Below are positions 1 through 64,000 of a stretch of DNA of 64,000 nt, in pieces. This DNA is from Runella defluvii. GTDB lineage: Bacteria > Bacteroidota > Bacteroidia > Cytophagales > Spirosomataceae. Location of the stretch: positions 434,001 to 498,000 of the forward strand of contig NZ_JACIBY010000006.1 of the NCBI RefSeq assembly GCF_014195535.1. The letters run 5' to 3'. Below the pieces are notes generated by a model, which saw only the letters and a program-made list of their open reading frames with translations, searched no databases and was not told the origin of the DNA. A program made the position numbers and the translations under genes. The stretch's first letter is position 1; the number at the start of each line of letters is the position of its first letter.

Positions 1-56
1 TGCAGTTCATCACCCACAAAGCAAAAAAACGTATCATCATCAAAAAGAGAGGTTGA
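1..56 (+). CDS. Possible 3' end of a gene entering from the left edge
   Basis: The frame starting at base 3 reads 17 codons (start QFITHKAKK, end IIIKKRG) and stops with TGA at 54-56. A basic, isoleucine-rich tail is plausible for a real C-terminus, but the piece is too short to assign. A second frame stays open from base 1 to 279 without protein-like composition, so this call is tentative. Confidence 0.25.
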   Translation, partial: QFITHKAKKRIIIKKRG

Positions 57-284
57 GAAATGGAGGAATAAGTTGCCGATTTACGTGTATCAAAGTGAGC
101 ATTTTACCATCAAAAAAGCGACTTCACGCCTATTTTTACTTTTGTTGACACACCTAGGCGTAATCATACACCACTTCGTCGGGGCAACTTATTTAGCGGT
201 ATCCTGTTTTAGAACTTCATTGTTTACTTTTGAATTAGGTCATTATCAATTGGGTGTACGAGACTTTGCAAGTATTTAGGCCAA

Positions 285-330
285 GGTAAACACATAGGCC
301 ACATAGAATTTTCGCATAGCACACAAATTT
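285..330. repeat. CTATGTG-type intergenic repeat, copy 1
   Basis: Read on the minus strand, this stretch holds CTATGTG twice (once as CTATGTGG, once as CTATGTGTTTA) plus a nearby GTGTGCTATGCG. The same units occur at 59481-59535. The rest of the gap 57-515 holds nothing else I can identify. Confidence 0.4.
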
Positions 331-515
331 AAAAACGGCATTTATTCGTACACCCTGTCAATTCTATTTCAAAGAAAAGGATGGTTTTTGAACACATTAC
401 TCCCTCCGTTGCATTACCGACCAATACCTCGACACGGAAAGTGTGATTGGACAGGAGATAAAAACCGTCAATGAGCAAATGGCCAATGCCTCCTCTTACC
501 ATAAAAACATTCATC

Positions 516-1199
516 ATGGAAAAAACCTACCGCTTTCTACCCTACTTTTTTGTTGCCTTTTTTATTTTGGTCATCTATTGCTTCTACCAAAGTTACTTTG
601 GTGAATTTCCAGATTTTCAAGGTGTTATCAGTCCCATTGGCAATGTTCCTATTGCCATTACTACCGTTACTCACTTTCACGCTCTCATCATCATCATCTG
701 GTTGCTGATGCTCATTGTTCAACCGATTTTGATTGTGCAGAAAAAACTCGAATGGCATCGGTTCGTAGGCAAAGCGTCGTACGTAGTGGTGGTCTTGATG
801 GTCGTCTCTCTTTTACTGATTATCAACCAAGAGCAAAGTCGAGAAAAAAGCCTGCCTGTTTTCACTGCCAATCTATTCGATGTACCTGTTTTCGTGGTTT
901 TTTATGGCTTGGCTATATACTTTCGCCGAAAGCCCGCTTATCACGCCCGATTTATGGTGATGAGCATCATACCTTTTATCAATCCTGCGGTAGCTCGCCT
1001 GCTTGCCAATGGTTTGGCTGTGCAGTTGGGCTTGTGGTTATTATTTTTTGGGGTAGAATTTTTTACTCGCAAAACCTACAAACCATACCTGATTGGCCTC
1101 GGATATTATGTGTTCAATTTGGCAATTGTCGCTTATTTATTTTTGGGTAATCAGGAATTGTTGAATCAAATTTGGCAACTGTTTTTTGGGAAGCCGTAA
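516..1199 (+). CDS. Multi-pass inner-membrane protein, function unknown
   Basis: A 227-residue protein that is almost entirely hydrophobic, with about six or seven predicted membrane segments. I place the start at the ATG of MEKTYRFLPYF, because the upstream in-frame ATG at 471 would add 15 polar residues before the first membrane helix. A loop with EWHRFVGKASY sits between helices after HFHALIIIIWLL. This recalls DUF2306-like membrane proteins, which carry an HR-x-x-G-R/K motif, but the match is loose. No catalytic motif is visible. It stands alone, 81 bases before the next gene. Function is not assigned. Confidence 0.7.
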   Translation: MEKTYRFLPYFFVAFFILVIYCFYQSYFGEFPDFQGVISPIGNVPIAITTVTHFHALIIIIWLLMLIVQPILIVQKKLEWHRFVGKASYVVVVLMVVSLLLIINQEQSREKSLPVFTANLFDVPVFVVFYGLAIYFRRKPAYHARFMVMSIIPFINPAVARLLANGLAVQLGLWLLFFGVEFFTRKTYKPYLIGLGYYVFNLAIVAYLFLGNQELLNQIWQLFFGKP

Positions 1200-1280
1200 T
1201 TCAACGATTTTTTACCACTAAAAACCAGTTTTAAGCCCCCATTTTTGTACAGTTATGTTTCACCCAACAACCTGTTAAAA

Positions 1281-1718
1281 ATGAAAAATTTATTGTTTGC
1301 CCTTTTGGTTGGTTCGGGCAGTTTGTATGCTCAAACCAACGATGACGCCATCAAAGCCACCCTCCTCGCCGAAGCAAAAGCACTCAAAGCGCATCAACCC
1401 AGCGAAGTACGGAAACAGTGGTCGTTTGACCCCAAAGACACAAAACATACCATTGTAAGCGTAAATTTACCCGACGGCAGCTACACGTCTCGCACGGGAG
1501 CCGATTTTACCCGCGACGACGCCTTTCCGCCTGCCATGCCACTCAGTGTGAGCAATGCCGATTTTAAAATCAAATCAGCGGGAAATTTTGCCAGTGCCAA
1601 TTATCAAACCACCTACACCGCCCCCGATGGAAAATCAGTAAAAGCCCACCGAGTGGTATTGCTCGAAAAGGTAGGAAACGCGTGGAAAATAACCAGTATT
1701 TCAGAACATTATTATTGA
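1281..1718 (+). CDS. Secreted SnoaL/NTF2-like protein
   Basis: A 145-residue protein. The start chosen is MKNLLFALLVGSGSLYAQ, which gives a complete signal peptide ending in YAQ; a start 36 bases upstream would bury it. The mature part has one helix-rich segment (ATLLAEAKALKAHQ), then alternating strands, and ends with the pattern VLLEKVGNAWKITSISEHYY. This is typical of NTF2-like folds (DUF4440/SnoaL), where the last strands carry W-K-I-xx-h. No catalytic residues can be assigned. The AraC gene follows after 26 bases, so they may be co-transcribed. Confidence 0.6.
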   Translation: MKNLLFALLVGSGSLYAQTNDDAIKATLLAEAKALKAHQPSEVRKQWSFDPKDTKHTIVSVNLPDGSYTSRTGADFTRDDAFPPAMPLSVSNADFKIKSAGNFASANYQTTYTAPDGKSVKAHRVVLLEKVGNAWKITSISEHYY

Positions 1719-1744
1719 CCCAAATAAACTGACAATCAAATGCC

Positions 1745-2587
1745 ATGATTTGCCAACGTTGTCAACCTGCTCCTATTCTCGGCCCATACATTAAAGAGTA
1801 TTTGGTGCTACACATGCGATTTGGGAAAGAGCTCCCACCTCCTATAAAGGCATACCCCGTCAATCCAGAAGAAGGAATGACCTTTGTGATACGAGGCACC
1901 AAAACCGCCGAGACGGTTGAAACAGGAGCGTTTAATGTACGTCCGCGAACTTGTATTTTTGGGTTACCCATTGCCCGCCAAAATCTGCATTTGCCTTCCG
2001 AATACATGATGGTTCATGTTCGATTTCAGCCTGGAGCGATTCATAAATTGCTACGAATTCCGATGTACGAGCTTTTGCATCAATACGTAGAAGCACAAGT
2101 GATTTTGGGACGAGAAATCAACGATGTAGAAGACCAGCTGGCCCATACGACTACCTACGACGAGCTGCCGCTTATTCTCGACCGCTACTTTACGAAGAAG
2201 GTCACCCGAGTCAAGTTTGGATTTGAACCCATTGATAAAATTGGGAGCATTATTTTGAGTAATCCTCAGGGGTTTAATCTTTCCCAAACCGCCAGTGACG
2301 CCTGCTTGAGTTTTCGCCAATTTGAAAAACGTTTTGAGCGACAAGTGGGCGTCACACCCAAATACTTTGCCCGTATTTGTCGATTTTATCAGGCTTATTC
2401 GCTCAAAGATGCCCGCCAAGAATTAGACTGGTTGAGCATCGCCATCCAAACTGGCTACTCCGACTACCAACATTTGGTCAAAGATTTTAAACAATTTGCT
2501 GGCGTTACGCCCAATATGCTGATTCAAGAAAGTAATCTAAATCCCGAACGCCAGTTAAAGCTAAATGACAAATTTTCTGGATTGTAA
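1745..2587 (+). CDS. AraC-family transcriptional regulator
   Basis: A 280-residue regulator. The N-terminal about 160 residues begin CQPAPILGPYIKEYLVLHM, the usual opening of the DUF6597-type sensing domain of Bacteroidota AraC proteins. The C-terminal domain (about 170-270) is HTH_18: FNLSQTASDACLSFRQFEKR is the first helix-turn-helix, and QTGYSDYQHLVKDFKQFAGV with P-x-x-L is the second, including the conserved G-Y-x-D-x-x-H. The ligand and targets are unknown. It converges with the CotH gene, leaving only 28 bases between the stops. Confidence 0.85.
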   Translation: MICQRCQPAPILGPYIKEYLVLHMRFGKELPPPIKAYPVNPEEGMTFVIRGTKTAETVETGAFNVRPRTCIFGLPIARQNLHLPSEYMMVHVRFQPGAIHKLLRIPMYELLHQYVEAQVILGREINDVEDQLAHTTTYDELPLILDRYFTKKVTRVKFGFEPIDKIGSIILSNPQGFNLSQTASDACLSFRQFEKRFERQVGVTPKYFARICRFYQAYSLKDARQELDWLSIAIQTGYSDYQHLVKDFKQFAGVTPNMLIQESNLNPERQLKLNDKFSGL

Positions 2588-2615
2588 AAGCCAATGAGCG
2601 TTTTAAAAAACCATT

Positions 2616-4043
2616 TCACTGAATGGCTTTTACTTGGCTTCTCAAGGTGTTTGTTGCATTTTCCCAAACAAGAAGTGTCGTTGTTCTTTTATTTGCGGCA
2701 TACATAATGTCTTTATTATGAACATTATCTGCCTCAATAATATATGGTTGAATTTGTTTTGCCCACTTATCTAACTGGGTAAGTATTTTATCGTTTGAAA
2801 CGAAATTAGTCTGAAAATCGCTTTTGATGGACGCATATTCTTGGTCAAAAGCCCCCCATGCTGCTGTTAGTTTTTCACAAGCAGCTGAACGGTGTTTTAA
2901 ATTACCACTTCCTTTGGCAAAAGGTAGGCAGTTATTCGATGTCCCACCCCATTTATCCGCCAAAGATGTATATTCATTTGCATTTTTGATTACATGTTCA
3001 AACGTGCCGTCCATATCCCATGGAATGAGGTGCATTTTTCTATTTTTTTTATCTTCAAACCAGTAGTAATTGTGGTTTGTGCAGGAATTGACGGTTTCAT
3101 TGTTACAATACCAATGAAACGGGCCGTCGTCATGTCGAATGGCTCTATCGACTACGACGTATGACATCAACTCATTGATTTTCATATACTTTCTTACTAC
3201 ATCTTTGTTATTTGATGCGTTAGAAGCCGCAATTGCTTGACCAAATTCTTTGATTAAGCCAATGTCTTGCTGCTCTTCATTCGTTTTTAAAGCATTGATA
3301 AGTTCAGCATCCGATTGCACCTCACCATTGGCTTTTAGTGGCCAAACTTCCTTGTAGATATTCCCTTTACCTTCTTTATAAAAATATTCCGCAAAGCGAT
3401 TATCTACCTCTTCCGTTAGGCCGTATAATCCCGAATATTTTTTATTGATAAGCAGTCGCGCGTGCACTGAACGTGGAGAAGGAACGCCCATTTCGGCAAA
3501 AAGCCAATACGCTAGGCGTTCACGAAGCTGGGACTTGTCGTAGTTTTGCGCATGAAATTGAAGCTTATTTAAGTCAAAAAAACGCTCTTTTCGGTCTTTC
3601 CAGTTAATTTTTATTTGCAAACTGAGCTTTTCACAAACCTTTTGGCCTGAAGGCCGCGTCCAATCTGGATTAGACAAACAACCTCCAAACGCCCCAATCG
3701 AACCTTTGTAACGTACACCAATTGGGCTAATCGTATCCCCCTCGAATATCAAAGCTCCTTCTACATAATCTTGATTGACGGGGTCGAAATTGAGCTTTTC
3801 TAAATCTTTATCTTTAATAATTAGCTCAAAAGTCTTTACCTTCTCTTGGTTGTAGATATAATCAGAGTTTTCCTTCAGGTAATTTTCATTCCCTCTGGGT
3901 TTTATAGTGGGCAGCTCTCCACTGGGGATAACAGAACTTATGGGAGTCGGCCTATCTCCTTTTGAGCAAGAAACAAGTATTATCAAACCTAAAGTAGCAA
4001 GTCTCCATAGCTTAGAAAGTTTATTTAATCGATAGTTTCTCAT
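2616..4043 (-). CDS. CotH-family lipoprotein
   Basis: A 475-residue protein with a lipoprotein signal (LGLIILVSCSKGD, cysteine 26 by count), so it is probably anchored in the envelope. After a short linker it shows the CotH order: VKTFELIIKDKDLEKL, the R-Y-K-G-S turn, KLSLQIKINWKD, LNKLQFHAQNYDKSQLRERLAYWLFAEMG cut short here to show L-R-E-R-L, SGLYGLTEEVD, and the nucleotide-site motif HLIPWDMDGTF. CotH of Bacillus is an atypical protein kinase of spore coat proteins; here only the fold and the conserved D-x-D are inferred. Targets are unknown. A weak hairpin (CCATT-AATGG followed by CTTTTAC) overlaps its 3' end. Confidence 0.8.
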   Translation of the reverse strand: MRNYRLNKLSKLWRLATLGLIILVSCSKGDRPTPISSVIPSGELPTIKPRGNENYLKENSDYIYNQEKVKTFELIIKDKDLEKLNFDPVNQDYVEGALIFEGDTISPIGVRYKGSIGAFGGCLSNPDWTRPSGQKVCEKLSLQIKINWKDRKERFFDLNKLQFHAQNYDKSQLRERLAYWLFAEMGVPSPRSVHARLLINKKYSGLYGLTEEVDNRFAEYFYKEGKGNIYKEVWPLKANGEVQSDAELINALKTNEEQQDIGLIKEFGQAIAASNASNNKDVVRKYMKINELMSYVVVDRAIRHDDGPFHWYCNNETVNSCTNHNYYWFEDKKNRKMHLIPWDMDGTFEHVIKNANEYTSLADKWGGTSNNCLPFAKGSGNLKHRSAACEKLTAAWGAFDQEYASIKSDFQTNFVSNDKILTQLDKWAKQIQPYIIEADNVHNKDIMYAANKRTTTLLVWENATNTLRSQVKAIQ

Positions 4044-4128
4044 GGCGTGTACATTACTTGAACCCTACTATCACTAAAAATATACTTTTCGATAGAGCCC
4101 TTACTATTAAGTAGTTGAGCCCTATCTC

Positions 4129-5685
4129 TTACTCTCCTTCTTCGGTCAAAATATTAAAGCAAAAATCGAGGGGATTAAAATGCGCCAATAGTTTCTCGAT
4201 GAATGTGCTATCGTTGAGATAAAAATTAAGGAAGTTTTCGCTTCGTTCCTGCAACCCTCCGCTCGGGAAAAGTTTTGCTTTTAAGCCCAATAACTGATTT
4301 ACTTCCGTTTCGTGATTGCGCTCTTCGGCTTTTTGAAGGCGTTTTTCTAAATTTTCGAGGGTATTCAGCATTTTCACCTTTTCGGCATTAACCGCTCCTT
4401 CAAGGGTTTTGTCAATGGCCAAGGCTTTGTGCAAAATGTCGTTGAAAACCTCTTCTATCGCCTTCTTTTCCTGCGCCAATTCCAGCGACACCGTCGATGT
4501 TTTTTCTACAAAAGACTTGCGCAAGCGTACATCATCCCAAAACAAGTTTTCGACCGTCACTCCTAGTTTTTCCGCGCGTTTTTGGCTCGCAGCGTTTACA
4601 TACAACGCAAAATTGCGCGGCAACAACAACGGAAACGGTACTTGATAATGATCAAATACTCCCTTCAACTGCATCCAATACGGCACTTCCGAAGGGCCAC
4701 CGATGTAGGCCAAGTTGGGTAAAATGATTTCTTGGTACAACGGGCGTAATACGACGTTGGGGCTAAATTGCTCAGGGTGCTCATTGGCCAAGGCCAAAAT
4801 TTCGGTTTCGGAGAATGAAATATCCGAATTGAGCGCTTTGTATTCGTCGCCTTCTTTTACAATCCGTTCGCGCAGGCCATCCGCCAAATAGAAGAAGTTG
4901 ATTTCACGCGGGCTAATCTGAGTATGGTATCCAAGGCTTTCGATGGCTTCCGTGGTATTTTTCACCAAATCAAACGCCTTTGAATTTTTGAGTTCATCTT
5001 CGATAACGGGCAAAAACAAACGTTTCAACGCCGCATCATCGCCATCCACACACACCAAGCCATCTTTGCCAAACAAATCGTTCATGTAACAACGCACAGC
5101 ATCCGCAAGATTGTCGTGGCGCAGGTAGGCTTTTTCAAAAATAGGCAGTCGCTCAGGCAAAATTTTCAACGCTTCGCCCAACTCTCTTGGGTTCATTCGA
5201 CCTACGGCTCCTTTTTGTTGGGTTTGCCACGTATATTTTTTACCAAAAAGATTAAAATAACTGATTTCGTCGAAGTCGTGGTCTTCGGTTGCCATCCAAT
5301 ACACTGGCACAAAATCATACTTGGGATAAGCCGCTTTGAGCTGACGCGCCAAGTTGATGGTCGTTACAATCTTATAAATGACGTACAACGGTCCAGTAAA
5401 AATATTGAGCTGATGTCCCGTGGTAACGGTAAATGTATTTTCGTTCAATAAACTCGAAAAGTCGGGCTTCTGACTCAAATGAGCATACTGACGTTCAAGC
5501 GATTGTACCAGTACTTGGCGGTGTTGTGGGCTAAACGCGGACTTTTGCTGGAGTTGTTTTTCAAAGTTTTCAAGAACAGGGAATAAACCGTAGAATGGCT
5601 GCAACTGGTCTTTTTGGGAAATGTAATCTAAAAAAAGTGGGGGAAACGCCCCTGTGGATGCAAGTGGTAAGGGTTGACAGTGCAT
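4129..5685 (-). CDS. bshC: Bacillithiol biosynthesis cysteine-adding enzyme BshC
   Basis: A 518-residue cytosolic protein. BshC joins cysteine to glucosaminyl-malate, the last step in making bacillithiol, the low-molecular-weight thiol of many Bacteroidota. Family landmarks are HCQPLPLASTGAFPPLFLDY near the start, TVTTGHQLNIFTGPLYVIYK, the PVYWMATEDHDFDEI stretch (H-D-x-D-E), LRPLYQEIILPNLAYIGGPS and the long coiled coil near 410-470 (EKVKMLNTLENLEKRLQKAE). Length fits the family. bshA and bshB are not in this window. It is transcribed divergently from a glycosyltransferase gene, with a TATGTTTG -7 element at 5726-5733. Confidence 0.95.
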   Translation of the reverse strand: MHCQPLPLASTGAFPPLFLDYISQKDQLQPFYGLFPVLENFEKQLQQKSAFSPQHRQVLVQSLERQYAHLSQKPDFSSLLNENTFTVTTGHQLNIFTGPLYVIYKIVTTINLARQLKAAYPKYDFVPVYWMATEDHDFDEISYFNLFGKKYTWQTQQKGAVGRMNPRELGEALKILPERLPIFEKAYLRHDNLADAVRCYMNDLFGKDGLVCVDGDDAALKRLFLPVIEDELKNSKAFDLVKNTTEAIESLGYHTQISPREINFFYLADGLRERIVKEGDEYKALNSDISFSETEILALANEHPEQFSPNVVLRPLYQEIILPNLAYIGGPSEVPYWMQLKGVFDHYQVPFPLLLPRNFALYVNAASQKRAEKLGVTVENLFWDDVRLRKSFVEKTSTVSLELAQEKKAIEEVFNDILHKALAIDKTLEGAVNAEKVKMLNTLENLEKRLQKAEERNHETEVNQLLGLKAKLFPSGGLQERSENFLNFYLNDSTFIEKLLAHFNPLDFCFNILTEEGE

Positions 5686-5725
5686 GAGTTAAGAAAAATA
5701 GCGCCTTGAGTCTATCTCCCTAAAC

Positions 5726-5733
5726 CAAACATA
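5726..5733 (-). promoter_or_regulatory. Bacteroidota -7 element for bshC
   Basis: On the minus strand this reads TATGTTTG, matching TAnnTTTG, 40 bases upstream of the bshC ATG. The best -33 TTTG is 25 bases further up, longer than usual. It lies back to back with the plus-strand element at 5751-5758. Confidence 0.45.
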
Positions 5734-5750
5734 TCGCCGTAAAGTTTCCC

Positions 5751-5758
5751 TATCTTTG
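5751..5758 (+). promoter_or_regulatory. Bacteroidota -7 element for the glycosyltransferase gene
   Basis: The sequence is TATCTTTG followed by C, an exact match to TAnnTTTG, 28 bases before the TTG start at 5787. No good -33 TTTG is present at the expected distance. Confidence 0.45.
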
Positions 5759-5786
5759 CAAACTCCTCACTGCAAATTGTAATCTT

Positions 5787-6470
5787 TTGAACATTATTGT
5801 CATTATTCCTGCTTACAACGAAGAAGCTGCCATTGGGCAAGTAATCTCCGAAATCCCTCGCAATTGGGTACGTGAGGTTGTCGTTGTCGATAACCGCTCT
5901 ACCGACCAGACAGCCCTTCGTGCCCAAGAAGCAGGGGCGACTGTTGTTCACGAAGCGCTTCCTGCCTACGGTAGGGCTTGTTTACGCGGAATGGATTACG
6001 TAAAATCGTTGGCAACGCCACCCGATATCATTGTCTTTTTAGACGGTGACCACTCCGATTATCCCGAAGAACTCCCTGATTTGGTGCGGCCGATTTTGGA
6101 ACAAAATTATGACATGGTCATTGGTTCTCGGTCTTTAGGTAAACGTGAACGTGGTTCCATGACTCCGCAACAAGTGTTTGGCAATTGGCTCGCTACGTTT
6201 CTGTTACGTCTTTTATACGGCGTTCAATACACTGATTTAGGCCCCTTTCGGGCTATTAAATGGGATAAACTTTTGGCCCTTGACATGCAAGACAAAACCT
6301 ACGGCTGGACGGTCGAAATGCAACTAAAAGCGGCGAAACAACACCTTAAATCAACAGAAGTAGCGGTTAACTACCGAAAGCGTATTGGTTTTTCTAAAAT
6401 ATCGGGTACGGTAAAGGGCGTTGTATTAGCAGGTTACAAGATTATTACGACAATTTTCAAGTATTGGTAA
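5787..6470 (+). CDS. Family 2 glycosyltransferase (dolichyl-phosphate-mannose synthase-like)
   Basis: A 227-residue GT-A enzyme that probably moves a sugar from a nucleotide sugar to a lipid carrier or cell-envelope acceptor. It opens directly with IIVIIPAYNEEAAIGQVI, the nucleotide-binding start of GT2 proteins. VVVDNRSTD follows, and FLDGDHSDYPEE carries the D-x-D metal site. The later motif QYTDLGPFRAI is the T-D-x-G-P-F-R of this subgroup. There is no C-terminal membrane pair, unlike full polyprenol synthases, so it is probably peripheral. The start is TTG; there is no ATG before the first strand. The next gene begins 54 bases on, behind its own promoter. Confidence 0.88.
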   Translation: MNIIVIIPAYNEEAAIGQVISEIPRNWVREVVVVDNRSTDQTALRAQEAGATVVHEALPAYGRACLRGMDYVKSLATPPDIIVFLDGDHSDYPEELPDLVRPILEQNYDMVIGSRSLGKRERGSMTPQQVFGNWLATFLLRLLYGVQYTDLGPFRAIKWDKLLALDMQDKTYGWTVEMQLKAAKQHLKSTEVAVNYRKRIGFSKISGTVKGVVLAGYKIITTIFKYW

Positions 6471-6499
6471 ACGGGGCAAGATAGTACGGATTTATCGTG

Positions 6500-6507
6500 T
6501 AATTTTG
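6500..6507 (+). promoter_or_regulatory. Bacteroidota -7 element before the CBU_0592-like gene
   Basis: TAATTTTG followed by C matches TAnnTTTG and ends 17 bases before the ATG at 6525. No clear -33 element is visible. Confidence 0.4.
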
Positions 6508-6524
6508 CGGAAAATTTCAGAAAA

Positions 6525-6776
6525 ATGACAGAACGTCTTATCATAGATATTCTCGGATGGATAGGTTCGGTGCTAGTGGTGGGCGCGTACGCCCTCAATA
6601 TCAGCGGTAAATTACAGGCCACAACCAAGGCGTATCTGTGGGCCAATTTGGTAGGAAGTGCTTTTCTCATTGTTAATACCCTTACGTATGGTGCCATTCC
6701 CTCCGCTATGGTGAATATCATTTGGGTGGGCATTGCCCTTTGGGGAATGTTTAAACGGGAGCCCAATACCCACTAA
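6525..6776 (+). CDS. CBU_0592-like small membrane protein
   Basis: An 83-residue protein with three hydrophobic segments: ILGWIGSVLVVGAYALNI, LWANLVGSAFLIVNTLTYG, and AMVNIIWVGIALWGMF. The pattern G-W-x-G-S/A-x-L-V-x-x-A-Y-x-L-N, then N-L-x-G-S/A, then P-S-x-x-x-N-x-x-W is that of the CBU_0592-like domain, a widespread family without known function. It ends with a short polar tail (KREPNTH). Aspartate kinase begins 43 bases later on the same strand without an obvious terminator between, so the two may share a transcript. Confidence 0.8.
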   Translation: MTERLIIDILGWIGSVLVVGAYALNISGKLQATTKAYLWANLVGSAFLIVNTLTYGAIPSAMVNIIWVGIALWGMFKREPNTH

Positions 6777-6819
6777 ATCAGATTCAAACACAACTCACCA
6801 ATAATAATTCAGTAACAAA

Positions 6820-8178
6820 ATGCAAGTTTGGAAATTTGGCGGTACGTCGGTAGGAAAACCCGAACGGATGCACTCAATCAGAAATCTAGTGACGGCAGAT
6901 AGCGGCCGCAAAATCGTAGTATTATCGGCGCTTTCGGGAACCACCAACGCGTTGATTTCGATGGGCGACTCGGCCAAGGCAAACAACGACGCCGAAGTAC
7001 AAGAAAAAATAGACGCTTTGAAAGCGCACTACGATGCGTTTATCAAAGAATTATATAGCACCGAAGAAGGACTCCAGAAAGGACAAGCCGTTGTTGACAA
7101 TGAGTTTAACTTCATTCGTTCGGTGTTGAAGAGTCGCCCTTTTGGCCTCAAACAAGACAAAGAGTTGGTGGCACAAGGTGAAATCATGAGTACGCAGATG
7201 TTCCAAGCGTATTTGGAAGAAGTAGGCGAAAGTTCGGTACTATTGCCTGCCTTGGATTTTATGCGTATCGACCACGATGGCGAGCCCGAATTAGAAACTA
7301 TCGAACAACTATTAAGCGAAATGCTTAGCCACCACCCCGAAAAGCAAATCGTGGTTACGCAAGGATTTATCTGCCGCAACCCTCGTGGGGAAGTAGATAA
7401 CCTCAAGCGCGGTGGGTCTGACTATACTGCCTCGTTGATTGGGGGAGCGATTCGTGCCGAAGAAATCCAAATCTGGACCGACATCGACGGCATGCACAAC
7501 AACGACCCTCGCATCGTAAAACGTACGTTCCCCATTCGCGAGTTGACGTTTGAAGAAGCGGCTGAATTGGCTTATTTTGGCGCAAAGATTTTGCACCCAA
7601 GCACCATTACTCCTGCCAAATTGCGCGGCGTACCCGTTCGTTTGAAAAATACGATGGAACCCGAAGCCTTTGGTACACTGATTGCCACCACTACGACCGA
7701 CCGCGAAATCAAGGCGATTGCGGCCAAAGACGGCCTTACCGCTATCTATATTCACTCGACTCGTATGCTGAATGCCTACGGTTTCTTGCGTCGTGTATTT
7801 GAGATTTTCGAAAAATACAAAACGCCTGTCGATATGATTACAACCTCGGAGGTATCGGTATCGGTTACCATCGACAACGATACGCACTTGAGCGAAATCA
7901 CGGCGGAGTTGAGCGAAATCGCAGACTTGGAAGAACACGACCGCGACTTGTCAATCATCTGTATCGTTGGAGATTTCAAAGCCGACAAAGAAGGAATTGC
8001 GTTGAAGGTATTTGAGGCAATGAAGCACATTCCTATCCGCATGATTTCGTACGGCGCATCGGAGCACAACCTTTCGATTTTGGTATGGTCAAAAGACAAA
8101 GCCGAGGCTCTCAATGTCCTCAACGAGCGTCTCTTCTATTACGAAGATGCAATGAAGACGATCTTTAATGCGCAATAG
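6820..8178 (+). CDS. lysC: Aspartate kinase
   Basis: A 452-residue monofunctional enzyme that phosphorylates aspartate, the first step toward lysine, threonine, methionine and diaminopimelate. It opens with VWKFGGTSVGKPERM, the kinase K-F-G-G-T-S. The ATP site motif GGSDYTASLIG is followed by IQIWTDIDGMHNNDPRIV (T-D-V/I-D-G-x-x-x-x-D-P-R). FEEAAELAYFGAKILHP is the conserved helix. The last about 150 residues form two ACT domains (IYIHSTRMLNAYGFLRRVFEIF and LSIICIVGDF onward), expected to bind feedback effectors. Serine-tRNA ligase follows on the same strand after 80 bases. Confidence 0.95.
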   Translation: MQVWKFGGTSVGKPERMHSIRNLVTADSGRKIVVLSALSGTTNALISMGDSAKANNDAEVQEKIDALKAHYDAFIKELYSTEEGLQKGQAVVDNEFNFIRSVLKSRPFGLKQDKELVAQGEIMSTQMFQAYLEEVGESSVLLPALDFMRIDHDGEPELETIEQLLSEMLSHHPEKQIVVTQGFICRNPRGEVDNLKRGGSDYTASLIGGAIRAEEIQIWTDIDGMHNNDPRIVKRTFPIRELTFEEAAELAYFGAKILHPSTITPAKLRGVPVRLKNTMEPEAFGTLIATTTTDREIKAIAAKDGLTAIYIHSTRMLNAYGFLRRVFEIFEKYKTPVDMITTSEVSVSVTIDNDTHLSEITAELSEIADLEEHDRDLSIICIVGDFKADKEGIALKVFEAMKHIPIRMISYGASEHNLSILVWSKDKAEALNVLNERLFYYEDAMKTIFNAQ

Positions 8179-8258
8179 CAGCTAACAACGTCAGGCTGTG
8201 GAAACGCGAAGTAAATAACACAGGGGCTTTAGCCCTGAATAACTATATCTAATTTGTA

Positions 8259-9530
8259 ATGCTACAGATTAACTTCATCCGCGAAAACCGCGAGCTAACC
8301 ATCGAAGGGTTGGAACGCAAGTATTTTAAAGGGGCTACCGAAGCGGTGGACACTATTTTAGGCTTGGACAAGCAACGTCGCGACACTCAAAGTGAATTGG
8401 ACGCTACATTAGCCCAATCCAATGCCTTGGCTAAACAAATCGGGCAATTGATGAAAGAGGGTAAGAAAGAAGAGGCCGAAGCGGCTAAAGCTCAAACCTC
8501 CACCCTCAAAGTTCGCGCAAAATCGCTGGAAGAAAGTCTGAAAGAAGTCGAAGAGCAACTTCAAGCGACGTTGGTATTACTACCCAACCTTCCCCACGAA
8601 AGCGTTCCTCCTGGCCGTACGCCCGAAGAAAACGTGGAAGTATATCTTTGGGGAGAAAAACCAACGCTACCCGAAACGGCCAAGCCTCACTGGGACTTGA
8701 TTGAGCAGTACGACATCATCGACTTCAAACTCGGCACCAAAATCACGGGAGCAGGTTTCCCCGTTTACAAAGGAAAAGGAGCGCGTATTCAACGAGCTAT
8801 GATTCAATTTTTCTTGGACAAAGCCGTCGAAGCGGGTTACATGGAAGTACAGCCCCCTATTCTTATCAATGCCGAATCTGGCTTTGGTACGGGGCAATTA
8901 CCCGACAAAGAAGGGCAGATGTACCACGCTACCGCTGATGATTTATATCTTATTCCAACGGCGGAGGTACCTATCACCAACCTTTACCGCGATGTCATCG
9001 TAAACGAAAACGAGCTACCCATCAAAAACGTAGGCTACACGCCTTGTTTCCGCCGCGAAGCAGGAAGCTGGGGTGCGCACGTACGGGGGCTTAATCGCCT
9101 TCACCAATTTGACAAAGTGGAGATTGTGCAAGTACGCAAACCCGAGGAATCGTACCAAGCCCTCGACGAAATGGCGGAACACGTCAAAGGATTGCTTCAA
9201 GCGTTGGAATTACCATTCCGCATCATTCGTTTGTGCGGTGGCGATATGGGCTTTACTTCGGCACTTACGTACGATTTTGAAGTATGGTCAGGCGCGCAAG
9301 GCCGTTGGTTGGAATGTAGCTCGGTTTCTAACTTTGAAACCTACCAAGCCAATCGTCTCAAGTTGCGTTATAAAGTTGACGGTAAAACGCAGTTGTTACA
9401 TACTCTCAACGGTTCGGCATTGGCGTTGCCACGTATTTTGGCCGCACTACTCGAAAACAACCAAACGCCCGAAGGAATCCGTATTCCGAAGGCATTGGTA
9501 CCTTACTGTGGGTTTGAGCTGATTAAGTAG
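8259..9530 (+). CDS. serS: Serine--tRNA ligase
   Basis: A 423-residue class II synthetase that charges tRNA-Ser. Residues about 30-110 form the antiparallel coiled-coil arm that holds the tRNA (ELDATLAQSNALAKQIGQLM, then LKVRAKSLEESLKEVEEQL). The catalytic part has motif 2 (PCFRREAGSWGAHVRGLNRL, with HQFDKVEIV) and motif 3 (NGSALALPRILAALLENNQ), and TAEVPITNLYRD for serine binding. Length and order are normal. A small hairpin AGGGCTTTAGCCCT lies in the 80-base gap before it. Two hairpins follow its stop. Confidence 0.97.
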   Translation: MLQINFIRENRELTIEGLERKYFKGATEAVDTILGLDKQRRDTQSELDATLAQSNALAKQIGQLMKEGKKEEAEAAKAQTSTLKVRAKSLEESLKEVEEQLQATLVLLPNLPHESVPPGRTPEENVEVYLWGEKPTLPETAKPHWDLIEQYDIIDFKLGTKITGAGFPVYKGKGARIQRAMIQFFLDKAVEAGYMEVQPPILINAESGFGTGQLPDKEGQMYHATADDLYLIPTAEVPITNLYRDVIVNENELPIKNVGYTPCFRREAGSWGAHVRGLNRLHQFDKVEIVQVRKPEESYQALDEMAEHVKGLLQALELPFRIIRLCGGDMGFTSALTYDFEVWSGAQGRWLECSSVSNFETYQANRLKLRYKVDGKTQLLHTLNGSALALPRILAALLENNQTPEGIRIPKALVPYCGFELIK

Positions 9531-9540
9531 AGATTTGTGT

Positions 9541-9569
9541 GAGGAGGTTGCTTACAACCTCCTCTTTTT
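9541..9569 (+). terminator. Intrinsic terminator after serS
   Basis: A perfect 10-bp stem (GAGGAGGTTG / CAACCTCCTC) with loop CTTA is followed by TTTTT, 10 bases after the serS stop. Confidence 0.85.
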
Positions 9570-9575
9570 GTAGGC

Positions 9576-9608
9576 AGACCTGCCAAGTTTTTGAAACTTG
9601 GCAGGTCT
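9576..9608. repeat. Palindromic element of the AAGTTT/AAACTT type, probable bidirectional terminator
   Basis: A 15-bp perfect stem (AGACCTGCCAAGTTT / AAACTTGGCAGGTCT) with loop TTG is followed by TTTTT on the plus strand. It lies between convergent serS and the GH43-like gene and shares the AAGTTT..AAACTT core with the palindromes at 55569 and 62079. Confidence 0.75.
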
Positions 9609-9623
9609 TTTTCAGTTTTTTTC

Positions 9624-10550
9624 CTATTTCTGTAAAGCTTCCAGCAGCGTCATCGGTACTTTGAAGGCTGTTCCGTGGCGAATACCTTCAGGAAACGTTA
9701 CCTGCTCCGACACGTCTTCCCATGTTTTCAGGTCTTTTGAACGTACTGCTCCATACTTGTGCTGGGTATATTTATCAAAATACACGTACACATACTCTCC
9801 CACCTCAATCGCGGTAGGTCCTTCGGCCCAGTATTTCCCCGTGATAGGTTCAGACACTTTTGTAGGAAATGGCCCCAGCGCGCTTTTCGCTTCTGTGATA
9901 CGGATGTTTTTTTCGGGCGGATTGGGGTTCTCATTTTTCAGAAACATCACGTAGTTTTTACCTCGCTTCAAGATAGTCGCATCAATGACGCTGAAATCAG
10001 GATTAAAAAACAGCTTTGTTTCGCTGAATGTCTTAAAATCCTTGGTTGTAACGTAGTACATACGGTGGTTCAAGCCTTTTTCGCGCTCCGAATCGGCCAC
10101 GTCAGTATGGCGGCCAGGAATGGTGGTTGCCCAAAATACTAAAAACTGTTTCGTTTTGTCATCGTAAGCAATCTCGGGTGCCCAGCTATTTTTAGCCGTA
10201 GGTTCATGCTCCATCACCGAAATAGCCCGCTGTTCCGACCAATTTACCAAATCGTTGGAAGAAGCATAACCGATGATTTTGTCCCACCACCCACTCGTCC
10301 AAACCATGTGGAAGGTTCCTTTTTTGTCTTGGTAAATACACGGGTCGCGCATTAGCTTATCCTTTCCCACGGTGGGTTTCAAAAAAGGATTTCCTCCTTT
10401 CAATGCTTTCCAGTGCAACCCGTCGGTGCTGTAAGCAAAGTGAAGACCATCTTCCCCATTTTTCACGAAATACGAAAACAAATACGCGTTTTGTTGCGCT
10501 TTAGCAACCAACGTCCCACCCAACAACAAGAACAATAACCAACGTTTCAT
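9624..10550 (-). CDS. Secreted GH43-like five-bladed beta-propeller protein
   Basis: A 308-residue protein with signal peptide MKRWLLFLLLGGTLVAKAQ. I use this ATG instead of one seven codons earlier that would overlap lepB. The mature protein has repeated blade motifs of the GH43/GH32/GH62 superfamily: HFAYSTDGLHWKAL, LMRDPCIYQDKKGTFHMVWT (R-D-P nucleophile-type site), IGYASSNDLVNWSEQ, SWAPEIAYDD, DATILKRGKNYVMFLKNE and WAEGPTAIEVGEYVYVY (E-G-P acid-type site). It probably hydrolyses or binds arabinosides or similar glycans in the periplasm or outside. The substrate is not predictable. It lies 13 bases downstream of lepB, so co-transcription is likely. Confidence 0.8.
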   Translation of the reverse strand: MKRWLLFLLLGGTLVAKAQQNAYLFSYFVKNGEDGLHFAYSTDGLHWKALKGGNPFLKPTVGKDKLMRDPCIYQDKKGTFHMVWTSGWWDKIIGYASSNDLVNWSEQRAISVMEHEPTAKNSWAPEIAYDDKTKQFLVFWATTIPGRHTDVADSEREKGLNHRMYYVTTKDFKTFSETKLFFNPDFSVIDATILKRGKNYVMFLKNENPNPPEKNIRITEAKSALGPFPTKVSEPITGKYWAEGPTAIEVGEYVYVYFDKYTQHKYGAVRSKDLKTWEDVSEQVTFPEGIRHGTAFKVPMTLLEALQK

Positions 10551-10563
10551 ACCTTTAACGAAC

Positions 10564-11733
10564 CTACTCAATCAAGCGAAATAGGCGATTCCAACGGATT
10601 TTGTGAATAAATGATTTAGGATTGGGGTCAATCGACATCCACGTAAAAAGCGCCTTACCCACAATGTGGTCTTCAGGAACAAACCCCCAAAAACGCGAGT
10701 CGGCCGACTCATAACGATTGTCTCCCATCATAAAAAAGTAGTCCTGCTTGAAGGTATATTGCGTCAGTGGCTTGCCGTCGATGCTGATTTGCGTCTTTGT
10801 GACATTTACTTTTTCGGCATCGTTGTAGTCAAAATACTTAATAACGTGTCCGTATTTGGCGATGTTGACCGAATCCAACGTGATGGTTAGCCCTTTTTTA
10901 GGAATCTGAATAGGCCCATAAAACTCTTGGTTTTGGGCAAGTGCTGCGGGGTAAATGCCTGGCTCTGAAATGCTGGCATTGTAGCGAGCTATTTGCTGAA
11001 TCGAACGTACAAAATCGTATTTTTTGAGCGTTTCAACGATTTCAGGCGTCGTTCTGATTTGATAACGTTGTACTCCAGTCCGCGCAGAATCAGGAGGAAG
11101 TGCGCTATAATCTTGAATATTTTCTTTGTCAAAAAAGCGATCATCCAACACATCGCTCGACTCCATTCGGTAATAAAGCTCGGCGTGCGGAGGTACGGGA
11201 GCTTTTACTCCATTGATATACACTTCCGCGTTTTTAATCTCAAGAACATCACCACTAACGGCCACGCAGCGCTTGATAAAGTTATTTCTCAAATCGACAG
11301 GAAAGTCTTTATAACCTCCGTTCCCAATCGACACATCTTCAAACGGTTCGTCGGCATCGCCTGGGTAGTTGAATACCACTACATCGTTGCGTTTGATGTG
11401 GGTAAAACCTGGCAAACGATACATCGGCAACTGAATCAAGGTCGAAAAAGAAGGAATCGACGTTCCCCAAATCGTTTGGTGCGTTAGCGGAATTTGCAAC
11501 GGTGTCACGGGGGTTCGGGCACCGTAATGGAGGTTACTCACAAACAAAAAATCACCCACGAGGAGCGTTTTTTCCATTGACGAAGAGGGAATGGTAAAAG
11601 GCGTAAAAAACAGCCACCGAATGAAAGTCGCCGCCACTACCGCAAACACTACCGAATCGATCCACTCGCGAAAAGCCGATTTTTTAGGCTTTGGCGGCGC
11701 TGCTTTTTCTTGTACTTTTTCTTTTGATTCCAT
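10564..11733 (-). CDS. lepB: Signal peptidase I
   Basis: A 389-residue membrane serine protease that removes signal peptides from exported proteins. One N-terminal membrane segment (about residues 26-45) precedes TPFTIPSSSMEKTLLVGD, where Ser52 before Met is the nucleophile. The general base is Lys154 in NNFIKRCVAVSGDVLEI. The closing box MMGDNRYESADSRFWGFVP is intact. As usual in Bacteroidota, there is a large insertion between the conserved boxes (about residues 170-330), making it much longer than the minimal enzyme. A terminator hairpin lies just upstream, so it is separated from the ABC genes. Confidence 0.95.
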   Translation of the reverse strand: MESKEKVQEKAAPPKPKKSAFREWIDSVVFAVVAATFIRWLFFTPFTIPSSSMEKTLLVGDFLFVSNLHYGARTPVTPLQIPLTHQTIWGTSIPSFSTLIQLPMYRLPGFTHIKRNDVVVFNYPGDADEPFEDVSIGNGGYKDFPVDLRNNFIKRCVAVSGDVLEIKNAEVYINGVKAPVPPHAELYYRMESSDVLDDRFFDKENIQDYSALPPDSARTGVQRYQIRTTPEIVETLKKYDFVRSIQQIARYNASISEPGIYPAALAQNQEFYGPIQIPKKGLTITLDSVNIAKYGHVIKYFDYNDAEKVNVTKTQISIDGKPLTQYTFKQDYFFMMGDNRYESADSRFWGFVPEDHIVGKALFTWMSIDPNPKSFIHKIRWNRLFRLIE

Positions 11734-11750
11734 GAGTTTTGGGAATAAAA

Positions 11751-11783
11751 AACATCCCGAAAGGTTTGAACTTTCGGGATGTT
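11751..11783 (-). terminator. Intrinsic terminator after the ABC permease gene
   Basis: Read on the minus strand, a 13-bp stem (AACATCCCGAAAG / CTTTCGGGATGTT) with a 7-base loop is followed by TTTTTATT. It sits between the stop of the permease gene (11800) and the lepB start. The CCCGAAAG core recurs at 62061. Confidence 0.8.
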
Positions 11784-11799
11784 GGGCTTGGAAAATTAT

Positions 11800-13143
11800 T
11801 TATCCTTTATAAAACAACCATTTAGACAACTCTTTATAATTCACCTTTTTACCGTACATCAAAATACCGATACGATAAATCCGTGCCGCAATCCAAGTTG
11901 TTCCGACGAATCCAAGCACGAGCAGCGCCATCGAAAGGACGATTTCCCACGCAGGTACTCCAAACGGAATCCGCGCCATCATTACCACAGGCGACGTAAA
12001 CGGAATCATCGACGTCCAGAAAGCCAGTGAACCATCGGGCTGATTGATGGCCAATTGCGCAAAAATAATGGCCGCAATAATCGGTAACATAATCGGGAAG
12101 GTAAACTGCCCCGCTTCTTGTTGGTTTTCGACCGAGGCTCCAATGGCCGCGTACAGCGAGCTATACAACAAATACCCGCCCAAGAAGTAAAATAAGAAGC
12201 AGAAGAAAATTTTGGCTAATGGCAGCGACTGGGCTGATTTTGAGAAATTTTCGATTGTCTGCAAGGTATTGTTTTGCTGCTTCTCCATTTCTTTTTTCAC
12301 TTCGGGGTCGGCTTGCTCAGCTTGTTTGTTGATTACCTCTTGCGTAGCCGTAAAGCGATTAAAGCCAAAGAGCGTTTGAGTAGCGCTCGATACGCCAAAC
12401 GTAAGCACTCCCCACAACACAAACTGGGTAAGCCCCACGGCCGCTACGCCCAAAATTTTACCCAACATCAAGTGAAAAGGCTTCACCGACGAAATAATCA
12501 CCTCGATAATACGGTTTGATTTTTCTTCCATGACACCCTGCATCACTCCCGCACCATAGACCAGAATAAAGATGTACAACAAAAAAGCCGCCGCATAGCC
12601 TGCCACGTAGGCCGCCATGGTACTGCTCGACTGCGACTTACCTTCATCGTCGAGGCTATAAGTCTGGGCATCAACGTCTTGATTCGCATCCTCAATCACT
12701 TGCTGCGTAATTCCTGCTTTTGACAACTTGATGTTTCTCAACCCTTGCTGCACCACCTTCTCAATGCGATTTTTGAGCATAGGTCCAATGTTCTTTTCGG
12801 CATAAATCTGCAAGCCGTTTGGACGACTCATAATGTCAGCAGGAATATGGACGAGTAGCTTGTCTTCTTTGCCCTTTAGTTTCTTCTGTGCCGTGGCTAC
12901 AGGGCCACTGATAAGCTCAAAAGTGGTGTTTTTATCGCTCTTAAATTTCTCTTTGAACAACCCACTTTCGTCAATCACCTGAATGGTTTTGTGCTCGCTT
13001 TTAAACGAGCCTACTGCCGCCCAAACGATGATTCCGTAGAAAGCAGCAATCAAAATAGGCGTTAGGAAAGTCATTACGATGAACGACTTTTTGCGTACCC
13101 GTACGAGGTATTCGCGCTTGAGAACAAGGAAAATGTTTTTCAT
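11800..13143 (-). CDS. ABC transporter permease, ABC-2 (NatB-like) type
   Basis: A 447-residue membrane subunit. One helix near the start (SFIVMTFLTPILIAAFYGI) is followed by a periplasmic domain of about 150 residues. A cluster of five or more helices fills the C-terminal half, including AAYVAGYAAAFLLYIFILVY, MLGKILGVAAVGLTQFVLWG and MALLVLGFVGTTWIAARIYR. GVMEEKSNRIIEVIISSVKP is the conserved loop of the ABC2_membrane_3/NatB group, which exports sodium or other compounds. The substrate here is unknown. The ATPase gene lies 14 bases upstream, so the two form an operon ending at the hairpin at 11751-11783. Confidence 0.88.
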   Translation of the reverse strand: MKNIFLVLKREYLVRVRKKSFIVMTFLTPILIAAFYGIIVWAAVGSFKSEHKTIQVIDESGLFKEKFKSDKNTTFELISGPVATAQKKLKGKEDKLLVHIPADIMSRPNGLQIYAEKNIGPMLKNRIEKVVQQGLRNIKLSKAGITQQVIEDANQDVDAQTYSLDDEGKSQSSSTMAAYVAGYAAAFLLYIFILVYGAGVMQGVMEEKSNRIIEVIISSVKPFHLMLGKILGVAAVGLTQFVLWGVLTFGVSSATQTLFGFNRFTATQEVINKQAEQADPEVKKEMEKQQNNTLQTIENFSKSAQSLPLAKIFFCFLFYFLGGYLLYSSLYAAIGASVENQQEAGQFTFPIMLPIIAAIIFAQLAINQPDGSLAFWTSMIPFTSPVVMMARIPFGVPAWEIVLSMALLVLGFVGTTWIAARIYRIGILMYGKKVNYKELSKWLFYKG

Positions 13144-13157
13144 AGTATTGTTCTAAA

Positions 13158-14084
13158 TTACTTTGATTCGTCGGGAGCGTCGCTACCTACGGCTTTGATG
13201 AAAATGTCGTTGAAAGAAGGAATATTTTCGTGGAAAGAAACCAATTCCACTTGGTTAATGAGGTTGCCAACCAACTGATTTACCGTGGCATCGCCTACAA
13301 TACGAATGGTAGCTTGTTGCAAGCTTCCCTCCGCATCTTTTGTAGTAATCAACTCAAAATCAGGAGGCAAATTACCTAACTCACCATGGTAACTCACCGA
13401 ATAACTATTCTCTTTGAACTGGTTTTTGATTTCTTTTTTACTACCGTTCAAAATAATCCTCGATTTGTTGACGAGTGCAATGTGGTCGCAAAGCTCTTCT
13501 ACGGATTCCATTCGGTGGGTCGAAAAGATGATGGTCGTACCACGTTGGCGAAGCTCCAAAATTTCGTCTTTGATGAGGTTGGCATTGATGGGGTCAAAGC
13601 CCGAAAAAGGTTCGTCGAGAATAATCAGTTTAGGTTCGTGCATCACCGTAGCCACAAACTGCACCTTTTGCTGCATCCCTTTCGAGAGGTCTTCGATGCT
13701 TTTTGTCCACCAAGTTTTGATGTCAAACTTTTTTATCCAAACCTTCAGCTTGTCCATGGCTTCGCGCTCCGACAACCCTTTGAGTTGTGCCAAATAGAGC
13801 AGCTGCTCGCCTACTTTCATTTTTTTGTATAAACCACGTTCTTCGGGCAAGTAACCAATGTCCTGAATGTGGTTGGGCTGAAGGCGCTGGCCATCAAATA
13901 GCACATACCCCTCGTCGGGGGCTGTGATTTGGGTAATGATACGAATCAGCGATGTTTTACCCGCTCCGTTGGGTCCAAGTAACCCGAAAATACATCCTTT
14001 GGGAACATTAAGACTAACGCCATCAAGGGCGCGATGAGTAGCATATTGCTTGACAATGTCATGCGCTTCGAGAATGTGAGACAT
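13158..14084 (-). CDS. ABC transporter ATP-binding protein (NatA-like)
   Basis: A 308-residue cytoplasmic ATPase. Motifs in order: Walker A GLLGPNGAGKTSL, the Q-loop region IGYLPEERGLYKKM, ABC signature LSKGMQQKVQ, Walker B KLIILDEPFSGFDP, and the H-loop STHRMESVEELCD. The PEERGLY form and the roughly 80-residue C-terminal extension (about 225-308) are typical of NatA/CcmA exporters with a DUF4162-like tail. It pairs with the downstream permease. Confidence 0.92.
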   Translation of the reverse strand: MSHILEAHDIVKQYATHRALDGVSLNVPKGCIFGLLGPNGAGKTSLIRIITQITAPDEGYVLFDGQRLQPNHIQDIGYLPEERGLYKKMKVGEQLLYLAQLKGLSEREAMDKLKVWIKKFDIKTWWTKSIEDLSKGMQQKVQFVATVMHEPKLIILDEPFSGFDPINANLIKDEILELRQRGTTIIFSTHRMESVEELCDHIALVNKSRIILNGSKKEIKNQFKENSYSVSYHGELGNLPPDFELITTKDAEGSLQQATIRIVGDATVNQLVGNLINQVELVSFHENIPSFNDIFIKAVGSDAPDESK

Positions 14085-14106
14085 AATTTAGGTAGAAGAT
14101 TATACC

Positions 14107-14114
14107 GAAAATTA
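14107..14114 (-). promoter_or_regulatory. Near-consensus -7 element for the ABC operon
   Basis: The minus strand reads TAATTTTC, one base off TAnnTTTG, 22 bases upstream of the ATPase ATG. A TTG lies 21 bases further up. Confidence 0.3.
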
Positions 14115-14192
14115 CAGTCTTTATCCGTGATTATTCAACTAACTTGTGGATGTTTGGTGATTTGATAGGATAAATGGCAGTCGCTACCCTTC

Positions 14193-15353
14193 TTACTGCC
14201 TAAGAACCTCCAACGCCGCCGCCAAATAGGCTTCCGAATCTTGACGGAAATACGGCCCTACTTTCCCTGGCGACTCTTTGTGACCCAAACGTACTACCAC
14301 CGCATTCTCCGAAGGAATCGCCCAGACCAATTGCCCCAGCAAGCCTCTCATACTGACCGTTTGTAAGTTCTTATACGGTTGTATCCAAAACTGAAAACCA
14401 TATACTTGCAACGGTGCATTGGTTTTGGGATCAAGAAGGTTGGTAGCAGGGCTAAGTGCTTGATTCATGTACTTTTCGGATACAATCCGCTGCTGCCCCC
14501 ATGCGCCTTTCCAGAGCATCAAGTGTCCAAAACGAGCATAATCGCGGGCAGTAGGAGCAAAACAACAAAACGATTTTTCGCGGCCTTTGGGTTTATCCAA
14601 CATCCAGACGGCATCCGTTTCGGAACCAATCCGCTGAAAGATTTTTTCGGAGACCAAGTCCGAGATTTTCTTGTTATAGGCTTTTTCCAGCACCAAACCC
14701 AAGATTTGGGTATCGCCACTGCGGTATTCAAATTCTTTCCCAACGGGCTTTTCAACCGTGAGATTGTCGATCACTTTGGCAATGTCTTCGCCGTAATATC
14801 CGTAGGCGTTGTTACTAAATACCCCACGGTCTTTTTCGTGCCAATTCAAGCCCGAACTCATCGTGAGACAGTGCCGAACCGTGATTTTCTTTTTTTCCCC
14901 CTCCGAAAAAGAACCGATGTAATGCGAAATCGGCTCGTCTAAGCTTTTGATTTTATTTTCGTTGAGGGCAATTCCCACAAGCATCGAAATCACACTTTTA
15001 GCCGCCGAAAACGACTGACTCAGCGTTTTGGTGTCGTAGCCTTCCCAGTAATGCTCGTACTTGAGTTTGCCGTCTTTAAAAACCAAAAAAGCCGTGGTTT
15101 CGTACTTTTCGAGGGTATCAATCAAGTTTTGAGAAATCTTGGCTTTGTTAAACGTAGAATCCAACGGCCAAGGTTCGGGTCGGGCCGACGCCAACACCTG
15201 CCGAACGGGGTGTTTTTTGTAATCCAAAATATCGACTGCGCCCCGCTCCACGTAGTTGCGAATATGCACCAAAGGCGGCGCATACGTAAGCGCCGTGCCT
15301 GCCAATAACAGGCCTCCTAAGCCAAAAAGCGACTTTCGTAATAGTCTTTTCAT
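14193..15353 (-). CDS. Serine hydrolase of the beta-lactamase/D-aminopeptidase (class C) family
   Basis: A 386-residue protein, probably periplasmic and perhaps membrane-anchored by MKRLLRKSLFGLGGLLLAGT. The catalytic SxxK is S116-A-A-K119 within QSFSAAKSVISMLVG. KHYIGSFSEG-type segments lead to VRHCLTMSSGLNWHE, the usual LLTMTSGL-like box. EYRSGDTQILGLVLE supplies the second motif (Y-x-S instead of Y-x-N). The third motif is not obvious (VVVRLGHKES near the end may replace it). Members include esterases and amidases; no substrate can be assigned. It is divergent from the deacetylase gene. Confidence 0.85.
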   Translation of the reverse strand: MKRLLRKSLFGLGGLLLAGTALTYAPPLVHIRNYVERGAVDILDYKKHPVRQVLASARPEPWPLDSTFNKAKISQNLIDTLEKYETTAFLVFKDGKLKYEHYWEGYDTKTLSQSFSAAKSVISMLVGIALNENKIKSLDEPISHYIGSFSEGEKKKITVRHCLTMSSGLNWHEKDRGVFSNNAYGYYGEDIAKVIDNLTVEKPVGKEFEYRSGDTQILGLVLEKAYNKKISDLVSEKIFQRIGSETDAVWMLDKPKGREKSFCCFAPTARDYARFGHLMLWKGAWGQQRIVSEKYMNQALSPATNLLDPKTNAPLQVYGFQFWIQPYKNLQTVSMRGLLGQLVWAIPSENAVVVRLGHKESPGKVGPYFRQDSEAYLAAALEVLRQ

Positions 15354-15431
15354 CTGAATGCTAAGTAAGTAGAAGGACTTCCCTTCGAGACTTGATTGGG
15401 TATGGTTTACCCTTGCAAGACTTTATACAAA

Positions 15432-15439
15432 CAAATATA
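15432..15439 (-). promoter_or_regulatory. Bacteroidota -7 element for the serine hydrolase gene
   Basis: The minus strand reads TATATTTG, matching TAnnTTTG, about 80 bases upstream of the ATG at 15353. No TTTG is found at the -33 position. Confidence 0.35.
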
Positions 15440-15453
15440 ACCGTTGCTTGTCC

Positions 15454-16449
15454 ATGAAACAGCTTTTTTTTGTTGCTGCGCTTATTTCTTTCCTCTACAG
15501 CCCTAGCCAAGCTCAAGAAACGTATGCCGAGAAATTGGGCTATCCCAAAGGCAAAAAAATCATTTTATTCCACATCGACGACGCGGGGATGTCGTACGAA
15601 GCCAACCAAGGCACCATCATTGCGATGGAAAAAGGAGTGGCCAATTCTACGAGTGTTATGATGCCTTGTGGATGGGTACCTGCTTACATGAAATACCTTC
15701 AAAAATACCCCAACACCGACGCGGGCGTTCACCTCACGCTAACCTCGGAGTGGAAAGGCTACCGTTGGTTTCCGATTTCGGGACGAGACAAAGTGCCTGG
15801 GTTAGTTGATAAAGAAGGGGCAATGTGGTCCAACGTCGGAGATGTGGTAAAGCACGCCTCCGCCGATGAAGTAGAAACCGAAATTCGGGCACAAATTGCG
15901 CGTTTTCGGAGTTTTGGCGTCGAACCCTCACACATCGACTCCCACATGGGAACGTTGTTTGGTTCGCCTGCTTTTACCGAACGCTACGTCAAAGTAGGTA
16001 TTCAAGAAAAAATTCCCGTTATGCTACCGGGCGGTCATGCCACCCTCATTGCGAAAGAACGCAGCAGCCCCGCGCAAGAAATTCAGCAGTTTCAGCAAGT
16101 GGGAAAAATGTTGTGGAATGCGGGTTTGCCCGTGCTAGATGATTTGTTTGCCGACACCTACGGTTGGAAACTTCCCGCAAGCACTCCCAATACGGAAGAA
16201 AATTTGCGCAAAATGAAAACCCAGAAGTACATCGAACTCCTCAAAGAAGCGAAACCTGGCATCACCATGGTAATTATGCACTGCGCCGCGCCGAGCGACA
16301 ACTTCAAAGAAATCACCGATTCTTGGCCTACGCGTTATGGCGATTTCTGGGCCATGCTCGACCCCGAATTGAAAACTTTTCTGGACAAAGAAGGGATTGT
16401 CCTCACTACTTGGCGGGAAATGTACGAGCGCCGCAAGAAAGTAAAGTAA
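15454..16449 (+). CDS. Secreted YdjC/ChbG-family carbohydrate deacetylase
   Basis: A 331-residue protein with signal peptide MKQLFFVAALISFLYSPSQAQ. The start used is this ATG, two codons after an in-frame TTG. The YdjC domain is clear: IILFHIDDAGMSYEANQGTI has the D-D metal/catalytic pair, DAGVHLTLTSEW the first metal histidine, and SHIDSHMGTLFGSPAF the H-x-D-S-H box. MVIMHCAAPSDNF gives the late histidine. ChbG removes acetyl groups from chitooligosaccharides; this one has an export signal and may act on another acetylated sugar. It ends at a terminator that reaches the photolyase start. Confidence 0.88.
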   Translation: MKQLFFVAALISFLYSPSQAQETYAEKLGYPKGKKIILFHIDDAGMSYEANQGTIIAMEKGVANSTSVMMPCGWVPAYMKYLQKYPNTDAGVHLTLTSEWKGYRWFPISGRDKVPGLVDKEGAMWSNVGDVVKHASADEVETEIRAQIARFRSFGVEPSHIDSHMGTLFGSPAFTERYVKVGIQEKIPVMLPGGHATLIAKERSSPAQEIQQFQQVGKMLWNAGLPVLDDLFADTYGWKLPASTPNTEENLRKMKTQKYIELLKEAKPGITMVIMHCAAPSDNFKEITDSWPTRYGDFWAMLDPELKTFLDKEGIVLTTWREMYERRKKVK

Positions 16450-16484
16450 TCCCAACTTTATTTTTACAAAAACATTCTTTCCAA

Positions 16485-16519
16485 AAGCGTAGTTGTTCTC
16501 AAAACACTACGCTTTTTTT
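16485..16519 (+). terminator. Intrinsic terminator after the deacetylase gene
   Basis: A 9-bp stem (AAGCGTAGT / ACTACGCTT) with a 12-base loop is followed by five more T residues. The T-run ends directly at the photolyase ATG (16520), so the photolyase message must begin inside or upstream of the hairpin or rely on read-through. Confidence 0.75.
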
Positions 16520-17827
16520 ATGAGTCAACCAATTACGATTTTTTGGTTTCGTCGCGATTTGCGCTTGCACGACAATGCTGCTTTGTATCACGCCCTCAAA
16601 TCGGGGAATCCTGTGCTTCCTGTCTTCCTTTTTGATACCGACATCCTGGGCAAACTTGATGACAAGCGCGACCGACGAGTAGAGTTTATTCACCAAGCCT
16701 TGCAAGAATTACAGGCACAATTGACGCAAATGGGCAGTACGTTGGTGGTCAAACGCGGCTCAGCGGCTGCTTGCTGGGAAGGACTCACCCAACACTATAA
16801 CGTCGCCGAAGTTTATACGAACCATGATTACGAACCCGCCGCGATTCGCCGCGATAAAGCCATCGGCGAATGGCTCAATGCGCGCGGAATTGCTTTTTAT
16901 ACGTATAAAGACCAGTGTATCTTTGAAAAAAGCGAAGTGCTAAGCGGAGCAGGAACGCCCTACACGGTGTTTACTCCTTACAGCCGCAAGTGGAAAGAAA
17001 CGCTGAATTCGTTTTACCTAAAACCCTATCCGACAGAAGCTTATTTCCAGCATTTTTACAAGACCTCTCCCCTCCCACTCCCTAGTTTAGCCGAGATTGG
17101 TTTTGAGGCCGTAGGACAACCTTTCCCCCAAAAAACAGTGCGGGATGAGTTGGTAAAAAATTACAAAGAACGCCGAGATACCCCTTCGATTCAAGGTACG
17201 TCTCGATTAAGCGTGCATTTGCGGTTTGGAACGATTTCGATTCGGGAGCTTGCGCGTCACACCAAAGACCTCAGTGAAACGTTTTTGAACGAACTTATTT
17301 GGCGGGATTTCTACATGCAGATTCTCTGGCATTTTCCGCACGTGGGCGAAGGCAAGGCGTTTCGGGCAGATTATGACCGCATCGAATGGCGCAACGACGA
17401 AGCTCAATTCAAACAATGGTGCGAAGGCCGTACGGGTTATCCGATTGTGGATGCAGGAATGCGCGAACTCAACGCGACGGGCTTCATGCACAATCGCGTC
17501 AGGATGGTGGTGGCTAGTTTTTTGACCAAACATTTGCTCATCGACTGGCGCTGGGGCGAAGCGTATTTTGCCCAAAAACTGCTGGATTTTGATTTATCGG
17601 CCAACAACGGTGGTTGGCAATGGGCTTCGGGGTCAGGAACGGATGCTGCGCCTTATTTCAGAATCTTTAATCCTACCTCTCAAACGCAGAAGTTCGACCC
17701 CCAACTGGTTTACATCAAAAAATGGGTTCCTGAACTAAACAGCTTTGACTACCCCAAACCAATTGTGGATCATGCTGCCGCCCGTGAGCGCTGCCTAGCA
17801 ACGTATCAGAAGGCGTTGAAACAGTAA
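16520..17827 (+). CDS. phrB: Deoxyribodipyrimidine photolyase (cryptochrome/photolyase family)
   Basis: A 435-residue flavoprotein that repairs UV-induced pyrimidine dimers with blue light. The start at MSQPITIFWFRRDLRLHDN fits the family; the upstream frame adds nine poorly matching residues. The N-terminal photolyase domain binds the antenna pigment. The C-terminal FAD domain shows GTSRLSVHLRFGTIS, LNELIWRDFYMQILWHFP, GRTGYPIVDAGMRELNATGF, HNRVRMVVASFLTKHL and NNGGWQWASGSGTDAAPYFR. The W-W-E/D-x-A-x-x-L-L region and the length point to a class I/III CPD photolyase; a DASH cryptochrome is less likely. Confidence 0.93.
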   Translation: MSQPITIFWFRRDLRLHDNAALYHALKSGNPVLPVFLFDTDILGKLDDKRDRRVEFIHQALQELQAQLTQMGSTLVVKRGSAAACWEGLTQHYNVAEVYTNHDYEPAAIRRDKAIGEWLNARGIAFYTYKDQCIFEKSEVLSGAGTPYTVFTPYSRKWKETLNSFYLKPYPTEAYFQHFYKTSPLPLPSLAEIGFEAVGQPFPQKTVRDELVKNYKERRDTPSIQGTSRLSVHLRFGTISIRELARHTKDLSETFLNELIWRDFYMQILWHFPHVGEGKAFRADYDRIEWRNDEAQFKQWCEGRTGYPIVDAGMRELNATGFMHNRVRMVVASFLTKHLLIDWRWGEAYFAQKLLDFDLSANNGGWQWASGSGTDAAPYFRIFNPTSQTQKFDPQLVYIKKWVPELNSFDYPKPIVDHAAARERCLATYQKALKQ

Positions 17828-17878
17828 CTTTTTTCATACGCTTTGTGTAAATTGCATCAATTCTCTTATCCAAAGACT

Positions 17879-18121
17879 ATGAAAATCAGCGAAATCATCA
17901 CCATAGACCCTGAAATTTTAGGCGGAACCCCCGTTTTTGCAGGCTCCCGTGTGCCCGTCTGGTCCTTGTTTGTGCATTTAGAAAAGGGGGTTTCGTTAGA
18001 AGAATTTCTTGAAGATTTCCCCTCTGTTAAACACGAATATGTTGTGGCCTTACTTGAAATAGTGCAACAAACATTCTCTTCCGAACAAATGCTACGCCAT
18101 TTTTATGAAAGTGCTGCTTGA
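17879..18121 (+). CDS. DUF433 domain protein, likely antitoxin
   Basis: An 80-residue protein. The ATG of MKISEIITIDPEILGGTPVF is used; an upstream start would add 12 residues that do not fit. GGTPVFAGSRVPVWSLFVHL is the DUF433 core, with G-T-R/P-V and a helix-turn-helix-like LEEFLEDFPSV. DUF433 proteins regularly precede DUF5615 PIN-like proteins and are thought to act as antitoxins that bind DNA or the toxin. The two reading frames overlap by 17 bases, as in other toxin-antitoxin modules. Confidence 0.85.
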   Translation: MKISEIITIDPEILGGTPVFAGSRVPVWSLFVHLEKGVSLEEFLEDFPSVKHEYVVALLEIVQQTFSSEQMLRHFYESAA

Positions 18122-18431
18122 CGAAAATATCCCAAAGAAATTAAAATACCGCCTTTCTTCGTTTGACGTAACAACTGTCTCAGAAAGAGGCTGGAATGGA
18201 AAGAAAAATGGACAGCTATTAGCTTTGATGCTAATCGAAGGTATTGATATTTTACTTACTGTCGATAAAAACCTTGCGTATCAACAAAACTTTGACAAAT
18301 ACCCAATAACAGTCATTGTAGCAGACACGAAAGATAATTCGTATGAGTCATTAATGTTTTTTTTGCCCCAAATTAAAGAATTACTAATTACCGATACTCT
18401 CCCAAAAGGCATTTTAGTAATCAACAAATAA
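18105..18431 (+). CDS. DUF5615 PIN-like protein, likely toxin
   Basis: A 108-residue protein. It begins VLLDENIPKKLKYRL (the D-E-N-I/L-P/S of DUF5615, where the first acidic residue belongs to the PIN-like site). TTVSERGWNGKKNGQLL follows (usually G-x-x-x-x-D-x-x-I/L; here the acidic residue is replaced by Asn), then IDILLTVDKNLAYQQN (T-x-D-K-N/D-F/L). It is expected to be an RNase-like toxin, but the altered mid-site residue leaves activity uncertain. Its start lies inside the DUF433 gene. It converges with the LytTR gene with only 2 bases between the stops. Confidence 0.82.
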   Translation: MKVLLDENIPKKLKYRLSSFDVTTVSERGWNGKKNGQLLALMLIEGIDILLTVDKNLAYQQNFDKYPITVIVADTKDNSYESLMFFLPQIKELLITDTLPKGILVINK

Positions 18432-18433
18432 CC

Positions 18434-19111
18434 TCACCTCAATAGCCGTTCTTCTAATTCGGTTTTATAGGTTCCTGCCAACGGAATCGCTACACTTCCT
18501 ACCGTTACTTGGTGGCGTTCTAATTTTTGAATGGCTTTCAAGGCGACAATGTACGATTTGTGGATGCGCAAAAACTTCTCGGTAGGCAATTGTGACATCA
18601 TTTCACCAAGAGTCATACGGGTCGTGACTTTGCGGGTACGCTCGTGGATAAAGAGTAGGTTGGTGTCGGATTGGATGTATAAAATTTCGTCCACGTTGAC
18701 CCGCACCCAATCGTAGCCGTCTTTCACAAACAAACTTGATGCCTCGCCCGTCTGCTTGGCTTGCTGCCCCAAAGCGCGATTGCAAGCTTGAAGAAAACGG
18801 CCAAATTCTACGGGTTTGAGCAGGTAATCAAGCGCTTGTAATTCAAAGCCTTCAACGGCATAATCGGCGTGGGCCGTCACAAAAATGATTTTTGTGGTCG
18901 TGTTTTTGAGTAGCCGTGCAAAATCAGTACCCAACATATCGGGCATTTGTACATCCAAAAAGAGCAAATCGACAGGGTGTTGGTGTAGGTACCGCAACGC
19001 CTCCGCGGCATTTTCAAAAGCGTATTTTAATTCCACAAAAGGGACTTTCTCCGCGTGTCGCTGCAAGATTTGCAAAGCCGCAGGTTCGTCGTCAAGCGCT
19101 ATAGCAATCAT
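18434..19111 (-). CDS. LytTR-family response regulator
   Basis: A 225-residue DNA-binding regulator. The receiver domain (1-120) has DDEP at 7-10, the phosphoacceptor Asp53 in LLFLDVQMPDMLG, T/A-x-x in FVTAHADYAVEGF, and the Lys of LLKPVEF. The C-terminal LytTR domain shows DEILYIQSDTNLLFIHE, TTRMTLGEMMSQLP and FLRIHKSYIVALKAIQKL. The cognate kinase is most likely the LytS-like protein at 19977-21005, but an opposite-strand lipoprotein gene separates the two. A possible promoter lies at 19212-19219. Confidence 0.92.
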   Translation of the reverse strand: MIAIALDDEPAALQILQRHAEKVPFVELKYAFENAAEALRYLHQHPVDLLFLDVQMPDMLGTDFARLLKNTTTKIIFVTAHADYAVEGFELQALDYLLKPVEFGRFLQACNRALGQQAKQTGEASSLFVKDGYDWVRVNVDEILYIQSDTNLLFIHERTRKVTTRMTLGEMMSQLPTEKFLRIHKSYIVALKAIQKLERHQVTVGSVAIPLAGTYKTELEERLLR

Positions 19112-19211
19112 GTTAGGAAATCAATTCATACACTAAATCAGCATACAACGAGCTCTCCCCAAAGTTTTTTTTGTTTGTTTCCATGATGTTTGTTCTGTTT
19201 TTAAGCCTAAA

Positions 19212-19219
19212 CAAATTTA
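19212..19219 (-). promoter_or_regulatory. Possible -7 element for the LytTR gene
   Basis: The minus strand reads TAAATTTG, matching TAnnTTTG, about 100 bases upstream of the ATG. No -33 TTTG is visible. The rest of the 19112-19447 gap holds only this and the plus-strand promoter at 19384-19414. Confidence 0.3.
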
Positions 19220-19383
19220 CAACATTTTTGCTTCATTTTATTCTCCGCCGCAGTACTCCTGCTTTCCTCAAGACGAAAAACGAAAGAAAAGTTACCAACA
19301 ACTTACTCTTTTCTAAGATTCTCATTCAAAGGCGATAAGGCATATTCATTACCCAAAAGTTATTTTAAGGCCGCTTTTACAAT

Positions 19384-19414
19384 TTGGACAAACTAAACGA
19401 GCACCTTAATTTTG
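19384..19414 (+). promoter_or_regulatory. Promoter of the lipoprotein gene at 19448
   Basis: TTG at 19384-19386 (part of TTTG), 20 bases, then TAATTTTG at 19407-19414: one of the best Bacteroidota promoter matches in the window. It overlaps an alternative in-frame start at 19412 and therefore supports the ATG at 19448. Confidence 0.65.
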
Positions 19415-19447
19415 CCACTTAACACCAAAAACGCAAGCACCATTATT

Positions 19448-19918
19448 ATGAAAATCTCTTCTCTTTATTGGAGTTTACTGGCTTGTTTTGTGGCCAGCTG
19501 TAATCAATCATCATCAGATACTCCCGTAACACCTGTCGAAGATTACAGCTCGTGCACTTACAACCTCAATTACAACTTAACCTACTCCACGTTAGATGAC
19601 AAACGGCCATCTTCAATCACTTACATGGATTCGGATCAAAAAATAAAAACTGTACCATTAACCTCTTCGCCTTTTAACCTGACTGTCAACTACAAATACG
19701 GCGACAGCGTGTTTGTAAAGCTCAATGCAGCTGCTATGTTTTTTGCAAGCAAGTCGGGCAATAACTTAGCCCTCACGTATAAGCTTGGCTCAAATACCCA
19801 AAATGCCATCACCTGCCCTGATGTTTCTAAAAATAATCAGCTGAGCTACACAGGGATTCAACGCGATAGTATTCCTACTTCGGTGTTGGCTTTCTCTGGA
19901 ATTAGAATCAAAAAATAG
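19448..19918 (+). CDS. Small lipoprotein, function unknown
   Basis: A 156-residue protein starting MKISSLYWSLLACFVASC, a lipoprotein signal with the cysteine at 18. Ser and Asp follow the cysteine (NQSSSDTP), in keeping with surface export in Bacteroidota. The mature part is rich in Tyr, Asn, Ser and Thr and reads as alternating strands (CTYNLNYNLTYSTLDD, FNLTVNYKYGDSVFVKL). I recognise no family. It lies on the strand opposite to the two-component genes that flank it, has its own strong promoter and terminator, and looks like a self-contained unit inserted between them. Confidence 0.75.
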   Translation: MKISSLYWSLLACFVASCNQSSSDTPVTPVEDYSSCTYNLNYNLTYSTLDDKRPSSITYMDSDQKIKTVPLTSSPFNLTVNYKYGDSVFVKLNAAAMFFASKSGNNLALTYKLGSNTQNAITCPDVSKNNQLSYTGIQRDSIPTSVLAFSGIRIKK

Positions 19919-19941
19919 TACTTCATTTGCAAGTTATAATG

Positions 19942-19969
19942 AGCAGTTGGAGATTTTTATCCAACTGCT
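19942..19969 (+). terminator. Terminator of the lipoprotein gene
   Basis: A 9-bp perfect stem (AGCAGTTGG / CCAACTGCT) with a 10-base loop lies 23 bases after the stop. A T-rich stretch follows within the end of the convergent kinase gene. Confidence 0.6.
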
Positions 19970-19976
19970 TAGTGCT

Positions 19977-21005
19977 TTATTTTTCTTCCAATTGTATCCG
20001 TAACAACACCTCAAACATCCCCGAATTGCCCTCCGCAGACAACCCATAGCGATTTGGGTAAATCAGTTCTAAACGCTGCTTCACATTCTTTATCCCCGTT
20101 CCGTGGCCTTGTTTCTGCGCTGCTTGGGGTGAAATACTATTGCGAATCTGAAACACAAGTTTGCCTTCTTCCACCTCTAGTTTCAGCGCAATAAAACTAT
20201 CTTGTTGCAAACTGATACCGTACTGAAACGCATTTTCTACAAAAGGAATCAATAAAAGTGGAGCGATACGGGCAGGACGGCCGTCGTAATCCATTTGAGC
20301 TTCTATTCGTAGCCCTTCGCGCTTGGGCAGGCGTGCTTGTTGGAGCGCCAAGTACTTTTCCAAAAACGCGATTTCTCGTTCGACGGTTGTAAAATCTTTT
20401 TGGGTTTCTTGAAGCGTAAAACGCATAATGCCTGCCAATTGCTGCACCAATTCCGCCACCGTTTCGTTCTCAGCCGCATCAGCTTCGTTGTAAATGGTGT
20501 TGAGGGCATTAAACAAAAAATGTGGATTGATTTGTGATTTCAACGCCCGAAGTTCGGCTTCGGTTTTTTGTTGATGAAGCACCAATTGCTCCCGTCGTAC
20601 CCGAAACGCATCGGCCACGTACCCAAACCCAATCACTATTCCCACAAACACCAAAGTCACCAGAACGTTTTCGTCCACAAACTCTTGCTCGTAGCCTTTT
20701 CGAAACTGCAATCCTTCAAACGTCAGCCACGTTAGCAGTACGAGCCACGTCCAGTACGTCCATTTTTTATCCGAAAGCAACCACCAACGAAACGGACCCC
20801 GAAAATTGAGCCAGCTTAATACCAACACAATCCCTACCAAAAGCACATAACTCAACAGAAAGGTAAAGAACCCGCTTCGTCCTTGCCCATTTTCCCCGAA
20901 TTGTTCATGTAAACTTTCGGTCAACAACCAGCCAATGTACCCACCAACGAGGGACAGTGCGGCAAGGAAGAACCATCGACTAGGTATCAGCGTGGGGCGT
21001 TTCAT
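19977..21005 (-). CDS. LytS-like sensor histidine kinase
   Basis: A 342-residue membrane kinase. The first about 130 residues hold four hydrophobic segments (FFLAALSLVGGYIGWLL, FTFLLSYVLLVGIVLVLSW, WTWLVLLTWLTF, VLVTLVFVGIVIGFGYVA). The kinase core is the His_kinase type (PF06580): KSQINPHFLFNALNTIYNEA carries the phosphorylated histidine, then PLLLIPFVENAFQYGI (N-box) and GHGTGIKNVKQRLELIY (G-box). Its likely partner is the LytTR regulator downstream. The start overlaps the stop of the DUF2846-like gene by 4 bases, so the two are translationally coupled. Confidence 0.9.
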   Translation of the reverse strand: MKRPTLIPSRWFFLAALSLVGGYIGWLLTESLHEQFGENGQGRSGFFTFLLSYVLLVGIVLVLSWLNFRGPFRWWLLSDKKWTYWTWLVLLTWLTFEGLQFRKGYEQEFVDENVLVTLVFVGIVIGFGYVADAFRVRREQLVLHQQKTEAELRALKSQINPHFLFNALNTIYNEADAAENETVAELVQQLAGIMRFTLQETQKDFTTVEREIAFLEKYLALQQARLPKREGLRIEAQMDYDGRPARIAPLLLIPFVENAFQYGISLQQDSFIALKLEVEEGKLVFQIRNSISPQAAQKQGHGTGIKNVKQRLELIYPNRYGLSAEGNSGMFEVLLRIQLEEK

Positions 21006-21418
21006 TCGATTCGTCGGAGGGCAGTTTCGTCGAGTTTTGTTTTGGTGATTTCGCGGGTGGCTGACTCATCATCTATGCGCTTAAAATACAAGGCATTGCT
21101 CAGGTAATCATAATCCACAATGCCTTTGAGATAGACCGTCTCGTTGGGTGCGACGCTGAACGCCATGCTTTGTTTTTCGGTGATAAAACCTCCCTCGGTT
21201 TCTATTTTTAACCTTCCAGCGGGAACATCCAAACGGATGAATTCGTTGTTGCTAAATTTTTGGCTTACCTGTTGGTTATTGATTTTGAGGGTAAAATCAG
21301 AGGAAAAGTAATCTTTTCTTCGGTACAAAACCAACGTTCCTCGCTCGCCAGACTCGTTCAGTTCTTTGTTGGGCGTTGCGAAAACCATCCACAATCCAAC
21401 CATCAGTGCGTTTTTCAT
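21002..21418 (-). CDS. DUF2846-like protein
   Basis: A 138-residue protein, probably exported (a short hydrophobic start MKNALMVGLWMVFA). GTLVLYRRKDYFSSDFTLKI, then LDVPAGRLKIETEG and APNETVYLKGIVDYDY follow the pattern of DUF2846: a beta-sandwich in which a short description of a metal- or lipid-like substance is never fixed, so function is open. It sits between an outer-membrane barrel gene (5 bases upstream) and the histidine kinase (4-base overlap), suggesting that it helps the kinase sense the envelope. That role is inference. Confidence 0.6.
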   Translation of the reverse strand: MKNALMVGLWMVFATPNKELNESGERGTLVLYRRKDYFSSDFTLKINNQQVSQKFSNNEFIRLDVPAGRLKIETEGGFITEKQSMAFSVAPNETVYLKGIVDYDYLSNALYFKRIDDESATREITKTKLDETALRRIE

Positions 21419-21423
21419 GGCCT

Positions 21424-22242
21424 TTATTGTGGATTAATTCCCCAAGTATTCGCTTCTCTATTCTTACGACGCGCTTCTTTTTCGGCAGGGGTGAGTTTTT
21501 TGTGGTTTTTACTCATCACAAAAATACTCTGAATAAAAAACTGGTTGAGCCGATCCGCAGGTGCATTTTGGAACGAGATGTTGGCATCACTACCCCAATC
21601 CCTTGGCTTTGTCCCATACCTATATCCAAACCTCACGACAGGATTCAATGAAACGGGGCGCTTAGGCCGAAACGTATGTTCCAGCGAAAGTTCAAGAAAT
21701 GTATTTTGATGCAGCAAAGTGGGTGACTGACCTGCCGTTGGAGCATTAAGTAAATTATCGAACGGAACCGATGGGGCAGAACTCGCAGCACCCATTTTGT
21801 AAATGTTGACCCTAGTCTCTTGGAAGCCTATTCCCGCGTTTAAAAACCACTGCCGATTGCGCTGACGGATGAGCCCGTAACCCACCGTAACGCTCCATGC
21901 TTGAAATCCTAGCCGTGTTTGCGTAGCTGTTTTCTTACTGGTATTTGAATTGTTTAATCCATACAATGCCTCCATTCCTATTTTTACCCGCTGCTTTTGA
22001 ATTCCAAAGCTAAGGGTGGCCATGGAGTTGGTCTGAAACCTACCAAAATCAATCCCTTGCCGATTAAGTGCGTTTTTAAGCTGGGCATAATTACCAATAC
22101 TCATGTTGATAAACGGACCCAAATAAATATGAGAGCTCCAATCGTACTCGTCAGGGTCAGGAATGACGACCGAGTCTTTTTGGGCCAACAAAACTTGGGC
22201 ATAGCCCAGGAGAAAAAAGATGAATAAAGAAAATGTTTTCAT
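21424..22242 (-). CDS. Outer-membrane beta-barrel protein
   Basis: A 272-residue protein. The start chosen, MKTFSLFIFFLLGYAQVLLAQ, gives a clean signal peptide. The mature part has alternating amphipathic strands (IYLGPFINMSIGNYAQL, MATLSFGIQKQRVKIGMEAL, AWSVTVGYGLI, WFLNAGIGFQETRVNIY, TFLELSLEHTF, NPVVRFGYRYG, FFIQSIFVMS), about eight in all. This fits a small outer-membrane barrel (PF13568-like). The last about 30 residues are charged and hydrophilic (PAEKEARRKNREANTWG), unusual after a barrel. It heads the operon with the DUF2846-like protein and the kinase. Confidence 0.65.
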   Translation of the reverse strand: MKTFSLFIFFLLGYAQVLLAQKDSVVIPDPDEYDWSSHIYLGPFINMSIGNYAQLKNALNRQGIDFGRFQTNSMATLSFGIQKQRVKIGMEALYGLNNSNTSKKTATQTRLGFQAWSVTVGYGLIRQRNRQWFLNAGIGFQETRVNIYKMGAASSAPSVPFDNLLNAPTAGQSPTLLHQNTFLELSLEHTFRPKRPVSLNPVVRFGYRYGTKPRDWGSDANISFQNAPADRLNQFFIQSIFVMSKNHKKLTPAEKEARRKNREANTWGINPQ

Positions 22243-22343
22243 GGTTGTTATAGGTTTTAATGGCAACAAACCAACAACTTCTGCGATAAGCTATCAACAG
22301 TTTGTGGCCAAATTGGGGCGATTTGTGGCGAAAAAGCACAAGT

Positions 22344-22376
22344 TTGAGGTCAGAACAGTTTTTTAGTGTAACTTTG
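22344..22376 (+). promoter_or_regulatory. Promoter of the secreted protein gene at 22399
   Basis: TTG at 22344-22346 (within TTTG), a 22-base spacer, and TAACTTTG at 22369-22376, an exact TAnnTTTG match, 22 bases before the ATG. Confidence 0.6.
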
Positions 22377-22398
22377 AATAACCGACAACACGACCACA

Positions 22399-23151
22399 AT
22401 GAAGCTCTTATTTAGTATTCTTTTCCTTTCTTTCCCCCTTTGGATTCAGGCGCAATGCCGCCCAGCGACAGCCCAAGAAAACGCCGCTTACGAGCGCGTC
22501 GTGAAAGAACTCCAGCGGCAGTTTACGGCCAAAACGCCGCAGGGAAGTTGGAAGACTTTTGACGAAAAACATTCGATGGGAGCGTTGGAAGTAACCTCAG
22601 AGTGGGGTGGATTTGTGCACCTTTGTACCGACCGCTACGACCTCATCATGGAGCGTGCCGACATTGCTTCGGCCCGAAAAGCGGTGGTTGATTCCATGAA
22701 ACCTGCCACTTCGACCCTGCCTTCGTTGTACGTTCACCGCGACACGATGTACACCGAAAACCCGCAAGCCGTTGCCCAGCGTGCTCAAGATACGTATTCT
22801 ATAAGCGTAGAAATGAACCTCGGCAATTACCGATTACAAGATACTGAAAGCGCTCGCTTGGTGCAGTCGTCTCAGGTTATCAACGTCTCAGGTGCTACTC
22901 TTGCGCTTGAAGTATTGCTAAAACCCGATTTAAAAGGAGCAACAGGTCGTCAAGAAACGGTGATTTTGTTGGGTGGCTGGAATACTAAGCCTGTTCAGAG
23001 AGGCCAAGATACGCGCTACCAACCGCAGTTTAGAAAAGGGGGGAAATTGGTAGAAAACCTGGTCGTGACCATCACCGCCCCTGTCGAACTCGCCCGCGAA
23101 ATTGTGAAAGGCATTGATTGGAAGGCCATTGACGCTACGCTTTTGAAATAA
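22399..23151 (+). CDS. Secreted protein, function unknown
   Basis: A 250-residue protein with signal peptide MKLLFSILFLSFPLWIQAQ. The mature part starts with a helix (AQENAAYERVVKELQRQF), then shows mixed strands and ends in APVELAREIVKGIDWKAIDA. I see no catalytic motif and no family. It is transcribed divergently from the barrel/kinase operon from its own promoter. Its stop is followed at once by two copies of the GGTTGTGAGCAACC hairpin repeat. Confidence 0.7.
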   Translation: MKLLFSILFLSFPLWIQAQCRPATAQENAAYERVVKELQRQFTAKTPQGSWKTFDEKHSMGALEVTSEWGGFVHLCTDRYDLIMERADIASARKAVVDSMKPATSTLPSLYVHRDTMYTENPQAVAQRAQDTYSISVEMNLGNYRLQDTESARLVQSSQVINVSGATLALEVLLKPDLKGATGRQETVILLGGWNTKPVQRGQDTRYQPQFRKGGKLVENLVVTITAPVELAREIVKGIDWKAIDATLLK

Positions 23152-23167
23152 ATTCAGCGATTTAGTC

Positions 23168-23216
23168 GGGTTGTGAGCAACCCTCAGCACGATGGGAAAC
23201 GGGTTGTGAGCAACCC
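23168..23216. repeat. Two copies of the GGTTGTGAGCAACC hairpin
   Basis: GGGTTGTGAGCAACCC occurs at 23168-23183 and 23201-23216: a 6-bp stem with loop TGAG. Each copy is followed by a short tail (CTCAGCACGATGG, then TTAGCACAACTTG). The same hairpin forms the core of the tandem array at 33156-33411. Lying between convergent genes, it may stop transcription, though no T-run follows. Confidence 0.7.
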
Positions 23217-23237
23217 TTAGCACAACTTGCACGGCTT

Positions 23238-25175
23238 TTAAATCTTAAAGAGCGAATACCCTAAATCACGCGTGGAAGACATATCAAACGTATATGAAGT
23301 AGCAGTGCTCGGGATTTTCACGCGTACCTTATAACCCAACGTTCCCGTAGGAAGTCGGCCTGCGAGGTGGGTGAATAAAAACGTCCGTTGCTGAGCATTA
23401 TACGACCCAAATACCATCGGATAAGGCTGATTATTTTGGTAAAAACCACCCATCCACCAGCCATTGTAATGCGCTTCAAAAGGTGTTTGCGGATACCCAC
23501 CCGTTATCCACGTTTGTCCGCCGTCAATACTCACATCTACATGAACAAGGGATTGATTTTCAATGTGGGTTTTGTAAGGTGCTATCTTCTTTTGGGCTAA
23601 AATAATACTCTCGCGTACCATCGGGTTTATTTTTCCTACCGTGTTGGCCTCCCAGTTGACGACGCCGTAATTTTGAAGGTTCGCAAAACCAATCATAGCG
23701 TCGTAAATACGCTGTTCAAAAATATCGGTTGTAGCCAACGAATAAGGGCTAAAGTTGTAGGTACGCGGCGTAGGTTCCCAGTTTAAAAAGCCTAATTTGG
23801 TCGGTTCTTGGTAACGGGCACAGTAAATGGTACTCCAAATGAGCAACAAGAAATGGTCGTCGGTTTGCCAAACCAGTTCGGGCGAAGTAGTGGTCAATTC
23901 TACGCTGTTGCTCCCCGCAGGAATGTCTATTTCGGCAAACCCTCGCCAGTGTTGAAACGTGATGCGGTAGGTTTTATCGGCATTGCGCAGGCTACCATCT
24001 TGGGCGTGCAGCGACACCCGTACCCGCCGATTCCCCAAAGGCGTATTGGGGTCGGCTCCAATATCAACGATGTGATAGCGCGTAGGAACGCCCGCTGTTA
24101 CGTTGGTTTTGGGGGTTTCTTTCAAGCGAATTATGTCCGTATTGACCCAATAATTGACGTTTGAATCGTACTGAAGAACCGCCCACATGGCAAACTGCTG
24201 CACAAAATCCCATGCTTCCATGTAGTTAAGTTCTTCATTGACAGCACGGTTATTAAATTTGTTTTTGAGCTTCCAAATGGGATTGTTGGGTACACCCCAA
24301 TTGGAGTGGATATTGCCGTTGTCATCAAACTGAGGGAAAATAAACGGATCCATTTGATTGATAGGGCCTGCTCCGTACTGCCAAATTTTCGCGCCGTTGC
24401 TGTAAAGTTTTGTTTTGTAAAACAACTCCGTAAACACATAACTCCAGCGGTGCTGAACGTGGTCAAAAAACTGTTGATCGTCCCAATTTTTGTAAGTAGG
24501 GTCGGTACCACCGTTGAAGGCATGGCGGTATTTTCCGTTTTCCCACACTTGTCGCCCGCGCAAAATGGACGACCATTCGGAATTCGAAAACGTTTCAATG
24601 TCCCAACGCAAAAAGCCCATGCGCCCATCGCCTGCGTATTTGGCTCGGCGGTCGAGTTCGTATTCGGTCAGTAAAAAAGGATTCCATTTCCCTGCTTCGT
24701 CCACATTTTCAATCGTTATCGACAAAAAAGGTGCATTAAAACAGCGAAAATTCTTTCCCTGCGCCGAAAGTAGGCGATTTGGGTCAGGAACATACACTGG
24801 ATTTTTTCCAAAACTTACACCCTGCACCGTAAAGGCATCCCGAAAAATACCTTCGTTAATATCCGCATACCGATTTTCTTTGGGTTTGCCCTCACCTACT
24901 CCACCAAAAAATGCTTTAAAACCATAATCTCGAAAATCTGTCACGTCGTCCCACACTACTTTTTGGGCTTCAAAAAGTTTTAATAAGTGTCGAAACGGCT
25001 CGTTTGCGGCAGTACTTGATAAATCAAAAGTGCCCAATTTTGCGTTGGGTGTGTAGCCTTGCGGATAGCCCCCTTCATCGGGTTCGTACAGTACTTCTTT
25101 AGGAATGCCCTGTGCGTTGGCATTTCTAAAAAGTCCCAATAACAACAACAATATCCCAAAACAACGCTTCATCAT
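23238..25175 (-). CDS. Large secreted protein, no family recognised
   Basis: A 645-residue protein with signal peptide MMKRCFGILLLLLGLFRNANAQ. It is rich in Trp, Tyr, Asn and Phe. Segments such as FRCFNAPFLSITIENVDEAG, GFLRWDIETFSNSEW, AEIDIPAGSNSVELTTTSPE and LVHVDVSIDGGQTWITGGYP suggest beta-sandwich modules; the last resembles fibronectin-type or carbohydrate-binding folds. A central part (WDFVQQFAMWAVLQYDSN) is helical. I recognise no enzyme signature. It lies 9 bases downstream of the ELWxxDGT/dockerin-like gene, so the two are probably one operon and may act together outside the cell. Confidence 0.7.
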   Translation of the reverse strand: MMKRCFGILLLLLGLFRNANAQGIPKEVLYEPDEGGYPQGYTPNAKLGTFDLSSTAANEPFRHLLKLFEAQKVVWDDVTDFRDYGFKAFFGGVGEGKPKENRYADINEGIFRDAFTVQGVSFGKNPVYVPDPNRLLSAQGKNFRCFNAPFLSITIENVDEAGKWNPFLLTEYELDRRAKYAGDGRMGFLRWDIETFSNSEWSSILRGRQVWENGKYRHAFNGGTDPTYKNWDDQQFFDHVQHRWSYVFTELFYKTKLYSNGAKIWQYGAGPINQMDPFIFPQFDDNGNIHSNWGVPNNPIWKLKNKFNNRAVNEELNYMEAWDFVQQFAMWAVLQYDSNVNYWVNTDIIRLKETPKTNVTAGVPTRYHIVDIGADPNTPLGNRRVRVSLHAQDGSLRNADKTYRITFQHWRGFAEIDIPAGSNSVELTTTSPELVWQTDDHFLLLIWSTIYCARYQEPTKLGFLNWEPTPRTYNFSPYSLATTDIFEQRIYDAMIGFANLQNYGVVNWEANTVGKINPMVRESIILAQKKIAPYKTHIENQSLVHVDVSIDGGQTWITGGYPQTPFEAHYNGWWMGGFYQNNQPYPMVFGSYNAQQRTFLFTHLAGRLPTGTLGYKVRVKIPSTATSYTFDMSSTRDLGYSLFKI

Positions 25176-25184
25176 TTCTTCAAA

Positions 25185-27515
25185 TTAAAACCTTACCCCC
25201 GAAAACAACCCGTTATTGATTATCCACAAAATCCTGTCAAGTGCGTTCACTTCGCCGTCGAGGTTAATATCTCCTGCTAAGTACTTTCCAAAAGAACCAT
25301 TAGTTTGGTTCCAGACGGTCATATCGTTTGCATTAATTTCTGCACTTGTCCCCTTGACGATATCGCCTGCATACATCATATAGCGCGTATCCTGCATCTT
25401 TTGCCCAACTGCTGGAGCATTGGCAGGGATGTAGGATTGGTTGATACCAAAATCATAGAAAAAACCACCATTCACAAAAAGCGTAGGCGTGGCCGCCACA
25501 ATCGGCAGGTGATTACGGTGTTCGACGGCCACATAATAATTAGTGTATTCCTTTAACCGACTCGGACAGCCCTGAATAGTAGGCACTAAGCCATCGTTTT
25601 GAAGTAAGGCGGCTGCTTTAAAAACCGTCGTAGCAGGATTCGCAGGGTCGGTTCGTAGCGAAACCAGCACCCAATCCGTAACCGACGGGTCATAAGTGGA
25701 CACCATTTCACTGCCCATGTAATACCACGGCGCTCCCACGTATGGCTGTCCCGCTGGCGTTTTGGTTGCGAGCGGACTAACGGGCGTTTGTCCTGGCAAT
25801 AATCCCTGTTGGTTGAGGGTCGTTGTCATCGAACCTACACCATTGCGATAAGCACCTTCCAACAACACCCGAATACTACCGACGCCCTCGGGGAGGGTCA
25901 TGGTTCGAATGGTAATTTTGGCCGTACTTGTGCAACCCGTTGTGTATTGTGCTTCAAGGTAAAACGTAGTAACCGTACTGTCTAGGCGCACGTTGGTAGG
26001 GTTCGTCACAATCGGGCCGTCGTAGGAGTCTTTTCGCCAAATTGGTGTAGTAAAGCTGCCATAGTTTGCGACTTGGGCAGGCAATGACAACGGCCCTGTG
26101 TGACAAATTGTGGTATCCGATGCCATTCGTAGTGGCATACAGGCTTCTATTTTCCAGATTTCGCTTCCTTTTTTACCATCGTCTGCCGTAAAAAACAGGG
26201 TATCACCCAGCACGGTAAGGTTACTGATTCCACTTCCCGTTGTTCCCGAATACAACTCCAACACGTTGGTGGCCGCTTCGGTGCCATCAGTTTGCCAAAG
26301 TTCTCTTCCCGCAAAATCATCGTAGGCAGTAAAATACACAATGCCTTTTCGGAGATTAAACATCGACGGCGTACTGTTAGAACCTTCTCCGCCGACACGA
26401 ATATTTTTCACCATTTTTGTCCCAGCTACTGTGCCGTCCGAACGCCAAAGCTCTTGTCCTGCCTCTCCGTTGGTGGCCGAAAAATAAAGCAGCCCGTTGA
26501 GTGTTTTGAGGTTTCGGGGGTCACTGCTGCCGCTGCCTGTTTGAATATCTACGGCAAGCACTGTCCCCGCTGCCGTTCCGTTCGACTTCCAGAGTTCGAT
26601 TCCTGCTTGTCCATCGTTGGCTGCAAAGTAAAGCGTGCCGTTGAGCGCCGTCAAATAATGCGGCATTCCACTCATCGAGCCACTCCAAATATCTCGTACC
26701 TGTACCGTCCCTGCCGCCGTTCCGTCCGACTTCCATAATTCAAAGCCGTTAGTGCCATTGGTTGCCGTGAAATACAGCGTTCCGTTCAGGTTGGTGAGGT
26801 ACTGAGGGTTCGAGCTTCCAATTCCTGCATTAATATCTTTGACCAAAGTAGTTCCTGCCGCCGTACCGTTGGTTTTCCAAAGTTCGTACCCATTCGTGCC
26901 ATCGTTTGCCACAAAATAGAGTGTTCCGTTGACGTTGGTCAGTTGTTGAGGGTTCGAGCTACCTGCCCCCGTCACAATGTCTCTGACAATAACCGTGGTC
27001 GCATCCGTCCCTCCCGACTTCCAGAGTTCACTTCCTGCTCCTGCGGTGGTTGCTACAAAATACAGTGTTCCGTTGACGTTCGTAAAACCACTTGGCATAC
27101 TTCCCAGCGGCCCGTCGTTGATGTCCTTCACGCGGGTTGTACCTGCGGCCGTGCCGTTTGATTTCCAAAGTTCGTAGCCGTAGCCTGTTTGGTCAGCTAC
27201 AAAATACAATGAAGTTCCCACACTCGTGAGGGAATAGGCTGTGCCTGGCAAATCCAGAACTTTAGCCGTACTAGCATTTCGCCCTGATGATTTCCACAGC
27301 CCCACGGTCGAGCCGTTTTGTTTGGCCGTAAAATAAAGGATTCCATTGTGATTGGTCAGAAAGCGCGGGTCGCTTCCCAAGGTGGCAGAGGTAGCAAGCG
27401 GATCTGCCTGAAGGTTAATATCTTTCAGCAATAGCGGATATTGAGCATATACACTGCTCACCAGCAATAGCAAACCCCACAAAATAGTTTTCCTGACAAC
27501 TAGCATTACTGGCAC
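25185..27515 (-). CDS. ELWxxDGT-repeat secreted protein with dockerin-like C-terminus
   Basis: A 776-residue protein with signal peptide ending SSVYAQ. Residues about 40-460 consist of nine or ten repeats of about 47 residues of the form L-Y-F-x-A-x-x-x-x-G-x-E-L-W-K-S-N/D-G-T-x-A-G-T, such as GYELWKTNGTAAGTTLVKDI, which should form a beta-propeller. A Cys-containing Ig-like part follows (TICHTGPLSLPA). The tail GDINLDGEVNALDRILWIIN has the D-x-N-x-D-G-x-V calcium loop of dockerin type I repeats; one such loop is clear. It is probably a cell-surface or released adhesion/structural protein. The repeats make the DNA 25,700-27,450 strongly self-similar. Confidence 0.85.
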   Translation of the reverse strand: MPVMLVVRKTILWGLLLLVSSVYAQYPLLLKDINLQADPLATSATLGSDPRFLTNHNGILYFTAKQNGSTVGLWKSSGRNASTAKVLDLPGTAYSLTSVGTSLYFVADQTGYGYELWKSNGTAAGTTRVKDINDGPLGSMPSGFTNVNGTLYFVATTAGAGSELWKSGGTDATTVIVRDIVTGAGSSNPQQLTNVNGTLYFVANDGTNGYELWKTNGTAAGTTLVKDINAGIGSSNPQYLTNLNGTLYFTATNGTNGFELWKSDGTAAGTVQVRDIWSGSMSGMPHYLTALNGTLYFAANDGQAGIELWKSNGTAAGTVLAVDIQTGSGSSDPRNLKTLNGLLYFSATNGEAGQELWRSDGTVAGTKMVKNIRVGGEGSNSTPSMFNLRKGIVYFTAYDDFAGRELWQTDGTEAATNVLELYSGTTGSGISNLTVLGDTLFFTADDGKKGSEIWKIEACMPLRMASDTTICHTGPLSLPAQVANYGSFTTPIWRKDSYDGPIVTNPTNVRLDSTVTTFYLEAQYTTGCTSTAKITIRTMTLPEGVGSIRVLLEGAYRNGVGSMTTTLNQQGLLPGQTPVSPLATKTPAGQPYVGAPWYYMGSEMVSTYDPSVTDWVLVSLRTDPANPATTVFKAAALLQNDGLVPTIQGCPSRLKEYTNYYVAVEHRNHLPIVAATPTLFVNGGFFYDFGINQSYIPANAPAVGQKMQDTRYMMYAGDIVKGTSAEINANDMTVWNQTNGSFGKYLAGDINLDGEVNALDRILWIINNGLFSGVRF

Positions 27516-27527
27516 CGAGTTTTTCTA

Positions 27528-27590
27528 GTATCGCATAAAACGATACGTCGCTGTATTCAAAGAAATGGGCAAAATTTCTTTGAATACAGC
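27528..27590. repeat. Two adjacent hairpins between the esterase and ELWxxDGT genes
   Basis: The first is GTATCG / CGATAC (27528-27546) with a 7-base loop. The second is a perfect 17-bp stem starting GCTGTATTCAAAG (27550-27566) and ending at 27590, with loop GGGCAAA. Neither has a clear T-run on the minus strand, so a role as an RNA-processing or attenuation structure is as likely as termination. Confidence 0.6.
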
Positions 27591-27627
27591 AATAAAAGTG
27601 CCAAAATGATTGATAATGGGCTATCTA

Positions 27628-28716
27628 TCAGCCAAAGAGCCACTCCACGGCCTTCGGAAACTCTTTGCCCCAGCGCATTTCGGTATGCTCGCCAGCGGGG
27701 TCGAGCGATAGTTTAAATTGAAGTCGTTCGTTGTTCCATCCTTGTCGTTCAATCGCCTCTTTCAGCCGCTCTACACTCGGAATCATATAGCGTCCTTCTT
27801 TCCCCCCCGCATAGACGTAGATTTTGGTTTCCAAGGGGTTAAAGAATTCGATGGAGTCAAAATAGATTTTGTCCGAAACCCAAAGCGACGGCGAAAAAAT
27901 CATAAGACGACCTAGCGTTTCGGGGTACATTAAGCCCGCATATATGCTTATTAAGCCTCCCATCGAACTGCCGCCGATGCCCGTAAATTGGCGCTCGGTG
28001 CGGGTACGATAATTTTTATCAATGTACGGTTTAAGGGTACGAACGATGAAGTTGGCGTACTTTTTCCCTGCTCCTTTACCAAATTTTGGGTGCGTATAAG
28101 GTGCAAATTCGTGCAAACGGTCTTCATCTCCGTGGTCAATAGCCACAATGATGATACCGCCTTTGTTTTGCTCGGCCAGTACCGCCATGCGTTTGTCTAT
28201 TTCCCAATTTCCAAAAATAGAACCATCACCAAAGAGGTTTTGCCCATCTTGGAGGTACAATACGGGATAGCGTTTGGTAGAAGTACTGTAGTCGTGCGGG
28301 AGAAGAATACGAATACGGCGTTTTTTGCCCAGCTGAGGTATTTCAAAATCCTCTGCTACGGTCTGAATTGTGGGCACGTACGTCACATCAAACGCACGGC
28401 CATCCCTACGCCAGTGAGGCACAAAATCCTTTTGGGTAGCACTTTTTCCCTTAATACGGCGATTTTGGGGCGCTTCGCCAAAGGCATCCAGCTCTACTTG
28501 GTCCCAGCCACCGCGGGTATATTTGTACTCAATGGGTTGTTCGAAGTGAAAATCGGGGGGAAATTGAAAATGATACTTTCCTACTCCTACCTTTTGCATC
28601 TGATAACGTTCAATATCAGGATACCACTCACAAAAATTACCAGAAATAAATACAGGACGCTCGTCGTCAACAGCAGTTGTCAACTCAAGCGCCAAAGACG
28701 CATTACGGTTACTCAT
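27628..28716 (-). CDS. Esterase of the Esterase_D/Fes family with an N-terminal glycan-binding-like domain
   Basis: A 362-residue protein without a signal peptide. Residues 1-100 resemble a CBM48/CBM20-like early-set domain (PVFISGNFCEWYPD, YHFQFPPDFHF, PIEYKYTRGGWDQVE). The alpha/beta-hydrolase part has YPVLYLQDGQNLFGDGS and the nucleophile elbow GGSSMGGLISIYAG, Ser251. The likely acid lies after KIYVYAGGKEG and the histidine in GEHTEMRWGKEFP. Relatives include enterobactin esterases and feruloyl/xylan esterases; the substrate is unknown. A TACTTTTG promoter element lies 34 bases upstream of the ATG. Confidence 0.88.
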   Translation of the reverse strand: MSNRNASLALELTTAVDDERPVFISGNFCEWYPDIERYQMQKVGVGKYHFQFPPDFHFEQPIEYKYTRGGWDQVELDAFGEAPQNRRIKGKSATQKDFVPHWRRDGRAFDVTYVPTIQTVAEDFEIPQLGKKRRIRILLPHDYSTSTKRYPVLYLQDGQNLFGDGSIFGNWEIDKRMAVLAEQNKGGIIIVAIDHGDEDRLHEFAPYTHPKFGKGAGKKYANFIVRTLKPYIDKNYRTRTERQFTGIGGSSMGGLISIYAGLMYPETLGRLMIFSPSLWVSDKIYFDSIEFFNPLETKIYVYAGGKEGRYMIPSVERLKEAIERQGWNNERLQFKLSLDPAGEHTEMRWGKEFPKAVEWLFG

Positions 28717-28750
28717 TCCTCACAGGTTAAATGTGTCGGTTTAACACCCA

Positions 28751-28758
28751 CAAAAGTA
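28751..28758 (-). promoter_or_regulatory. Bacteroidota -7 element for the esterase gene
   Basis: The minus strand reads TACTTTTG followed by TGGG, an exact TAnnTTTG match, 34 bases upstream of the ATG. The -33 position has a T-run without the final G. Confidence 0.45.
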
Positions 28759-28791
28759 CTAATGTTCAATAAAATTTAAAAATTTCTAGTT

Positions 28792-29184
28792 TTAATCCTC
28801 TTTCTCTTCACTCTGTCGGTACCAGTACCGAATCACCACTTTTTGAAGTTCGCGTTTGATAATCAATTCGGCAAGTAGTTGTAAACTAGCATGAATCGCC
28901 GTAGGAATGGCGCGGTGAATTTGTTTTTCGGTCAAATCAACCCGATTCAGGAGGTATTTTAGGGTTCCTCCTTTTTTTAAATGCTCGTCTATTTTGTGGG
29001 CCAAATATTCACGCAACTCTTCAAACGAATAGCGTTCGTCGATATCGAGCTCTAAGGGTAACTGCGCCGTTTGGAAGTCTTTTATGAGTTGTAGCAACAA
29101 ATCGCGCAGCAAGTTGGGTAGCCGAAGCACCTGTTCTAGTTCTTCGGGCGAGGAGTTTGTTAGTTTATCTGTTTCGTGCGGCAT
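28792..29184 (-). CDS. Small helical protein, function unknown
   Basis: A 130-residue, mostly helical, acidic cytoplasmic protein. I start at MPHETDKLTNSSPEELEQVL because the upstream in-frame segment has poor composition. SFEELREYLAHKIDEHLKKG and IHRAIPTAIHASLQLLAELI are the main helices. It ends in a charged tail (RQSEEKED). I recognise no family. It is divergent from the DUF3857 gene and separated from the esterase by that gene's promoter. Confidence 0.55.
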   Translation of the reverse strand: MPHETDKLTNSSPEELEQVLRLPNLLRDLLLQLIKDFQTAQLPLELDIDERYSFEELREYLAHKIDEHLKKGGTLKYLLNRVDLTEKQIHRAIPTAIHASLQLLAELIIKRELQKVVIRYWYRQSEEKED

Positions 29185-29290
29185 TGTTACAAAATAAACG
29201 TGCTCCCGTGAGGAACACAATAAAGGCAGCAAAATAAAACTTTTATTTCCAACCTTCCGTTATTTGGAAACTACACTAATTCCTTCTCGT

Positions 29291-31240
29291 ATGATGCGCT
29301 TTGCGTTGGTGAATTTCAAGGTTTCGTTTCATTTTTTCTTTTTTGCCCTGCTCGTCACTCACCTTTCGGCAGTGGCTCAACCTAAAGTCAACTTGTCGCA
29401 ACTGAAAGCGAAGTTTCCTAACGATGAAATGGCGTACCTCAATCGCTCCGAAAAAGTAGCCATCGAGGTTGTGAATGGGGAACTTCAAATCGACGTGTTT
29501 CACCAAGAAGACCGCGTGTTTTTGGACAAACGAGCCAGTGTTTTTGCCGACGAACGCATTTACTTTTCCGAAGCTTTTCAGGAAATCAAAGACCTTGATG
29601 CGGTCTCATACATTCCCGAAAAATCGGGCTATAATCGTACGCCCGTCACCGACATCAAAACCGAACGCCCCAGCCCAGGGGGAGGAATCTTTTTTGATGA
29701 TATGCAGGTCAAAAAATTCACCTTTCCAGGCGCCAAAGAAGGAGGCATTGGCACCGTTTCCTATACCGAAAGAGTCAAAAGCCCTTATATGCTTTCGGGC
29801 TTTGTTTTTGGAAATTATGTACCTGTTATCAACAGCGAGTTTTCGGTTTCATTTCCCGCTTCAGTAAAAGTTTCCTACAAAACCTACGGCGATACGAAGG
29901 GGATTGTTTTTGCCAAAACAGCCCAAAATGGCAAAACGGTTTATACGTGGAAAGCACAAAATTTAAAAGCGTCGCCTCTGGAAACGGAATCGCTTTCGTT
30001 GCGCCATTACGTACCACAGGTGTTTTTGTTTATCGAAAGTTATACGGCCAACGGACAAACGAAAGAGGTATTGGGCGACGTTCAGAAGCTCTTTAATTAT
30101 TACAAAAGTTTGGTCAAAGACCTTAACAAACAGCCCAGTTCGCAGCTCAAAGCCCTTACGGATTCATTGACGCGTGGCAAAAGCGAAGTGGAGAAAATTC
30201 GGTCGGTTTATTATTGGGTGCAAGACCACGTCAAATACATTGCCTTTGAAGAAGGGCTTGGCGGGTTTATTCCTCGTCAGGCCAACGATGTTTGTCAAAA
30301 ACGCTACGGTGATTGCAAAGACATGGCCAGTCTTACTTCGTCGATGCTCAATTTAGCGGGTATTCCGTCGCATTTGGTGTGGATTGGAACGCGTGACATT
30401 CCGTACAAATACGCCGAAAATCCTTCCATGAGCGTGGATAACCACATGATTGCGGCGGTAAAGTTGCAAGGAAAATGGCAATTTTTGGATGCCACCGACG
30501 ACCGCATCGACTTCGGACTTCCGACCTCGCACATCCAAGGCAAGGAAGCCTTGATAATGACTTCGGAAGACAAGTATGAAATCGTTCCTGTGCCTGTTGT
30601 TCCTGCCAATCAAAATACCAAAGTGGACTCAATGATACTGTCGATTGACGGAAAAACATTGAAAGGAAACGGCACCTTGACTTTTGAAGGACTATGGAAA
30701 ACATCGCTCAAATCGGCCGTGCAGTACCGTTCGGAGCCACAACGCGACGAATACTACAAAAACGTACTCAGTCGAGGCTCTAACAAATGCGCCTTGTTAA
30801 AAAATGTAGTCACGGGACTTCAAGATCGTGACGTGCCTGTTCGTCTTCAGTACGCATTTTCGGTGCCTGATTACGTTCAGGAAGCCGCAGGAGAACTTTT
30901 TATCAATCCTCATTTGACGCGTCCTTGGGCCGACAAACGCCAAGAAGAAAGTCGCAAAAACGACTGGAAACACGAGTTTACGCACATTGAAGACATGGTC
31001 ACGGTTTTACCTATTCCAAAAGGATATACCGTAACCAACCTTCCTACCAATGCGTCGTTTTCGCACCCTGACTTTGGGTTTAAGCTGAGTTATGAACAAA
31101 AAAATGACCAAATCGTGGTTCGCAGTCAATGGACGTTGAACTCGCTTTTGGTCAAAAAATCAAGTTTCCCTGAATGGAATAAAATGGTTGCTGCCCTCAA
31201 CGAAGCTTACAGCGAAGTGATTTCGTTGAAGAAGGGCTAG
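29291..31240 (+). CDS. DUF3857 and transglutaminase-like domain protein
   Basis: A 649-residue exported protein; MMRFALVNFKVSFHFFFFAL and the following residues to AVAQ form the signal peptide. Residues about 40-210 are DUF3857 (VEVVNGELQIDVFHQEDRVF, then FTFPGAKEGGIGTVSYTE). The transglutaminase core follows with KIRSVYYWVQDHVKYIAFEE, the catalytic cysteine in CQKRYGDCKDMASLTSSML, the histidine in NHMIAAVKLQGKW and the aspartate in FLDATDDR. Such proteins are common in Bacteroidota periplasm; a protease or crosslinking role is assumed but substrates are unknown. It converges with the YgiQ gene with a 5-base gap. Confidence 0.88.
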   Translation: MMRFALVNFKVSFHFFFFALLVTHLSAVAQPKVNLSQLKAKFPNDEMAYLNRSEKVAIEVVNGELQIDVFHQEDRVFLDKRASVFADERIYFSEAFQEIKDLDAVSYIPEKSGYNRTPVTDIKTERPSPGGGIFFDDMQVKKFTFPGAKEGGIGTVSYTERVKSPYMLSGFVFGNYVPVINSEFSVSFPASVKVSYKTYGDTKGIVFAKTAQNGKTVYTWKAQNLKASPLETESLSLRHYVPQVFLFIESYTANGQTKEVLGDVQKLFNYYKSLVKDLNKQPSSQLKALTDSLTRGKSEVEKIRSVYYWVQDHVKYIAFEEGLGGFIPRQANDVCQKRYGDCKDMASLTSSMLNLAGIPSHLVWIGTRDIPYKYAENPSMSVDNHMIAAVKLQGKWQFLDATDDRIDFGLPTSHIQGKEALIMTSEDKYEIVPVPVVPANQNTKVDSMILSIDGKTLKGNGTLTFEGLWKTSLKSAVQYRSEPQRDEYYKNVLSRGSNKCALLKNVVTGLQDRDVPVRLQYAFSVPDYVQEAAGELFINPHLTRPWADKRQEESRKNDWKHEFTHIEDMVTVLPIPKGYTVTNLPTNASFSHPDFGFKLSYEQKNDQIVVRSQWTLNSLLVKKSSFPEWNKMVAALNEAYSEVISLKKG

Positions 31241-31245
31241 CGTCT

Positions 31246-33096
31246 TTATTTCTTTTTAGCATTTCCTCCCCCTAAAAGGCGGTTGGCCAAATCAGGACGT
31301 TTGAGCTTATTGAGACGGTTACGAATCAAATCTCTGTACTCAGGCTTGTACCAGAAAAAGAAGCGATTTTGGTTCTGCTTTTCTTCGCGGGTTTTGGCCG
31401 TAAAAACAGGTTTCAACGTATAAGGATGCACTCCCGTGTAATAAATTACTTCCGCAACGGTCATGGGAGTTGGGGTAAAATCTTGCACTTGTTCCAAACG
31501 GAAACCCAGTTCTTTTGTTTCAGCCGCCAAATTAGCCATATCCGCCTCTTCACACCCTGGGTGCGACGAAATAAAATACGGAATCAGGGGTTGTTTGAGG
31601 TTATGTTTGTCCGAAATCTGATCGTACTTTTTTTTGAAAAGCTTGAAATACTTAAACGATGGTTTACGCATCACCCTGAGCGTATCGTCGGAGGTATGTT
31701 CAGGCGCTACTTTTAATCGACCCGATACGTGGCGCGTAATCAACTGCTCCATGTATTCGTCGTGGTTGCCGTCCTTGTTGTTTTTGTTGAAATCGTCCAC
31801 TAACAAATCGTACCTAATCCCCGAGCCAACAAACGCTTTTTTGATATTTGGATGCTCATCCACCTTACGGTAAAGTTCCGTAATGGGCTTGTGTGATGTA
31901 TCTAAATTAGAACAAATGACAGGGTGAATACAGCTTGGACTTGTACAGCGCGCGCAAATCGACTCGTCTTTACCCTTCATTCGGTACATATTCGCCGAAG
32001 GGCCGCCCAAATCCGACAGGTATCCCTTAAATTCGGGATGCTTCGTCACTTCGTCCACTTCCTTCAAAATCGACTTTTCACTCCGCGATGCGATGAACTT
32101 CCCTTGGTGCGCCGAAATTGTACAAAAACTACAACCTCCAAAACACCCACGGTGCATGTTTATCGAAAACTTAATCATGTCGTAGGCAGGTATCGGCCCA
32201 CGGTTCTTGTATTTTGGGTGCGGCAAGCGCGTGTATGGCAAATCAAAAGAAGCGTCAATTTCGGTTTCAGTCATTACCTTAAAGGGTGGATTTATTACCA
32301 AAACGTCTTCATTAACCAACTGTGTAATGCGATTGGCTTGCCACTTATTGGATTCTACTTCTACAATTTTGAAGTTAGCCGCGTACTTGATTTTATCCTG
32401 CAAACATACCTCATGGCTCGCCAGCTCGACCGTTTCCCATTCGTTCCACTTAGGCAGTTCGTCGGATGCTTTTTGCAAATAAGCCACTTGGTGAATGTCG
32501 CGTAATCCTGAAAAATCGTATCCGTCTTTCAAACGACGCAAAATCTCCCGCAAGGGCTGTTCTCCCATCCCATAGACCAACAAATCGGCTTGTGAATCGG
32601 CCAAAATCGTTGGCATCAGGCGGTCTTGCCAATAATCATAATGCGTTACCCGACGAAGCGACGCTTCAATTCCTCCGATAAGTACAGGAACATCGGGATA
32701 GAGTTGTTTTAATATTTTGGAATAAACGGTTGTGGCATAATCGGGACGAAACCCCGCTTCTCCCCCAGGCGTGTATGAGTCGTTTGACCGAAGACGCTTA
32801 TTAGCCGTATAGTGATTCACCATCGAATCCATACAACCCGCCGTAACGCCAAAAAAGTACTTAGGGCGTCCGAATTTCTTAAAATCGCGCAAATCATCTT
32901 TCCAGTTGGGCTGCGCCACAATCGCCACCCGAAAGCCTTCACTTTCGATGATTCGGCCAATCACTGCCGTTCCAAAAGCAGGATGGTCAACGTACGCATC
33001 TCCCGATACAATGACGACATCCACTTCGTCCCAGCCCCGTTTTTCAACCTCTTTCTTGGTAATGGGCAACCAATCGGTTATCGGTCTTTCTAACAT
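31246..33096 (-). CDS. YgiQ-family radical SAM protein
   Basis: A 616-residue protein. Residues 1-300 hold the YgiQ N-terminal domain (VDVVIVSGDAYVDHPAFGTA, NHYTANKRLRSNDSYTPGG). The radical-SAM cluster site C-x3-C-x2-C lies in HRGCFGGCSFCTIS. GRLKVAPEHTSD and YFISSHPGCEEADMANLA are family landmarks. The C-terminal region (VQDFTPTPMTVAEVIYYTG, PYTLKPVF) is typical and ends in a basic tail. The reaction is not established for the family. Upstream, the 33156-33411 repeat array lies close to its start. Confidence 0.93.
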   Translation of the reverse strand: MLERPITDWLPITKKEVEKRGWDEVDVVIVSGDAYVDHPAFGTAVIGRIIESEGFRVAIVAQPNWKDDLRDFKKFGRPKYFFGVTAGCMDSMVNHYTANKRLRSNDSYTPGGEAGFRPDYATTVYSKILKQLYPDVPVLIGGIEASLRRVTHYDYWQDRLMPTILADSQADLLVYGMGEQPLREILRRLKDGYDFSGLRDIHQVAYLQKASDELPKWNEWETVELASHEVCLQDKIKYAANFKIVEVESNKWQANRITQLVNEDVLVINPPFKVMTETEIDASFDLPYTRLPHPKYKNRGPIPAYDMIKFSINMHRGCFGGCSFCTISAHQGKFIASRSEKSILKEVDEVTKHPEFKGYLSDLGGPSANMYRMKGKDESICARCTSPSCIHPVICSNLDTSHKPITELYRKVDEHPNIKKAFVGSGIRYDLLVDDFNKNNKDGNHDEYMEQLITRHVSGRLKVAPEHTSDDTLRVMRKPSFKYFKLFKKKYDQISDKHNLKQPLIPYFISSHPGCEEADMANLAAETKELGFRLEQVQDFTPTPMTVAEVIYYTGVHPYTLKPVFTAKTREEKQNQNRFFFWYKPEYRDLIRNRLNKLKRPDLANRLLGGGNAKKK

Positions 33097-33155
33097 AACA
33101 CCTTACTATTTTTCTTGCGAATGGGAATTTAGCAACTTCATGCGGTTATAAGTAA

Positions 33156-33411
33156 CCGCTATTTTTCGGTTGTGAGCAACCGAAAGCACTTGCCGTGGAC
33201 GTGATTACTCATAACCACGACTTCGGCTATTAAAAATTAGCCGCTATTTTTCGGTTGTGAGCAACCGAAAGCACTTGCCGTGGGCGTGATTACTCATAAC
33301 CACGACTTCGGCTATTAAAAATTAGCCGCTATTTTTCGGTTGTGAGCAACCGAAAGCACTTGCCGTGGGCGTGGTTACTCATAACCACGGCTTCGGTTGC
33401 TCACAACCGAA
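33156..33411. repeat. Three tandem 85-bp units, each with two hairpins
   Basis: Units start at 33156, 33241 and 33326 with CCGCTATTTTTCGG. Units 1 and 2 differ visibly only by one A/G change in CGTGGACG/CGTGGGCG. Each holds CGGTTGTGAGCAACCG and, 20 to 30 bases on, GTGATTACTCATAACCAC (in unit 3 GTGGTTACTCATAACCAC, a perfect 7-bp stem). The third unit ends instead in CTTCGGTTGCTCACAACCGAAG, the first hairpin in the reverse sense, so the array is bounded by inverted copies. There is no coding potential and no spacer variation. Confidence 0.9.
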
Positions 33412-33469
33412 GCTAATTTACTCAACCAAGTATGAAACAAAATAGTTTGAGAAATACCCCAAAACAAAA

Positions 33470-33515
33470 CAGTCCACAATTTACAATATAATAAGCTATT
33501 GTAAACTGTGAACTG
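33470..33515 (-). terminator. Imperfect hairpin after the DEAD-box gene
   Basis: CAGTCCACAATTTACAATA (33470-33488) pairs with TATTGTAAACTGTGAACTG (33497-33515) with a few mismatches and an 8-base loop. On the minus strand the stem is followed by TTTTGTTTTG, 20 bases past the helicase stop. Confidence 0.55.
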
Positions 33516-33534
33516 CCAATTGTTACTTTTTTAT

Positions 33535-35262
33535 CTATCGTGCTACTTCGATATTCACTGGCTTTCCTTTGATGGTATTGCCACTCATGGCTTCTACCAC
33601 ACGACGAGCATCGCGCTCAGGAACGTCAACAAACGAATACGCATCAAAAATGTCAATCGAACCAATCACGCGGCCTGGGATACCTGCTTCACCCGCAATG
33701 GCACCTACGATGTCGCGAGGTTGAACACGGTCTTTACGACCTACGCTCACAAACAAGCGAATCATACCTGGGTCATTGCGTTTCTGACGGTCACCACCAC
33801 CACGGCTATCACGGTCACCACCACGACCACCACGGTCGCCAAAACGGCCACTACCTTCACCACGTTTTTCGAAACGTCCGCCACGGTCATCACGTGCGCC
33901 ATTTCTGTCTTTAAACTTACGGTCTTCGTCCCATGCCAAGTCAGTATCAGCAAATTCGCTTTTCTGAACACCCATGTTGATTTTCACCAAAGCGGCTACA
34001 ATTGTTTCAGTGCTCAGGCCAGTCGTATGGTGCAACATCGTGAGCATATCGCTGTAGATATCCAAATCACCTTCGGTCGCCGCTTTTTCTACTTGCTCAA
34101 TAAAACGAGCTTTACGAACGCCCACAATGTCCTCAAACGTAGGGATTACTCCTTTTTCGATGCGAACTTTTGTGTAACTTTCGATTTGGCGGAGGCGGAA
34201 TTTTTCGTCTTTTGCAACCAATGTCAACGCCTTACCTGTACGACCCGCGCGGCCCGTACGGCCAATACGGTGTACGTAATATTCTTCGTCGAGGGGAAGG
34301 TCAAAGTTAATTACCGCATCCACGCCCGACACGTCGATTCCGCGAGCTGCCACGTCGGTAGCCACCAAGATAGTAGTTGTACCTGCTCTAAACTTCGCCA
34401 TTACGTTGTTACGTTGGGCTTGGCGCAAATCGCCGTGAAGTCCTTCAGCTTGGTAGCCGCGTATCATCAAATCTTCCGTAATTTCATCTACTTTACGTTT
34501 TGTATTACAGAAGATAATCACTTGTTTCAAGTCGTAAGAATCAATCAAACGGCAAGTTACTTCCGCCTTTGCACGTTGTTTTACTTCAAAACAAACCTGT
34601 TCGATGTTCTCATTGGTTACTTCTTTACGAGTTACTTTAACGAGAACAGGATCATTTTGGAATTTCTGCGTAATGGCCATGATAGGCTTTGACATCGTCG
34701 CAGAGAACAAAACCGTTTGGCGTTCACCTGGCATTTCTTCCAAAATGCTTTCGATATCTTCACGGAAGCCCATGTCAAGCATTTCGTCCGCTTCGTCAAG
34801 CACCATGTAACTTACTTTCTCTAATTTCAAGGCGCGACGCTCCATCATATCCATCGTACGACCTGGCGTACCTACGACGATATGTACGCCACCACGCAAC
34901 GCTTTAATTTGGCGCTCAATCGAGTCACCTCCGTAAATCGTTTCAATTTTTACGCCTTTCTTGTATTTCGCCAAGCGACGCAATTCGTCGGTTACCTGAA
35001 CCGCCAATTCACGCGTTGGGCACAAAATAAGTACCTGAGTGTGTTTTTCAGTAACGTCAACAAGTTCTAGCGCTGGCAAACCGAAGGCCGCAGTTTTACC
35101 TGTACCTGTCTGGGCTTGTCCGATAACGTCTAATCCTTGTAAAAGATGGGGAATTGCTTGTGCTTGAATAGGAGATGGTTTTTCAAAACCCATTTCGTTG
35201 GTTGCTTGTAACAGTTCATCTGATAAGCCCAACGTTTGAAAACTTAATGTTTCTTCTTGCAT
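33535..35262 (-). CDS. DEAD-box RNA helicase (CshA/DeaD type) with DbpA RNA-binding domain
   Basis: A 575-residue cytoplasmic ATP-dependent helicase that remodels ribosomal or messenger RNA. Motifs: the Q motif near GFEKPSPIQAQAIPHLL, I AQTGTGKTAA, Ia PTRELAVQV, II VLDEADEMLDMGF, III FSATMS, IV IIFCNTKRKV, V ATDVAARGIDV, VI HRIGRTGRAGRTG. Residues about 455-495 are an Arg/Gly/Asp-rich linker (GGRGGDRDSRGGGDRQ). The last 75 residues (MIRLFVSVGRKDRVQPRDI to the end) are the DbpA-type RNA-binding domain. The gene has a leader of about 240 bases, as cold-induced helicases often do. Confidence 0.95.
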   Translation of the reverse strand: MQEETLSFQTLGLSDELLQATNEMGFEKPSPIQAQAIPHLLQGLDVIGQAQTGTGKTAAFGLPALELVDVTEKHTQVLILCPTRELAVQVTDELRRLAKYKKGVKIETIYGGDSIERQIKALRGGVHIVVGTPGRTMDMMERRALKLEKVSYMVLDEADEMLDMGFREDIESILEEMPGERQTVLFSATMSKPIMAITQKFQNDPVLVKVTRKEVTNENIEQVCFEVKQRAKAEVTCRLIDSYDLKQVIIFCNTKRKVDEITEDLMIRGYQAEGLHGDLRQAQRNNVMAKFRAGTTTILVATDVAARGIDVSGVDAVINFDLPLDEEYYVHRIGRTGRAGRTGKALTLVAKDEKFRLRQIESYTKVRIEKGVIPTFEDIVGVRKARFIEQVEKAATEGDLDIYSDMLTMLHHTTGLSTETIVAALVKINMGVQKSEFADTDLAWDEDRKFKDRNGARDDRGGRFEKRGEGSGRFGDRGGRGGDRDSRGGGDRQKRNDPGMIRLFVSVGRKDRVQPRDIVGAIAGEAGIPGRVIGSIDIFDAYSFVDVPERDARRVVEAMSGNTIKGKPVNIEVAR

Positions 35263-35507
35263 TGTATTGTTTATATTGAATATTGTGTTGGGAGCATAGA
35301 GTACAACAGCACATACAGGCGCGACAGCGTCTCCACACCCACAAACTGAATACTCAATACTCGCTTAAAAAAGCACTGCAGCCCGAAGAGTCTCTGTAGG
35401 TTAAAACAGATGGCCTGCGTGTATTTTCTGAGGACGAAAAGAAGGGGTAAACCCTAACACAAAAAATCGCAGAGACGAACGAGCGTGTTCGTGCAGTAAA
35501 ACTTTTG
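35263..35507 (-). other. Long 5' leader of the DEAD-box helicase message
   Basis: If the promoter at 35508-35541 is used, the message carries about 240 untranslated bases. No ORF of note is present. A hairpin GACGAAC-GAGCGT-GTTCGT lies near the 5' end (about 35473-35492). CGAGTATTGAGTATTCAGTTTG lies near the middle. Long leaders on helicase and cold-shock genes commonly regulate by RNA folding; here that is inference. Confidence 0.45.
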
Positions 35508-35541
35508 CAAAAGTAAGACTATTTATCGAATAAACGACAAA
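35508..35541 (-). promoter_or_regulatory. Promoter of the DEAD-box helicase gene
   Basis: On the minus strand TTTG (35541-35538), a 22-base spacer and TACTTTTG followed by C (35515-35508). Both parts match the Bacteroidota consensus. Confidence 0.6.
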
Positions 35542-35594
35542 TGAGAGATAAAATTTTGTATTTTTCGTAGCAATATAAAATTTTGCGGGCTTCG

Positions 35595-36281
35595 CTACTG
35601 GATTTCAGTTACCGCTCCATTTTCGCATTTAACCACCCGAGCAGGGTATTTTTTTAGGAAGTCATAATTGTGGGTAGCCATCAAAATAGCCGTTCCTGCG
35701 GTATTGATGGTTTGGAAGACTTGCATGATTTGCTCTCCTACCTCTGGATCGAGGTTTCCTGTAGGCTCATCGGCAAGTAAAATTTGGGGCTCATTGAGCA
35801 TGGCCCTGGCAATCACTACACGTTGTTGTTCTCCACCCGAAAGTTGATGTGGCATTTTTTTGGGAGACGTACCCAGCCCGACTTGCATTAACACGTCCGA
35901 AATCCGAGTTTTAATGGCCGACTTATCCGTCCAACCCGTCGCACGAAGAACAAACTCTAGGTTTTCTTCCACGTTACGATCAAAAAACAATTGAAAATCT
36001 TGAAACACAATGCCCAGTTTTCTTCTCAAAAACGGCACTTCTGCTTGTTTCATTTTTTGCAATTCATATCCTACCACTTTTCCTTTTCCCGATTCAAGCC
36101 ACAAGTCCCCGTACAAAGTTTTCAAAAGTGAACTTTTTCCACTTCCTGTACGGCCAATAAGAAACACAAAGTCACCTTTGTTGATTTCGAAATTGACATC
36201 CGACAATACCAACTTGTTGCCGTTTTGGTATATATCTACTCCTTCAAGCTTAATGATGGGTTCCGAAGAAAATGCGGTCAT
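35595..36281 (-). CDS. ftsE: Cell-division ABC ATPase FtsE
   Basis: A 228-residue ATPase. FtsE with the membrane protein FtsX controls septal peptidoglycan hydrolases. Motifs: Walker [21 protein letters not shown], the Q-loop [20 protein letters not shown], signature [16 protein letters not shown], Walker [16 protein letters not shown]-loop MATHNYDF. The R-T-G-S-G-K-S Walker A and FQDFxLxxDRxVxENLxFVL are the FtsE form and differ from LolD. ftsX is not adjacent here, as is common in Bacteroidota. Downstream, the helicase leader follows; upstream is an inverted-repeat element. Confidence 0.88.
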
Positions 36282-36296
36282 TTGTTTGCAGCGATT

Positions 36297-36360
36297 AGCA
36301 GTTAGTTAACCAGCAGTCAGCGATTGACAATCTTTTACTGACTGCAAATCGCTAACTGCT
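36297..36360. repeat. Nested inverted repeat of AGCAGTTAG / GCAGTCAG type
   Basis: AGCAGTTAG (36297-36305) pairs with CTAACTGCT (36352-36360), and inside it GCAGTCAG (36313-36320) pairs with CTGACTGC (36338-36345). AGCGATT/AATCGCT copies lie between. The element separates fsa from ftsE and can stop or process the transcript. Confidence 0.65.
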
Positions 36361-36368
36361 GAGCCTGA

Positions 36369-37025
36369 TTACTGGTTTGCTTTTTTGTAATCAGCCAAGA
36401 ATTTCTCCAATCCAATATCTGTAAGTGGGTGCTTCAACAACGATGTAATAACGCTAAGTGGGCAAGTTACGACATCGGCGCCAAGTTCTGCACATTTCAA
36501 CAAGTGAACTGGGTGGCGTACCGAAGCAGCCAATACTTCTGTTGTGAATCCGTAATTTTGGTAAATACCCACAATCTGCTCAATCAGCTCCATACCGTCC
36601 ATTGAAATATCGTCCAAACGACCAATGAAAGGAGAAACGTAAGTGGCGCCCGCTTTGGCTGCCAACAACGCCTGACCAGCTGAAAAAACGAGGGTGCAGT
36701 TGGTACGAATGCCACGGTCAGAAAGCGCTTTGATTGCCTTTATCCCGTCTTTAATCATTGGCACTTTTACCACGATTTTGTCATCTATTTCGATAAGCTC
36801 GCTCGCTTCTTTAAGCATCCCCTCCAAATCGGTCGAAATCACTTCCGCACTCACATCTCCGTCCACAATGTCACAAATCGCTTTGTAATGCGCAATTACA
36901 TTCGCTTTTCCCGTAATTCCTTCTTTGGCCATAAGCGATGGATTAGTGGTTACACCATCCAAAACGCCCAAATCATACGCTTCTTGAATTTCTTTCAAAT
37001 TAGCCGTATCAATGAAAAATTTCAT
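36369..37025 (-). CDS. fsa: Fructose-6-phosphate aldolase / small transaldolase
   Basis: A 218-residue TIM-barrel aldolase of the TalC/Fsa group. It acts on fructose 6-phosphate or in the non-oxidative pentose phosphate pathway. The start [19 protein letters not shown] is the family opening; [10 protein letters not shown] holds the strand-2 motif. The Schiff-base lysine is Lys87 in [28 protein letters not shown] and [15 protein letters not shown] complete the barrel. Its short length separates it from full-size transaldolases. A TAACTTTG promoter element lies close upstream. Confidence 0.93.
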
Positions 37026-37050
37026 AATGAGAGATTTAAGTTATGTCGTG

Positions 37051-37058
37051 CAAAGTTA
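37051..37058 (-). promoter_or_regulatory. Bacteroidota -7 element for fsa
   Basis: The minus strand reads TAACTTTG followed by C, exactly TAnnTTTG, 25 bases upstream of the ATG at 37025. A TTTT instead of TTTG lies 19 bases further up. Confidence 0.5.
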
Positions 37059-37171
37059 GGCAAAGCAGGCCGTATCTAAAATTTTTACCATGAAAATAGA
37101 CTTGCCCACTTTTAAAAGTACAACTTACTCCACTATTACCCAAAAAGGCTATTCCTTTTTAATTTTCAAAA

Positions 37172-37203
37172 TTTGCATTATAGAAATTTATTATTGTAAT
37201 TTG
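37172..37203 (+). promoter_or_regulatory. Probable promoter of the SusC/SusD operon
   Basis: TTTG at 37172-37175, a 21-base spacer, then TAATTTG followed by C at 37197-37203 (one T shorter than consensus). This gives a leader of about 110 bases before the SusC ATG. The remaining leader has no recognised riboswitch. Confidence 0.45.
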
Positions 37204-37322
37204 CTTTCTGGTTAGGTTACTTGCGGACAAGAAATACTTGGAACAATCCAAAATCCCTTGTAGTGAGTCCTTCCAAGTGACTGGACCAAACAGGTAATCA
37301 TTCACAAAACAATTTTAAACCT

Positions 37323-40300
37323 ATGATGAACAGTTTCCCTTCTGTAGGGCGAGTTTTACTCGCTCGTCAGTTTGCTGTCCTTGGTAAAATCGCCATGACA
37401 GTTTTGTTCACAGTGGTCTTCTTGGGAGTCCAAGCTCAGGAAAGACAAGTCACTGGTAAAGTAAAAGATGGAACAGGCACAGGAATGCCAGGTGTAACAG
37501 TTGCAGTAAAAGGAACTCAACGCGGTACGAGTACAGATGTTGATGGAAATTACAAAGTTGCCGTTCCTACAAACGCGACACTCGTATTTAGCTACGTAGG
37601 TTACTCAAACCAAGAAATTGCGGTTGGTACCCGCTCAGTTGTCGATGTAACTCTTCTCGAAGACAACAAAGTCCTGAATGAAGTAGTGGTAGTAGGTTAT
37701 GGTACAGTCAAGAAAAAAGATGCGACTGGTGCTGTAAACGCTATTGGTGCAAAAGACTTCCAAAAAGGGATTGTAGTATCACCCGAACAATTGATGCAAG
37801 GACGCGTAGCTGGGGTGCAAATCACTCAGTCAAGCGGTGAGCCAGGTGGTGGCATCAACGTTCGTATCCGTGGTACGTCTTCCGTATTTGGTGGTAACAA
37901 CCCATTGTTTGTTATCGACGGAGTACCTTTGGCAGGTGACAATACCTCATCTGGTGGAGATGCTTCGGGGGTTGGTCGTCAGCCAGCTAAAAACCCATTG
38001 AACTTCTTGAACCCAGAAGACATTGCAAGCATCGACATCTTGAAAGATGCTTCGGCAACGGCAATCTACGGTTCACGTGGTGCTAACGGGGTAGTTTTGA
38101 TTACAACGAAAAAAGGAAAAGGTAAAGGTACGCTTGAGTACGGTTACTCACTTGGAGCAAGTAGTCTTACAAAGCGTTATGATTTGCTAAATGCCGATGA
38201 ATACCGTGCAGCGGGTGGTCAAGATCAAAAAGGTAATACTGACTGGCAAAAAGAATTGTTCAGAACTGGTTACACTAACCAACACAACTTTGCCTTCGGA
38301 GCTGGCGATAACAACGGAAGCTACCGCTTTACGTTGGGTTATTTGAACCAACAGGGGATTATCAAAGAGTCAGAAATCAAGCGTTACAGCTTAGGCTTCA
38401 ATGGTTCTAAGAAATTCCTTAATGACCGTTTGACGATTGCGAGTAACATCAACATTTCAAACAACCAAGACGCTAACGTACCTATCTCAGAGAACATTGG
38501 TTTTGAAGGAGACCTTTTAGGTAACATCTTGAAAGCTAACCCAACTCGCCCTGTTTACAACAGCGACGGTACGTTCAACCAACCAGGTAACACTGAACCT
38601 AACCCGTTGGCAATGATTGTATTGTCTCAAGACAACACAAACACGCTTCGCGCTTTGGGTAACATCAATGCTGAATTACAAATTGTGAAGAACTTGAAAT
38701 TCAAAACAGTAATTGGTTTTGACAAGTCATTCTCTTCAAGAAAATCAGCTTATTCTCGTGACCTCGTGTTGACAGGTGTTGACAAACTCGGCCGTGCTTA
38801 CGTTGCGGATATCGAAACTGACAACAAATTGTGGGAAAACTACTTCACATACGACAAAGAGTTTAACAAAATCACATTCAATGCGTTGTTAGGTTATTCG
38901 TATCAGATGTTCAGCCGCTACTCAAAAAATATTGCAGCTGCTAACTTCCGTACCAGCGACTTAGATTTGATGATCAACAACATCGCATCAGCAAATGCTG
39001 GTAAATTTGGTAGCAACGTTATCAACAACTCTGGTTCAGAAACTGACGAATTGCAATCATATTTCGGACGTGTAAACGTAGGTATCAATGACAAATATTT
39101 GTTAACAGCTACTTTGCGTTCAGACGGTTCTACGAAATTCGGGGGCAACAACAAATATGGTTTCTTCCCATCTTTCGCTGCTAAGTGGAAAATCATGAAC
39201 GAAAGCTTCGCTCCTAAGAATATCTTCGATGACTTATCGGTTCGTTTGGGCTATGGTTTGACAGGTAACCAATCAATTCCTCACAACGTCTATGACCGTC
39301 GTGACCGTTACAGTGGCTGGGGAATCAACCAGGGTGGTGATAACATCGAAGGTGGTGGTTTGAACGCCGTAGCATTTAACAACCCTAACTTGAAATGGGA
39401 AACAACGTCATCTATCAACTTAGGTTTGGATTTTGCTATCTTGAAAAACCGTCTTTCTGGAACGATTGATTTCTATCAGAAAAACACCAAAGACCTCTTG
39501 TTCTACGTTATTTCAGCACAACCTGCTCCTACGCCATTTACGTGGAAAAACTTGGATACTGACATCCAAAACCGTGGGTTAGAAATTTCATTGACAGGTT
39601 CGGTGGTTGACCAAACTAACTTTAGTTGGGAAGTATTGTTAAACGCTGGTTTCAACAAAAACATGGTTAAAAACCTTAATGGGGTATTTGACACGGGTGA
39701 AATCAACGGTCAAGGTTTGACAGGTGCGTTTGCACAACGTATCGCAGCTGGTCAGCCTTTGTTTGCTTATTTCTTGCGTGACTTCGGCGGATATGATGAA
39801 AACGGGAACTCGCTTTATCCGAATGGTGACTACCAACAATTCTTGAATGGTAAAAGCCCACTTCCAACTGCTACTGGTGGTTTGACAAACAACTTGCGTT
39901 ACAAAAACTGGGATTTGAGCTTGTTCTTCAACGGCGTATTTGGTAACTACCTTTACTCAAATACTGAAAATGCGTTCTTTACAAAAGGATCATTTGCAAA
40001 CGGACGTAACGTGACTAAGAATGTGGTAACAAGCAAAGAAGGTCCATTGAACGCTCCAGACGTTTCAACTCGTTTCTTGCAAAAAGGTGATTTTGTTCGT
40101 TTACAAAACTTGAACTTGAGCTACCGTGTACCAGTAAGTGGTAAAACTATTTCAAACTTGCGCGTATTCTTGACAGGTCAAAACTTGATGACCTTCACTA
40201 AGTACACTGGTCAAGATCCAGAAGTAAGCACCAACAAGTCTATCAACGGTATTCCATCGTTTGGTATCGACTACACTGCTTACCCAAGAGCTAGAACTTG

Positions 40301-40328
40301 GACCATTGGTGCTAACATTTCGTTCTAA
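37323..40328 (+). CDS. SusC/RagA-family TonB-dependent outer-membrane transporter
   Basis: A 1001-residue outer-membrane importer. Signal peptide to about residue 38 (FLGVQAQ). Residues about 42-115 are the carboxypeptidase-regulatory-like domain (VTGKVKDGTGTGMPGVTVAV, VDGNYKVAVP). NEVVVVGYGTVKKKDATGAV marks the junction to the plug (RVAGVQITQSSGEPGGGINV, ILKDASATAIYGSRGANGVV). The rest is the 22-strand barrel, ending RARTWTIGANISF with a terminal Phe. It works with the SusD protein next door, taking up oligosaccharides or similar ligands. Codons are strongly biased to GGT, CGT, AAC and TTC compared with downstream genes, suggesting high expression. Confidence 0.96.
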   Translation: MMNSFPSVGRVLLARQFAVLGKIAMTVLFTVVFLGVQAQERQVTGKVKDGTGTGMPGVTVAVKGTQRGTSTDVDGNYKVAVPTNATLVFSYVGYSNQEIAVGTRSVVDVTLLEDNKVLNEVVVVGYGTVKKKDATGAVNAIGAKDFQKGIVVSPEQLMQGRVAGVQITQSSGEPGGGINVRIRGTSSVFGGNNPLFVIDGVPLAGDNTSSGGDASGVGRQPAKNPLNFLNPEDIASIDILKDASATAIYGSRGANGVVLITTKKGKGKGTLEYGYSLGASSLTKRYDLLNADEYRAAGGQDQKGNTDWQKELFRTGYTNQHNFAFGAGDNNGSYRFTLGYLNQQGIIKESEIKRYSLGFNGSKKFLNDRLTIASNINISNNQDANVPISENIGFEGDLLGNILKANPTRPVYNSDGTFNQPGNTEPNPLAMIVLSQDNTNTLRALGNINAELQIVKNLKFKTVIGFDKSFSSRKSAYSRDLVLTGVDKLGRAYVADIETDNKLWENYFTYDKEFNKITFNALLGYSYQMFSRYSKNIAAANFRTSDLDLMINNIASANAGKFGSNVINNSGSETDELQSYFGRVNVGINDKYLLTATLRSDGSTKFGGNNKYGFFPSFAAKWKIMNESFAPKNIFDDLSVRLGYGLTGNQSIPHNVYDRRDRYSGWGINQGGDNIEGGGLNAVAFNNPNLKWETTSSINLGLDFAILKNRLSGTIDFYQKNTKDLLFYVISAQPAPTPFTWKNLDTDIQNRGLEISLTGSVVDQTNFSWEVLLNAGFNKNMVKNLNGVFDTGEINGQGLTGAFAQRIAAGQPLFAYFLRDFGGYDENGNSLYPNGDYQQFLNGKSPLPTATGGLTNNLRYKNWDLSLFFNGVFGNYLYSNTENAFFTKGSFANGRNVTKNVVTSKEGPLNAPDVSTRFLQKGDFVRLQNLNLSYRVPVSGKTISNLRVFLTGQNLMTFTKYTGQDPEVSTNKSINGIPSFGIDYTAYPRARTWTIGANISF

Positions 40329-40351
40329 GAACTAACAAAAAACTAAACAAA

Positions 40352-41848
40352 ATGAAGACTAATAAATACATAGTAAGAACTTTGATAGTTGGGCTAGGCT
40401 TAACTACCATCACTTCTTGTACTGATTTAGTAAATAACGAAAAAGATTCTATCGTCAGACAGTCTGAAGGTGGTACTCCTGTAGCAGGAGACCCTGTTGG
40501 TCTATTGGAATCTGCTTACAAAGACCTAGGGTTTTATACTGACCAAGCCAATGCTTACGCTTTGGGTATGCACACTTCAGCCGAAATGATTCCTCCTACA
40601 CGTGGGGTTGACTGGGGTGATAACGGGGTTTGGCGTACGCTTGACCAACATACTTGGGATGCGACCCACCAACAAGTTCGTGATACTTGGAATAGCTTGA
40701 ACTCTCGCGTGTTTAAAACCACCGAAATCTTGGCTTCTACGACCGCAACAGCGGCTCAGAAAGCAGAAGCTAAGTTCTTGCGTGCCTGGAATATGTATCA
40801 CGTGATGGACTTCTATGGTCAAGTTCCTTTCAGAGAGTTTACACAAGGGGTTGACGATCTTCCTCGCGTAATGACTCGCTCAGAAGCATTCGACTTTATC
40901 GTAAAAGATTTGGAAGAAGCACTTCCCGTATTGGTAAAAGCAGGCCCATCAGCATCAAACGGTGTGGCTAACAAAGCAGCTGCCAACTTCTTACTTGCTA
41001 AGTTGTATTTGAATAAGGCAGTTTACAAAGCTTCGACTCCAGCAGGTCCATATACATTTGATAAAGCAGATATGGACAAAGTATCAACGTATGTTAATGC
41101 TATCACTGCCGACGGATACAAGCTTGATACTGATTACTTTAATGCCTTTACAAAAAATGGCAACTCAGAAACCATTTTCGTGAGCTTGGAAGGTACACCT
41201 CAGAACCGTTGGTTTATGACGTTGCACTACAGTCAAAACCCATCTGGATGGAACGGTTTTACGACCTTGGCTGACTTCTACGATAAGTTCGAGAAAGATG
41301 ATCCACGTATCGGTAAGGCCGCAAAAGGCGATGGTACTGAGTTCTCTGGTATCGGTTACGGTTTCTTGATTGGCAAACAAGTGGATGATAAAGGTAAAGA
41401 CCTTATTGACTCACGTACGCAAAAAGTACTTTCGTTCACTCGTGACGTACCTTTGGCAGGTGCAGCTACCGATAAAGGTATCCGCGCTATCAAGTACCAC
41501 CCTGCAACAGCTGGTAAGTACATCTTGATGCGTTATGCTGAAGCACTAATGATGAAAGCAGAAGCTCAACTCCGTGGTGGTGACGCTGCTGGTGCGTTGG
41601 TAACTGTAAACTCTATCAGAACTGCCCGCAAAGCAAAAGCACTTGCCTCAATCAACACAGACGGTATGTTCGACGAAATCGGTCGCGAATTGTACTGGGA
41701 AGGTGGCAAACGTACGGTAGAAGTTCGCTACGGTAAGTTTACTACAGGTGCTGGTGCTGACAACAAAGAAGCCTACACTGTATTGTTCCCAATCCCTGCT
41801 ATCGCGCTTGTTTCTAACCCTAACTTGAAGCAAAATCAAGGGTATTAA
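40352..41848 (+). CDS. SusD/RagB-family surface lipoprotein
   Basis: A 498-residue lipoprotein (GLGLTTITSCTDLVNNEKD, cysteine 23 by count) that forms the lid on the SusC channel and binds the ligand. The SusD_RagB order is present: AEMIPPTRGVDWGDNG near the start, TPR-like helices such as KAEAKFLRAWNMYHVMDFYG and YVNAITADGYKLDTDY, then YILMRYAEALMMKAEAQLRGG and IGRELYWEGGKRTVEVRYGK, closing with LFPIPAIALVSNPNLKQNQGY. The gap from SusC is 23 bases. A hairpin follows, which would limit transcription into the next genes. Confidence 0.95.
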   Translation: MKTNKYIVRTLIVGLGLTTITSCTDLVNNEKDSIVRQSEGGTPVAGDPVGLLESAYKDLGFYTDQANAYALGMHTSAEMIPPTRGVDWGDNGVWRTLDQHTWDATHQQVRDTWNSLNSRVFKTTEILASTTATAAQKAEAKFLRAWNMYHVMDFYGQVPFREFTQGVDDLPRVMTRSEAFDFIVKDLEEALPVLVKAGPSASNGVANKAAANFLLAKLYLNKAVYKASTPAGPYTFDKADMDKVSTYVNAITADGYKLDTDYFNAFTKNGNSETIFVSLEGTPQNRWFMTLHYSQNPSGWNGFTTLADFYDKFEKDDPRIGKAAKGDGTEFSGIGYGFLIGKQVDDKGKDLIDSRTQKVLSFTRDVPLAGAATDKGIRAIKYHPATAGKYILMRYAEALMMKAEAQLRGGDAAGALVTVNSIRTARKAKALASINTDGMFDEIGRELYWEGGKRTVEVRYGKFTTGAGADNKEAYTVLFPIPAIALVSNPNLKQNQGY

Positions 41849-41873
41849 TCCGCTTTAGTAGTTATAAATTCAA

Positions 41874-41910
41874 AGAAAAATGCTCGAATCACATCGGGCA
41901 TTTTTCTTTT
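41874..41910 (+). terminator. Terminator-like hairpin after SusD
   Basis: The stem AGAAAAATGCTCGA / TCGGGCATTTTTCT (one mismatch) with a small loop ATCACA is followed by TTT. It lies between SusD and the next plus-strand gene, where partial termination would make SusCD more abundant than the genes downstream. Confidence 0.7.
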
Positions 41911-41927
41911 AGTGACTTTCCCCACCT

Positions 41928-42509
41928 ATGATAGCAGCACGTACATTATCTTTTTATTTTATTCTTTTTTTGTTCGGAAGCTCCGTGTCGAGCTGTACCA
42001 GTTCTTCAACTTCAAAAAACCCTTCCGACATACTCGCTACCTTGAAAGAAGGCGAAGCTAAAGTATGGCTCACCATTGATAATCAGCCATTTTATAGCGA
42101 CAGCAGTGTTTTTAAAGGAGAGATAACGGCTTTTGACCACGCGTTCCGCATCAATATCACCGATCAATTTCAGGGAAACACCGTGATTGCTATCGGCGGC
42201 GACCAATGGTTTGCCACCAAACCCATCACCAAAGCCGTTGATACCAACAACCAGACCCAAGCCAGCGCCATGATTGGACGCATGACCGACCCCGTCAATC
42301 GTCGCGGTTTAGGATACATTATGACATCGGGCGAAATAACGCTCGATGCACTATCCGAAGAAAAAGCTATTTTACGACTCAAAGGCCAAGTGGGAGAATA
42401 CACCACCATGGGAAACCCTGCGACGTGGAAACCCGTAGAAGGACTCATTGTCTATAAAAAGCCCCTTTTAAAAGTCCAAGGGCTCACGCCTCAGCAACTT
42501 TACTTTTAA
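41928..42509 (+). CDS. Lipoprotein of unknown function in the SusCD cluster
   Basis: A 193-residue protein with lipoprotein signal FGSSVSSCTSSS (cysteine 23 by count) followed by a Ser/Thr-rich stretch. The mature part has beta-rich segments: KVWLTIDNQPFYSDSSVFKG, AFRINITDQFQGNTVIAIGG, GYIMTSGEITLDAL and AILRLKGQVGEYT. It reads like a small beta-sandwich. I recognise no family. It sits 23 bases before the first VCBS gene and about 80 bases after SusD, so it probably belongs to the same uptake system. Confidence 0.7.
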   Translation: MIAARTLSFYFILFLFGSSVSSCTSSSTSKNPSDILATLKEGEAKVWLTIDNQPFYSDSSVFKGEITAFDHAFRINITDQFQGNTVIAIGGDQWFATKPITKAVDTNNQTQASAMIGRMTDPVNRRGLGYIMTSGEITLDALSEEKAILRLKGQVGEYTTMGNPATWKPVEGLIVYKKPLLKVQGLTPQQLYF

Positions 42510-42532
42510 TCCATTTTGCACTTATTTCATTC

Positions 42533-45500
42533 ATGCGTCATTCTCGTCTATATATCTGCCTTAGTTTATTCGCCATTGGTTTCACAAGCTGCCAACGTGA
42601 AGATGCTACCGAAGGGCTTTTTGAATCGGTAACCAATTCGGGTATTGATTTTGAAAATAAGGTAACCAACAATGAAAACTTCAATATCTTCAATTACCGC
42701 AACTTCTACAACGGCGGTGGTGTAGGAATTGGCGACGTCAACAATGACGGGCTGCCCGATGTGTATATGACGTCGAACATGGGTGAAAATAAACTGTACC
42801 TCAACAAAGGCAATTTTAAATTTGAGGACATTACCCAAAAAGCAGGCGTTGCCGACGCAGGCAAGTGGAGCACAGGGGTGGTGATGGTGGACATTAACTA
42901 CGATGGTTTGTTGGATATTTATGTCTGTAATGCGGGCATCGACAAACGCATCAAAAACCAGGGTAATTCTCTTTATATCAACAATGGCGACATGACCTTC
43001 ACCGAAAAAGCCAAAGAATATGGCCTCGATGAAGATGGCTATACTACCCACGCAGCCTTTTTTGACTATGACCTCGACGGCGATTTAGATTGTTATATTT
43101 TGAACAATAGCTTTATTCCTGTCAATACCCTCAACTACGACAACAACCGCGACTTACGCGCCAAAGATTGGCCCGTCAAAGATTATCTGAAAGGTGGAGG
43201 GGATAAATTACTTAGAAACGACAACAACAAGTTTGTCGATGTCAGTGAGCAAGCAGGAATTTATGGAAGTTTGATTGGGTTTGGATTGGGCGTGACCGTC
43301 GGCGACCTTAACAATGATAACTACCCCGATATTTATATTTCAAATGACTTTTTTGAAAAAGATTATCTCTACATCAATCAACGCAACGGGACCTTTAAAG
43401 AAGAAATAGAAAAACGAATCGGGCATACCAGCTTGGCATCCATGGGGGCTGATTTTGCCGATATTAACAACGATGGCTACTCGGATATTTTTACGACCGA
43501 CATGCTTCCCATCGACGAAACCCGCCTTAAAAGCACCACTTCGTTTGAAAGCCACTACATCTTCAAACTCAAGCAACAAAAAGGGTTTTACAATCAGTTT
43601 ATGCAAAATGCCTTGCAACTCAACAACCAAGATGGTACTTACAGCGAGATTGCGTGTTTGAGCGGCGTTGAAGCCAGCGACTGGAGTTGGGGTGCACTGA
43701 TGTTTGATGCCGATAACGACATGAAAACCGATATTTATGTGTCCAACGGTATTTATAACGACGTCATCGACCAAGATTTTATTGACTTCTTTGCCGACGA
43801 AGTAGCCCAAACAATGGTGCTCTCGGGAGAGAAAAAGAGCTTTGATGCCATCATCAATCAAATGCCTTCACGCCCTATTGTCAACAATTTTTTCCATAAC
43901 AAAGGCAACCTCAAATTTGAAGAAGCCAGCAAAAGTTTTGGGTTTGGAACACCATCCTTTTCCAACGGAGCGGCGTATGCCGATTTGGACAATGACGGGG
44001 ATTTGGACTTGGTTGTCAACAACGTCAACCAAAAAGCGTTTGTGTATCGCAACAAAACCAACGAAAACAAAGAAGTTCACTACGTTAAGTTTAAGCTAAA
44101 AGGCGAAGGTAAAAACCGCGACGCCATCGGAACGCAATTAAAAGTCTATGTAAAAGACCAAATTTTAAGCAAAAACATCATGCCTGCGCGGGGCTTCCAG
44201 TCAAGTACCGAATATCCCGTAACTCTTGGGTTAGGTTCGATGACCAAAGTTGATTCCGTGACCATTACTTGGTACGATGGTCGCATCAGCAAACTTAACA
44301 ACCTTCCCGCTGACCGAACCCACGAACTGAGCATTGGTAGTGGCAAAAAGCTCCCCACTCCTACCCCTGTTGAGCGCTTGTCGCTCTATTTGGCAAAAAC
44401 TGAGGCTCCCTTCGATGCCCATAAGGAAAACGATTACGAAGATTTTTACCAAGAAAAAAACATTCCCGTCAAGCTCTCTAAGGAAGGCCCAAGGGCAGCC
44501 GTGGGAGACGTAAATAACGATGGCACCGACGACATTTACATTTGTGGAGCGGCCAACCAAGCAGGGCAATTGTACCTTCAAGTCAACGGTTCATTCAAAA
44601 AATCGGAACAACAGGTTTTTGAAGACTTTAAGTATTTTGAAGATACCGAAGCTGTATTTTTTGACGCCGACAAAGACGGTGACTTAGACTTATATATCGG
44701 GGCAGGAGGAAACGAACTCGACCCTAACCAACGAGGCTTAAACGACCGCTTGTATGCCAACGACGGCAAAGGCAATTTCTCCCTCGCCGCCAATGCCTTG
44801 CCGCCAAACGGCATGAATACCAGCGTTGTAATTCCGATGGATTACGACAAAGACGGTGACTTAGACTTGTTTGTCGGTAGCCGAAGTTTGCCCAAAACCT
44901 ACGGACTTTCTCCCATCAGTTACGTTTTTGAAAACCTTGGCAACCTCAAATTTAAAGACAGTACCCCCAAAAGCTTTCAAACCTTGGGGCTGATTCGAGA
45001 CGCCGTTTGGGATGACCTCAACGGGGATGGTAACAAAGAACTGACGGTGGTCGGTGATTGGATGAACCCCATGACTTTTGCGTACCAAAACGGGGCTTTT
45101 ACCCAAATCAACACAGGTTTAGAAGCGTACCAAGGCTTTTGGGGAAGAATCGAAGCGGTGGACATCGATAATGACAAAGATTTGGATTTGGTGCTGGGCA
45201 ACATCGGCGATAACTTCATGTTGCGCGCTTCCGAAAACAGCCCCATCAAAATTTGGGTAAGCGATTTTGACAACAATGGATTAACCGATAAAATCTTAAC
45301 CAAAACCGTTGAGGACGAAGATAGTCCCGTGCTACTGAAACGAGAAATGATGGAGCAGTTTCCGATTTTGAAAAAAGAAAGTTTGAAACACTCGGCTTAC
45401 GCAACCAAAAGGCTGAAGGATTTATTTACGTCCGATGTGCTTTCAAAAGCAACAGTCAAACAAGTAAACTACATGCACTCTGCCGTAGCCATCAACGACG

Positions 45501-45856
45501 GCAAAGGCAATTTTAGCCTATCAACACTCCCAGTGGAAGCCCAGATTTCGTGCATCAACGCGACCTACTGCGTCGATGTCAACAACGATGGATTGAAAGA
45601 TATTTTGCTCGGTGGCAACAACTACAACTTCATCCCTCAGTTTTCGCGTTTGGATGCTTTCAAGGGAAAAATCCTTATCAACAAAGGGAAAGGCGTTTTT
45701 GCCGCAGTATCCGACCACCTTTCGGGCTTTACTCCGCAAGGCGAAATGACCCAACTCAAACCCGTCAAGGTCAATGGCACGCCATACGTGATTGGTTTAT
45801 TGAACAATTCCATACCACAATTATTTAAAATCGAACAGCCCAAACCCACGCTATGA
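42533..45856 (+). CDS. VCBS/FG-GAP and ASPIC-UnbV (CRTAC1-like) lipoprotein, copy 1
   Basis: A 1107-residue lipoprotein (GFTSCQREDATEG, Cys20, followed by acidic residues as in the Bacteroidota surface export signal). Residues about 40-500 hold an FG-GAP propeller with calcium loops D-x-N-x-D-G-x-x-D (GDVNNDGLPD from residue 66, VDINYDGLLD, YDLDGDLD). The ASPIC/UnbV domain lies at about 520-605 (RDAIGTQLKVYV, ARGFQSSTEYPVTLGLG, VDSVTITWYDGR). A second propeller of the same kind follows to the end (GDVNNDGTDD, DADKDGDLDLYIGAGGNE, DYDKDGDLDLFVGSRS). Such proteins bind calcium and probably glycans or other proteins at the surface. Its stop overlaps the GH31 ATG by 4 bases. Confidence 0.92.
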   Translation: MRHSRLYICLSLFAIGFTSCQREDATEGLFESVTNSGIDFENKVTNNENFNIFNYRNFYNGGGVGIGDVNNDGLPDVYMTSNMGENKLYLNKGNFKFEDITQKAGVADAGKWSTGVVMVDINYDGLLDIYVCNAGIDKRIKNQGNSLYINNGDMTFTEKAKEYGLDEDGYTTHAAFFDYDLDGDLDCYILNNSFIPVNTLNYDNNRDLRAKDWPVKDYLKGGGDKLLRNDNNKFVDVSEQAGIYGSLIGFGLGVTVGDLNNDNYPDIYISNDFFEKDYLYINQRNGTFKEEIEKRIGHTSLASMGADFADINNDGYSDIFTTDMLPIDETRLKSTTSFESHYIFKLKQQKGFYNQFMQNALQLNNQDGTYSEIACLSGVEASDWSWGALMFDADNDMKTDIYVSNGIYNDVIDQDFIDFFADEVAQTMVLSGEKKSFDAIINQMPSRPIVNNFFHNKGNLKFEEASKSFGFGTPSFSNGAAYADLDNDGDLDLVVNNVNQKAFVYRNKTNENKEVHYVKFKLKGEGKNRDAIGTQLKVYVKDQILSKNIMPARGFQSSTEYPVTLGLGSMTKVDSVTITWYDGRISKLNNLPADRTHELSIGSGKKLPTPTPVERLSLYLAKTEAPFDAHKENDYEDFYQEKNIPVKLSKEGPRAAVGDVNNDGTDDIYICGAANQAGQLYLQVNGSFKKSEQQVFEDFKYFEDTEAVFFDADKDGDLDLYIGAGGNELDPNQRGLNDRLYANDGKGNFSLAANALPPNGMNTSVVIPMDYDKDGDLDLFVGSRSLPKTYGLSPISYVFENLGNLKFKDSTPKSFQTLGLIRDAVWDDLNGDGNKELTVVGDWMNPMTFAYQNGAFTQINTGLEAYQGFWGRIEAVDIDNDKDLDLVLGNIGDNFMLRASENSPIKIWVSDFDNNGLTDKILTKTVEDEDSPVLLKREMMEQFPILKKESLKHSAYATKRLKDLFTSDVLSKATVKQVNYMHSAVAINDGKGNFSLSTLPVEAQISCINATYCVDVNNDGLKDILLGGNNYNFIPQFSRLDAFKGKILINKGKGVFAAVSDHLSGFTPQGEMTQLKPVKVNGTPYVIGLLNNSIPQLFKIEQPKPTL

Positions 45857-48633
45857 GAAACAATGTGCGGACAGGAATGTGGAAATTTATTGGGGCAACA
45901 ATCGCGCTTATCGGGTGCTTTTCGTGGCCTATTTTAGCACAAAACGCAGGTAACTTACTTCGTTTTTCGGTTCTAAATACCGAACTTCGCTTAGTCGGTT
46001 CATCGGCCGAAGTGCGCGTGCAGGTCTTCTCGAACAACGTTTTTAAGGTAACGCAGTTTCCTTCCAACAGCGCTTTTCAAGATACATCCTACGCCGTCGT
46101 TGGTCAGCCGCTTTCGCTGCGCCAATTTCAGCTGGTAGAAACCCCAGCAACGCTGACGATTGTTACCCCTTCAAGCCAATTAGAAATCACCAAGTCCCCG
46201 ATTTCGATTGCGCTAAAATCAAACGGCAAAACCAAAATCAAACAAGACGTTTTTGGCTATAAAAACCAAAACGTTTCGATTTCCTTCGTTATTGACCCCA
46301 ACGAAATTTTTCACGGGACAGGCGGAAGGGTGTCTAAAGTAAACCTAACGGGCAAGGTTTCGGAATTTACCAACACCTTTCGTCCGTGGTACTTTGATGA
46401 TATTTATGGCCAAACCTTCGGCTTGGCTCAAAGCATCACCATTCCATTTTTTGTGGCGTCGGGGCAATACGGTCTCTTGCTCGACAGTCCGCTCCCTGGC
46501 GACATGCGGACTTATTTAGGCGCATTGGACTCTACCCGAATAGATGCCCAAATAAGCAGCCTAGGACTCTGGTCGTATTACCTTATCAACGGCGCCAACA
46601 ACGACGAAATTTTGTACGAATACACTGCCCTCACGGGACGGCAGCCGTTGGTGCCGCGTTGGGCATTGGGCTATCTCCAATCCAAAAGCAGCTACAGTAC
46701 CGAGCGCGAGTTAAACGATGTAATTACCAACTTACAGAGTCAGAGTTTCCCCTTGGATGCTGTCATCATCAATACCCCGTGGCAAGGCAATACCAACAAC
46801 CTTGGAAACATGAATTGGGGACAAACAGGCTTTCCGTCACCTGCCAACATGATGAAAAACTGGTTGGCAAAAGGTGTAAAAACAGTGGTAATGAACTCAC
46901 CCTACGTCAACAAAGCCTCTGCCAATTACCGTAGTTTGGATTCGCTTCGTCTTCTCACAAAAACACTTTCAGGAAGCACAGGTCTCCTCACCCAAGGCGG
47001 TGATACGACCAGTTTGCTGGACATTTTTCAAACCAATACCCAACAGTGGCTCGCCAGCAAACTAACCCCTCGAACAAACGACGGTATCGGCGGCTGGGCG
47101 AGTGTCGGGCTGGAGCCACCGCAACATCCCACGTTTTTTGTCCATAACAATACTAATCCCTCGACACAAGTCCATAATCTTTACTCACTGCTCTGGGCCA
47201 AAACCATTTATGACAACCACCGCGCGGCTTTTCCCGCCAGTCGCTTGTTCCATCTCACAAGCTCAGCTTGGACGGGCGCACAGCGGTACGGCGTTTTGCC
47301 TTGGACTGGCAACGTAGCTCGGTATTGGCTGGGGCTTACCCTCCAAATTCCGATGATGATTCACGCGGGCTACTCAGGTTTAGCCTATATGCACTCCGAC
47401 ATTGGGGGCTACGTGACTCCTTCCGACAAAGCGCCTAAAGACGAAGAAATGGACATGCGTTGGACGCAATTTGGGACTTTTTCGCCCATTATGCGCGTCA
47501 ATGGTGAGCGAAACGTTACCGAACCCTACATCCTGACGCAGCCTTTTTACAACAATACCCGTGCCGCGATAAAGCTTCGTTATCAGCTACTTCCGTACAT
47601 TTATAGCCTTGCCTATCAAACCACCACAACGGGGCGGCCTTTCTGCCTCTCGATGGACTACTTTGAACCATCCAATCGCCTAGCAAACATCGACGACCAG
47701 TTCTTTTTTGGAAAAAACCTACTCATAGCTCCCGTTATGATTCACGGAATGCTCGTGCGGAAAGTGCAACTACCCAATGGAAAATGGTTTGATTTTTGGT
47801 CTAAAAAATCTTATCAAGGTGGAGGTACTATTTTTGAAAATGTAGTCCTCGAAAATATCCCCGTGTATGTACCTGCGGGTGGTTTTGTCCCGATGGCGGT
47901 CAGTGCCAAGTCTTCGACCGATGCCTACGTTTCGGATAGTTTGGTTATCAAGTTTTTTCAAGATGTATCGGTACCTAACTCCGATTTTACCATTTTCCAC
48001 GACAAGGGCACGGAGGCAAACGTGCTTACAAACCAGAATTACGAGCTCCTCAAGCTGACAGGCAAATCCAAGACGGATACCATCGGTGTAACGCTCACCC
48101 GCACTCACACCTCCGCCCAAGGGCTCGGGAGTCGTTATATTTTGTTGGAAATAAAAAATGTAACGAACATTCCCAAAGCGGTGCTGCTCGATGGGCAAAC
48201 GATTCCCGTTCGTTTTGTAACAGATTCACCTCTAAAAGCCAAAACGGCCTACTATGATTTGGCCAATTTCCAATTGAGTATTCCCTTTGATTGGGATTGT
48301 AACAAGACCGCCTCGGCCCAAATCATTCGTACCGATTTGGGGATTCTCACCAGCGTTGTGACGCCAGCACAGGATGCCCTCGTTGTTTATCCCAACCCAG
48401 CACGGGACTTAGGCGCAGTAAACTTGCAAATCATCGCCCCTACAACCGACGATTATACCATTGAAGTGATTGATATACTAGGAACCCTGATTTACAAACA
48501 CACCCTCGGCAACTTGACCCAATACCAACAAACCCACCATAGCCTCCCCTCCGCACCTCAAAAGGGCATTTTTACCGTCCTGCTTAGAAATACAAAAGGG
48601 GAAGCGACCACAAAAAAAATGATGATTCTATGA
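45853..48633 (+). CDS. GH31-family protein with T9SS sorting tail; catalytic aspartates replaced
   Basis: A 926-residue secreted protein (signal to PILAQ). The GH31 layout is complete: N-terminal beta-sandwich, then the barrel with ALGYLQSKSSYSTERELNDV, LDAVIINTPWQG, GVKTVVMNSPYVN, SSAWTGAQRYGVLPW and YMHSDIGGY. In relatives the nucleophile is the Asp of G-W-W-x-D-L-G-E-P-E and the acid/base the Asp of P-W-T-G-D. Here these read GGWASVGLEPPQHP (Val418, with Glu421 nearby) and LPWTGNVARYW (Asn487). The spacing of 69 residues is normal. The last about 80 residues (VVYPNPARDLGAVNLQI to TTKKMMIL) are a type IX sorting domain. It may bind glycan without hydrolysis, or use other residues. Confidence 0.9.
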   Translation: MRNNVRTGMWKFIGATIALIGCFSWPILAQNAGNLLRFSVLNTELRLVGSSAEVRVQVFSNNVFKVTQFPSNSAFQDTSYAVVGQPLSLRQFQLVETPATLTIVTPSSQLEITKSPISIALKSNGKTKIKQDVFGYKNQNVSISFVIDPNEIFHGTGGRVSKVNLTGKVSEFTNTFRPWYFDDIYGQTFGLAQSITIPFFVASGQYGLLLDSPLPGDMRTYLGALDSTRIDAQISSLGLWSYYLINGANNDEILYEYTALTGRQPLVPRWALGYLQSKSSYSTERELNDVITNLQSQSFPLDAVIINTPWQGNTNNLGNMNWGQTGFPSPANMMKNWLAKGVKTVVMNSPYVNKASANYRSLDSLRLLTKTLSGSTGLLTQGGDTTSLLDIFQTNTQQWLASKLTPRTNDGIGGWASVGLEPPQHPTFFVHNNTNPSTQVHNLYSLLWAKTIYDNHRAAFPASRLFHLTSSAWTGAQRYGVLPWTGNVARYWLGLTLQIPMMIHAGYSGLAYMHSDIGGYVTPSDKAPKDEEMDMRWTQFGTFSPIMRVNGERNVTEPYILTQPFYNNTRAAIKLRYQLLPYIYSLAYQTTTTGRPFCLSMDYFEPSNRLANIDDQFFFGKNLLIAPVMIHGMLVRKVQLPNGKWFDFWSKKSYQGGGTIFENVVLENIPVYVPAGGFVPMAVSAKSSTDAYVSDSLVIKFFQDVSVPNSDFTIFHDKGTEANVLTNQNYELLKLTGKSKTDTIGVTLTRTHTSAQGLGSRYILLEIKNVTNIPKAVLLDGQTIPVRFVTDSPLKAKTAYYDLANFQLSIPFDWDCNKTASAQIIRTDLGILTSVVTPAQDALVVYPNPARDLGAVNLQIIAPTTDDYTIEVIDILGTLIYKHTLGNLTQYQQTHHSLPSAPQKGIFTVLLRNTKGEATTKKMMIL

Positions 48634-49835
48634 TACGCCAACGGTTATTGATAGCGATGGGAGTTTTGTGTAGCTTGGTCTATCTCATCGGCTGCGTGGA
48701 TGATTTCAATGCAGATATTTACACTTCTAAAGAATACTTGCTGGTAGATGGGACACTGACCGACTTGAACGAGCCACAGTACGTCTCCATTTTCAGTACG
48801 CCCAAAGATGCTTCGTTCAAAAGCTCCGATTTTACGTCCAAAATCTATCCAGCGCGGCAGTCTTATTTCCCTGAGCAGCAAGCCCTCGTCAAGCTGATTA
48901 TCAACCAGAAAGACGAAATCCAGCTAGAAGAACGGCTCGCGGGTTACTACTATTGTCCCACTGGTTTTCGGGCCAAAGCAGGAAATACGTACCAATTGCG
49001 GTTTCAGTTGGCCAACGGAAAAGTGTATGAAACCGATGTCGAGACGATGTATTCTGTTCCAGCCATCAAAAACGTATCGGAGGATTTTAACCTTACAGGG
49101 ATTCCCAATGCAGCAGGGTCGAGTGAAAAGATTTCGAGCAACGACATTTATGTTGATTTTGATGACGCCCCCAACGAAAAGAATTTTTACCGTTGGCGGT
49201 GGGTCAATTGGGAAATTCAGCGCATTTGTGCCACTTGCACCCAAGGGCGCTATTACTTATTTGAAACCGAACAGGGAGAAACAGGCGATTGCTACCGCGA
49301 CCTGACCTTAAAAGTCAACGACCGTTTTGATTATTACTGCGGAACGCGCTGTTGGGACATTTTTTACAGTTCGGACATCAACATTTTGTCGGATGTTTAT
49401 ACCAATGGCAAACCCCAGAAAAACAGGTTAGCCGCCCAAATCCCCCTTCGGCAGTCGAACCCTTGTTTGGTAAGTCTCCAGCAAATGTCCTTGTCACCAA
49501 ACACGTATCGTTACCTAAAATTACTCCAAGACCAATCCGTCAATACAGGAACTTTGGCCGATACGCCTCCTGCGCCTTTGCGAGGAAATATCCGAAACGT
49601 AAAAGACGCCAATGAATTGGTATTGGGCTATTTTTCTGCCTCTTCGGTGAGCGAAGTACGCGTGATGCTCGACCGCCGAAATACCACGGGAGGGCTTCCA
49701 AATGGACTTTATAGCTTTATCAACAACCGCCCCGTTACGCTCGAAGAACTCTCAAACGAGCGTCCTGATGTTCCGTTGGCCATTTGTCAACCAAGTTTTA
49801 CCCGCACACCTGTTACCCCCCTTGGCTGGCGATGA
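48630..49835 (+). CDS. DUF4249 lipoprotein
   Basis: A 401-residue lipoprotein (VYLIGCVDDFNADIYTSKEY, Cys22, acidic residues after it). The DUF4249 pattern is present: LLVDGTLTDLNEPQYVSIFS near the start, then beta-rich segments, a Cys-rich central part (RICATCTQGRYY, YYCGTRCWDIFYSSDI) and SLQQMSLSPNTYRYLKLLQD near the end. DUF4249 proteins are regularly encoded beside TonB-dependent receptors and may play a SusD-like part for them. Both neighbours overlap it by 4 bases, which implies coupled translation. Confidence 0.88.
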   Translation: MIRQRLLIAMGVLCSLVYLIGCVDDFNADIYTSKEYLLVDGTLTDLNEPQYVSIFSTPKDASFKSSDFTSKIYPARQSYFPEQQALVKLIINQKDEIQLEERLAGYYYCPTGFRAKAGNTYQLRFQLANGKVYETDVETMYSVPAIKNVSEDFNLTGIPNAAGSSEKISSNDIYVDFDDAPNEKNFYRWRWVNWEIQRICATCTQGRYYLFETEQGETGDCYRDLTLKVNDRFDYYCGTRCWDIFYSSDINILSDVYTNGKPQKNRLAAQIPLRQSNPCLVSLQQMSLSPNTYRYLKLLQDQSVNTGTLADTPPAPLRGNIRNVKDANELVLGYFSASSVSEVRVMLDRRNTTGGLPNGLYSFINNRPVTLEELSNERPDVPLAICQPSFTRTPVTPLGWR

Positions 49836-52225
49836 AAAAAACACTTTACTTAGTATTGGGATGGTTTTTGAGCGCCTCTGCCGCTTTGGGTCAAATATAC
49901 ACCATCAGTGGAACGGTTTTGGACTCCATTAGCAAGCAACCGCTCGCGGGTGCCACCGTCATCCTCGACCACAACCGCAGCAAAGGAGCGACCAAAACCG
50001 ACGAAAAAGGCGAGTTTACCCTGACCGTTGACCGTCAAAGTCACGTCGTAGCGATACGTTATGTGGGGTACGTGCCTTATTCCAAGTATTTTCCGCCAAT
50101 GACCCGCAGCCTGAAAATAACTGTGCTGTTGGATAAAACCGAAAATCAACTGGAGGAAGTTGTAATTACGACCAAAGGGTTTGACCAAACCATTCGGCAA
50201 CCGATTTTGGGGGTGAATCAAATCAACATCAAGACCTTCCAAAAACTTCCCTCGGCCTTTGGGGAAGTGGATTTATTGCGCGGAATTCAGATGCTTCCAG
50301 GCGTTACGAGCGTGGGAGAAGCCTCCAACGGGGTCAATATTCGAGGCGGAACCACCGACCAAAATTTGATCCTCTTAGACGATACGCCCATTTTTAACCC
50401 TACGCACATGTTTGGGTTGTTTTCGGTGTTTCCACCCGATGCCGTTTCTACCTTGGATTTGTACAAGGGCAACGTGCCAGGTCGCTACGGCGGGCGCGCG
50501 GCTTCTGTGCTTGACATCAAACTCCGCAATCCTACCTTAGACAGCCTCAAAATCAAGGGAGGTGTCAGCATTGTGTCCAACCGACTCATGGTCAATGTCC
50601 CCGTTGTCAAAGACAAACTTGGGTTTTATGTGGCGGCGCGGGGCGCGTTCAATGATTTTTTGTTGCCAATTGCTTCCGACAAACTCAAAGACATCAAAGC
50701 AAAGTTCGGCGAAGGCGTTTGGAAAGGATTTTGGAAAATTAACCCTAAAAACACCCTGACGGGCACGTTTTACAAAAGCTACGACCTTTTTAGCACCAAT
50801 CTCCTCCCAGGGCTTCCCAACGTGATTGGTGAATTTACCCGTTACCAGCATACTTCTACCAATGCTATGGCACGCTGGTTGACGGTGATTTCGCCCAAAA
50901 TGGACATTCAAACCACGGCCGTTTACGCCCATTATACCCCACAAATTTCCACCCAAGAAAAAGACACCGACAACTTCGTCGATTTGAATTCGGCCCTGAC
51001 GCAGAAACAACTCAAGTCTAACCTAAACTATGTATTGACCAACTACAAGCTAGAAACGGGGCTTAGTTTTACGCGTTACGATATTCAACCTGGCGAGCTA
51101 GTCCCCAATAACAGCGCCAGTGTGAGTAACATCGTCACGCCTTCCGAACGCGCTAACGAATGGGCGTGGCACGCCGATAATGAATACAGTTTCAGCAAAC
51201 AACTGGCGCTTTCGATAGGGATTCGTTATTCGTATTTTCAAACATTGGGGCCTGCCCTTTACCGAAATTACGAAGCAGGCCAACCCCGCGACGACTTCTC
51301 CGTGATAGACTCCGTACAAGCGGGTCACAACAAAGTGTTTAGTCACTACGGCGGTTTTGAGCCTAGGGTCGGGATTCGGTATGCCCTAAACGAACGGACA
51401 TCGTTTAAGTTTGGGTACAACCTCATGCGTCAATATTTGCAGATTGTTTCCAATACCACCACGCCGATTCCTACGTCGCGTTGGAAAACGAGCGACTTAC
51501 ACATCAAACCCCAAATCAGCAATTTACTTTCGGCAGGCTACTACCATTCGTTCGATAACGACATCTATGAGATTTCGGTGGAAGGCTACTATCGATTCAC
51601 CCGAAACATGGTGGACTACAAACCTGGTGCCGATTTTTTGCTCCAACCCTACCCCGAAACGCAGATTGTCCAAGGTTTGAGCAAGGCTTACGGGCTCGAA
51701 GTCATGTTGACCAAGAAAAAAGGGCGGCTCAACGGCTGGGTCAATTATACCTATTCGCGCACCTTTAACCGCACCTACACCGACCTCCCTTCGATTGAAC
51801 AAGTCAACAACGGGCATTGGTACCGCGCCAATTATGACCGACCACACAGCGTCAATACCTCGTTCGACATTAGCATTGACAAACACAATTCGTTTAGTTT
51901 TACGTTTATTTATAGCACAGGGCGACCTTACACACAGCCCGTGGGTTTTGTCAATTACCTCAACAATTTCTTTCCGTTTTATGAAGCACGTAACAACAAA
52001 CGCGTACCTGATTATCACCGTTTGGACTTTGCTTGGAACATTTACAACCCCAGCATGAAAGACCGTCGCTTCCGAGGAAAATGGGCCTTTACGGTCTATA
52101 ATTTGTACGCCCGTCGGAATGTGTATTCGGTCTTTTTCAAAACCGAAAAGAACATTAGCCAAGCAAAACGTTTGCAGATTTTTGGCGCGCCTATTGTTAG
52201 TTTAGCCTATAATTTTGAATTTTGA
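49832..52225 (+). CDS. TonB-dependent receptor with carboxypeptidase-regulatory-like domain
   Basis: A 797-residue outer-membrane receptor. The ATG of MKKTLYLVLGWFLSASAALG is used: it overlaps the DUF4249 stop (ATGA) and gives a signal peptide, unlike the ATG 48 bases upstream. Residues about 22-100 are the regulatory-like domain (YTISGTVLDSISKQPLAGAT, TDEKGEFTL). The plug follows (EVDLLRGIQMLPGVTSVGEA, GVNIRGGTTDQNLILLDDTP). The barrel ends with AKRLQIFGAPIVSLAYNFEF. It differs from SusC proteins in size and is typical of the DUF4249-linked receptors. The ligand is unknown. Confidence 0.93.
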   Translation: MKKTLYLVLGWFLSASAALGQIYTISGTVLDSISKQPLAGATVILDHNRSKGATKTDEKGEFTLTVDRQSHVVAIRYVGYVPYSKYFPPMTRSLKITVLLDKTENQLEEVVITTKGFDQTIRQPILGVNQINIKTFQKLPSAFGEVDLLRGIQMLPGVTSVGEASNGVNIRGGTTDQNLILLDDTPIFNPTHMFGLFSVFPPDAVSTLDLYKGNVPGRYGGRAASVLDIKLRNPTLDSLKIKGGVSIVSNRLMVNVPVVKDKLGFYVAARGAFNDFLLPIASDKLKDIKAKFGEGVWKGFWKINPKNTLTGTFYKSYDLFSTNLLPGLPNVIGEFTRYQHTSTNAMARWLTVISPKMDIQTTAVYAHYTPQISTQEKDTDNFVDLNSALTQKQLKSNLNYVLTNYKLETGLSFTRYDIQPGELVPNNSASVSNIVTPSERANEWAWHADNEYSFSKQLALSIGIRYSYFQTLGPALYRNYEAGQPRDDFSVIDSVQAGHNKVFSHYGGFEPRVGIRYALNERTSFKFGYNLMRQYLQIVSNTTTPIPTSRWKTSDLHIKPQISNLLSAGYYHSFDNDIYEISVEGYYRFTRNMVDYKPGADFLLQPYPETQIVQGLSKAYGLEVMLTKKKGRLNGWVNYTYSRTFNRTYTDLPSIEQVNNGHWYRANYDRPHSVNTSFDISIDKHNSFSFTFIYSTGRPYTQPVGFVNYLNNFFPFYEARNNKRVPDYHRLDFAWNIYNPSMKDRRFRGKWAFTVYNLYARRNVYSVFFKTEKNISQAKRLQIFGAPIVSLAYNFEF

Positions 52226-55200
52226 TGATGTCTAATTCAACCCTTTTATATCGTTTTTCTGCCCTTTGTTTCGTTACCTACGCGGCCTATGTTTTTGTGG
52301 GCTGTCAATCATCGAGCGAGCCCAAACCGCCTGCCCAATTCCGATTACTAGACGCTTCCGAAACAGGCATTGAGTTTGCCAATACCCTCAAAGCGGATAG
52401 CAAGCTCAATATTTTCAACTACATGTACTTCTACAACGGAAGCGGCGTAGGAGCGGGCGATTTCAACAACGACGGGCTCGTTGATTTGTGCTTTACGGGA
52501 AACCTGTCGGACAACAAACTGTACCTCAATCGGGGCAAGATGAAGTTTGAAGACGTCACCGCTCAAACCAACATCAACCAAAACAAGGCATGGGCCAACG
52601 GCGTGTCGGTAGTGGACATCAACCAAGACGGAAAGCTGGACATTTACATCAGCCAAGTAGGCGGAATCCCGAGTTTGGACGGGCGAAATTTGTTGTTTGT
52701 TTGCAAAGAAATTACGGCAAAAGGAGTCCCAGTTTACGAAGAAAAAGCCAAAGAATATGGCCTCGATTTGAAAGGGCTGGGCACGCAAGCTGCCTTTTTT
52801 GACTACGATTTAGACGGTGATTTGGACTTTTTTCAGCTTAATCATTCCGTCCACCAAAACGGTACATTTGGCTTTCGTTCGGCTTTTCAAGGAACACCGC
52901 ACCCCACGGCAGGCGATAAATTTTTCCGCAACGACAATGGCAAATTTGTGGAAGTTACGCAGCAAGCGCACATCATCGACGACGTGCTGGGTTACGGCTT
53001 GGGCGTAGGCATTGGCGATGTCAACCTCGACGGTTATCCTGACATGTACATCGGGAACGATTTTCACGAAAACGACTACCTCTACCTCAATCAGCGCAAT
53101 GGCTCGTTTGCCGAAGATTCTGAGCGGCAGATTATGCACACGAGTCAGTTTTCGATGGGTATCGACATCGGCGATTTGAACAACGACCTCCTTCCCGAGA
53201 TTATCTCGCTCGACATGCTTCCCAACGACAAAGAAATTTTGAAGCGTTCGGAAGGGGAAGATTCGTACAACATTTTTAAGTACAAAATCCGCCAAGGCTA
53301 CAGCTATCAATTTGCCCGAAATAACCTCCAACTCAACCGAAATGGCCTTTTTTCAGAAATGGGAATGTACGCGGGCGTACACGCCACCGACTGGTCGTGG
53401 TCGCCGCTGATGATGGATTTTGACAACGACGGGAAGAAAGACATTTTCATTTCAAACGGTATTCCCAAACGGATGAACGACATCGACTACATTCAGTTTG
53501 TGTCGGACGAAGCGATTCAGCAAAAAATGAACAAGGGCGAATTTAACGAAGATGACCCCGACGTGGTGGATATTTTGCCCGAAATCAAACTTCCCAATAA
53601 GTTTTACCACAATACCCAAAATCTTCAATTTGCTGATTGGCAAAACACCATTGAAAACGATAAGCCTTCGTTCTCTAACGGTGCGATTTATGCCGACTTG
53701 GACAACGACGGCGACCTCGACGTGATTGCCAACAACATCAACGACAAGGCATTTATCTACGAAAATCTTTCGACAACCAACGAGTCGATTACCCTTCAGA
53801 TCGAAGGAAAAACGGGCAACCGCAACGCGATTGGGGCTAAGTGTTTAGTATTCCGAAAAGGGGAAGTGATTAGCTACGAGAAGTTTCCCGTGCGTGGTTT
53901 TCAGTCGAGCGCTGAGATTCCGTTGGTGGTAGGCGTGGGCAAAATAGACGAAGTGGATTCGCTGCTTTTTGTTTGGCCTAACCAAACCTACCAAGTATTG
54001 CGTAAAGGCGAGTTGAAAAAACAGCTTACACTCGTCCAAAGCGAAAACCTGCCCCGTTTTGATTACCAACGTTTACAAAAACTACTGACGCCCAAAGTTC
54101 CTTTTGAAGACAAAACGACGGCATTAACCCTTGACTTTGTCCACCAAGAAAACAATTTTAACGAACTTGACCGCGAAGCACTCATTCCGCATTTGGCCTC
54201 ATCGGCAGGGCCTGCGGTAGCGATAGCCGATATTAACCACGACGGGCTTGAAGACATTTTCTTGGGCAATGCCCGCGATGCCCTCAGCAAAGTGTATCTC
54301 CAAAATGCCAACGGTAAATTTCAGAATTTGCCCCAACCTACCCTCGAAAAAGACCTGATTTACGAGGATGTGGACGCCCAGTGGGCCGATGTCAACGGCG
54401 ACAAACACCTTGATTTGGTGGTGGCAAGCGGCGGAAATGAGTTTTTTGGTAAAACGTATCAACTCCAGCCACGGGTGTATTTGAACAATGGCCGTGGCCA
54501 ACTGACCCGCAAAGAAGATGCCTTCAAAGACCTCTACGTAACGGCTTCGTGCGTGCGTGCGTTCGATTTTACGGGCGACGGAGCGGTGGATTTGTTCATC
54601 GGTGGACGCTCCATTCCCAAAGCCTACGGCGACAATCCTACTTCGTATTTGCTCGTGAATGATGGCAAAGGAAACTTTACGGACAAAACAACGCAACTCG
54701 CCCCCGAACTGCGCACCATCGGAATGGTGACCAATGTAGAACTGGTGGATTTGAACAAAGACCAACGCCTTGATTTGCTATTGTCCATCGAGTGGAAATC
54801 CCTAACGGTTTTTCACCAAAACAACGGGCGGTTTGAAAAAGCAATACCCCTTGGAAGCAACCAGAAAGGCTGGTGGAATTTTACGTTGACGCATGATTTT
54901 GACCAAGACGGTGATTTGGATATTTTGGCAGGCAATTTGGGGTTAAATAGCCGCATCAAAGCCGCTGAAAAAGAACCTGTTCGGCTGTACGTAGGTGACA
55001 TTGACAAAAACGATCGCGTTGACCAGATTTTGACCTACTACCTCAACGGCGAAGAAACGCTCTTTGCCAATAAAATGGAAACCGACAAGCAGTTTCCCTA
55101 CATCAAAAAAGAATACATCCACGCCCGCGATTTTGCCAAAACGTCGGTAGAAAACCTGTTTGGAAAAGACAAATTGAGCAAAATGGCCGTGTTAGAAGCC

Positions 55201-55587
55201 AACGAATTTGCCAACGGTGTGTTTGTCAACGACGGTAAAGGGAATTTCCAGTTTCAGCCTTTGCCGTACTTGGCGCAGTTGAGCCCGTACAAAACAGCCA
55301 CCATTATCGACGCCAACGGCGACAACCTGCCTGATGTGTTTTTAGGAGGAAATTTTTACGACAACAACATCCAAATGGGGCGGTATGACGCCGATTTTGG
55401 TACTGTTTTGCTCAACAAAGGCAAAAATCAGTTTGAAATTCAACTTTCCCAAGTGCCAATTTACGGGCAAGTTCGGCACATCAAACCGTTTAAAAATTCG
55501 GCAGGAAAATTGTACTGGCTGTTGGCAAAAAACAACGATAAAGCCCAAATTTTATCCCTCACAACCCCAACTTTCCGAAAGTTTTAA
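52225..55587 (+). CDS. VCBS/FG-GAP and ASPIC-UnbV (CRTAC1-like) lipoprotein, copy 2
   Basis: A 1120-residue paralog of copy 1. The ATG at 52225 shares a base with the upstream stop (TGATG). The lipobox is AYVFVGCQSSSEPK, Cys27. FG-GAP calcium loops include GDFNNDGLVD, DINQDGKLD, YDLDGDLDFF and DLDNDGDLDVI. The ASPIC domain lies near 530-610 (NRNAIGAKCLVF, VRGFQSSAEIPLVVGVG). A second propeller follows (DINHDGLEDIF, DVNGDKHLDLVVASGGNEFF). It resembles copies 1 and 3 along its full length but is clearly diverged, so the duplications are old. A long palindrome covers its stop region. Confidence 0.92.
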   Translation: MMSNSTLLYRFSALCFVTYAAYVFVGCQSSSEPKPPAQFRLLDASETGIEFANTLKADSKLNIFNYMYFYNGSGVGAGDFNNDGLVDLCFTGNLSDNKLYLNRGKMKFEDVTAQTNINQNKAWANGVSVVDINQDGKLDIYISQVGGIPSLDGRNLLFVCKEITAKGVPVYEEKAKEYGLDLKGLGTQAAFFDYDLDGDLDFFQLNHSVHQNGTFGFRSAFQGTPHPTAGDKFFRNDNGKFVEVTQQAHIIDDVLGYGLGVGIGDVNLDGYPDMYIGNDFHENDYLYLNQRNGSFAEDSERQIMHTSQFSMGIDIGDLNNDLLPEIISLDMLPNDKEILKRSEGEDSYNIFKYKIRQGYSYQFARNNLQLNRNGLFSEMGMYAGVHATDWSWSPLMMDFDNDGKKDIFISNGIPKRMNDIDYIQFVSDEAIQQKMNKGEFNEDDPDVVDILPEIKLPNKFYHNTQNLQFADWQNTIENDKPSFSNGAIYADLDNDGDLDVIANNINDKAFIYENLSTTNESITLQIEGKTGNRNAIGAKCLVFRKGEVISYEKFPVRGFQSSAEIPLVVGVGKIDEVDSLLFVWPNQTYQVLRKGELKKQLTLVQSENLPRFDYQRLQKLLTPKVPFEDKTTALTLDFVHQENNFNELDREALIPHLASSAGPAVAIADINHDGLEDIFLGNARDALSKVYLQNANGKFQNLPQPTLEKDLIYEDVDAQWADVNGDKHLDLVVASGGNEFFGKTYQLQPRVYLNNGRGQLTRKEDAFKDLYVTASCVRAFDFTGDGAVDLFIGGRSIPKAYGDNPTSYLLVNDGKGNFTDKTTQLAPELRTIGMVTNVELVDLNKDQRLDLLLSIEWKSLTVFHQNNGRFEKAIPLGSNQKGWWNFTLTHDFDQDGDLDILAGNLGLNSRIKAAEKEPVRLYVGDIDKNDRVDQILTYYLNGEETLFANKMETDKQFPYIKKEYIHARDFAKTSVENLFGKDKLSKMAVLEANEFANGVFVNDGKGNFQFQPLPYLAQLSPYKTATIIDANGDNLPDVFLGGNFYDNNIQMGRYDADFGTVLLNKGKNQFEIQLSQVPIYGQVRHIKPFKNSAGKLYWLLAKNNDKAQILSLTTPTFRKF

Positions 55588-55602
55588 AACTTTCGGAAAG
55601 TT
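55569..55602. repeat. Perfect 34-base palindrome with CGAAAGTTTT core
   Basis: The half-site AACTTTCCGAAAGTTTT is followed directly by its exact reverse complement, with no loop. It covers the last codons and stop of the second VCBS gene (stop at 55587). It can form a strong hairpin and may act as terminator; the third VCBS gene then has its own promoter. Related palindromes lie at 62056-62111 and 11751-11783. Confidence 0.8.
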
Positions 55603-55616
55603 CTTGCGGCTTTACG

Positions 55617-55624
55617 TATTTTTG
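55617..55624 (+). promoter_or_regulatory. Bacteroidota -7 element for the third VCBS gene
   Basis: TATTTTTG matches TAnnTTTG, 34 bases before the ATG at 55659 and just after the palindrome. A TTG lies only 10 bases upstream, too close for a -33. Confidence 0.4.
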
Positions 55625-55658
55625 TAAAATAGGCAGCCGTAGAATGGCCCAGTAACCA

Positions 55659-58600
55659 ATGAAGCATTCCTCATTATTTATTATTCTTAGTTTATTTTTA
55701 GGAGCAAGCGGTTGTCAACAATCCGCTCCTGACGACAACCTGTTTGAAACACTTTCTTCGTCTGAAACGGGCATTGAGTTTACCAATCAAATTCTTGACA
55801 AAAAAGAACTGAACATCTTCAACTACCGCAATTTCTACAACGGTGGCGGAGTGGCCATCGCCGATGTCAACAACGACGGCTGGGCGGATATTTACGTAAC
55901 CTCTAATTTTGAAGAAAATAAACTGTACCTCAACAAAGGTAAAAATCCCGAAGAACGCTGGAAATTTGAGGACATTACGGCCAAAGCGAGCGTAGGCGGC
56001 AAAAAGGCTTGGTCCACAGGCGCTACTTTTGCCGACGTCAACGGCGACGGTCTCATGGATATTTATGTCTGCAATGCGGGAAATGTGAAAGGCGATAGCC
56101 GTGGAAATGAACTATTTATCAACCAAGGCATTGGCCCCGACGGCGTGCCTACGTTCATCGATAAAGCCCCCGAATATGGCTTAGTCGATGGGGGATATTC
56201 GACCCACGCCGCCTTTTTTGACTACGACCGCGACGGCGACTTAGACATGTATTTGCTCAACAATAGCTTTACGCCCGTCAACAAACTGCAATACCAAAAC
56301 ATCCGTACCGTTCGCGACTCCCTCGGCGGCCACAAGCTCTTTCGAAATGAAATGATTCAGGGCAGCAAAGGGCAAGAGGCAAGAGGCAAAGGGCAAGGGG
56401 CATCTAAAAACAACCCAATCCGCTTCACCGACGTCTCCGAAGAGGCTGGTATCTACGGGAGTTTGATTGCTTTTGGCTTAGGCGTAACCGTTGGGGACGT
56501 CAATGGCGACAATTGGCTTGATATTTACGTCTCCAACGACTTCTACGAACGCGATTATTTGTACATCAATCAACGCAACGGCACCTTCAAAGAATCGTTG
56601 GAACAAAGCATGAACCACATCAGCATGTCGTCGATGGGAGCGGATATTGCCGACATCAACAACGATGGGCTTTTGGATGTTTTTGTGACCGACATGCTCC
56701 CCCGCGATGATAAACGCCTCAAAACCACCACCGTATTTGAAGGCTACGAACTCACCGAATTTAAACTAAAGCAAGATTATTGGCACCAATACATGCGCAA
56801 TATGCTGCATTTGAATCAGGGGAATCAGTCGATTAGTCCACGGTCCACAGTCGATAGTCCACAGTCGATGGGCGACGCTAAACAGCAAACTCAAAACAGA
56901 AAACTCGAAACAGGAAACCCAAAACAGAATACAGTCCTCCCTCCTACCTTCACTGAAGTGGGGCAAATGGCGGGTGTACATGCAACGGATTGGAGCTGGG
57001 GCGCGTTGATTTTTGACATGGACAACGACGGCCTCAAGGATTTGTTTGTCGCCAACGGCATCATCAAAAACCTCACCGACCAAGACTACGTAGCCTTTTT
57101 GGCCGATAAAGACAATATTCAGGCCATGCTGGAAGGCAGAATGAAGTTCGATTACCGCAAGTTTGTCGATATGATTTCGACCACGCCTATCCCAAATTTT
57201 GCCTTCAAAAACAAGGGAAACCTTGCTTTCGACGACAAAGCACCCGCTTGGGGCTTGGCCGAACCTAGTTTCTCAAACGGGGCCGCCTACGGAGATTTGG
57301 ACAATGACGGAGACTTGGACTTGGTCGTCAACAACAATAATTCGCCGCTCAGCGTGTATCGAAACCACTCGGTTGAAAAACTCAAAACGCGCTTTTTACG
57401 GGTCAATTTAAAAGGCACAAGCGCCAATCCGCACGCCATTGGAGCCAAAGTATCGGTTTACCAAAAAGGCCAAATGCAGTGTTTGCAACAAATGCCGACG
57501 CGCGGCTTTCAGTCATCGAGCGACCTGACGATGGTTTTTGGTTTGGGAAAAAATCCTCAAATCGACTCTTTGGTGGTCATTTGGCCCGACGACCGCAAGC
57601 AAACCCTCACCAACGTCAAGACCGATACTGAATTGGCGTTGAACCACGCCGACGCCCGCGACCTTTGGAAATTTACCCCTCCTCAGTTTACCAACTTACC
57701 TTTCAACGACCTTACTTCGGCCTCGGGGCTGGACTTTTTGCACGAAGAAAACGCCTTTGTGGACTACAACCGCGACGGGCTCCTCAAGCAAATGTACTCG
57801 ACCCAAGGGCCTGCGTTGGCCGTGGGAGATGTCAACGGTGACGGCCTCGACGATGCTTACATTGGCGGAGGGGCGGAAAAACCACGGGCGTTGTTTTTGC
57901 AAACAAGTGCAGGAAAATTTACGAAGTCTAACCAAGCCACGTTCAATACCCCTAGCCAAGCCGACGAAACCGCCGCGTTGTTTTTTGATGCCGATGGTGA
58001 CAAAGACCTTGATTTGTTAGTGGTAAAGGGCGGAAATGAGTTCTTACCTAACGACCCTGCCTTGGCCGATGCACTTTATTTCAACGACGGCAAAGGAAAC
58101 TTTACACTGTCCAACACTTTCCCTAAGTTATTGGACAACGGCTCGTGTGTAGCGGCGGCTGACTACGACCGTGACGGCGACCTTGATGTCTTTGTCGGCA
58201 GTCGGATGGTGTCGGCGCAATATGGTTACAGCCCCAAAAGCCACCTACTCCAAAACGACGGCAAAGGAAATTTTACGGACGTTACCACGCAAACCCTCAC
58301 CAACGGGCAACTGGGGATGGTTACCGACGCCCAATGGACCGACGTTGATAAAGATTCCTACCCCGATTTGGTCGTAGTCGGTGATTGGATGCCGATTACA
58401 GTACTTAAAAATCAAAAAGGAAAATTCATTCCGCAAACCGTTCCACAATCGGAAGGCTGGTGGAACGTCATTGAACCTACGGATATTGACAACGACGGCG
58501 ACATCGACTTTGTGGTCGGAAATTTAGGGCTTAATACCAAACTCAAGTGCTCTGAAAAAGAGCCTGCCGAACTGTATATCAACGACTTTGACCGAAATGG

Positions 58601-59180
58601 TACCGTGGAACAAATCATCGTTTCGTACAATCCTGACGGCAAACCTTACCCGATGGTCTTGAAATCGGATTTGCAAAAAGTATTGCCTGTTATCAACAAG
58701 CGTTTCGTGAAACACGTCGATTACGCAGGGCAACCCATCGACGCATTATTTACCAGCGACCAACTCGAAGGCGTTGAGACCAAAAAAGCCGTGCAAGCGG
58801 CCTCTTCTTTATTACTCAACGATGGCAAAGGAAACTTTACGTTGGTAGCGTTACCGTTGGAAGCCCAATTATCGCCCATTTTTGGCATTGTAGCCACCGA
58901 CTACAACCACGACGGCAAAACCGACTTGTTACTCACAGGCAACTTTTTCGATGTGCTGCCCGAAATAGGACGCTACGACGGCAACGATGGTTTATTGCTT
59001 CAAAATACGGGTAAAAACGCCAGCGGACACCCCACTTTTGCGCCCGTTCGCCCCGCGCAGTCGGGTTTTGCCGTACGCGGACAAGTACGCCGCATGAAAA
59101 CCCTCCGAACGGCCCAAGGGAAGAACTACGTCATTTTGGCCAAAAACAAAGACAAAGTGCAGGTGTTTGGGGTGCAATAA
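55659..59180 (+). CDS. VCBS/FG-GAP and ASPIC-UnbV (CRTAC1-like) lipoprotein, copy 3, with repeat-derived insertions
   Basis: A 1173-residue lipoprotein (FLGASGCQQSAPDDN, Cys19). It shares the two-propeller plan: ADVNNDGWADIYV, DVNGDGLMDIYVCNAG, YDRDGDLDMY, then ASPIC at about 588-670 (NPHAIGAKVSVY, TRGFQSSSDLTMVFGLG), then GDVNGDGLDDAYIGG and DADGDKDLDLLVVKGGNEFL. It is closer to copy 1 than to copy 2. The ASPIC domain begins about 60 residues later than in the paralogs because of two low-complexity insertions, one of about 20 residues near 56359-56410 (GSKGQEARGKGQGAS) and one of about 40 near 56821-56946 (SISPRSTVDSPQSMGDAKQQ onward). Both match the style of intergenic repeats. Confidence 0.92.
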   Translation: MKHSSLFIILSLFLGASGCQQSAPDDNLFETLSSSETGIEFTNQILDKKELNIFNYRNFYNGGGVAIADVNNDGWADIYVTSNFEENKLYLNKGKNPEERWKFEDITAKASVGGKKAWSTGATFADVNGDGLMDIYVCNAGNVKGDSRGNELFINQGIGPDGVPTFIDKAPEYGLVDGGYSTHAAFFDYDRDGDLDMYLLNNSFTPVNKLQYQNIRTVRDSLGGHKLFRNEMIQGSKGQEARGKGQGASKNNPIRFTDVSEEAGIYGSLIAFGLGVTVGDVNGDNWLDIYVSNDFYERDYLYINQRNGTFKESLEQSMNHISMSSMGADIADINNDGLLDVFVTDMLPRDDKRLKTTTVFEGYELTEFKLKQDYWHQYMRNMLHLNQGNQSISPRSTVDSPQSMGDAKQQTQNRKLETGNPKQNTVLPPTFTEVGQMAGVHATDWSWGALIFDMDNDGLKDLFVANGIIKNLTDQDYVAFLADKDNIQAMLEGRMKFDYRKFVDMISTTPIPNFAFKNKGNLAFDDKAPAWGLAEPSFSNGAAYGDLDNDGDLDLVVNNNNSPLSVYRNHSVEKLKTRFLRVNLKGTSANPHAIGAKVSVYQKGQMQCLQQMPTRGFQSSSDLTMVFGLGKNPQIDSLVVIWPDDRKQTLTNVKTDTELALNHADARDLWKFTPPQFTNLPFNDLTSASGLDFLHEENAFVDYNRDGLLKQMYSTQGPALAVGDVNGDGLDDAYIGGGAEKPRALFLQTSAGKFTKSNQATFNTPSQADETAALFFDADGDKDLDLLVVKGGNEFLPNDPALADALYFNDGKGNFTLSNTFPKLLDNGSCVAAADYDRDGDLDVFVGSRMVSAQYGYSPKSHLLQNDGKGNFTDVTTQTLTNGQLGMVTDAQWTDVDKDSYPDLVVVGDWMPITVLKNQKGKFIPQTVPQSEGWWNVIEPTDIDNDGDIDFVVGNLGLNTKLKCSEKEPAELYINDFDRNGTVEQIIVSYNPDGKPYPMVLKSDLQKVLPVINKRFVKHVDYAGQPIDALFTSDQLEGVETKKAVQAASSLLLNDGKGNFTLVALPLEAQLSPIFGIVATDYNHDGKTDLLLTGNFFDVLPEIGRYDGNDGLLLQNTGKNASGHPTFAPVRPAQSGFAVRGQVRRMKTLRTAQGKNYVILAKNKDKVQVFGVQ
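56359..56410 (+). repeat. In-frame minisatellite-like insertion (GGCAAGA/GGGCAAG units)
   Basis: The stretch repeats GGGCAAG, AGGCAAG and AGGCAAAGGG. It encodes a Gly/Lys/Gln-rich loop missing in the two paralogs, where the matching place reads only N-D-N-N-K. Confidence 0.7.
56831..56930 (+). repeat. In-frame insertion of TCGATAGTCCACAG and AAACTC-AAACAG repeats
   Basis: The first part (56831-56872) holds GATTAGTCCACGG, then CAGTCGATAGTCCACAGTCG. The second part (about 56888-56930) is a run of AAACTC, AAACAG and AAACCC units. The first motif is the same as in the intergenic repeat at 61091-61222. The paralogs lack the encoded residues. Confidence 0.75.
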
Positions 59181-59234
59181 ACGGCGATACTGATAAATAA
59201 ATACCTTGTTTGAAAAGTAATATGATATTGTTTA

Positions 59235-59317
59235 TCCCGCAGATAAGCTCATTAGCCGAATTAATCACCCAAAATCTGCGGTTATCTGCGGTTTTAGAAT
59301 CAGCGTAAATCTGCGGG
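59235..59317. repeat. ATCTGCGG-type intergenic repeat
   Basis: CCCGCAGATAA (59235) faces AAATCTGCGGTTATCTGCGG (about 59272-59291) and AAATCTGCGGG (about 59307-59317), giving three direct and one inverted copy of the ATCTGCGG unit. It occupies the gap after the third VCBS gene. The rest of 59181-59551 holds only the CTATGTG repeat. Confidence 0.6.
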
Positions 59318-59480
59318 TAAATTATAAAGAAACTTAATAAACAACGTAATAAAGCGTTTCAAAAAAGTTTTTAAAGCTACTCAAAAAATGAATTGCCCAT
59401 CGCTTCGTTTTTTCACAGTCAATTAGCTCTCTCTTACACGAAGCTTTTTAGTTAACCACATCGATCAGATAGCTTTTGTC

Positions 59481-59535
59481 CATAGAAAACATAGCTGTAT
59501 TTTCTATGTGTTTATTCTCATGTGCTCTATGTGTT
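59481..59535. repeat. CTATGTG-type intergenic repeat, copy 2
   Basis: CATAGAAAACATAG is followed by TTTTCTATGTGTTTATTCTC, then CTCTATGTGTTAAAA. The CTATGTG units correspond to those at 285-330 in the opposite sense. Confidence 0.5.
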
Positions 59536-59551
59536 AAAAAAACTCTTTTCT

Positions 59552-60331
59552 ATGAACCGCTTCCTCGCCTGTTTCCTGCTTTTTGGGGTCAGTTTTCTAC
59601 TTCAAACCAGCCACGCCCAAGCTCCCGTGTCGCCCACTGCCACGACCTTGTCGGCACGGTTTCCTGCTCCTACGGGGTTTCAACGAACTGCCGCTGCGTC
59701 CACCTCTTTTGATGCGTTTTTGCGCCAGCTACCGCTCAAACCTTGGGGAAGCAAGGTGCTCTATTTTGATGGTCGTCCCAAAAACACCCCCGACGTCTAT
59801 GCTTCGGTCGTGGCTCTAGGCATTGGGAAGAAAGACCTGCATCAATGCGCCGATGCCGTCATGCGATTGCGGGCGGAGTATTTGTTTCAGCAAAAGCAGT
59901 TTGACAAAATTCATTTCAATTTTTTGGCCGATGGCAAGCCCCGTTATTTCAGCACCTACGCCAAAGGCAACTATTCGTATCCAACATTTTGGAAGTACAT
60001 GGAGTACATTTTCGCATCGGCCAACACCCGTTCGTTGCACGACGAATTGCAGCCTATCTCCATGCAAAACCTGAAAATTGGCGACGTTTTTATTCAAAAA
60101 GGTGTACCTTTCGGTCATGCGGTGATGGTAGTGGACATGGTTCAACATCCTACAACGGGGCAAAAATTGTTTTTGTTGGCCCAAAGCTACATGCCTGCCC
60201 AAGAAACCCAGATTTTGAAAAATCCCAACAATACCGCCCTTAGCCCGTGGTATGAACTTAAAAACGAGACGTTGGAAACCCCCGAATGGACCTTTGAACC
60301 CAGTGATGTACGACGTTTTAAGGAAAACTAA
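59552..60331 (+). CDS. Secreted DUF4846 protein
   Basis: A 259-residue exported protein. MNRFLACFLLFGVSFLLQTS to HAQ is the signal peptide, so I start here and not 30 bases upstream. The mature part matches DUF4846: SSFDAFLRQLPLKPWGSKVL is replaced here by TSFDAFLRQLPLKPWGSKVL, then LYFDGRPKN, CADAVMRLRAEYLFQQ, IHFNFLADGKPRYFS, IGDVFIQKGVPFGHAVMVVD with the conserved G-H-A, and LLAQSYMPAQETQIL. The GHAxxVVD..A-Q-S-Y-x-P-A-Q pattern hints at an NlpC/P60- or CHAP-like fold. Function is unknown. The M15 peptidase gene follows after 12 bases, so a shared role in the cell wall is a fair guess. Confidence 0.85.
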   Translation: MNRFLACFLLFGVSFLLQTSHAQAPVSPTATTLSARFPAPTGFQRTAAASTSFDAFLRQLPLKPWGSKVLYFDGRPKNTPDVYASVVALGIGKKDLHQCADAVMRLRAEYLFQQKQFDKIHFNFLADGKPRYFSTYAKGNYSYPTFWKYMEYIFASANTRSLHDELQPISMQNLKIGDVFIQKGVPFGHAVMVVDMVQHPTTGQKLFLLAQSYMPAQETQILKNPNNTALSPWYELKNETLETPEWTFEPSDVRRFKEN

Positions 60332-60343
60332 CTAGCCCAAACG

Positions 60344-61093
60344 ATGTCATTTTTCAAGCCTTTTCTTCTTGTTTTTTTTGTCCTACTCAGCCTCACTAGC
60401 CGTGCTCAGTCGGAATACCTGCGGGCTTACCCCGACCACATTGTGCGGGCTACGTCCCGAGGCATTGTGTGGAAAGACTCCACCCTCATGCCTTTTGACG
60501 ACGGACAAAAAAAGACCTTTGCCGAACTTCTCCAAAACGCCGACTTGGAAGATCAACTGGTGCAGAAGTATTCCAAAAAACGCCAAGAAAAAGCTCCCCA
60601 ACTCAACCACGACCCAGGGAGGTTTCGGTACGAGCCTTTTTTTAGAAAAATGTACGGAAATACCGAAGCGGAAGTCCGCAAAAATCTCGTTGAGATTGTG
60701 TGGCTTCCCAAGACCCTGAAGAAGAAATTATTGGTATCAAAAATCAACAACGTACACCAGCATTTTCAAGCCGTTTCGGACGAATTAGAACGCCATCCCG
60801 AATTGCTCAAGTACGTCGATAATCCTGCGGGGACATTTGTGTGGCGACTTATCAGCGGCACCAACCGCCTCAGTATGCACAGCTACGGCGTAGCCATCGA
60901 CATCAACCTCAATTTGTCGCATTATTGGCAGTGGGATTGTCGTTGTAAAGACGAAAATGTACCACTCTCCTACCGCAATAAGATAGCCGCTCAAGTAGTA
61001 GAAATCTTTGAAAAACACGGCTTTATCTGGGGCGGAAAGTGGTATCACTACGACACCATGCACTTCGAATATCGTCCTGAGTTGCTTTTTTAG
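60344..61093 (+). CDS. M15-family (VanY-like) peptidoglycan peptidase
   Basis: A 249-residue exported zinc peptidase; MSFFKPFLLVFFVLLSLTSRAQ is the signal. The M15_4 metal site is seen as SMHSYGVAIDINL (H-x6-D) and WYHYDTMHFEYRPE (the final H). GFIWGGKW precedes the last histidine as in relatives. A conserved early part (RFRYEPFFRKMYG) is typical of the Bacteroidota group. It probably cuts L-Ala-D-Glu or D-Ala bonds of the wall. It lies in a two-gene operon with the DUF4846 gene and ends at the inverted-repeat element at 61091. Confidence 0.88.
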   Translation: MSFFKPFLLVFFVLLSLTSRAQSEYLRAYPDHIVRATSRGIVWKDSTLMPFDDGQKKTFAELLQNADLEDQLVQKYSKKRQEKAPQLNHDPGRFRYEPFFRKMYGNTEAEVRKNLVEIVWLPKTLKKKLLVSKINNVHQHFQAVSDELERHPELLKYVDNPAGTFVWRLISGTNRLSMHSYGVAIDINLNLSHYWQWDCRCKDENVPLSYRNKIAAQVVEIFEKHGFIWGGKWYHYDTMHFEYRPELLF

Positions 61094-61222
61094 TCGATGG
61101 TCGATAGTCCACAGACGATAGTCGATAGTCCACGGTTAGAAGTTGTTAGTCAATAGTCAATGGTCCACAGATTTTTAGTTGGCTGTAATTACTATGGACA
61201 GTGGACTATCGACCATGGACTA
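61091..61222. repeat. Repeat element with terminal inverted copies of TCGATAGTCCAC
   Basis: TAGTCGATGGTCGATAGTCC at 61091-61110 pairs, with one mismatch, with the stretch ending at 61222 (GTGGACTATCGACCATGGAC). Between them lie further copies (GTCGATAGTCCACGG, GTCAATGGTCCACAG). The element overlaps the M15 stop and separates convergent genes. The same unit is inside the third VCBS gene. Confidence 0.75.
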
Positions 61223-61224
61223 CT

Positions 61225-61425
61225 CTAATCCTCTTTCTCCAGCTCAAAAATGGCTTCGACGGGTTTGTCAAAGTAGCGGGCAATTTTTAGTGCCAACACA
61301 ACCGACGGCACATACTTCGACGCCTCCAGCGCATTGATGGTTTGGCGCGAAACACCTACGGCTTCGGCCAAATCGGCCTGCGTCATGCGTTTTATGGCTC
61401 GTTCTACGTGAATCGTATTTTTCAT
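61225..61425 (-). CDS. XRE-family helix-turn-helix regulator
   Basis: A 66-residue single-domain DNA-binding protein. The helix-turn-helix reads RMTQADLAEAVGVSRQTINA, followed by LEASKYVPSVVLALKIARYF. The closing KPVEAIFELEKED is typical of the small YozG-like group. Its ATG overlaps the stop of the preceding membrane gene (ATGA), so the two are translationally coupled. It probably represses its own operon through the inverted repeat at 61965-61988. Confidence 0.92.
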   Translation of the reverse strand: MKNTIHVERAIKRMTQADLAEAVGVSRQTINALEASKYVPSVVLALKIARYFDKPVEAIFELEKED

Positions 61426-61922
61426 GCGGCAGCCCTCCTTTCTTCAAAAAACGGTTTTACGTAAACAATCCAGTGAAAACGCGCCAAAAAAACTAACGGT
61501 GCCGTGAGCATATTCCACGATAGAATTAAGTAAAAATCAAGGCCATACGACAACCAAGCTGCCAAAACAAACCCAATCAGGTGCACATAAAATCCCCAGA
61601 GCAGCGACTCGTGACGCACTTTCGTAATCCATTCGTCATCGGTGCGTTCACGCGAAAAAGCGACAAAGAAAAAGCCTACCGTGGTCAAGGTCATCAAAAG
61701 TTCACCCGCAAAATCGGCCACATTGCCATCTAATAACGCAACCATAGTTCCTTTCTCCGAAAAGGTGATGGTCGTCCACTTCACCAAGAAGTGTTCTCCT
61801 CCAAAAAAACTGACGCTGGGAGCTACTTCCAACAACGCCAACACCGTAAGCACCAAACAAGGCACAAACAACAACCAACCGATTCTCTTAAAGCGATTGG
61901 GCAAAAGTAATTTGGTATCCAT
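61422..61922 (-). CDS. Four-helix membrane protein paired with an XRE regulator
   Basis: A 166-residue inner-membrane protein with about four hydrophobic segments: RIGWLLFVPCLVLTVLALLE, FAGELLMTLTTVGFFFVAFS, ESLLWGFYVHLIGFVLAAWL and YLILSWNMLTAPLVFLARFH. I start at MDTKLLLPNRFKR because a longer frame would begin upstream of the promoter at 61964-61995. Pairs of a small membrane protein and a small XRE regulator are common in Bacteroidota, but the job of the membrane protein is not known to me. A role in sensing a signal at the membrane for the regulator is inference. Confidence 0.75.
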   Translation of the reverse strand: MDTKLLLPNRFKRIGWLLFVPCLVLTVLALLEVAPSVSFFGGEHFLVKWTTITFSEKGTMVALLDGNVADFAGELLMTLTTVGFFFVAFSRERTDDEWITKVRHESLLWGFYVHLIGFVLAAWLSYGLDFYLILSWNMLTAPLVFLARFHWIVYVKPFFEERRAAA

Positions 61923-61963
61923 AGCTGTTAATAGGTTTTTGTTTGAAAAATTGATTTTCGATT

Positions 61964-61995
61964 CAAATGTAAAATATACTTTACATTTAAGCAAA
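61964..61995 (-). promoter_or_regulatory. Promoter with overlapping inverted-repeat operator of the membrane-protein/XRE operon
   Basis: On the minus strand TTTG (61995-61992), a 20-base spacer and TACATTTG (61971-61964) form an excellent promoter. The perfect 9-bp inverted repeat AAATGTAAA (61965-61973) / TTTACATTT (61980-61988), 6 bases apart, covers the -7 element and most of the spacer, exactly where a dimeric repressor would block RNA polymerase. Confidence 0.75.
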
Positions 61996-62016
61996 TATTT
62001 TTTACACAAAGTCAAA

Positions 62017-62055
62017 AATAAAAGCGCATCGTAGTTGGTACGATGCGCTTTTATT
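62017..62055. terminator. Strong hairpin between ferritin and the membrane-protein operon
   Basis: A perfect 17-bp stem (AATAAAAGCGCATCGTA / TACGATGCGCTTTTATT) with loop GTTGG. On the minus strand, after the ferritin gene, the stem ends in TTTTATT, giving a terminator. Confidence 0.75.
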
Positions 62056-62111
62056 ACCTTCCCGAAAGTTTTTTTCCCACCTTCCTGAAAGTTTAAAACT
62101 TTCGGGAAGGT
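62056..62111. repeat. CGAAAGTTT palindrome pair after ferritin
   Basis: ACCTTCCCGAAAGTTT (62056-62071) and the near-palindrome starting ACCTTCCTGAAAGTTT (62079) and ending AAACTTTCGGGAAGGT (62111). The latter can pair with either upstream arm, giving alternative hairpins. On the minus strand a run of T lies ahead of it. Confidence 0.7.
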
Positions 62112-62122
62112 AAAAGAAAAAA

Positions 62123-62671
62123 TTATTCTCCTCCTGCTTCGCCCGCGGCTCCTGGGTAGGTTACTTTGGCGATTTCCATGTCAATTGTAAAACGGCCAAT
62201 GCCTTCTTCGCCAATCACATCAAACAATTCAACTTGGCGGCGAGCAATGTATTCTTCTTCGATTTGTTCTTTCACAAACCACTGCAAGAAGTTTTCGGTC
62301 GCGTAATCGTCGAGGCGGCGGCTGATGCCTACCAAGCGGTTGATGGCCTGCGAAACCATAATTTCTTGCTCCAACGCCGTTTCAAATACCGAACGGAACG
62401 AAGGATATTCTTGCGGAATTCCAACCACATCGGGGGTGATGGCCGTTCCGCCCATATCGCAGATAAATTTAAAGATTTTGAGCATGTGACCACGTTCTTC
62501 GTCGGCTTGCGCAAAGAAGAAATCGCCACTGTTAGAATAACCGTTGCGATCACACCACGCAGCCATGGCCAAATATTTTGCCGAAGATTCGGCTTCCATT
62601 TTTACTTGTGCATTCAAAGCAATTTCTAAATCTTCTTTCAACGAAGTTCGCATACGAACGGTGTCTTTCAT
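62123..62671 (-). CDS. ftnA: Ferritin
   Basis: A 182-residue iron-storage protein that oxidises Fe(II) and stores it as mineral inside a 24-subunit shell. Ferroxidase-site residues are visible: Glu27 in VKMEAESSAKYLAMAAWC, Glu59 and His62 in ADEERGHMLKI, the Glu of ALEQEIMVSQAI and Gln136 in FVKEQIEEEYIARR. The four-helix order and spacing match bacterial FtnA, with a short glycine-rich tail (AAGEAGGE). An alternative start six codons in (MRTSLKEDLE) is possible. Confidence 0.93.
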   Translation of the reverse strand: MKDTVRMRTSLKEDLEIALNAQVKMEAESSAKYLAMAAWCDRNGYSNSGDFFFAQADEERGHMLKIFKFICDMGGTAITPDVVGIPQEYPSFRSVFETALEQEIMVSQAINRLVGISRRLDDYATENFLQWFVKEQIEEEYIARRQVELFDVIGEEGIGRFTIDMEIAKVTYPGAAGEAGGE

Positions 62672-62900
62672 AGTTATATTAGTTTGAAATGGGAAGTTTC
62701 CATTATTTTTATCAACAATACTACACCCTTTGACGCAAAAATGTTCTATTTCAACCGTGCTTCCCTAAAATTTGGAATGAGTCTGAATTTGAGAAACCTA
62801 CGATTTGCAGGAGAGTGAAGGTAAGTAATCTCATTTTCGTCTTTTTAATTGCGTAACAATCTTCAAACCTAGTCATTGATCATCCTAAACAACGATACAA

Positions 62901-64000
62901 GTGAGATTCAACACGTGGATAGCAGCATTACTTTTGGCGTTGTCTATCAAAACATACGCACAGACCAATAAGGCCTCCTCTTCTGCGAGTTTCAACACCG
63001 CCAAACCTTGGACTTACTGGTGGTGGATGGGAAGTACCGTCACCGAAAGCGACATTACGTGGCAGCTCGAAAATTTCGCCAAAGCAGGTCTGGGAGGAGT
63101 TCACATCATTCCTATTTATGGCGTCAAAGGACTTGAAAAACAAGCAATTCCTTATTTAAGTCCGCGCTGGATGGAGGTTCTTGCCCATACGGTTCGGGAA
63201 GGAAAACGCCTCGGATTAGGCGTGGACATGACCACGGGAACGGGCTGGCCTTTTGGCGGCCCGAACGTATCACCCGAGTTTGCGGCCAAAAAATGGCAGG
63301 TTGTCAATGGCGAAATTCAAAGCGCACTCACCAAGCAGGCCGTCAAACGCGCGGCGCCTGGCGGTGAAGGACTGGTACTTGACCCGTTTTCGGCCAAAGC
63401 CATCCCGCATTATGTGCAACGTTTTGACTCGGCGTTTGCCAATTTCAAAGACCGTCCTCGCGCTATGTACAACGACTCTTACGAGGTTTATGGCGCCAAC
63501 TGGACGGATGATTTTCTGAATGAATTTCAACAACGACGCGGATACGACCTCAAAAGTCAATGGGCGGCCTTCACCGACACCACCACGGCCTTGGTCAAAA
63601 TCGACTATCACCAGACGCTTTCGGAATTGTTATTGGAAAATTATGCCAAAAAATGGACCGATTGGTCGCACAAGCAAGGCTTCATCACGCGCTACCAAGC
63701 CCACGGTTCGCCAGGCAACTTGCTCGATTTATACGAAGCCTCCGACATTCCCGAAACCGAGTCTTTTGGCACAAGCCGCTTGCCCATCAAAGGCTTACGC
63801 ATCGATGACCAATACGAGGTGGACCGTTTTGGCACGCCCAATGCACTTGCTATGAAGTTTGCGAGTTCGGCCGCTCACCTTGCTTCCAAAAAATGGGTAA
63901 GTTCCGAAAGTACCACTTGGTTGGCCAATCACTTTAAAGTTTCACTTTCGCAAATCAAGCCGCAGTTGGACGAACTATTTGTATCAGGCATCAACCATTT
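62901..64000 (+). CDS. GH106-type alpha-L-rhamnosidase, 5' part, cut by the window edge
   Basis: At least 366 residues from a GTG start; a stop lies five codons upstream in frame and no ATG fits better. A signal peptide (RFNTWIAALLLALSIKTYAQ) is followed by TYWWWMGSTVTESDITWQLE and FAKAGLGGVHIIPIYGVKG, then LGVDMTTGTGWPFGGPNV, YNDSYEVYGANWTDDFLNEF and QAHGSPGNLLDLYEASDIPE. These are the landmarks of the Glyco_hydro_106 family, which removes rhamnose from pectin (RG-I/II) or glycoconjugates. The protein should run to about 900-1100 residues beyond the edge. I saw no clear promoter in the 229-base gap before it. Confidence 0.85.
   Translation, partial: MRFNTWIAALLLALSIKTYAQTNKASSSASFNTAKPWTYWWWMGSTVTESDITWQLENFAKAGLGGVHIIPIYGVKGLEKQAIPYLSPRWMEVLAHTVREGKRLGLGVDMTTGTGWPFGGPNVSPEFAAKKWQVVNGEIQSALTKQAVKRAAPGGEGLVLDPFSAKAIPHYVQRFDSAFANFKDRPRAMYNDSYEVYGANWTDDFLNEFQQRRGYDLKSQWAAFTDTTTALVKIDYHQTLSELLLENYAKKWTDWSHKQGFITRYQAHGSPGNLLDLYEASDIPETESFGTSRLPIKGLRIDDQYEVDRFGTPNALAMKFASSAAHLASKKWVSSESTTWLANHFKVSLSQIKPQLDELFVSGINH

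Follow-up and report, generated by a model that had tools for sequence, protein, structure and literature searches.

A GH31-fold protein without its catalytic aspartates beside a DUF4249/TonB-dependent receptor module in Runella defluvii

We examined a GH31-fold protein of Runella defluvii, encoded by an open reading frame of 926 amino acids in the window (the whole stretch of 64,000 nucleotides analysed), together with its neighbours (table 1). The protein shows the family's barrel between N- and C-terminal β domains, the barrel scoring 229.9 bits against a Pfam cut-off of 23.5. Within the putative signal peptide, LIGC (residues 19–22) resembles a lipobox. At the opposite end, Pfam (Por_Secre_tail, 29.4 bits, cut-off 27) and NCBIfam (T9SS type A sorting domain, 29.1 bits, cut-off 23) both bear out the T9SS tail proposed in the sequence-only reading, and the genome encodes SprA (PF14349, E 5.9e-138), the sole T9SS component searched for; a C-terminal sorting domain is thus combined with a T9SS, as judged by SprA. 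Por_Secre_tail occurs in 20 of the 24 orthologs (a total, not itemised by member). ATGA stop/start overlaps join the first FG-GAP gene to GH31, GH31 to DUF4249, and DUF4249 to the TonB-dependent receptor.

Table 1. Features of the GH31 locus (window positions; residues refer to the GH31-fold protein).
Feature	Position	Strand	Basis
SusC, SusD and a 193-aa protein	37323..42509	+	Pfam, locus comparison
Upstream FG-GAP / UnbV-ASPIC protein; ATGA shared with GH31	42533..45856	+	Pfam
GH31-fold protein without both catalytic Asp	45853..48633	+	ORF, Pfam, sequence and fold comparison
Hydrophobic N-terminal signal peptide, residues 1–30 (putative, by eye)	45853..45942	+	
Galactose-mutarotase-like N-terminal domain, PF13802, residues 54–213	46012..46491	+	Pfam
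GH31 TIM barrel, PF01055, residues 265–586, E 6.7e-68	46645..47610	+	Pfam
N307 for conserved Asp	46771..46773	+	alignment column
A416 for Trp, two residues N-terminal of nucleophile	47098..47100	+	alignment column
V418 in place of nucleophile	47104..47106	+	alignment to CjAgd31B, MAFFT, crystal chain
S470 for conserved Arg preceding acid/base	47260..47262	+	alignment column
N487 in place of acid/base Asp	47311..47313	+	alignments
N550 for substrate-site His	47500..47502	+	alignment column
GH31 C-terminal domain, PF21365, residues 602–676	47656..47880	+	Pfam
T9SS C-terminal sorting domain, PF18962 (Por_Secre_tail), residues 845–925	48385..48627	+	Pfam
DUF4249 protein; may form a lid on the transporter encoded next; ATGA shared with GH31	48630..49835	+	
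TonB-dependent receptor, CarbopepD_reg domain; DUF4249 stop overlapped by its ATG at 49832	49832..52225	+	
Second FG-GAP / UnbV protein; start overlapped by receptor stop	52222..55587	+	

The nearest solved relative, by both sequence and fold, is CjAgd31B, an α-transglucosylase, to which the predicted model (mean pLDDT 87.8) aligns with a TM score of 0.95 (target length). As the sequence-only reading had claimed, neither aspartate of a GH31 enzyme is present: Val418 occupies the nucleophile position and Asn487, aligned to the D of the PW[ST]GD motif, that of the acid/base, while the HP and SDIGG motifs and the motif spacing are kept. The same placement is obtained in the comparison with CjAgd31B and in a 70-row MAFFT alignment (24 orthologs and 46 other GH31 rows); moreover, the 5npc crystal chain, entitled "D412N nucleophile mutant cjAgd31B," has N in the V418 column, where the unmutated chain has D. 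The comparison with characterised structures and the structure prediction that the reading had called for thus return the CjAgd31B fold with nonacidic residues at both catalytic positions. Misalignment was considered as a cause and excluded, given the agreement of phmmer, MAFFT, and the D412N chain; sequencing error or a single-strain accident was likewise excluded, the loss being common to four genomes.

The erosion extends beyond the catalytic pair. Conserved −1 site residues have been described in CtGII (D443, W554, D662, and H691; PMC9061262), a numbering carried to the R. defluvii protein by motif and spacing rather than by direct alignment; here, N307, A416, S470, and N550 are replacements and D516 is kept. 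Column 307 is N in 5/24 orthologs and D in the other 19 as well as in 46/46 other GH31 rows, column 470 is R in 20/24 and 45/46, and column 550 is H in 11/24 and 45/46, respectively. These four changes were absent from the earlier reading. No replacement carboxylate was seen in the GH31 sequences compared. Taken together, the sequence comparisons strongly support a loss of ordinary GH31 catalysis in this protein.

The V/I418 and N487 combination is shared by R. limosa (L012), G165 (L013), and the metagenome-assembled G167 (L014), whereas the sister pair of these four Runella, which includes R. zeae, has the Asp pair intact; the V/I-and-N form arose after the split from that pair. Across the clade, the Asp pair is kept in 12 of the 24 orthologs and missing in 12, against a single absence among the 46 other GH31 rows. 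On the tree these losses require at least four changes; the program flagged long branches meeting there, among them those of the 24-row clade and the outgroup L078 group, and no branch has the chosen outgroup as one of its sides. Other ortholog lineages show partial erosion of the sugar site. A conserved inactive protein, as initially proposed, therefore holds for the V/I-and-N form of four related genomes and not for the orthologs at large; since half of them keep the Asp pair, catalysis is not generally useless in the clade. Within Runella, 6 of 13 genomes, R. defluvii included, have the gene and 7 are without it among the matches listed, from which at most four or at most two candidates were scored per genome in the whole-genome searches.

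The loss-type gene of the four Runella genomes is under purifying selection. With dS reaching 1.4, dN/dS of the R. defluvii gene is 0.081 against L012, 0.113 against L013, and 0.083 against L014, inside the range of related pairs (0.114, 0.080, and 0.051 for intact pairs); the reading frame is open over its full length and the ATGA overlaps are retained in all four. Change is concentrated at the sugar site: all four rows are altered in 6 of 7 sugar-site columns, a set chosen after alignment inspection, versus 5 of 75 other near-invariant columns, and in 4 of 5 versus 5 of 75 when columns 418 and 487 are left out. The enrichment alignment, A2, comprised 19 of the 24 orthologs (L021, L022, L024, L027, and L032 omitted) and 20 other rows; possession of the Asp pair was the criterion for calling 29 of these rows "intact," so that their zero counts arise by construction. 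In A2 the enrichment is not significant for L020, which has Glu in place of the nucleophile, and L023, the pair representing six Glu-type rows (p 0.056; 0.23 without 418 and 487), nor for L031 (p 0.31), which has lost the His and keeps the Asp pair but was grouped with the eroded rows. The GH31 stem of the four Runella measures 0.75 versus 0.21 in the intact sister; the same comparison gives 0.32 and 0.26 for DUF4249, and 0.40 and 0.22 for the receptor.

The sequence-only reading had placed the gene in a SusCD locus, and SusC/SusD relatives do occur in 10 of the 24 loci, R. defluvii included, within the stretches fetched; the constant partners are instead DUF4249 and, adjoining it, the TonB-dependent receptor, which follow GH31 in this order in 24/24 loci. 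Conversely, when 222 family genomes are searched for DUF4249, the 24 best matches are the genes adjoining these 24 GH31 genes. The DUF4249/receptor pair is also found without a GH31 match in 14 of 14 further loci, within the stretches fetched, and GH31 is thus dispensable to it; by eye, no consistent substitute gene lies upstream of DUF4249 in these 14 stretches, each no longer than 20 kb and at least two of them cut short by a contig end. GH31 presence requires one change on the DUF4249 tree, which would fit a single gain, but two on the receptor tree. In Bacteroides thetaiotaomicron, disruption of a DUF4249 gene or of its receptor is reported to have similar consequences (PMC11003636), linking the two functionally; the idea of DUF4249 as a lid comes from the title of a preprint cited there. 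A SusD-like fold for the DUF4249 protein was rejected: its model, of only modest confidence (mean pLDDT 72.3), has no SusD among the 50 Foldseek matches listed, and the best match, with an rmsd of 19.8, is meaningless.

Our findings favour, on balance, a model where a former GH31 enzyme has given up catalysis and now serves a DUF4249-type uptake system as a binding partner. The ancestor, Agd31B-like and still equipped with both Asp, would have become tied to the DUF4249/TonB-receptor module; in one Runella lineage the −1 sugar site would then have been dismantled, with fold, export signals, and operon place retained. The product, most likely exported by the T9SS to the cell surface, would catch a ligand, probably a glycan or glycoconjugate (a non-glycan could also serve), and, together with its DUF4249 partner, would pass it to the receptor. 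Against this model speak the DUF4249/receptor loci without a GH31 match, the Runella genomes that lack the gene, the half of the orthologs with an Asp pair, and the missing SusD match of the DUF4249 model. The initial suggestion of a pseudoenzyme is supported, and strengthened by the further substrate-site losses, purifying selection, and recurrence in relatives. More tentatively, GH31 wired into this operon may have had its active site dismantled repeatedly and stepwise in at least four lineages, giving rise to catalysis-free receptors from a glycosidase; in one line, the His would have been lost first and the nucleophile next.

Could the protein still be an enzyme, with another residue or substrate-assisted catalysis replacing the Asp pair? 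Model confidence is good across the barrel, E421 and D516 are retained, and the four Runella have gained 13 acidic residues. Glu421, however, which the sequence-only reading had offered as a substitute, is common to the family at large, occurring in 24/24 orthologs, 12 of them Asp-paired, and in 45/46 other rows, all 45 Asp-paired; the sugar-site Arg, His, and one further Asp are also lost. As for the acidic gains, only 384 and 410 lie within the Pfam barrel, which 256 narrowly precedes, and DSSP of the model places 256 in a helix, 384 at a strand start, and 410 at a helix end, none at the pocket-forming strand ends; rescue by these residues was rejected on the model's secondary structure. We regard retained activity as quite improbable. 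Early gene decay, with activity loss being neutral, is more improbable still: it would agree with the long stem branch, the partly eroded lineages, and the Runella genomes without the gene, but hardly with a full-length frame in four genomes, dN/dS near 0.1 at such dS, and preserved gene overlaps.

A structural or regulatory subunit, whose GH31 shell would hold a DUF4249/receptor/FG-GAP assembly while the old pocket is without ligand, is unlikely but fits the constant gene order. It also fits the distribution of identical columns, a trend without statistical test: in the four Runella the share in the N-terminal domain (183/221) is as large as in the barrel (250/321), whereas the barrel is ahead in the intact sets (208/321 versus 125/220; 188/321 versus 92/216) and in the six Glu-type rows (252/321 versus 150/216). 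Against it, the derived N307, A416, S470, N487, and N550 are identical in all four species, hinting at a maintained pocket. The force of this is limited, as 687 of 896 columns (77%) are identical in the four anyway.

Judged by titles and abstract openings, the literature searched contained no inactive bacterial GH31, and a search for GH31 together with Runella was without results. Given its strong Pfam barrel score, the protein would be tallied among GH31 hydrolases, and the number of enzymes attributed to uptake loci can accordingly be wrong. Beside the same two partner genes, the clade has intact, half-lost, and fully lost orthologs, which allows testing of the enzyme-to-receptor change and of what a DUF4249-type transporter takes up; repeated stepwise dismantling, if true, would offer a living series of such transitions inside one orthologous gene.

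Among known proteins, the intact orthologs of R. zeae (L015) and Runella sp. MFBS21 (L016) are alike in operon position, 50% identity, and an aligning C-terminal tail, but retain all seven sugar-site residues, the Asp pair included. CjAgd31B (oligosaccharide 4-α-D-glucosyltransferase; PDB 4b9y, 5i23, and 5npc) shares the fold (rmsd 2.0–2.1), 28% identity, and motif spacing; the R. defluvii protein differs from it in the nucleophile (D to V), the acid/base (D to N), further sugar-site changes (D to N, R to S, and H to N), the T9SS tail, and an operon shared with genes for DUF4249 and a TonB receptor. GH18 chitinase-like lectins are non-catalytic relatives of glycoside hydrolases and likewise combine a glycosidase fold with lost catalysis; they belong to another family, whereas the present gene sits in a bacterial operon with a transporter, and a single clade shows several losses in parallel. 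Finally, SusCD transporters carry surface glycoside hydrolases and glycan-binding proteins (PMC7618045), and these resemble the R. defluvii protein in its supposed surface role beside a TonB transporter and partner; unlike them, it has a GH31 fold with putative binding, a T9SS tail, and DUF4249 instead of SusD as its constant partner.

The study protein is a GH31-fold homologue that has lost catalytic and sugar-site residues; it does not belong on a list of GH31 enzymes, because defining features of such an enzyme, when tested, were absent. The top Foldseek match to its AlphaFold model (mean pLDDT 87.8, pTM 0.84; at the two motifs, 91 for residues 411-420, 72 for 421-430 and 85 for 481-490) is 5npc (TM 0.95 by target length, rmsd 2.1, 28% identity), that is, CjAgd31B carrying the nucleophile mutation D412N, in agreement with phmmer (E about 1e-112). 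On alignment to CjAgd31B, the nucleophile is matched by V418 and the acid/base by N487; at the V418 position the mutant chain has N and the unmutated chain D, so that the site is marked by the crystallographers' own mutation. The sequence-only reading had placed Val418 and Asn487 at the catalytic positions and proposed alignment with characterised GH31 structures; phmmer, the Foldseek 5npc chain comparison and 70 aligned rows (24 orthologs, 46 other GH31) agree with that placement. From these rows, N307 replaces an Asp kept in 19/24 orthologs and 46/46 others, S470 an Arg (20/24; 45/46) and N550 a His (11/24; 45/46); A416 replaces Trp two residues before the nucleophile, and D516 is retained. 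By motif and spacing rather than direct alignment, positions 307, 416, 516 and 550 may be equated with CtGII Asp443, Trp554, Asp662 and His691, given in PMC9061262 as recognising the -1 glucose.

Features of the window, with coordinates
Feature	Coordinates	Strand	Domains or matches
193-aa protein, between SusD and FG-GAP1	41928-42509		Pfam, NCBIfam: no match
FG-GAP1	42533-45856	+	Pfam FG-GAP, UnbV/ASPIC; NCBIfam: no match
GH31-fold protein, 926 aa	45853-48633	+	three GH31 Pfam domains, T9SS tail (Pfam)
Lipobox-like LIGC, residues 19-22	within 45853-45942		signal peptide
FG-GAP-type protein	52222-55587		Pfam FG-GAP, UnbV/ASPIC; NCBIfam: no match
FG-GAP-type protein	55659-59180		assigned by similarity; NCBIfam: no match

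Among the matches listed for 222 family genomes, 24 full-length orthologs, window included, were recovered (42-100% identity), below which the score falls from 796 to 207 bits; six of the 13 genus genomes, its own included, carry the gene. When the profile was run against genomes of the order (390) and of the class (395), where the orthologs drawn scored at least 1457 bits, no listed match lay between ortholog scores and about 700 bits. Half of the orthologs (12/24) lack the Asp pair (nucleophile and acid/base). The four Runella rows (the window's own, R. limosa L012, L013, L014) have V/I at the nucleophile position and N at the acid/base position; six rows (L020-L024, L027), possibly half-lost or altered enzymes, have Glu at the nucleophile position, with Ala replacing the substrate-site His and the acid/base Asp retained; the acid/base position holds Thr in L017 and His in L034. 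Outside the clade the pair is absent in 1/46 rows, L095 (G848, with L158), from another family of the class, which has Gln at the nucleophile and Glu at the acid/base position, altered Arg, His, Asp516 and Glu421 positions, and no DUF4249 match in the fetched stretch.

The changes concentrate at the sugar site. In an alignment of 19/24 orthologs (without L021, L022, L024, L027 and L032) and 20 other rows, 82 columns were near-invariant (same residue in at least 28/29 intact rows), seven of them sugar-site, intact rows being defined by the Asp pair, with L031 set apart among the eroded rows, and the seven-site set fixed after inspection of the alignment; both choices bring circularity into the test. 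Eleven of the 82 were changed in all four Runella rows, 6/7 sugar-site vs 5/75 others (p 8.7e-6), or 4/5 vs 5/75 with columns 418 and 487 excluded (p 3.8e-4). With that exclusion, L017 and L034 each changed 3/5 (p 0.0012 and 0.028), L095 4/5 (p 6e-4) and the Glu-type pair, L020 and L023, 1/5 (p 0.23).

On a tree of 33 rows (24 orthologs, nine outgroups, ten trait columns masked), in which meeting long branches were flagged, among them those of the outgroup L078 group and the 24-row clade, and the chosen outgroup is not one side of any branch, at least four state changes are needed for the Asp pair and at least five for the His column. Since the pair is intact in all nine outgroup rows, loss is the natural direction of change. 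L031, sister to the Glu group, retains the pair and has Ser for His, which suggests that in that line His was lost first. The Runella four group with 100/100 support and adjoin R. zeae and Runella sp. MFBS21 (99/99), an intact pair; stem lengths for the four vs this sister are 0.75 vs 0.21 in GH31, 0.32 and 0.26 in DUF4249, and 0.40 and 0.22 in the receptor, and dN was greater in GH31 than in its two partners in 9/9 pairs compared. Nei-Gojobori dN/dS of the window's gene (0.081, 0.113 and 0.083 against L012, L013 and L014) falls inside the span of values for intact pairs (0.114, 0.080, 0.051) and below both Glu-type pairs (0.118, 0.148); the gene has therefore been maintained since the loss, in keeping with the earlier view that it is not decaying.

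The GH31 gene is followed by DUF4249 and then the TonB receptor in 24/24 loci, a constant linkage, and in the Runella four FG-GAP1, GH31, DUF4249 and receptor genes are joined by 4-base ATGA overlaps. Across the 222 genomes, the best 24 DUF4249 matches are those that sit beside the 24 GH31 genes; none of 14 outgroup GH31 loci fetched has a DUF4249 match at E 1e-4, and two of these (L161, L162) have SusC- and SusD-like genes of about 30% identity. In 14 further loci, chosen among DUF4249 matches that lack a GH31 ortholog, the fetched stretches hold no GH31 match, and DUF4249 immediately precedes the receptor in 13. In L177 the order of receptor and DUF4249 is reversed, with a 520-aa ORF in between. 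Upstream, 10/24 loci carry SusC, SusD, the 193-aa protein and FG-GAP1 within the fetched stretches (up to 20 kb); the 193-aa protein shows lower conservation than the proteins encoded beside it. Three large FG-GAP-type proteins share the window's cluster, and relatives lie close to DUF4249/receptor pairs without GH31 in L167-L174. According to PMC11003636, BT2172 (receptor) and BT2173 (DUF4249) act jointly, with similar consequences when either is disrupted.

From its tail and the SprA encoded in the genome, we infer that the study protein is probably exported by T9SS to the surface, where it would capture ligand and deliver it to the TonB receptor; it may work in the manner of a surface glycan-binding protein. 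The signal peptides of the Runella four carry the lipobox-like motif (LIAC in L014), seen by eye in none of the other 20 orthologs; a lipoprotein anchor combined with a T9SS tail in one protein would be odd. For two systems of B. theta, PMC7618045 shows that SusCD transporters have surface GHs and glycan-binding proteins assembled on them, and by our own analogy the study protein may be likened to these.
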